From a virus: a stretch of 22,923 nt of DNA. The translations under genes and the position numbers were made by a program. Below are positions 1 through 22,923 of the stretch, piece after piece (the first letter of the stretch is position 1; the number at the start of each line of letters is the position of its first letter). Below the pieces are notes generated by a model. It did no database searches. It worked only from the letters and a program-made list of their open reading frames with translations, and was not told where the DNA came from. The DNA is taken from positions 1-22,923 of the IMG/VR virus record IMGVR_UViG_3300035070_002129; one strand, 5' to 3'.

Positions 1-40
1 TGGGAAGAGCAGTGGCAAGCATTAACACCAGAGGTTAATC

Positions 41-496
41 ATGGCAAAGCCGAAGCGAACTGAAATAGAAGTTCAGAAAAAGATAGACGAATTAGAGAAG
101 TTGTCGCTTAAAGCTATAGACGATCATAACCTTATGTTTGTCGGAGATATATGGGCTTTCATTGGTATCTCTCGCACTAATTTTTATGATTATAAGTTGG
201 ATAAAAAGGACAGTATAAAAGGTGCCTTGGAGAAGAACAAGATTACAACCAAGAGTAACCTAAAGGCTAAGTGGTATAAATCAAGTAACCCAACCCTGCA
301 GATAGCTTTGATGCGTTTAATATCCGAGGACGAAGAACGCAAGAAACTGTCACAGCAGTACCATGACGTTACTAGCGACGGCAAAGAAGTCAATACTGGA
401 CCGATAATATACCTTCCAAGTAAACTGCCAGACAACTACGATAAGATTAAAACGGACATACAGAGTAAGAGTGATCAGAAAGCAGGTAAAAAGTGA
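41..496 (+). CDS. terS: Terminase small subunit (probable)
   Basis: A 151-residue protein that probably recognises phage DNA and hands it to the large terminase for packaging. Residues about 33-60 (VGDIWAFIGISRTNFYDYKL) read as a helix-turn-helix. They are followed by a basic stretch and by TLQIALMRLI plus a DEERKKLS segment, an arrangement I know from small terminases of Bacteroidetes-type phages. The C-terminus is short and lysine-rich, as expected for a tail contacting TerL or DNA. The ATG at 41 follows an AGAGG at 30-34. The stop overlaps the GTG of the next gene (GTGA). TerL lies downstream but is separated by two enzyme genes, which is unusual. The assignment rests on the HTH, size and position; a different DNA-binding regulator is possible. 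Confidence 0.7.
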   Translation: MAKPKRTEIEVQKKIDELEKLSLKAIDDHNLMFVGDIWAFIGISRTNFYDYKLDKKDSIKGALEKNKITTKSNLKAKWYKSSNPTLQIALMRLISEDEERKKLSQQYHDVTSDGKEVNTGPIIYLPSKLPDNYDKIKTDIQSKSDQKAGKK

Positions 497-867
497 AAAA
501 GACAATCATAGCCTTCGACGTAGACGGCACACTCCGCAAGAACAGCGAAGAGATACACCGAACTAAAGTTGTAGCCAATGAGCGTATCGTTGACCTTATG
601 AGCATACTATCTACCTTCAAGAACGTAGAAATTCACATCTGGTCAAATAGAGGTGCAGAGTATTGCAGGATGATACGACACGAGCTACAGCTTGAGGAGT
701 ATGTTAAAGAGTCGCACTGCCACGAGAAGATGTGGTTAACCCAGCAACAGGAAACGCTTGTTGATTACGAAGAGTCCGACAAGGATTACTTACGACCGGA
801 TATTGCTATAGACGACCAGCAACGGTTCGACGGTGGGATTGCTAACTTAATTGTGAGAGAGAAGTAG
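493..867 (+). CDS. HAD-superfamily phosphatase
   Basis: A 124-residue hydrolase of the haloacid dehalogenase fold. Motif I is FDVDGTL with the nucleophile and acid/base pair D9 and D11. Motif II is the IHIWSNRG strand with S51. K79 is a candidate motif III lysine, and motif IV is the DIAIDDQ segment with D107/D108 binding magnesium. It is at the small end for the family and has no visible cap domain, so it could act on nucleotides or polynucleotide ends, as phage polynucleotide-kinase 3'-phosphatases do; the substrate cannot be read from sequence. Translation starts at GTG 493, inside the terS stop (GTGA). The stop lies two bases before the GTG of the methyltransferase. The fold is confident, the role is inference. 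Confidence 0.85.
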   Translation: MKKTIIAFDVDGTLRKNSEEIHRTKVVANERIVDLMSILSTFKNVEIHIWSNRGAEYCRMIRHELQLEEYVKESHCHEKMWLTQQQETLVDYEESDKDYLRPDIAIDDQQRFDGGIANLIVREK

Positions 868-869
868 CA

Positions 870-1967
870 GTGCGTTACTTCTCTATGTTCACAGGGATTG
901 GAGGATTTGAACTTGGAATACAGCGAGCCTATGATACTCAACGCACACATATCGGCACGGAATCCGAACCGCAAGAACGCACACAAGGGAGGGAGCGGTC
1001 CACTGATAAGCAGGGAGTACTGTTACACCCTAGAGACTGGACAGCCCCACTATGTGTTGGTTACTCCGAGATTGATAGATACGCAACTAAAGTCTATGAA
1101 AGGAACTTCGATGGACACACCAACTACGGAGACGCAACAAAAATTGAACCTTCCGAAATTAACGGAGAGTTCGACCTTCTTGTCGGAGGATTCCCTTGTC
1201 AAGCTTTCAGCATTGCTGGAAAGCGTGCAGGATTTGACGACACCAGAGGCACACTCTTCTTTGATGTCGCTCGGATTCTCAAGCACAAAAGACCCCGACA
1301 TTTGGTACTCGAAAACGTCAAAGGTCTACTTAGTCATGGGGGGGGGCAGACTTTCCAAACAATACTTGGGGTTCTCTCCGACTTGGGGTATAGAGTTGAA
1401 TGGCAGGTACTTAACAGCAAAAACTTCGGAGTTCCCCAGAACCGAGAGCGAGTCTACATTATCGGACATCTTAGAGGAGAGTGTGGACGACAAGTATTAC
1501 CTATCAGAACAAGTACAAGAGCGAGTCTTAAAGAGCTTACGCAAGGTGTAGACGAAGCCAGTCGTGTATACGACATGTCGGGTATAGCACGCACCATAAA
1601 AAATGGGGGAGGCATGGGTGCAAAGACTGGTCTCTACATGACACAATTACCTGAGCAGAAAGTTAACAGGACTGTACGCACTGGCGGCTCAATGTCGGTA
1701 AACGATAAACATAACTGGGATACTCATCTTATACAAGGAAAGCTTCGGAGGCTTACACCAAAAGAGTGTGAACGGTTGCAAGGGTTCCCCGACGATTGGA
1801 CAAAGTATGGAGGTGATTCTTATCATATAGCTGACTATGATATGTCGGACACACAGCGCTACAAAATGTGTGGCAATGCGGTCACCGTAAATACTGTTCA
1901 GGCTGTAATGGAGAGGCTATACAATGGCGGATGTTTTAGTCACACCACCACCAACGACAACCGTTGA
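870..1967 (+). CDS. dcm: DNA (cytosine-5) methyltransferase
   Basis: A 365-residue enzyme that methylates cytosine at C5 in DNA, probably protecting phage DNA from host restriction. All core motifs are visible: I (FTGIGGFELG, residues 7-16, S-adenosylmethionine binding), III (YGDAT), IV with the catalytic GGFPCQ (C110), VI (ENV, 148-150), VIII (QNRERVYIIG, 190-199), IX (RRLTPKECERLQGFP) and X (GNAVTV, 335-340). The target-recognition region is about 205-290. Residues 21-60 are a hydrophilic insertion between motifs I and II where most relatives have only a few residues. Glycines 157-159 are encoded by nine consecutive G. A second frame is open for over 600 bases inside the gene. The start is GTG 870; the end overlaps terL by 44 bases. 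The symbol is generic: the target site is unknown. Confidence 0.95.
   Translation: MRYFSMFTGIGGFELGIQRAYDTQRTHIGTESEPQERTQGRERSTDKQGVLLHPRDWTAPLCVGYSEIDRYATKVYERNFDGHTNYGDATKIEPSEINGEFDLLVGGFPCQAFSIAGKRAGFDDTRGTLFFDVARILKHKRPRHLVLENVKGLLSHGGGQTFQTILGVLSDLGYRVEWQVLNSKNFGVPQNRERVYIIGHLRGECGRQVLPIRTSTRASLKELTQGVDEASRVYDMSGIARTIKNGGGMGAKTGLYMTQLPEQKVNRTVRTGGSMSVNDKHNWDTHLIQGKLRRLTPKECERLQGFPDDWTKYGGDSYHIADYDMSDTQRYKMCGNAVTVNTVQAVMERLYNGGCFSHTTTNDNR
913..1551 (+). CDS. Candidate overlapping gene inside the methyltransferase (+1 frame)
   Basis: This frame is open without a stop for over 600 bases wholly inside the methyltransferase gene. A TTG at 913 has a perfect GGAGG (900-904) eight bases upstream; the first ATG in frame is at 931. 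The product would be about 212 residues, soluble, and rich in serine and threonine. Its last third contains TLSDILEESVDDKYYLSEQ, which resembles, from memory, an L..ILE..VD.KYYLS element found near C5 methyltransferases and in phage proteins beside them. Against it, the GGAGG also encodes motif I glycines, and non-coding frames of similar length occur elsewhere in this window (for example about 187 codons antisense at 19786-20349). It may be a real overprinted gene, an alternative C-terminus reached by slippage at the G9 tract, or chance. Confidence 0.3.
   Translation: MEYSEPMILNAHISARNPNRKNAHKGGSGPLISREYCYTLETGQPHYVLVTPRLIDTQLKSMKGTSMDTPTTETQQKLNLPKLTESSTFLSEDSLVKLSALLESVQDLTTPEAHSSLMSLGFSSTKDPDIWYSKTSKVYLVMGGGRLSKQYLGFSPTWGIELNGRYLTAKTSEFPRTESESTLSDILEESVDDKYYLSEQVQERVLKSLRKV
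1338..1346 (+). repeat. Nine-G homopolymer in the methyltransferase gene
   Basis: Nine consecutive G encode Gly157-159 of the methyltransferase, just after motif VI. Loss of one G would move translation into the +1 frame, which stays open to the TAG at 1549-1551. This is a candidate slipped-strand contingency tract. The reading frame is intact with nine G, because motifs VIII to X follow in frame. Confidence 0.9.
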
Positions 1968-3441
1968 CGGCTGGAAACCAAACCCCGGACCACAAGAGTT
2001 CTCTTTGATGCAACCAGCCAGCGTGTTCGAGATACTCTACGGTGGCGCACGAGGCGGAGGCAAGACAGACGCAGGGTTGGCTTGGATGACAGAGTATATG
2101 CGTCACCCACGCTTTCGTGGCTTGGTGCTTAGACGTAACGTTGACGACTTATCCGACTGGATTGACCGTGCCGAGTTTATGTACAAACCTTACGGTGTGA
2201 AAGTATCACGTCACCCACAGGCTGTGATTCACTTCCCTGCAGGTGGCAAGATACGTGTGGGGCACATGAAAGACAAGAACGCTTATACCAAGTATCAGGG
2301 ACACGAATATCAGAAAATACTTATTGAAGAGTTGACGCAGATTCCTAAAGAGGCTCATTACCAGAACATCTTATCTAGTGCACGTTCAACCGTGGCAGAG
2401 CTGAGACCGCAGGTGTTCCTTACCACTAATCCGGGTGGCGTTGGTCACGGCTGGGTTAAGCGTCGCTTTATTAAACCAAAGGTGGGAGAGGCTAGACGAC
2501 CGAACTGGCCATTCTTATCAAATAACACCAAGCGTGACGCAATCTTTATCCCTGCCAGCGTAGACGACAATCCAGTGCTTATGGAGAAGGATCCGTATTA
2601 CGTCAATATTCTAGAGGGATACAAAGAAACAGACGAGCAACTATACCGTGCTTGGCGCTTCGGTAGTTGGGACGTATTCGTCGGACAGGCGTTCGGTGAG
2701 TTTGATTACAATACCCACACGACACAACTCCTGCCTTATCCGCTTAAAGATTGCTATAAGATAATGGCATTTGACTGGGGTTACTCTGCCAACGGTGTTA
2801 TGGTGTGGCTGGCTGTCACGCCTGAGAACCGCTGGGGAGTGCGTAGGATATACGTTTATCGTGAGTTGGTACAAAACAAGAAAAGCCCGGAAGAGTGGGG
2901 AGTCGAGCTAAACAAAATCAACAAGCAGGACGTTGAGCGTGGCTGGGGAAGCGTACAGTATATGTCCCTGCCCCACGACTGCTATAGCAAGGTGCGAAGC
3001 GAGGAGACCATAGCAAAGACATTTGAGAAGCTAACGGGACTTAGCTCTATTATGATGCCAACGCAAAGCGCTGGGGCACGTGTGAGACGAAAAGCACTCT
3101 TGCATACTATGTTTGGACTTGGCGAGGATAAAATACCACGACTGTTGATTCAGCGGCACTGCACGTACCTGATAGAAACAATCCCTGAGCTGGTATACGA
3201 CGACACTAACGTTGAAGATATAAACACCGACGGCGAGGACCACGGCTACGATGCGCTGACAGGTGGACTACTGCAGTTGTCGGTTGATACAGTATCGTCA
3301 GGTGCAGTCAGTGCCAAAGAAAACAAGCAGGATATTAACTACGTGCCAAGCATACGTTCAAGTCAAAGCGGTGTATATAAACCACCTGATTTAATGGGTG
3401 CAGTAGCAAAGAAGCAAAAAAAGCGCAAGTCACCATACTAG
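1924..3441 (+). CDS. terL: Terminase large subunit
   Basis: The 505-residue ATPase/nuclease motor that cuts and packages phage DNA through the portal. The ATPase domain has Walker A GGARGGGKT (residues 40-48, K47), Walker B KILIEEL (131-137, acidic E135/E136) and the coupling motif FLTTNPGG (165-172). The nuclease domain shows an RNase-H-like fold: MAFDWGYS (D284), SLPHD (D352) and DHGYDA (D439, D443), the expected three acidic metal-binding sites. The length is normal for the family. The ATG at 1924 lies inside the methyltransferase end with a purine-rich GGAGAGG upstream, and the two genes overlap by 44 bases. The C-terminal 60 residues are hydrophilic with a basic end (KKQKKRK). Confidence 0.96.
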   Translation: MADVLVTPPPTTTVDGWKPNPGPQEFSLMQPASVFEILYGGARGGGKTDAGLAWMTEYMRHPRFRGLVLRRNVDDLSDWIDRAEFMYKPYGVKVSRHPQAVIHFPAGGKIRVGHMKDKNAYTKYQGHEYQKILIEELTQIPKEAHYQNILSSARSTVAELRPQVFLTTNPGGVGHGWVKRRFIKPKVGEARRPNWPFLSNNTKRDAIFIPASVDDNPVLMEKDPYYVNILEGYKETDEQLYRAWRFGSWDVFVGQAFGEFDYNTHTTQLLPYPLKDCYKIMAFDWGYSANGVMVWLAVTPENRWGVRRIYVYRELVQNKKSPEEWGVELNKINKQDVERGWGSVQYMSLPHDCYSKVRSEETIAKTFEKLTGLSSIMMPTQSAGARVRRKALLHTMFGLGEDKIPRLLIQRHCTYLIETIPELVYDDTNVEDINTDGEDHGYDALTGGLLQLSVDTVSSGAVSAKENKQDINYVPSIRSSQSGVYKPPDLMGAVAKKQKKRKSPY

Positions 3442-3445
3442 AACT

Positions 3446-3456
3446 GTGATAGAATC
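3446..3456 (+). promoter_or_regulatory. Extended -10 promoter, predicted leaderless transcript
   Basis: GTGATAGAATC contains TG-A-TAGAAT, matching the extended -10 element used repeatedly in this window. The hexamer (3450-3455) ends six bases before the ATG at 3462, so transcription would start at or beside the start codon. No Shine-Dalgarno sequence lies upstream of that ATG, which fits a leaderless mRNA. Confidence 0.5.
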
Positions 3457-3461
3457 ATAAT

Positions 3462-3764
3462 ATGAACGTGCCAGCACTTATTACGAAAGAGAAGCCAGAG
3501 ATAACCGTTATATTAAGCGATGAGTACAGCGAGATAAAAAAGAAGTTCCGCTGTCCGAACTGTGGCAAAGTAGCCTTTGAGTACTACTCTCCAATCAGAG
3601 TAATTATGCCGGGACACGCAGAGCCAGCCACCAGACTAGACAGAGCAGGTGTTAAGCACTTTGCTCAAGTGCCAGTTATAGTAGAGTGTCGCAACGTAAT
3701 AATTGTGACCAAGAATGGGGTTGACTTAAACACACGCTGTAAAACTAAACTATTAGTCACTTAG
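3462..3764 (+). CDS. Small zinc-ribbon-like protein
   Basis: A 100-residue protein of unknown function. It holds CPNCGK (C31, C34) and later C76 and C93, a spacing that could give one four-cysteine zinc site, with an otherwise mixed alpha/beta composition. Small zinc-finger proteins are common between terminase and portal genes in phages, but a particular role (packaging accessory or translational regulator such as Mu Com) cannot be shown. It has no ribosome binding site and a -10-like element directly before its ATG. Its TAG stop overlaps the AGGAG that serves the portal gene. Confidence 0.8.
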   Translation: MNVPALITKEKPEITVILSDEYSEIKKKFRCPNCGKVAFEYYSPIRVIMPGHAEPATRLDRAGVKHFAQVPVIVECRNVIIVTKNGVDLNTRCKTKLLVT

Positions 3765-3773
3765 GAGTAAGCA

Positions 3774-5858
3774 ATGGACGAAGTAAACTTTCTTGGTAAT
3801 GAAGCGATTGTCGATTTAGATGTAACCGTTGACTTTCCTATAGACGACACGCAACTCGTAGCAGTATTTGACGAGCGACTCAAAGCATCAAAAGAGAACG
3901 ACGAAAAGCTACAAATCGGCAAGCGAAGCGGTGAGAACTATGATTACTGGCGTGGTAAGCAAATCAAGCTGGAAGATTTACAAGAGCATGAGACACCTTA
4001 CATGGATAACATCATCTGGCAGGACTCTCGCCACCAGATAGCAACAGCAGTCTCTAAGATGCCTGACATCCTTGTTATGCCGGGCAACACCGTCAAGGAA
4101 CAGCAAGAGAACGCTAAAATACTCGAAAAGCGTTTGAACCAGCACGTGCCTATGCTTAAGCGTATACTGCGTGACGGCTTGCGTAACCTTAGCATTGACT
4201 ATAAGGCAGCAATCAAGGTTGTCTGGGAGCCAAACGCCGACGAGGGACGTGGCGACTATAAGTTCTATTTGTGCCGATCTAACAAGTTTGGTTTCAACAA
4301 GACTGCAACCATACCGCAAGACGGCTTTACCTCTGACAACATGACCTTTATCTATGAGTATATAAACGAGCCTATTTCGCTTATCATGGCAAAGTTTCCG
4401 GGTGCTAAAGAGAAGCTAAGACAGCTCTATAACGTAGACAGCGGACAGCCGGGTTCACGTAACTCACGTGACGAGATAGATTACGTCGAGGGCTGGTTTA
4501 CCTATTACGACAAGCAGGGTAAGCTCCACGACTTCGTCGCATGGAAGCACAACAATATTATTCTCGGCAAAGACATGAACCCTTACTATGACTTTGAAGG
4601 GTACTACAAACCAAAGTTTGACGCAGAGGGCTTGATGGAGTTTGACGAACCAAACTTCCGAAACTTCTTTGACCGACCACGCAAGCCGTTTATATTCCTA
4701 AGCTATGAGAACACTGGACGCAGCGCATACGAGGACACCTCGCCTATTGAGCAGACATGGTACTTGCAACGTTCCGTGAACAAACGAGGTGCTCAGATTA
4801 CGCTTATAGCAGACCGCATGGTTCCAAAGCTGGCGTTCAACAAAGCTATGGGTACACGTGAAAACGTGGCACAAGTTACCAACGACGTAAATGAACACAT
4901 TTTTATTGACAGCAACGAAGATATACGCACGATGGTTACTTCGTTTAGTTCAGCACCACCGTCACCTATGCTGTATCAAGACCAGCAAGCCAACCGACAG
5001 CAGATTGACAGCAAGTTTGCAGCCAACGCTGGGGCACGTGGCGAGACTGTATCCAACGAGTCTGGTATATCAAAGCAGATTACTCGTGAAGGTAACTTGG
5101 TTACTTCCGACGATATAGCTGAGATTGTCGTCGAGCGTGCCGTGTTTGAAATGGCAAGCTGGGCTATTCAGATGATGAAGCTCAAGTACGATAAAGACCA
5201 CTATGTTCGTGACATGGGTAAGGACGGCGAGCTAGTCAACGAAGTTATAAACCAAGATAAGATTGACGACGGTATAGCTGTTCAAGTAAAAGCTGAGACC
5301 ACTGGTAAATCAGAACGCCGAGAAATAGCACTTGGCTTGGCTAAGATTAAGGCTATTGATCCGCTTACACTTATGGAGGACTTGGACGTTACCAATCCAA
5401 AGCAACGAACCAAGCGTTTGATTGCGTACCTAACTGGCGACCAAGACGGTTACCAGCGTTACTTGCAAGAGGCAGGACTTATGGACGACGAGAAGTTAGC
5501 CGGAGCACCTGCAGAGGCACCAGCTGGCGCACAACCTGAAGGCACACCACCACCTGTGAGTGGCATGGACGGTCAACAGGCTTTGCTAGATATTCAACAG
5601 ATACAATCAGGGCAGATGCCTGAGATAAACGGCACACCGTCTCCTGAATACGCACAGGCTCTCGTTGCTTTCTATAACAGCGGAGAGTTTGAGGCAATGC
5701 CACCTGAACAGCAACAAATGTTTGTTCAACATATCAAAGCAATTAAAGCGGCAATCGGTGGCGAGCAACCAGCTCCTGCGCCAGCTCCTGAAGCGGTGCA
5801 ACAGCCAGTGCAACCAATACCAGTGCCGGAACAACCACAAGGAGTACCAGTACAATGA
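3774..5858 (+). CDS. Portal protein
   Basis: A 694-residue protein forming the dodecameric DNA channel at the capsid vertex; TerL docks on it during packaging and the adaptor afterwards. The evidence is position after TerL and before the scaffold, length, and sequence style: an N-terminal helical region with ENYDYWRGKQ and TPYMDNIIWQ (about residues 45-85), a central stretch with RPRKPFIFLSYENTGRSAYEDTSPIEQ (broken here only by memory of the family), then a long helical stem with DEIAEIVVERAVFE-like sequence. The last 130 residues are rich in proline, alanine and glutamine and probably disordered. The start ATG 3774 has an AGGAG six bases upstream. The stop overlaps the next ATG (ATGA). It is of the large, podovirus-type class. 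Confidence 0.88.
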   Translation: MDEVNFLGNEAIVDLDVTVDFPIDDTQLVAVFDERLKASKENDEKLQIGKRSGENYDYWRGKQIKLEDLQEHETPYMDNIIWQDSRHQIATAVSKMPDILVMPGNTVKEQQENAKILEKRLNQHVPMLKRILRDGLRNLSIDYKAAIKVVWEPNADEGRGDYKFYLCRSNKFGFNKTATIPQDGFTSDNMTFIYEYINEPISLIMAKFPGAKEKLRQLYNVDSGQPGSRNSRDEIDYVEGWFTYYDKQGKLHDFVAWKHNNIILGKDMNPYYDFEGYYKPKFDAEGLMEFDEPNFRNFFDRPRKPFIFLSYENTGRSAYEDTSPIEQTWYLQRSVNKRGAQITLIADRMVPKLAFNKAMGTRENVAQVTNDVNEHIFIDSNEDIRTMVTSFSSAPPSPMLYQDQQANRQQIDSKFAANAGARGETVSNESGISKQITREGNLVTSDDIAEIVVERAVFEMASWAIQMMKLKYDKDHYVRDMGKDGELVNEVINQDKIDDGIAVQVKAETTGKSERREIALGLAKIKAIDPLTLMEDLDVTNPKQRTKRLIAYLTGDQDGYQRYLQEAGLMDDEKLAGAPAEAPAGAQPEGTPPPVSGMDGQQALLDIQQIQSGQMPEINGTPSPEYAQALVAFYNSGEFEAMPPEQQQMFVQHIKAIKAAIGGEQPAPAPAPEAVQQPVQPIPVPEQPQGVPVQ

Positions 5859-6184
5859 GAGACGTACCAGTAGATGAAGAGCGTGACTATCCTATGCACC
5901 TCGATATAACCGAAAAGAAGTTGAAGCAGATTAAAGACTGGAAGGTCGGCAAATGCTACAAGGTAATTATAGAAATTGAAATGACTGGAATCCGTAAAGG
6001 CTATGATGGCGAGGGACCAATACGAGGCGATTTTATCGTTAAGAAGATAGAGTCTGCAGGTGAGGTCAAAGGTTACGAGAAAGAAACCAAAGCCAGCGAA
6101 CCAACCCCAACCAATCGTGGAGTCCGTGTGGGTAGTGTCGCACAGCGTGCGCTTGATGAAGACGACGACGATAATGACGATTAG
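5855..6184 (+). CDS. Small acidic head-region protein, unknown function
   Basis: A 109-residue protein without a recognised family. Residues 1-75 look like a compact basic/hydrophobic beta-rich domain (WKVGKCYKVIIEIEM, then GDFIVKKIES). The end is strongly acidic (EDDDDNDD), a tail type often seen in proteins that bind DNA-packaging or capsid partners. It overlaps the portal stop by ATGA and has AGGAG upstream, so it is probably translationally coupled to the portal. Its stop codon directly abuts the promoter of the scaffold gene. A virion or assembly role is inferred from context only. Confidence 0.75.
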   Translation: MRDVPVDEERDYPMHLDITEKKLKQIKDWKVGKCYKVIIEIEMTGIRKGYDGEGPIRGDFIVKKIESAGEVKGYEKETKASEPTPTNRGVRVGSVAQRALDEDDDDNDD

Positions 6185-6210
6185 TGTTATAATTTAATCA
6201 TAATTAAAAA
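6185..6210 (+). promoter_or_regulatory. Extended -10 late promoter before the scaffold gene
   Basis: TG-T-TATAAT (6185-6193) is followed by TTtaATcAtaATTAAAAA, starting one base after the preceding stop codon. It belongs to the recurring promoter element of this window. No clear -35 box is visible. Predicted start is near 6200, giving a leader of about 22 bases that contains the GGAG at 6211-6214. Confidence 0.6.
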
Positions 6211-6222
6211 GGAGCATTAGAA

Positions 6223-7035
6223 ATGCCAGATCCAATTGTGCCACCAGCACCAGAACCAGAGCAGAACCCTGCACCAGACGTTAGCCTAGACATAACGCCT
6301 GACGAATCAATCAATATAGTAGAACCAGTTGCAGACCCAACACCTGCTCCTGCGCCAGCTCCAGCACCTGCCCAAGACGAAGCACCAGCTTGGTTTTCTT
6401 CGTTTAAAGCTGACTTGGACAAGCGCTTTGAAGGTGTAGAAGAGAAACTAAACTCTAACGTAACACCTGAACCTGCGCCAGCGCCGGAACCTGATCCAGC
6501 ACCTGATACACGTGAAGCTCCGAAAACTATGGAAGAACTAGACCAGTATGTTAAGAATATTGCTAAGAGCACGGTTGAAGAGACTGAACAGCAAAAGCAG
6601 GAACGTGAAGCAGCCGAACAAAAAGCAGCTGAGGAGCAACAGACCAAGATTGACGAATACCTCGACCAGCAGGTTGATGCTTTGATTAAAGACGGCGACC
6701 TTCCGGCACGTGAGGGCAATGAAAAGAACCCTTATCACGCTTCGCTCTATAGCTATGCAGCATTCCTGCAGACCGACAACCTAGTGCGTGTTGGTAAAGT
6801 ACTCAAGGAATATCACGACCAAGGCAAGGTATTCGACCTCAAAGCCTCTGGCGAGACTGGCAAGCCAGTGTTCCGTCAGATTGGTAGAGGACAGGCAGGT
6901 GGTTCAGCACCAGTTGGCACTAGCTCAGTTGCTACAGAGCAAGGCAAGTCAATCGACTACAAGACTATCCACGGCGCACGTGATTTAGACGAGCTTATTG
7001 CACGAGCTGATTCGCTATTACCAGATCAAGTATAG
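6223..7035 (+). CDS. Capsid scaffolding protein (probable)
   Basis: A 270-residue protein expected to guide capsid assembly and then leave the shell. It lies directly before the major capsid gene, has a proline/alanine/glutamate-rich N-terminal 110 residues with PAPAPAPAP runs, then a long charged coiled coil (about residues 105-150, EETEQQKQEREAAEQKAAEE), and a basic/glycine C-terminal part ending in a short helix (DLDELIARADSLL), the usual place for coat binding. The ATG at 6223 follows GGAG at 6211-6214. There is no protease motif. The antisense open frame over the proline-rich part is a codon-composition artefact. Confidence 0.75.
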   Translation: MPDPIVPPAPEPEQNPAPDVSLDITPDESINIVEPVADPTPAPAPAPAPAQDEAPAWFSSFKADLDKRFEGVEEKLNSNVTPEPAPAPEPDPAPDTREAPKTMEELDQYVKNIAKSTVEETEQQKQEREAAEQKAAEEQQTKIDEYLDQQVDALIKDGDLPAREGNEKNPYHASLYSYAAFLQTDNLVRVGKVLKEYHDQGKVFDLKASGETGKPVFRQIGRGQAGGSAPVGTSSVATEQGKSIDYKTIHGARDLDELIARADSLLPDQV

Positions 7036-7226
7036 TTAGTTGGTGCGACCTCCAGTAGCTCTAAACAAGCGTGGTGAGTTAATACATGTTAAATGGCAGT
7101 AGATTCTATTGCAGCAGCCAATGCGCCCTGATATTATTCAAATGGCGACGGTGTATTACCCTTTTTGCTTATGAGGGTTGGAGTACAAGCCAGCAAACAA
7201 GAGTCGCCAGCTACCCTGAAAAAGAC
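7036..7226. other. Intergenic stretch upstream of the small-RNA promoter
   Basis: No convincing gene lies here. It contains a possible RNA fold: TGGCGAC (7143-7149) can pair with GTCGCCA (7203-7209), enclosing an ACCCT/AGGGT hairpin (7158-7178). An ATG at 7093 opens a short frame (MAVDSIAAANAP, then TGA) that continues after the stop to 7230, perhaps a decayed small gene. Neither is secure. Confidence 0.4.
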
Positions 7227-7255
7227 TTGACATTTAATACAATATAAGCTATACT
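7227..7255 (+). promoter_or_regulatory. Strong sigma-70-type promoter
   Basis: TTGACA (7227-7232), a 17-base spacer, then TATACT (7250-7255). The -35 box matches the consensus fully, the -10 box in five of six bases, and the spacing is ideal. The predicted start near 7262 lies about 88 bases before an intrinsic terminator, with no gene between. Confidence 0.85.
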
Positions 7256-7261
7256 TATATA

Positions 7262-7349
7262 GACTGATAAACAAAAACAAACAGAGCGTACCAGCCTAAT
7301 TAGCTGAGAGCGCAATACATTTCAGCCCTCCTCCGAGGGCTGTTTTTTC
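7262..7349 (+). ncRNA. Candidate small non-coding RNA (or attenuated leader), about 88 nt
   Basis: The stretch between the consensus promoter at 7227 and the terminator ending near 7349 has no ATG or GTG start. It would give an RNA with an A-rich unpaired 5' part, a stem-loop (CAGC 7292-7295 with GCTG 7303-7306, extended by GCG/CGC 7286-7288/7311-7313), and a terminator hairpin with a U tail. That is the architecture of a bacterial sRNA. It could equally be a leader terminated unless antitermination lets transcription run into the capsid genes. The 5' end is a prediction. Confidence 0.55.
7323..7348 (+). terminator. Rho-independent terminator
   Basis: CAGCCCTC (7323-7330), a CTCC loop, and GAGGGCTG (7335-7342) form a perfect 8-bp stem followed by TTTTTT (7343-7348). 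It ends the transcript from the promoter at 7227 and also insulates the capsid unit from upstream readthrough. Confidence 0.92.
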
Positions 7350-7368
7350 TATATACAAATATCAATAT

Positions 7369-7398
7369 TTGACATACGAGTATGTTAAGACTTACAAT
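7369..7398 (+). promoter_or_regulatory. Sigma-70-type promoter of the major capsid gene
   Basis: TTGACA (7369-7374), an 18-base spacer, and TACAAT (7393-7398). The predicted start is near 7405, giving a leader of about 74 bases before the capsid ATG. With the terminator at 9351-9379 it defines a capsid plus decoration transcription unit. Confidence 0.75.
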
Positions 7399-7413
7399 AC
7401 CAATATCAGGAAT

Positions 7414-7469
7414 GCTTATAAGCAGTCAGCGCACATCAGCGTTAGACTGTTTTATTATTTAAAAAGGAG
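7414..7469 (+). promoter_or_regulatory. Structured 5' leader and ribosome binding site of the capsid gene
   Basis: The leader begins with the perfect palindrome GCTTATAAGC (7414-7423). Overlapping its last base is a hairpin (7423-7449): CAGTC pairs with GACTG and AGCGC with GCGTT, with one bulged A. A T-rich stretch follows, then AAGGAG (7464-7469) nine bases before the ATG. The hairpin may stabilise the abundant capsid mRNA or act as a weak attenuator. Confidence 0.5.
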
Positions 7470-7478
7470 TACAAAGAG

Positions 7479-8567
7479 ATGACTTTTGGAACTAAAGTTA
7501 CAGCTTTGACGCAGAACTTACTTCTGCCAAAGGTTACTGACAACGTATTGAACGGTCACGTTTTACCACTACGTTTAATCGGTAATTCAAAAAGAGGTGC
7601 TGGTACTAGCATCGATAAAGCCATAAAGTACCGTGTGTCTGGACAAGCAACATCCTTCTCAGGACTAGATAGCTTTACAGCACAAGAACTTGACACTAAA
7701 ATCACCTTGTCTTATGACATGCGTGGCGTTCGTATCCCTATTGCATTAGCAGGTACAAGCGTTGTTGCAAACCGTGTTTCTGAAACTCAGGTTACTGACC
7801 TAGTTAAGAACTCAGTTGAAGAGAGCGAGCAAGAACTCTTGGATGTTACAGGAACCATGCTTTACGGTACTGGTACTGGTAACAGCAACAAAGATATTAT
7901 CGGTGTCGGTGGTATCGTAGACGACGGAACAGATGTTGATACAATCGGTGGACAGAGCCGAACAACTTATCCTGTGCTTGACTCATACCGTGTTGCTGCT
8001 TCAGGCAACTCAATGACACTGCCAAAACTTGCAACTATGTTTAGTGCGGTATCTTCAGGAACTGGAAACACCAGCCCGACCCTAATTACCTCTAACGAGA
8101 CAATTTGGGACTTGTATGAAACTCTACTTACTGCGAGCGTTCGTGAGAACTACTCAATGATGGGTTACTACAGCGTCGGTGTTCGTGGTGGCGCAAGCCG
8201 TCCCGGTGAAGGTCTAAAGGGAACACAAGGTTTTGTATCGCTTACTTATAAGGGTATTCCTTGGGTTCGAGACGAAAAAGCAACTGCTGGAAACGTCTTC
8301 ATGTTGAACGAGAACTGGTTGCAGTACTACGGTTGGTCAGCTGACGGTGTCTTCGGATACAAGAGCATCAGCCTTGGGAACACAACAACTGACGGTGGTG
8401 TTTATGACGAGCCACCTCTCAGCCAATTCACTGGTTTCAGCTGGTCTGGCTTCCGTGCCCCAACTGGTCAGTTCGCTGGTATCGCAGACGTTATCCATTT
8501 GGGTAACCTTACGAGCTGGCAACCACGTCGTCAGGGTCGATTAGAAAGTATAACAAGCGCAGCCTAA
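7479..8567 (+). CDS. Major capsid protein
   Basis: A 362-residue coat protein, probably of the HK97 fold. It follows the scaffold gene, has its own strong promoter and ribosome binding site (AAGGAG), and is followed by a decoration-type protein. Residues 50-110 (YRVSGQATSFSGLDSFTAQELDTK region, then SYDMRGVRIPIAL) resemble the extended loop and P-domain start of scaffold-dependent coat proteins. Then come a helix (VTDLVKNSVEESEQELLDVTG), a glycine-rich loop, and an ITSNETIWDLYETLL segment typical of the A domain. The C-terminal WQPRRQGRLE is basic. I cannot assign a named coat subfamily. There is no N-terminal protease or delta domain, consistent with a separate scaffold. Confidence 0.88.
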   Translation: MTFGTKVTALTQNLLLPKVTDNVLNGHVLPLRLIGNSKRGAGTSIDKAIKYRVSGQATSFSGLDSFTAQELDTKITLSYDMRGVRIPIALAGTSVVANRVSETQVTDLVKNSVEESEQELLDVTGTMLYGTGTGNSNKDIIGVGGIVDDGTDVDTIGGQSRTTYPVLDSYRVAASGNSMTLPKLATMFSAVSSGTGNTSPTLITSNETIWDLYETLLTASVRENYSMMGYYSVGVRGGASRPGEGLKGTQGFVSLTYKGIPWVRDEKATAGNVFMLNENWLQYYGWSADGVFGYKSISLGNTTTDGGVYDEPPLSQFTGFSWSGFRAPTGQFAGIADVIHLGNLTSWQPRRQGRLESITSAA

Positions 8568-8580
8568 AGGAGGATGTAAT

Positions 8581-9327
8581 ATGAAACTTCAAGGATCAGC
8601 AGACGTTGTAGCTTTTAATCCCTACTCAACAGGGAGCGTACCTGAACACGACTTAGGACAAGAGATTGCTCTTACTGACGGACGTGTCTTTAGATACGCA
8701 AAAGCTGGCGGCTCAAACATTAGTGCAGGTAAATTGCAACTCGCTCCAGCACCTAAGACAAACCACCACAACGTGGCTTGGGCTTCAGGTGGAGCAATCA
8801 ATACTAACAAAGTAACTGTAACGCTTGGTGCAACCGCAGCAGTAGCTGACGAGTACGCAGAGGGTCTATTAGTAGTCAATGACGCAACTGGTGAAGGTAC
8901 AAGCTACCAAATCAGTGGTCACCCGGCTGCTGGCTCTGGTGCAACTCTTGAGGTAACTGTGTTCGGTTCAATCCACACAGCTCTTGTTACTGGCTCAGAA
9001 ATGACACTAGTACACAACCGCTACCGTGGCGTTGTCGAAGGCACAAGCCAGACTCAAATCCCTGCAGGTGTTCCTCTTGTGAACATCGCTGCTAACAACT
9101 ACGGTTGGTTGCAGGTTCGTGGAGTCGCTCCAGTTCTAGCTGACACTGCCATCGCTGTTGGATCTGCTGTTGCAGCAGGTACAAGCACAGCTGGTGCAGT
9201 CGAACTAGAGGACTGGGCAGTTAACGCAACAGACGCTACTCGTCTTCAGGTTGAGTTCCATGTTGGATACGCAATCGTTGCAGGTGTTGACACAGAATAT
9301 CGTCCAATATTCTTAGAAATAGCTTAA
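8581..9327 (+). CDS. Probable head decoration/stabilisation protein
   Basis: A 248-residue, mostly beta-rich protein, poor in charged clusters and cysteine-free. It begins with EHDLGQEIALTDGRVFRYAK-type sequence (about residues 22-41), which I associate with capsid-surface proteins encoded just after the coat gene in environmental phages. Repeated alanine/threonine/glycine/valine strands fit a jelly-roll or tandem beta domains. The ATG at 8581 follows AAGGAGG (8568-8574), the strongest ribosome binding site in the window. Thirteen bases separate it from the capsid stop, and a terminator follows, so the two are co-transcribed and probably made in similar amounts. The decoration role is inferred from position and composition. 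Confidence 0.68.
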   Translation: MKLQGSADVVAFNPYSTGSVPEHDLGQEIALTDGRVFRYAKAGGSNISAGKLQLAPAPKTNHHNVAWASGGAINTNKVTVTLGATAAVADEYAEGLLVVNDATGEGTSYQISGHPAAGSGATLEVTVFGSIHTALVTGSEMTLVHNRYRGVVEGTSQTQIPAGVPLVNIAANNYGWLQVRGVAPVLADTAIAVGSAVAAGTSTAGAVELEDWAVNATDATRLQVEFHVGYAIVAGVDTEYRPIFLEIA

Positions 9328-9350
9328 CCCTCAGCTACACCTCACGGTGG

Positions 9351-9379
9351 ACCGTCCCTATCGGGGCGGTTTTTCTTTT
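9351..9379 (+). terminator. Rho-independent terminator after the capsid unit
   Basis: ACCGTCCC (9351-9358) pairs with GGGGCGGT (9363-9370), seven Watson-Crick pairs and one G-T wobble around a four-base loop, followed by a T-rich run to 9379. The next promoter begins two bases later. Confidence 0.92.
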
Positions 9380-9380
9380 G

Positions 9381-9404
9381 TGATATAATTCAAATACAAT
9401 TAAA
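9381..9404 (+). promoter_or_regulatory. Extended -10 promoter for the 9420 gene block
   Basis: TG-A-TATAAT (9381-9389) followed by TcaaatacAATTAAA. It is a perfect extended -10 with no recognisable -35, placed directly behind the terminator so that the downstream block is expressed independently of the capsid unit. Confidence 0.65.
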
Positions 9405-9419
9405 TGGGAGTCTACTAAA

Positions 9420-9695
9420 ATGGGAAAGTTCAAATGTGAACCTTGCAAAGATACTGGTCTAGAGCAGGACGTTGCACGTTCAATCGCTAAGGAGTGCGCC
9501 AACTGTGGCGGTACACCTGAGAACGCTAAAAAGGCTGGTTCAAAAGAAACAAAGCCAGCTGAAACGGAGCCAACGCCTCCTGCGGAGACTGAAGTTACTG
9601 AACCTGAAGCCGAAGTACTCGATCAGGACACACAAGTTACTGAAGAGCCAACGCCAGCTACCGAACCAAAAACTCCCAAGACCAACAATAAATAG
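9420..9695 (+). CDS. Small protein with two CxxC pairs and acidic disordered tail
   Basis: A 91-residue protein of unknown function. The first 35 residues carry CEPC (C6, C9) and CANC (C26, C29), a likely zinc ribbon. The remaining 55 residues are a low-complexity tail of proline, threonine and glutamate, probably unfolded. The ATG at 9420 follows GGGAG (9406-9410). It is the first gene after the terminator and promoter pair. Short zinc-ribbon proteins with such tails are seen in phage head regions, but no role can be named. Confidence 0.75.
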   Translation: MGKFKCEPCKDTGLEQDVARSIAKECANCGGTPENAKKAGSKETKPAETEPTPPAETEVTEPEAEVLDQDTQVTEEPTPATEPKTPKTNNK

Positions 9696-9725
9696 TAACT
9701 AACGGTAAGTAATAAAGGATTTGAA

Positions 9726-10424
9726 ATGCCTCAACAACACCCACACGATATAATAATGGTCACAAACATTTGGACAGACGCTCCAAAAGACCTTGTTATT
9801 CGTAGTATCACACAGCAAACAATACAGAACAGAGAATCAAAGGACGCTTCAGGTATGGATATACCTGAGCTTGAATTTAAACAGGTCGAGCACGCTTTTC
9901 GTCCTGCAGAGGCTTTTGAGATTAAGTGGAACAGTAGAGTGTATCGATTGTCACCCGGACAGACCCGTGCCTTGCCACGCTACATTGCAGTCCACTTCGC
10001 TAAGAAGATTGCAGACCAGATGCTTGGCGCACAAGACCCAAGCGGTAAACTTGGCTATATAAACTCAGCCACCAAGCGACCTGAAGTTATAAATAAAATA
10101 CTTGGAGAGGTTGTTACCTATTCAGGTGGCGACGACGAGTATGATCCAAACGAAATGGCTCAACAGAAAGCCGACAGAATTAACGAAGGTATCGACAACG
10201 GAGACATAGACCCAGTAATGGGACACTTGGCACCTGAACCAGTACAGCCTGACGTGCCAAATACGGAAGTCGCACAATCTGAAACCGAACCAGCGCCAGA
10301 GGATGCGTTCAGTAAAAGGAACAAATCCGACCTATTGAAAGAAGCGCAAGACCTAAATCTTGAAGTGACTGGTCGAGAAACTAAAGACGAGCTTATTGCG
10401 CTAATTAAGAAGAACTTTGCGTAA
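9726..10424 (+). CDS. Head-region protein with C-terminal HeH/SAP-like domain
   Basis: A 232-residue protein. The N-terminal part (about residues 50-100: AFRPAEAFEIKWNSRVYRL, then a PGQTRALPRYIAVHFAKKI helix) is a compact domain I recognise only as recurring in phage head gene clusters, without known function. An acidic proline-rich linker (about 145-195) joins it to a C-terminal 38-residue helix-extended-helix of the HeH/SAP type (SKRNKSDLLKEAQDLNLEV, then TKDELIALIKK), which usually binds nucleic acid or protein. The ATG at 9726 follows AAAGGA. A DNA-touching structural role inside the head is a plausible inference. Confidence 0.72.
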   Translation: MPQQHPHDIIMVTNIWTDAPKDLVIRSITQQTIQNRESKDASGMDIPELEFKQVEHAFRPAEAFEIKWNSRVYRLSPGQTRALPRYIAVHFAKKIADQMLGAQDPSGKLGYINSATKRPEVINKILGEVVTYSGGDDEYDPNEMAQQKADRINEGIDNGDIDPVMGHLAPEPVQPDVPNTEVAQSETEPAPEDAFSKRNKSDLLKEAQDLNLEVTGRETKDELIALIKKNFA

Positions 10425-10439
10425 AAGCATTGTTTGACT

Positions 10440-10454
10440 TATAATTGAATTAAA
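10440..10454 (+). promoter_or_regulatory. -10 promoter element before the 10498 gene
   Basis: TATAAT (10440-10445) followed by TGAATTAAAG, matching the downstream half of the recurring element. It lacks the TG extension; TTGACT directly abuts it and is too close to serve as a -35. The leader would be about 46 bases. Confidence 0.5.
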
Positions 10455-10497
10455 GAATGGCTTGTAAGCTGTCAGTAACTAATAAAGGGGATTATTG

Positions 10498-11067
10498 ATG
10501 GCTACATTTATATGGCAACTACAGGGGACTAGTCCAACCACCATAGACGCAACTGATATACTTCAATTTGCTGGTCCGAGTGGTTTCGATGATCCCATTA
10601 CGGTTGGCGCTTACAACGACACGACTCACGTAGAGTCTAGCGTTGGTGCAAACGATTCAAGTGGTAACACACCACGTAACAACAAGTTTGTTTCACAAGC
10701 TGGTGGTACTGGTGGAGATTCACAAGCAGATTGGGGTGGTGGTACTGAGGACTTAGACCAAATTACGACAGCAGAAGCGGCACTTAAGATAAACTTCTCG
10801 GACGCAAGCTCAGTGGCTACCACTGGAGCTATTTTCTATGCTTACGACGGTTCAACAACTACCGCAGTGCCAACAGGAGTTGATTTTAGAGCGGCAGAAG
10901 TTGGTGACGCCAACTTTACTGAAGCTGAGGGGAGTGCAGCAGCAGTTACCATTACCGACGACACGGCTGCAACGTCACATGACTATTACTTGGTTGTATC
11001 TGCAAGTCCTACGAGCGTGGGCGAGAAAACAGCCTTTGCATTAAGAATAGAATTAACCTACACATAG
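10498..11067 (+). CDS. Probable minor structural protein, beta-rich
   Basis: A 189-residue protein, acidic, glycine/serine/threonine/alanine-rich, without cysteine or membrane segments. It has a likely beta-sandwich composition and ends in a hydrophobic strand (EKTAFALRIELTYT). The central stretch GAYNDTTHVESS and the N-terminal FIWQLQGT hint at a virion surface protein. I chose the ATG at 10498 because AAAGGGG (10484-10490) is seven bases upstream; a TTG at 10495 would add one residue. It sits between head and fibre genes, so a capsid, neck or decoration protein is possible. Confidence 0.65.
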   Translation: MATFIWQLQGTSPTTIDATDILQFAGPSGFDDPITVGAYNDTTHVESSVGANDSSGNTPRNNKFVSQAGGTGGDSQADWGGGTEDLDQITTAEAALKINFSDASSVATTGAIFYAYDGSTTTAVPTGVDFRAAEVGDANFTEAEGSAAAVTITDDTAATSHDYYLVVSASPTSVGEKTAFALRIELTYT

Positions 11068-11077
11068 GAGTGAACCG

Positions 11078-11359
11078 ATGAAGATTGAAACAGGACGTTA
11101 TACCGCTGGTGAAGTTATAAAGACCGCTGGTTTAAACGTAAAAGCAATTGGTAGTACACGAGTCCGCATTGGCGGTATTCGTGGCATTAACACTCCTGAG
11201 CACGAGGTGTTCTTGAGCGTTGGCGAGTGCGAAGTTGTAGTTGCTAACGATACGGTTATTATAGAAGTAACCGAGGTTGATGAACCAGTTGTATCAGACG
11301 GTGCCAAAGCCGTTCACGAAGCAAACCGACCTGAGCAGGAAACCGAAGAGCAGGAATAG
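11078..11359 (+). CDS. Small protein of unknown function
   Basis: A 93-residue protein. Residues 1-65 form alternating hydrophobic strands (VRIGGIRGI, EVFLSVGECEVVVANDTVIIEV) that look like a small beta-barrel or beta-sandwich. The last 25 residues are acidic and probably disordered. The ATG at 11078 has TAGGAG upstream that overlaps the stop of the previous gene, so the two are likely coupled. No family is recognised; a head-tail joining role is suggested by position only. Confidence 0.65.
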   Translation: MKIETGRYTAGEVIKTAGLNVKAIGSTRVRIGGIRGINTPEHEVFLSVGECEVVVANDTVIIEVTEVDEPVVSDGAKAVHEANRPEQETEEQE

Positions 11360-11366
11360 AAAACTA

Positions 11367-11822
11367 ATGCGAGGCACAGTAGTGACTCAAGAAAGAGAGA
11401 AGGCTATTATGGACTTCAAACCACCAACAGATTACGCAGTAAGGCTCAAGATGTCCCTTTCAAATGGCGAGACCATTTACGAGGGACGTGAGCCTTTTGT
11501 ATTTCTTCCCGGCTTAAAGTCGCCACTGGCACGCATGCTTGAGTACGCTGACGACTATGAAATACGATCGCTTTCACTAATTACCAAAGAAGGTGTGGAG
11601 TTCCATCTACCGTCGTCAGGTAATAATCCCAAGTTCCGTGCCTTTGACGTAGAGGATAAACCTCTCGACTACACAGCGTTTAGAAAAATCGGTGGAGACA
11701 TAAAGGGCAAGAATGGCTTTGAGACGTTTAGCGTTATACAGGCAATTTATAAAGATAAGAAAATAGAGATGTGGGTTTCGGAGAAGAAGCCTCATCAAGG
11801 ATACGTGGTGATTGGGTCATGA
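11367..11822 (+). CDS. Small protein of unknown function before the fibre gene
   Basis: About 151 residues from the ATG at 11367 (AGGA at 11352-11355). An in-frame ATG at 11409 with a GAGAAGG close upstream is an equally good start and gives 137 residues beginning MDFKPPTDYAVRLKMSLSNG. The body looks like a single alpha/beta domain: strands around ETIYEGREPFVFLPG, a helix at SPLARMLEYADDYE, then EIRSLSLITKEGVEFHL and a C-terminal KIEMWVSEKKPHQGYVVIG. The stop overlaps the next ATG (ATGA), so it is coupled to the fibre gene. The longer frame from 11277 is rejected because it overlaps the previous gene by 83 bases. No family recognised. Confidence 0.65.
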   Translation: MRGTVVTQEREKAIMDFKPPTDYAVRLKMSLSNGETIYEGREPFVFLPGLKSPLARMLEYADDYEIRSLSLITKEGVEFHLPSSGNNPKFRAFDVEDKPLDYTAFRKIGGDIKGKNGFETFSVIQAIYKDKKIEMWVSEKKPHQGYVVIGS

Positions 11823-13090
11823 ACAATTACACAAATCTATCTACAAGCTTAGTTGCAACCGCTCCTTCACCTGCAACTTCAGGTACTTCCTTAGTTGTAA
11901 CCGCTGGGCATGGTGCCAGATTTCCTGCTGTACCTTTCTATGCTACGGCGTGTCCAGAAGGCCAGTTGCCAACCTTCGACAACGCTGAGATAGTTCAGGT
12001 TACTGCAATATCCACTGATACACTTACGATAGTTCGTGCTCAAAAAGGAACCTCAGCAAAGTCTATCGCTATTGGTTGGAGAATATCAGCTTCAATATAT
12101 GCTGAAGATATAGATAACCTAAGGTCTACTAACCTATTGATAAACGGTAACTTCGATGTCTGGCAACGCAACACATCGGTAACACCTAATGACGACGTAT
12201 ATATTGGTGCCGATAGGTGGAATAACGTGCAGGAAACTGATGCAGACTGGACCTTTGCTAGAGACACGGATACGCCAGACGGTTCAAGGTATTCTTTAAA
12301 AATGACTTGTGTAACAGCTAACGCTGGTGTTGGAATAGTAACTTTTCTTGAGAATGCAGATACTATGCCACTAGACGATCAGTATGTGTCTTTGTCTTTT
12401 TATGCAAAGACCAACTCGACCGAGATAGCCAAACTCAGGGCTGGCATAATTAGTTGGGGGTCGACTGCCGACGTGCTTACATCAGACGTAGTTGGTACTT
12501 GGCACGGGTCCGCAGGAACAAACCCAACTCTTGCAACCAACTGGACTTTTGAAAATACGCCTTCCGACCTAGCACTTACTTCTAGCTGGCAGAGATTTAG
12601 TATAGAAAACGTTTTGTTAGATACGGCGACAATTAATAATTTAGGAGTATTTATTTGGGTGGACGACGTAAATGCTGCAACTAATGACGACGTTTATATT
12701 TCTCAGGTTCATCTTAATTTGGGACCAAAAGCAACTATGTACGTTCCAAGACCTTATGCCTTGGAACTAAATATGTGCCAAAGATACTATCAAATTCACT
12801 TAGACCCGCACATGAACGGCGTTACAGCAGGCAATAACTCGAGTATTAACCGGCTTGGAATGGTTTTGCCAACCACTATGAGGACTACTCCAACTGTTGG
12901 GTTCGGTCCCATTCCTTTATATGACGGCAGCACAGTCACCACTCTCTCTAGTGTTAGCGTCAACTATCATCAGCCGGGGTTTGTTGAGATAGACGGAACC
13001 GCCGCAGGTAACTTTGGGGCGGCTTCCAGACCAATAACTGGATACAATGGTTCATCAGGAACTGGCTTTTCAGCGGATGCGGAGCTGTAA
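11819..13090 (+). CDS. Fibre-like / receptor-binding protein with jelly-roll domain
   Basis: A 423-residue protein. The first 95 residues (NLSTSLVATAPSPATSGTS, then AEIVQVTAISTDTLTIVRAQ and a GTSA turn) match a short beta domain seen at the base of phage fibres and baseplate proteins. From about residue 105, LLINGNFDVWQR begins a galactose-binding-like jelly roll (ADRWNNV, SLKMTC, YVSLSFYAKT, WQRFSIENVLLDT, VYISQVHLNLG), a fold used to bind surface carbohydrate. The C-terminal 110 residues start CQRYYQIH, common after that jelly roll in phage fibres. The start ATG 11819 overlaps the upstream stop (ATGA). It may be a head or tail fibre; its place before the adaptor gene leaves both open. Confidence 0.75.
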   Translation: MNNYTNLSTSLVATAPSPATSGTSLVVTAGHGARFPAVPFYATACPEGQLPTFDNAEIVQVTAISTDTLTIVRAQKGTSAKSIAIGWRISASIYAEDIDNLRSTNLLINGNFDVWQRNTSVTPNDDVYIGADRWNNVQETDADWTFARDTDTPDGSRYSLKMTCVTANAGVGIVTFLENADTMPLDDQYVSLSFYAKTNSTEIAKLRAGIISWGSTADVLTSDVVGTWHGSAGTNPTLATNWTFENTPSDLALTSSWQRFSIENVLLDTATINNLGVFIWVDDVNAATNDDVYISQVHLNLGPKATMYVPRPYALELNMCQRYYQIHLDPHMNGVTAGNNSSINRLGMVLPTTMRTTPTVGFGPIPLYDGSTVTTLSSVSVNYHQPGFVEIDGTAAGNFGAASRPITGYNGSSGTGFSADAEL

Positions 13091-13305
13091 TGGAGATACA
13101 AGACGTAGAACTACTAGTTCCAAGCAAAGAAAAACAGGCAATGGGTGCCCAAGTTAGTTTTATTGTTAAAATAAAAGGCGATACGGAGCATATTGCCGTC
13201 TGTGTGCCGAACAACCCAGAGAACCGACATTACTACGAGATAAAAGATTGGTACGAACGACAGACAATAAAGCCGTTTGATTTTAGCTTTGTAGAAAGGG
13301 AGTAG
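13090..13305 (+). CDS. Small protein after the fibre gene
   Basis: A 71-residue protein starting in the stop of the fibre gene (TAATG). It has a predicted beta-rich core (AQVSFIVKIKGDTEHIAVCVP) and an acidic/aromatic C-terminus (YYEIKDWYERQTIKPFDFSF). The position directly after a fibre gene is typical for fibre chaperones, and the length would suit one, but nothing in the sequence proves it. A ribosome binding site for the following repeat-protein gene lies at its stop. Confidence 0.6.
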   Translation: MEIQDVELLVPSKEKQAMGAQVSFIVKIKGDTEHIAVCVPNNPENRHYYEIKDWYERQTIKPFDFSFVERE

Positions 13306-13308
13306 GAA

Positions 13309-14151
13309 ATGCTGGGCGGTTTCTACCTAGGGGAAGTATACCCCGGACAATCAACTCGTGATCTTGAGGGTCTATTTGTAACCGACGAGCGTGATGCCAG
13401 AGTTACTGGAGAAGCAACCGCCAACGCCGAGAGAGATGCGGTTTTGCGTGGCGAGGCATCAGCCAACGCAGAACGTGATGCCGTTCTTACTGGTACAGCT
13501 GATATAGGTAATGAACGGGACGCAAAGGTAACCGGAGAAGCAACCGCCAACGCAGAACGGGACGCAAAGACCTCCGGTAGTATTGACGTAACTAGTGAGC
13601 GTGACGCCACGCTTGAGGGTACTGCAGACACGCAAGACTTAAGGAGTGCTAGAATTGTTGGTTTCCTTGCAGTTCAAGACTTTAGAGGTGCCACAATATA
13701 TGGTGAAGCTACAGCAACCGCTGAGAGGGACGCTACTCTTATTGGTACTGCGGACGCTACTAACACAAGGTTTGCAAAGACTGTTGGTGGGCTAGCGGTT
13801 GATGATAGCAGGTCAGCAACGATTGAGGGTACTGGCACTGGTATAAATAGCTCTAGAGGTGCCAAGACTCACGGTACTGACAATATCTTTGATGAGCGTG
13901 ATGCTAAAATTGTTGGTGGAATAGATGTGTCCGATGCAAGACCTGCCAAGGTAGTTGGAGTGCCGGGCGACTTGTTTGAGGACGACTCACGTAGAGGCAA
14001 GGCACAGTGGGAGCATTCAGACAACGGTGGACAGGTAGAGTGGGAGGCACAAGCCCAAGGTGGTCAAACTCAGTGGGATAATACTCCAAACGCTGGCAAA
14101 GCAATCTGGGAGAAGAGCGACAATAATGCAACGCCAAGAAACTGGTCGTGA
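13309..14151 (+). CDS. Repeat protein: fourteen ~14-residue units plus four W-E units
   Basis: A 280-residue protein built almost wholly of repeats. Residues 27-226 hold fourteen units of 14 residues (two slightly longer) with the pattern (E)RDAxxxGxAxxxx: invariant arginine at position 2, alanine at 4, and glycine at 8. Residues 230-273 hold four 11-residue units of the type GKAQWEHSDNG, with conserved glycine and tryptophan. The regular spacing suggests a beta-solenoid or fibrous shaft with a different tip. The N-terminal 26 residues (MLGGFYLGEVYPGQ) may anchor it. There is no signal peptide or membrane segment. The ATG at 13309 follows a GGGAG/AGGA. It lies between a fibre and the adaptor, so a fibre or head-surface protein is inferred. 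Its stop overlaps the next promoter. Confidence 0.8.
   Translation: MLGGFYLGEVYPGQSTRDLEGLFVTDERDARVTGEATANAERDAVLRGEASANAERDAVLTGTADIGNERDAKVTGEATANAERDAKTSGSIDVTSERDATLEGTADTQDLRSARIVGFLAVQDFRGATIYGEATATAERDATLIGTADATNTRFAKTVGGLAVDDSRSATIEGTGTGINSSRGAKTHGTDNIFDERDAKIVGGIDVSDARPAKVVGVPGDLFEDDSRRGKAQWEHSDNGGQVEWEAQAQGGQTQWDNTPNAGKAIWEKSDNNATPRNWS
13387..13986 (+). repeat. 42-bp coding tandem repeat array
   Basis: The fourteen 14-residue units correspond to a 42-bp period. Some copies are nearly identical: GGAGAAGCAACCGCCAACGC occurs at 13408 and again at 13534, exactly three periods apart. Later units are more diverged. This suggests expansion by recombination between units. Confidence 0.85.
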
Positions 14152-14167
14152 TATAATTCTATTAAAA
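14149..14167 (+). promoter_or_regulatory. Extended -10 promoter before the tail adaptor gene
   Basis: TG-A-TATAAT (14149-14157) followed by TCTATTAAAA; the TGA stop of the repeat-protein gene is part of the element. Predicted start is near 14164, with a leader of about 38 bases and GGAG at 14191-14194. Confidence 0.65.
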
Positions 14168-14201
14168 GGGCTATAAGCGTCTTAACAAACGGAGACTTAC
14201 A

Positions 14202-15116
14202 ATGCTTATATGGGACGAGGCTGTCGAATTCTGTCAATGGCAGACTAAAGACTACACAACTGAAACTAAAGACAAATTCAAACTTTTGATGAACATGGGC
14301 TATAAGGAAATATTAGCCGAGTTTCGACGTAATCAAACTGTAAGCACTAAGACCGCTTTGACTGTCGCTGACCAGCGTTCGTATATGATGCCTCCTGAGT
14401 TCCTTATGCCAAAGAAGGTGCGTGCTAAGATTGGTGCTACGTGGTATCCAGTCGCCATCATAGACAGCGAAGAGGAGTTTGACGCTATTGCATCACAGGA
14501 TAGAACCAGCAACCGTCCAAGTGCTGCTTACTTTCGCTTTCGATTTGGTGTTGGTGGTACTGAGATGCTACTCGATCCAATTCCTTCCGACGACACAACT
14601 ACTATAGAGATTTCATACGAAGCAACTGACCGTGACTTATCCCAAGACAAATATGCCACTGGTACTATTTCACTCACGCAGGGCGATTCAACCGTCACAG
14701 GTTCAGGTACTACTTTTGTAACAGCTATGGCTGGCAGGTACTTGAAAGTGGTCGGAGCTACAGGCGATGGACTTTGGTATAGAGTACAATCACGCACCAG
14801 CAACACCGAGCTTGAGCTTGAAAACTACTACGCAGGTGCTAGTGTCTCTGGCGTGTCGTTTGAGCTTGCAGAGGCGTTTGCATTACCTGAAGAGATGCAG
14901 GTGCTTCCTGCTTACTATGCAATATGGAACTATCAGTCTCGACGTGAAAATGAGAAAGAAACCAACAAATACTTCCAGCTTTGGAACAGTGGCTGGGATA
15001 GAGCAAAAGACCGTTATGGCGTTAACCGAGTTGGTACTAAGTCCGTTAGAACCGTTGGTTCAGGCGGTCGCAACTTCCCTGTGTATCCGGGGCACTTCCC
15101 TAATGGAGCTATATAG
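14202..15116 (+). CDS. Head-to-tail adaptor / tail tubular protein A-like
   Basis: A 304-residue protein likely to form the ring between portal and tail nozzle of a short-tailed virion. The N-terminal 60 residues are helical (AVEFCQWQTKDY, then KLLMNMGYKEILAEFRRNQ), as in T7 gp11-type adaptors. Residues 60-145 are beta-rich (TVADQRSYMMPPEFL, then GGTEMLLDPIPSDD). Residues about 150-210 form an inserted beta domain (TGTISLTQGDSTVTGSGTTF, GRYLKVV, WYRVQS, LELENYYAG) that recurs in phage adaptor and connector proteins. The C-terminal helices contain AYYAIWNYQSRRENEKET and end in a flexible tail. The ATG is at 14202. It is followed without a gap by the nozzle-like gene, the usual adaptor-nozzle order. 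Confidence 0.78.
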   Translation: MLIWDEAVEFCQWQTKDYTTETKDKFKLLMNMGYKEILAEFRRNQTVSTKTALTVADQRSYMMPPEFLMPKKVRAKIGATWYPVAIIDSEEEFDAIASQDRTSNRPSAAYFRFRFGVGGTEMLLDPIPSDDTTTIEISYEATDRDLSQDKYATGTISLTQGDSTVTGSGTTFVTAMAGRYLKVVGATGDGLWYRVQSRTSNTELELENYYAGASVSGVSFELAEAFALPEEMQVLPAYYAIWNYQSRRENEKETNKYFQLWNSGWDRAKDRYGVNRVGTKSVRTVGSGGRNFPVYPGHFPNGAI

Positions 15117-16559
15117 ATGAAAGATATATTATGGCAAAAAGACTTTTATGGCGGTATCTCTCACGGAAAGAAAGTCGGCTCTCAAGGCGCATTTCGCTAC
15201 GCAGAGTCAGCGGACATTCACAGCGATCCGAACGAGTGGTCTATACTTCCAAAAGCCACAAAGGTGTCAGGCACTACGGTAGACAGCCTCGTTAAGTGGA
15301 TTGTTGACGGTACACCATACTCAACTAGTCGCTACTTCTATGCAGAGAACGGCAAGATATTCCAAGAGACAAGCGGTGGCACATGGTCCTCGCTTCGTAC
15401 TGTATCCAACAGCGGTGGGCAGGGCTTAGAGATTCACGACGATTATTTGTACTATACCCAAGACACACAGATTGGCAGATATGGCTTGCTTTCTGGCACG
15501 CCGTCATTTACCGACAACTGGCAGACAGGTTTGAACGATACGTCCGGCACAAACATTGCTCCGCTAAAGGCTTTCAAGGAAGGTCTCGCAGTTGGACACG
15601 GTAACTACTTAGGTTGGTGGGACGGTGCGGTATGGGATGCTGATAGGCTAGTACTGCCTCCTGATTTTTCTATTCGCTCGCTTACTATAATTGACGGTAT
15701 GTTGATGATTGGTGCGTGGAGAGGCACGAGCGTGCTCGATGCCGAGTCGGGCTTTATATTTGAATGGGACGGAACCGCAACAACCTTCACTGACTTCTAT
15801 CCAATAGACGGTGCTCCAAACGCTCTTATAAATACAGGTAACGACCTATTTAGTGTCGTTGGCTCAAAGGGTAATATCTATCGTGGCTGGGACCCTGCAA
15901 GTAAAGTGCACCAGATTCCAAACTTAGCAGCCACCGAGTACGTGGAGATATTGCCGGGTGCTATAGATATATGGAAGAATCAGACTATTATCGGGGCAGG
16001 TGGAAACACCGACAGTACTACCATGCCACAAGGTATCTATACTTACGGCGCAGCAGACGAGATGTTCCCACCAGTATTGAACTATGCTTACCTCTGCTCA
16101 ACTGGCACGCAAACTGGCACAGGCTTCAAGATTGGTGCGGTTAAAGGTATTGGGAGCGAACTGTACTTTAGTTGGAAAGACGGCACAGACTATGGTGTGG
16201 ACAAAGTAAGCGATACGAACGATCCAGCGGCATCTGCTCGCATGGAGAGTTTGATACACGACGATCAGCGAACTCATAGCGATAAAATGGTCGAAGTATA
16301 CAAGGTCACTCACTTGCCACTTGCTTCAGGAGAGAGCGTTAAGATTCAAGTAGCATTTGAGCGTGCTGGCACGTTTACTAATTTGGTTACAAACACCACT
16401 GTTGGCTCTACTGAAACACGTGTCGAGGTAGACTCTGCAGATGCCAAGTATAGAGAAATGGAGTTTGCAGTCGAGATAGCCGGAAGTGGCTCAAGTAAAC
16501 CAACCGTGACAGGCATGGGCTTCTTGTACGATAATATGCTACAGGAGAGGATATTCTAA
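15117..16559 (+). CDS. Tail nozzle-like beta-propeller protein
   Basis: A 480-residue, almost purely beta protein starting directly after the adaptor stop. Aromatic, glycine and aspartate-rich segments recur every 45-60 residues (RYFYAENGKIFQET, DDYLYYTQDTQIGRYG, GLAVGHGNYLGWWDG, DGMLMIGAWRGT, NDLFSVVGSKGNIYRGW, ELYFSWKDGTDYGVDKV), which is the look of propeller blades. The last 100 residues form a sandwich-like domain (KIQVAFERAGTF, REMEFAVEIAGS) ending in MLQERIF. Such proteins form the hexameric nozzle of podovirus tails (T7 gp12, P22 gp10 type). The stop TAA shares bases with the next ATG (TAATG). The family is inferred from fold signature and gene order. Confidence 0.75.
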   Translation: MKDILWQKDFYGGISHGKKVGSQGAFRYAESADIHSDPNEWSILPKATKVSGTTVDSLVKWIVDGTPYSTSRYFYAENGKIFQETSGGTWSSLRTVSNSGGQGLEIHDDYLYYTQDTQIGRYGLLSGTPSFTDNWQTGLNDTSGTNIAPLKAFKEGLAVGHGNYLGWWDGAVWDADRLVLPPDFSIRSLTIIDGMLMIGAWRGTSVLDAESGFIFEWDGTATTFTDFYPIDGAPNALINTGNDLFSVVGSKGNIYRGWDPASKVHQIPNLAATEYVEILPGAIDIWKNQTIIGAGGNTDSTTMPQGIYTYGAADEMFPPVLNYAYLCSTGTQTGTGFKIGAVKGIGSELYFSWKDGTDYGVDKVSDTNDPAASARMESLIHDDQRTHSDKMVEVYKVTHLPLASGESVKIQVAFERAGTFTNLVTNTTVGSTETRVEVDSADAKYREMEFAVEIAGSGSSKPTVTGMGFLYDNMLQERIF

Positions 16560-16804
16560 TGGCACAAAAAGATTACCGAACACTTAGCTTCCCAGCACTG
16601 GACGTTCCTGAAGCAACCATGTCTAGAAGTCGCTCACGTAAAACCTACGCAAAAGATATTATGGGTGGTTCACTTAAAGGTGTAACCGAATTGTTATTTG
16701 GTGGTGATGCCAGCGTTCGTATTGATAACGCCAACCGCAGGATAATCATAAACGATGGAGATAACGACCGAGTACTGCTTGGTTACGATGCCGGAGGGTT
16801 CTAG
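16559..16804 (+). CDS. Small fibre-associated protein
   Basis: An 81-residue protein starting in the TAATG overlap with the nozzle gene. The C-terminal half (ASVRIDNANRRIIINDGDND, then RVLLGYDAGGF) is a short beta motif that resembles the collar of phage fibre proteins, where IDxxNxRIIxNDGxxDRVLxG patterns occur. The N-terminal half is basic (SRSRSRKTYAKDI). It ends one codon before the ATG of the first DYG-domain fibre protein, so it may be an anchor for those subunits. Function inferred. Confidence 0.65.
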   Translation: MAQKDYRTLSFPALDVPEATMSRSRSRKTYAKDIMGGSLKGVTELLFGGDASVRIDNANRRIIINDGDNDRVLLGYDAGGF

Positions 16805-17572
16805 ATGTCTAAGGATTACGGTCTCCGTGTCTCCCAGCGTGGATATGACGTTAAAACGGCACCTGACTTCAAACAGCTCTTTTCTAGCTCATGGCCAGCA
16901 TTTACCATACTAGAGGAGGGTTCCTTTAGTGTTACTCCCGGTCAAACTATAGTGTCGCACAATCTTGGATACGTCCCAGCCTTCCTATTATTCCATGATG
17001 CAACCACAGGCTTTGCGCTTGGCGGTGCAAATCAGGCACACGGCTTGGACGGTTTCAACGCCAGCGGTATTGGCATGAGCGATACAAACCTTATTTACTC
17101 AAGCCTTGCGAGTGGCACAATTAACGGACACTATTTTATATTTCAGCACGACCTTGAGCAAAGCAAGACGTTTCCAAACGTGGTAACCGGAACAATATCT
17201 GATAACCCTGACTCGGTAGATAAGGACTATGGGTTTAAGGTAAGCAAGGATGGCTTCGACGTATACGATACTGACCTGCGCCACTTTGCTATGCACACCA
17301 AAGCACGCTCTCCAATGGTCGACACTATAACTTACGGTACAAAGTCTGCAGGAGGCTCGGCTATAGTAGTCACGCACGACTTAGGCTACGAGCCGTTTCC
17401 TTTAGTATACGCAAAGCTGGTGTCTGGTGCGTTTAGTCCTGCACGCTGGCAACCGCTGACGGCTGCTTCAGATAGCGCCGTGATTGCGACGAGCACAACG
17501 GTAAGCATTACGATTCCTTATGCGTGCGATTACTGCATCATAGTACTTAAAGACCCAATGCAGAGGAGCTAA
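16805..17572 (+). CDS. Fibre-like protein with duplicated DYG domain
   Basis: A 255-residue protein with an internal duplication. Copy 1 (residues 3-117) begins KDYGLRVSQRGYDVKTA and has SHNLGYVPAFLLF; copy 2 (139-255) begins KDYGFKVSKDGFDVYDT and has THDLGYEPFPLVY. Between the shared ends each copy is beta-rich with a hydrophobic, aromatic end (GHYFIFQHDL; CDYCIIVLKD). The domain is one I know from environmental phage tail and fibre genes, without assigned biochemical function. The ATG at 16805 directly follows the previous stop. The next gene is a single-copy relative. A role as a tail appendage or tip is inferred from position after the nozzle gene. Confidence 0.72.
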   Translation: MSKDYGLRVSQRGYDVKTAPDFKQLFSSSWPAFTILEEGSFSVTPGQTIVSHNLGYVPAFLLFHDATTGFALGGANQAHGLDGFNASGIGMSDTNLIYSSLASGTINGHYFIFQHDLEQSKTFPNVVTGTISDNPDSVDKDYGFKVSKDGFDVYDTDLRHFAMHTKARSPMVDTITYGTKSAGGSAIVVTHDLGYEPFPLVYAKLVSGAFSPARWQPLTAASDSAVIATSTTVSITIPYACDYCIIVLKDPMQRS

Positions 17573-17573
17573 C

Positions 17574-18014
17574 ATGGCAGATTTTGGAGTAAAGACATCT
17601 GAAGAGGGCGTGGACGTAAAGAGTCCAGCTATTGACCAGCTGACGTTTATATCTACTTACGCACACCCAATGGTAAAGATATATGCAAGTCCGCAGCACT
17701 ATGATTACTTAAGCTATACTTTCGGAGCAACTGTAGCTGACGGCACGTACACCTTGCATACCATTGCTCACGGCTATAGCTACACTCCGGCTCACTTGAG
17801 TATGGTTGGTGCGCCAGTCGGTGCTAATTATCAGTTCGGTGGCTCAACCAGATATATACAAGGTGGTGGTCCGACAACTGATATATGGTTCTGGTGCTAT
17901 ACCGATGCCACTAATTGGTACGCAAAAGTTCGTGTTCGTGGTGGGCTTGGGGTTGCTATTGCCAGCACAACGTGGAAGTTTAAATACAATATTTGGGCGC
18001 AGGACGGAGATTAG
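17574..18014 (+). CDS. Single-copy DYG-domain fibre-like protein
   Basis: A 146-residue protein related to both halves of the preceding gene. It starts MADFGVKTSEEGVDVKSP and continues LTFISTYAHPMVKIYAS, with HGYSYTPAHLSMV in place of the H.LGY.P motif. It ends in a beta strand (WKFKYNIWAQDGD). The glycine/tyrosine/tryptophan-rich centre (GGSTRYIQGGGPTTDIWFW) differs from the paralogue and could be the variable binding face. One base separates it from the previous stop. Its own stop abuts the promoter of the ejection-protein genes. Confidence 0.7.
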   Translation: MADFGVKTSEEGVDVKSPAIDQLTFISTYAHPMVKIYASPQHYDYLSYTFGATVADGTYTLHTIAHGYSYTPAHLSMVGAPVGANYQFGGSTRYIQGGGPTTDIWFWCYTDATNWYAKVRVRGGLGVAIASTTWKFKYNIWAQDGD

Positions 18015-18032
18015 TGTATAATTCAATTAAAA
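18015..18032 (+). promoter_or_regulatory. -10 promoter element before the ejection-protein genes
   Basis: TGTATAAT (18015-18022) followed by TCAATTAAAA (to 18032), directly after the TAG stop. TG lies immediately next to the hexamer rather than one base away. The downstream leader of about 50 bases holds a short CAAC/GTTG hairpin and TTGGAG before the ATG. Confidence 0.6.
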
Positions 18033-18078
18033 GAAGTCCAAGAGACTCGCAACACTGAATTGTTGATTGGAGTAAACT

Positions 18079-19020
18079 ATGGCAGATCTAAAAATCGTAT
18101 CTTATAACCCAGCCTTTGAACAGATTGCAAGAGCAACTGAAGAGGGCAATCAAATGCGAGCCGGGCAAAAGGCAGAGCAAGAAAACTTATTCAAACAATT
18201 TGAAACTATCAGAGGCGGACAAGAGTCGCTTCTTTCAGTATTTAACCGTGCCAGACAAGAAGAGGGCATTGATGATATTAAAGGCTCTATTGGCACTTTT
18301 AATACACAAATATCATCTGTTAAGAGTTTGCTAGATAGCTTGGACGAAGATATAAGCTCACGTACTAGAGGCTCATTTACGACCGACGCACAGCGTAACC
18401 GTATGGTGGCAAGCGAAGGCGGTGCTTTGAACACGCAACTTGGACGACTTGGTTCAGGTCTAGAACCACTTGTATCCTCATGGAACATGTCAAATCAGGC
18501 AGTTGGCGACATTGTCAATCTTACATCAAAAGACCAAGACCGAGCAGTCGAAGGTACACGTATGCGACTCGATGCACTCCCTGAGCGTTTTGCACGTGAA
18601 ATATCTGGCTTTAATATTAGCAAAGAGAACGAACTTGCTGCAATTATGGACAAGCTAAAGACCGAGCAGAACCTTGCAACCGCTGAGTGGGAACGCCTCG
18701 GACAGCTTGAATCAGAAGCAAGAGCATTCGAGCAACAGAAACAGCTTGCAACCTTCCAAGCACAACTAGACCGACAAACCAACGCCAGCGCTAACAGCTG
18801 GTCCAAAGACCTTATCGCTAGTCTTACAGGCAAAGCCGCTGGAGCTGGTGGCGGTGCTGCTCCATCTATAGCAGATGCTGACAGCGAGTACTTGGGTAAA
18901 ATAATGGCAATGGATCCAAATAGTAAACTAAGCCTTATAGCTTCTTTGCGAAGGTCTAAGGATCCGACAGCACAACGTCGCTTCCAGCTTGGTAAAGAGT
19001 TAGGATATTGGAAGTTCTAG
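18079..19020 (+). CDS. Coiled-coil internal virion/ejection protein (probable)
   Basis: A 313-residue, strongly helical protein rich in glutamine, glutamate, arginine and alanine. Helical segments run from about residue 10 to 100 (EGNQMRAGQKAEQENLFKQF), then 155-235 (MRLDALPERFAREISG; ELAAIMDKLKTEQ; EARAFEQQKQLATFQAQLD). A short glycine/alanine-rich hinge follows (AAGAGGGAA), then a C-terminal helix with RRSKDPTAQRRFQLGKEL. No cysteine, signal or membrane span. Long helical proteins directly before a very large protein in the podovirus tail region are usually packaged inside the head and ejected with DNA. The AGTAAACT leader carries TTGGAG before the ATG at 18079. Confidence 0.65.
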   Translation: MADLKIVSYNPAFEQIARATEEGNQMRAGQKAEQENLFKQFETIRGGQESLLSVFNRARQEEGIDDIKGSIGTFNTQISSVKSLLDSLDEDISSRTRGSFTTDAQRNRMVASEGGALNTQLGRLGSGLEPLVSSWNMSNQAVGDIVNLTSKDQDRAVEGTRMRLDALPERFAREISGFNISKENELAAIMDKLKTEQNLATAEWERLGQLESEARAFEQQKQLATFQAQLDRQTNASANSWSKDLIASLTGKAAGAGGGAAPSIADADSEYLGKIMAMDPNSKLSLIASLRRSKDPTAQRRFQLGKELGYWKF

Positions 19021-19021
19021 C

Positions 19022-21742
19022 ATGGCGATGACTCCTGAAGAGAAAAAAAGACTTTTAGCGATTGCACAACGTGCAGGAGGTGAATATGCCGCACAAAACA
19101 AACCGCAAGAACCGCAAGGTGGTGGAAGAAACGGCTGGCTTGACTTTGGTCTCACTACTGCAGGTGGTGCTGGTGGCGTTGCTGGCGGTGCTGCTGCTGG
19201 TGCCGCTGTTGGCTCTATTGTTCCGGGTATTGGAACTGTCATTGGTGGTGGTATTGGTGCTTTACTTGGCGGTGCATTAGGTGGAGGCGCTGGTCAAGTA
19301 GCCTCTAATGCTATACAGAAACGTGCGCTTGATGAAGGTGTTGCTCGTGAGGCTTTCTTTGGAAGTCTCGGTGGAGCTGGTAAGGCTTTCAAAGCTCTTA
19401 AACTAGCCAAGACTGCAGGTAAAGCAGCCGACGCTGGTGGGGATATTGTAAAGATTGCCAAGGCAGCTGATAAAGCAAAAGACGCTGGACAGGTCATAAA
19501 GGGAGCGAGAAAAGTAGTCACTCCAGTAACTGTAAAAAAGACTCCTTTGAAGGTACTACCTGACTCTGTAAAGCTAGAGCCTAAAGACGCTTTATATCAT
19601 GGAACGACTAAAGAGAACGCTGAGTCTATTGTAAAGAACGGCTTTAATACATCTCTAAATAAAAAGGGCTATGCTGAGTCTCCTTACGCTATGTTTGCCA
19701 GCGTAGATGATGGCACTAAACTTGGCGATCACGCTGCCGGAAGTTATGGCGATACGGTCTTAGAGGTAAGACCAAAACAGACTGTTCAATTGCTTGATTC
19801 AAATTCAAAGAAGTGGCTTGATACTATGGGCACAGCTCGTGGTGCCGACGACTCAGCAGAGTGGGCTAAGAAACTATCTGCAGAAGGATACGACGGAATC
19901 AAGGAACCATCTGGCGAGATTGTTATATTTAAGCCTGAGAAGTTTAATATTGGCGCACCGGGAACTCTAAACAAAGCTGTCGAGAGCACAGCACCTGCTG
20001 TTGGTAAAATGGGCATAATCGAAAACGTAAAATCTAGCATGCAAAAAACACCTGCACGTATGTTTGCAAAAGCATTCACTGTACCAACCAAGTTAGCGCC
20101 ACGACTAAAACCAGTTGATACTGCAGACGAGATTCTAAAGCACGGCTTTGGTGCTAAGTCACTTGACGACCTGCGCTCTATATCTGCAGGAGTAACGGGA
20201 CAGAACGGTATCTTAACAAAAACCGTTCGTGATGCTATTGGTAAGATTCCGAAGGAAGTGCGAACCGACGAAGTCATTACATCAGTAAAGAACTTACTTG
20301 ACGAAATACCTGATTTAACTGACGTTGAATACAAAAAAATTATGAACACGGTTATAAATGCTCAGACTCCCGGTAAACTTCCCGGAACCATGAACCCACT
20401 CGACGCTTTTGATAATATCAAGAAGCTAGAGGACTCTGCATATCAGTACATTAACTCCAGCACGTATCTTACTAAAAACTTAAAGAACGAAAAGATTGGT
20501 CGAGCATTACTTGGCGGTGCTGACGAGCTTAAGATGCAACTAGATAGCGCTGTTAAAGGCTTCGGTATTGTCGATACACTAAAGACTCCTGAGCTTATGA
20601 AACAACTGCAGGAGATAAGCCCACGACTAGCACAGCAGGTAGTTGATGCAAAAGACGTGGCGGACTTAAGAAAGATTCAAGCACCGTTTGTTCGTCTTGG
20701 ACAGATGATAAACCTTACCGATGAAGCAGCACAAAGCGTCGGCGGTGGGTTCGCTTCAGGTTTGGGTGGGCGTGCAACAGGTGGAATCATTGGAGGGGCG
20801 ACTCTCGGTCCACTTGGTGCGCTTGGTGGCGTTTTTGCATCTCCGCTATTAGAGGGCGTTGAGCAATCAACCAGAGCACCTATAGCAACTGGTGGTGCTG
20901 CGCTACTGCAGAAACTAGTCGGTAGAGCTGACGATGCCGCTGGCAAGATTAAAATGATCGCTCCTGATCCAAGCGTTATGTCGTCATTTACAAAGAACCT
21001 TCCTGTTCAGGCAGGTATCCAAGGTGCCGACGCTATACTTACTCCACAGCAACCAGAGATGATGCCACAGCCAGAACTACAGGACAGCGTGCTTGCAGGT
21101 ATGTTTGACAGCTCCGGCAATCCAGTCAGTGACATGGCTACTGCAGGTGGTGAGCAATCACTAGCTCCAACTGCAGGTATGTTTACTGAGGACTTGTTCA
21201 AAGAGTACTTACTTCGTGACTTAGCAGAAACTGGTGGAAAGAACTTCGATTTGCTAGAGCAGTTGTATGGGTACTTTAACCCTGTTGACGAAAACAGCGA
21301 CCTTAGTAGAACGCAACAGCAAAGCCTGACCAAACTGGGTACTGCAGACACATTGCTCGGACAAATAGAATCACAGCTCTCAACCGTTGGTCTTGGCGAG
21401 GGTCCAGTTGGTAAAGCTCAGGGTACATTCAAGTCCATGCTTGGTAGAATTGGCTTAAACGACAACGCAGCAGCATACGACGACTTCAGAAAGGGTATAG
21501 CCACTCAGCTTGCTAAAGCCCTTGGAGAAGCCGGAAGTCTTAGCGACCAAGACATCAAGCGAGCAATTGGTTTGATTCCTGCATTGAACGATACTGCAGG
21601 ACAGGCACAGCTTAAGCTCCAACAGCTAAGACAAGTGATAAATAGCTCACGACAAAATGTTTACTCGCTTGGTGGTTCACAAGAAGATTTGACAGGCGAT
21701 GTAGACATGGGAATATTAACGCAACTAATGGGAGCACAATAA
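19022..21742 (+). CDS. Large ejection-type protein with glycine zippers and an ADP-ribosyltransferase-like domain
   Basis: A 906-residue protein, the largest here. Residues about 45-95 are a glycine/alanine zipper (GGVAGGAAAGAAVGS; GIGALLGGALGGGAG) able to cross or perforate a membrane. Residues about 190-305 resemble ART domains of phage polyvalent proteins: LYHGTTKENAESIVKNGF (H193), a PYAMFAS strand, then GYDGIK and GEIVIFKPEKF (candidate catalytic E299). Residues 350-570 are helical. A second glycine zipper lies at about 574-612 (GGRATGGIIGGATLG). The C-terminal 300 residues are helical with a proline/glutamine linker. By analogy with podovirus internal proteins it would enter the host with the DNA, help it cross the membrane, and may modify a host target. 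The start ATG 19022 is followed by a second ATG at 19028. Confidence 0.72.
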   Translation: MAMTPEEKKRLLAIAQRAGGEYAAQNKPQEPQGGGRNGWLDFGLTTAGGAGGVAGGAAAGAAVGSIVPGIGTVIGGGIGALLGGALGGGAGQVASNAIQKRALDEGVAREAFFGSLGGAGKAFKALKLAKTAGKAADAGGDIVKIAKAADKAKDAGQVIKGARKVVTPVTVKKTPLKVLPDSVKLEPKDALYHGTTKENAESIVKNGFNTSLNKKGYAESPYAMFASVDDGTKLGDHAAGSYGDTVLEVRPKQTVQLLDSNSKKWLDTMGTARGADDSAEWAKKLSAEGYDGIKEPSGEIVIFKPEKFNIGAPGTLNKAVESTAPAVGKMGIIENVKSSMQKTPARMFAKAFTVPTKLAPRLKPVDTADEILKHGFGAKSLDDLRSISAGVTGQNGILTKTVRDAIGKIPKEVRTDEVITSVKNLLDEIPDLTDVEYKKIMNTVINAQTPGKLPGTMNPLDAFDNIKKLEDSAYQYINSSTYLTKNLKNEKIGRALLGGADELKMQLDSAVKGFGIVDTLKTPELMKQLQEISPRLAQQVVDAKDVADLRKIQAPFVRLGQMINLTDEAAQSVGGGFASGLGGRATGGIIGGATLGPLGALGGVFASPLLEGVEQSTRAPIATGGAALLQKLVGRADDAAGKIKMIAPDPSVMSSFTKNLPVQAGIQGADAILTPQQPEMMPQPELQDSVLAGMFDSSGNPVSDMATAGGEQSLAPTAGMFTEDLFKEYLLRDLAETGGKNFDLLEQLYGYFNPVDENSDLSRTQQQSLTKLGTADTLLGQIESQLSTVGLGEGPVGKAQGTFKSMLGRIGLNDNAAAYDDFRKGIATQLAKALGEAGSLSDQDIKRAIGLIPALNDTAGQAQLKLQQLRQVINSSRQNVYSLGGSQEDLTGDVDMGILTQLMGAQ

Positions 21743-22044
21743 TGATTGATTTACAGGCAGTTCGTGAAGCATTACAAAGACGTGCAGCAGGTGGCGGAGG
21801 CGCTCCTGTTGCAACGCAGGTTTCTAATCCTAATGGTCCAACACCATTAGCAAACCCACCAACAATACCCGGAGCACCTCCAGTCTCTAGCTTGCCAAAC
21901 ACTGGAAAGTCAGCACCTGCAGGAGGAGCGAACCCAGCCCAGCAAATGGCAAAGGCTGCTTCGGTTGCACAAGGTCCGGCATTCGATCCTGAAACACGTG
22001 AAATTAGCAAAGCACTAATACAAAAGCTATTAAAGGTAATGTAG
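21742..22044 (+). CDS. Small glycine/proline-rich protein
   Basis: A 100-residue protein whose ATG overlaps the TAA of the large ejection gene by one base, with GGGAG (21730-21734) upstream. A short N-terminal helix (DLQAVREALQRRAAGG) and a C-terminal helix (DPETREISKALIQKLLKVM) flank a disordered stretch of glycine, proline and alanine. It could be a linker or co-packaged partner of the ejection proteins. No family is recognised. Confidence 0.65.
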   Translation: MIDLQAVREALQRRAAGGGGAPVATQVSNPNGPTPLANPPTIPGAPPVSSLPNTGKSAPAGGANPAQQMAKAASVAQGPAFDPETREISKALIQKLLKVM

Positions 22045-22046
22045 TC

Positions 22047-22421
22047 ATGACACCAGATGAACTAGTCAAATTGATAGAGGGACTAATAGTAGTAAGTGGC
22101 GTTGCAGCCATTGTCTTTGCTGTCTTTAAGAACTCAACCGTAAAAGCTACAATTCAGTCACAAAAAGAACTAATCGAAACGCTCACCACTCAGGTGTCTG
22201 AGCTTCGGACATTGCACATAGACAATGAAAAAGCTATTGCTAAGTTGTCTGGTCAGGTTGAGGTTTATAAAGAACTGCCGTTGACTGAACTTGCCAACTC
22301 AATGAAGTCCATATCTGAAACGCAGAGTAAAATACTAGAGTCAATTAGTAAGCTAAAAATACGAAATCAGACTGTCCATAACCAAACCGTAGAGAACGAG
22401 CGAGTCGTAAACAAGCACTAG
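22047..22421 (+). CDS. Holin-like or spanin-like membrane protein with coiled coil
   Basis: A 124-residue protein with one clear transmembrane helix near the N-terminus (about residues 9-28, EGLIVVSGVAAIVFAVF), followed by a heptad-patterned coiled coil (about 38-105: KELIETLTTQVSELRTL; IDNEKAIAKLSGQVEVY; MKSISETQSKILESISKL) and a polar end. Directly upstream of the CHAP endolysin, it is probably part of the lysis cassette, either a single-span holin or an i-spanin of the Rz kind. A small anchored virion protein cannot be excluded. It starts two bases after the previous stop with an AAAGG upstream. Confidence 0.68.
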   Translation: MTPDELVKLIEGLIVVSGVAAIVFAVFKNSTVKATIQSQKELIETLTTQVSELRTLHIDNEKAIAKLSGQVEVYKELPLTELANSMKSISETQSKILESISKLKIRNQTVHNQTVENERVVNKH

Positions 22422-22432
22422 TTTTGAATTGG

Positions 22433-22440
22433 TGTATACT
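22433..22440 (+). promoter_or_regulatory. -10 promoter element before the endolysin gene
   Basis: TGTATACT (22433-22440), a variant of the recurring element, sits 26 bases before the endolysin ATG. AAAAGGAG (22453-22460) provides a strong ribosome binding site six bases before the ATG. TTGAAT at 22424 is too close to be its -35. Confidence 0.5.
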
Positions 22441-22466
22441 ATTCGTATAACGAAAAGGAGACTTCA

Positions 22467-22923
22467 ATGATACGCAGAACTCAGCAACAAGCAGTCGATT
22501 ATATAAAAACACGTGCAGGGTCGCTCTGGTGGGGTGGCTATAATCAGTGTGTAGCGTTTGCTCGCCACTATGTTAATTACCTTGGCACTAGCCAATTTGG
22601 TGGCGTTAACAGCGCTAAAGATATGGTTAATGTTTCATGGCCAGCAGGGTATACGAGAAGCTCAACTCCACAGGTTGGAGATATTGCTATACTTGGTTCA
22701 ACGGGTTCAAACAAGCACGGTCACGTTAATATCGTAACGGAAGTTGGTGTTGGATATATTAAGACTTCTGACCAAAACCTGCAGAACGACAAACTGATAA
22801 CACACGGCAATCGATGGTCGTTTCCAAACGCTCGCTTTATCAGCTTTATTCGTCCGCAGTTTGTTGCACCTGTAAAACCAACCACAGGAGCACCAAAGGT
22901 TGACGGCTCAGTTGTTGGACGTA
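22467..22923 (+). CDS. CHAP-domain endolysin (3' end outside window)
   Basis: The visible 152 residues contain an N-terminal CHAP amidase/endopeptidase domain that cuts peptidoglycan to release progeny. The catalytic cysteine is in NQCVAFAR (C28) and the histidine in HGHVNIV (H86), followed by a polar residue in TSDQN (about 101-105). WWGGYNQC and QVGDIAIL (69-76) are typical of the family. After about residue 130 a proline-rich linker (RPQFVAPVKPTTGAPK) leads out of the window, probably to a cell-wall-binding domain. The ATG at 22467 has AGGAG upstream. There is no signal peptide, so release would depend on a holin such as the upstream gene. A virion-associated hydrolase is the alternative. 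Confidence 0.9.
   Translation, partial: MIRRTQQQAVDYIKTRAGSLWWGGYNQCVAFARHYVNYLGTSQFGGVNSAKDMVNVSWPAGYTRSSTPQVGDIAILGSTGSNKHGHVNIVTEVGVGYIKTSDQNLQNDKLITHGNRWSFPNARFISFIRPQFVAPVKPTTGAPKVDGSVVGR

Follow-up and report, generated by a model that had tools for sequence, protein, structure and literature searches.

In antiterminator RNAs of the ANTAR type, two stem-loops carry hexanucleotide loops with a conserved A at the first position and a conserved G at the fourth (A1 and G4). The put RNAs of phage HK022 are larger stem-loops that act in cis and without a factor to suppress pausing and termination, and no terminator overlaps them. Stem-loops of the ompA type stabilise highly expressed mRNAs from a position at the 5' end. 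To our knowledge, gene control in the phages of Patescibacteria (CPR) has hardly been explored. In the targets of Q and AlpA, a promoter is followed by a terminator and then by the controlled gene (PMC7969949).

Here we analysed a viral DNA stretch of 22,923 nucleotides (IMG/VR record IMGVR_UViG_3300035070_002129), referred to below as the window, in which 443 bases without a convincing gene separate the gene at 6223-7035 from the major capsid protein gene. The two best promoter matches of the scanned stretch (positions 1-20000) are promoters 1 and 2 of this gap (Table 1). Promoter 1 belongs to the upstream unit, unit 1, the terminator of which consists of a hairpin at 7323-7342 (a perfect 8-bp stem with six G-C pairs and a tetraloop) followed by TTTTTT at 7343-7348, and is one of the two strongest in the scanned stretch; from the predicted start (~7262) up to the T-run there is no ATG, GTG or TTG. 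A preliminary description of the window had reported just this, a sigma-70 promoter followed by a perfect terminator with no start codon between them. Dinucleotide shuffling of 7036-7478, repeated 5000 times, gave an 11/12 promoter in 0.9% of cases and two such promoters in 0.02%, and neither such a terminator nor the promoter-terminator pair of unit 1 was reproduced in any of the 5000. Because shuffled gaps almost never yield such promoters or such a terminator, the observation is real. Further, the predicted unit-1 RNA (89 nt as folded; -25.2 kcal/mol, z = -4.1), with a bulged stem-loop at 7286-7313, folds as had been described, with an A-rich 5' end, an internal stem-loop and a terminator hairpin.

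Table 1. Features of the capsid gap and of related late-gene leaders in the window
Feature	Position	Strand	Details
Promoter 1, TTGACA-17-TATACT	7227..7255	+	11/12 match
Predicted unit-1 RNA, ~87 nt	7262..7348	+	A-rich 5' end, stem-loop, terminator, T6
Promoter 2, TTGACA-18-TACAAT	7369..7398	+	11/12 match; homologous place in relatives
P1 mini-hairpin, TGCT-TATA-AGCA	7413..7424	+	near predicted transcript start; 3' arm overlaps terminator 5' arm
Leader terminator-like hairpin, CAGTC-AGCGC-ACATCA-GCGTT-a-GACTG then TTTT	7423..7453	+	
Ribosome-binding site of capsid gene, AAGGAG	7464..7469	+	
Major capsid protein gene	7479..8567	+	362 aa; phrog_9953 major head protein, E 5e-37
Terminator closing capsid unit (capsid gene and gene 8581-9327)	9349..9376	+	fused to next promoter
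Extended -10 promoter and leader of gene 14202	14152..14201	+	P1-like GCT-ATA-AGC (14170-14178)
Leader of coiled-coil virion gene 18079	18017..18078	+	P1-like GTC-CAAGA-GAC (18036-18046)

Searches with the gap itself gave little. The whole window had no Rfam match above the gathering score, the gap yielded chance-level matches at E values up to 5, and comparison of the gap DNA with annotated phages returned short chance matches, several of them to a tRNA-Pro. An ORF of 53 aa at 7086-7247 overlaps promoter 1 and gave nothing significant in tblastn against the fetched loci. In relatives L043/L008, L062 and L046, HNH-like or other small ORFs (translated by eye) lie between the scaffold and capsid genes, just 5' of the promoter unit, and the scaffold-capsid gap appears to be a site of insertion.

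The preliminary description had also let a second promoter simply drive the capsid gene. Judged from its conservation at the homologous place in relatives, promoter 2 is the conserved capsid promoter, but not a plain one: it has its own hairpin and U-run at 7423-7453. The arms of this unit-2 hairpin are CAGTCAGCGC/GCGTTaGACTG; it begins within about 25 nt of the promoter at 7369, lies directly 5' of the capsid ribosome-binding site, folds with z = -3.2 and corresponds to the hairpin of close relatives. The G-C-rich hairpin with a directly adjoining U-run that marks an intrinsic terminator was found in units 1 and 2 and in most relatives.

To compare leaders, we gathered relatives with the capsid protein from IMG/VR, GenBank phages and two MAG contigs, giving 75 distinct upstream regions, nearly all metagenomic, with capsid identities of roughly 29-69%; no relative closer than 69% was found. 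A layout of near-consensus promoter, short leader, hairpin, U-run and capsid start recurred in relatives with as little as about 33% capsid identity; a strict joint test of this layout picked out 52 of the 75 leaders as against 18 of 750 shuffles. The counterpart of this layout in the window is promoter 2 with its hairpin, not unit 1; in the relatives such a promoter-hairpin unit stands directly 5' of the capsid start, as a leader. The distance from the -10 element to the start of the hairpin is 9-21 nt in 44 of the 52 leaders, and the hairpin is therefore part of the promoter's own transcript; in L154-L160 it stands a few nucleotides from the predicted start. When hairpins were chosen blind to T content, the 8 nt after the hairpin contained at least 5 T in 48 of 58 cases; for other windows in the leaders the figure was 7%. 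Between phages, the loops and most of the stems differ in sequence, and the position 5' of the capsid start is kept. Among the leaders failing the strict test, several show the layout by eye (L047, L061, L062, L066, L078, L141 and L153 among them) and miss the test solely on the thresholds for spacer length, hairpin or promoter. The hairpin is present without a full U-run in L075 and L128, P1-like repeats occur without a terminator in L109, L110 and L113, and the unit is absent from some relatives (L006, L084 and L086).

Unit 1 found no such comparative support. No counterpart was detected in any relative, the closest having 69% capsid identity; the exact unit-1 core had 0 matches in 2.9 million viral contigs; none of the leader models, including the covariance model R3 described below, matched it; and two stacked units were seen in no relative. 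A loose promoter...CAGCCCTC pattern was found in 36 contigs, by pattern match alone. Most likely, unit 1 is an extra promoter-terminator specific to this lineage, similar in kind to unit 2 and stacked upstream of it. Its terminator would also end transcripts arriving from the terminase-portal-scaffold operon.

The conserved leaders hold a further element, a mini-hairpin (P1) of 3-5 bp with a variable loop of 3-7 nt. In a second group of relatives, with capsids about 40-47% identical, the leader starts AGAG-xyz-N3-7-z'y'x'-C..., and the second arm of P1 doubles as the base of the 5' arm of the terminator. A model of these second-group leaders gave no consensus pairs, and P1 was therefore examined by a swap test. 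P1 pairs in 20 of 21 second-group leaders, compared with 12.4 +/- 1.5 when the downstream halves were swapped between phages, and 0 of 2000 trials reached 20 pairings. The P1 triplets covary (GGU/ACC in 13, GUC/GAC in 3, GAC/GUC in 3 and GGC/GCC in 1), and P1 overlaps the terminator arm in 19 of 20 leaders as against 7.0 +/- 2.1 in shuffled ones. In the window's own group, in which the element reads AGAAYGCU-NNN-AGC-AGUC, the overlap was found in 14 of 21 leaders (shuffled 6.4 +/- 2.0, maximum 13), and support for it is weaker here than in the second group; formal column covariation in the terminator stem was weak to modest. The swap and shuffle tests count related phages as separate, and the significance of these figures is somewhat overstated. 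Reading P1 as the dyad of a DNA operator was thought unlikely, as the spacing varies by several nucleotides; this variable loop length favours an RNA hairpin. Since P1 covaries in the second group and shares its 3' arm with the foot of the terminator 5' arm, the two structures are mutually exclusive, in that both cannot be complete at once; the window shows the same arrangement. Two exclusive hairpins, one of them a terminator, placed 5' of the regulated gene are one mark of an attenuator, and this arrangement was found, less strongly in the window's group. The word attenuator, which the preliminary description had applied to unit 1, fits promoter 2 and the deeply conserved hairpin at 7423-7453 instead.

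In scans of longer phage records, the capsid gene and few other sites were found to have the unit; a coiled-coil virion gene homologous to 18079-19020 of the window is a second site that recurs. A hairpin and U-run leader precedes this gene in G001, G011, G015 and G018, and in W01 the hairpin of the second leader is kept without any U-run. The covariance model R3, trained on capsid leaders only, with the window and the second-locus copies left out, nevertheless found second-locus copies in G018 (E 0.0014), G011 (E 0.0096) and G001 (E 0.016), as well as another leader in G001 (E 0.0087). Its best match in the window was 7393-7459 (E 0.58, not significant alone). Homologues of gene 14202 in G004 and G025 have hairpin leaders; the leader of gene 14202 in the window has a weak hairpin without a U-run, and P1-like repeats with no terminator beside them occur in the window's leaders of genes 10495, 14202 and 18079. 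As far as these predicted structures go, a P1-type leader is common to several late transcripts, with an adjacent terminator added at some of them, nearly always at the capsid gene.

The host is probably an ultra-small member of the Patescibacteria, to judge from the TM7 phage MG269973 (33% capsid identity) and from L086, a contig in a Woesebacteria MAG (43%); both of these host-pointing phages are without the unit. A first scan of genome contigs returned none, and a second returned the Woesebacteria contig and one other MAG contig. Many late genes have an extended -10 promoter (GTGRTATAAT) directly before them, and some are leaderless in appearance. After the capsid-unit terminator this promoter reads TGTGATATAAT, with TATAAT at 9384, and at 9349-9389 the terminator T-run passes straight into it (TTTTTCTTTTGTGATATAAT), a compact fusion. 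In G025-G028 (L168-L179), G002 and G008, SD-like sequences precede 9-26% of genes and several TANAAT boxes lie 4-8 nt before an ATG; the scarcity of the former and the position of the latter suggest that leaderless mRNAs may be frequent in these phages. The missing SD before some capsid starts was dropped as a special trait because those phages have few SDs overall. A GroEL/Cpn60-type chaperonin is encoded by G001 and G011 (A6 and A7), the latter also with Cpn10, and likewise by MG269973. G001 further encodes, upstream of its terminase, a 103-aa protein with sigma-70 region 4 (L021:302-610), a possible late regulator that was not seen in the scanned G011 proteins. In the window, a C5 cytosine-specific DNA methylase gene (870-1967) directly precedes the terminase gene, and the protein encoded at 13309-14151 is built from numerous short GEATANAERDA-type repeats.

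We next set the capsid leader beside the described systems. As in BglG/SacY/LicT RAT and ANTAR leaders (PMC3369936, PMC8934654), a small hairpin overlaps the 5' arm of a terminator. Unlike in these, P1 has 3-5 bp and a variable loop of 3-7 nt and would gate a phage capsid gene; no RAT sequence was recognised, and in place of paired ANTAR hexaloops there is one small hairpin, without a constant A1 or G4. Like HK022 put RNA (PMC9378689), the leader is a structured nascent RNA near a phage transcript start, its effect on termination being our proposal; unlike put, P1 is small, is overlapped by a terminator and is assumed to need a factor. It resembles the ompA type in having a hairpin at the mRNA 5' end, but differs in the U-run that nearly always follows this hairpin and in the overlapping, competing hairpin before it. 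With Lambda pR'-tR' under Q and with the Pseudomonas aeruginosa AlpA targets (PMC7969949), it shares an intrinsic terminator placed after the promoter and before late or lysis genes, and its presence at two or more loci in one genome.

That last likeness, the promoter-terminator-gene layout of known Q and AlpA targets recurring at several late genes, could mean processive antitermination, in which a phage protein would load at a site in the promoter DNA and enable the polymerase to pass the terminator, with P1 secondary. However, the conserved element lies in the transcribed leader RNA and not in the -35/-10 DNA, the spacer of which, in both groups of relatives, lacks a conserved motif and holds mostly below 0.5 bit of information; as a further difference, the terminator is very near the start; and no Q or AlpA homologue or other antitermination-protein family stood among the listed matches of the scanned G001 and G011 proteins (for PHROGs, the best 25 of 58). 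We regard this reading as barely plausible. Another possibility is that unit 1, unit 2 or both make an abundant trans-acting RNA of 45-90 nt; a strong promoter and a strong terminator without a start codon speak for it, and the preliminary description had proposed a small RNA for unit 1. The searches of relatives, viral contigs and Rfam reported above gave no support to such an RNA from unit 1, and the conserved unit varies in its loops and most stems and keeps its place before the capsid start, as a cis leader would; a dedicated small RNA is distinctly improbable.

The hairpin might also serve chiefly as an insulator or valve that stops polymerases from the terminase-portal-scaffold operon, leaving capsid output to depend on its own promoter. 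It is usually the sole strong terminator between that operon and the capsid gene, the capsid unit also ends in a terminator, at its far end, and the unit-1 terminator of the window would suit the role well. Yet the terminator comes after the capsid promoter with almost constant spacing, and in that place transcripts from this promoter would be halted too, unless polymerases near the promoter escape; P1 is also left unexplained, so we think this quite unlikely. Finally, the hairpin could stabilise the capsid mRNA or shape ribosome access without any termination, the U-run being incidental or serving as a U-rich region where ribosomes stand by. This reading, which we consider unlikely, draws on the hairpins at the extreme 5' end of the transcript in L154-L160, on those without a full U-run (L075 and L128) or without any (the second leader of W01), and on the demands of an abundant capsid mRNA, the unit of which has its own 3' terminator; it leaves unexplained the direct U-run after 48 of 58 hairpins and the overlap of P1 with the terminator arm.

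The reading that we favour, and on which we remain evenly balanced, is an attenuator-type leader in which a strong capsid promoter would be gated by the adjacent intrinsic terminator. Polymerases from promoter 2 would mostly stop by default after about 45-50 nt, and read-through into the capsid gene would rise when P1 is stabilised or when the polymerase is modified late in infection. Because P1, at 3-5 bp, is too weak against the terminator alone, we assume that a factor binds or that the polymerase is modified. Through regulated read-through, the timing or the amount of capsid synthesis would be set jointly with that of the other late genes bearing the same type of leader.

Overall, a promoter and a terminator without an ORF in a phage genome need not mean a small-RNA gene. 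Conservation of the leader at the capsid gene and its recurrence ahead of other virion genes point to a control step common to them. It is possible, if doubtful, that it represents a new class of late-gene control in Patescibacteria phages, in which late transcripts would share a leader RNA with P1 overlapping a promoter-proximal terminator, and a putative phage or host factor would open the capsid gene and other virion genes together.
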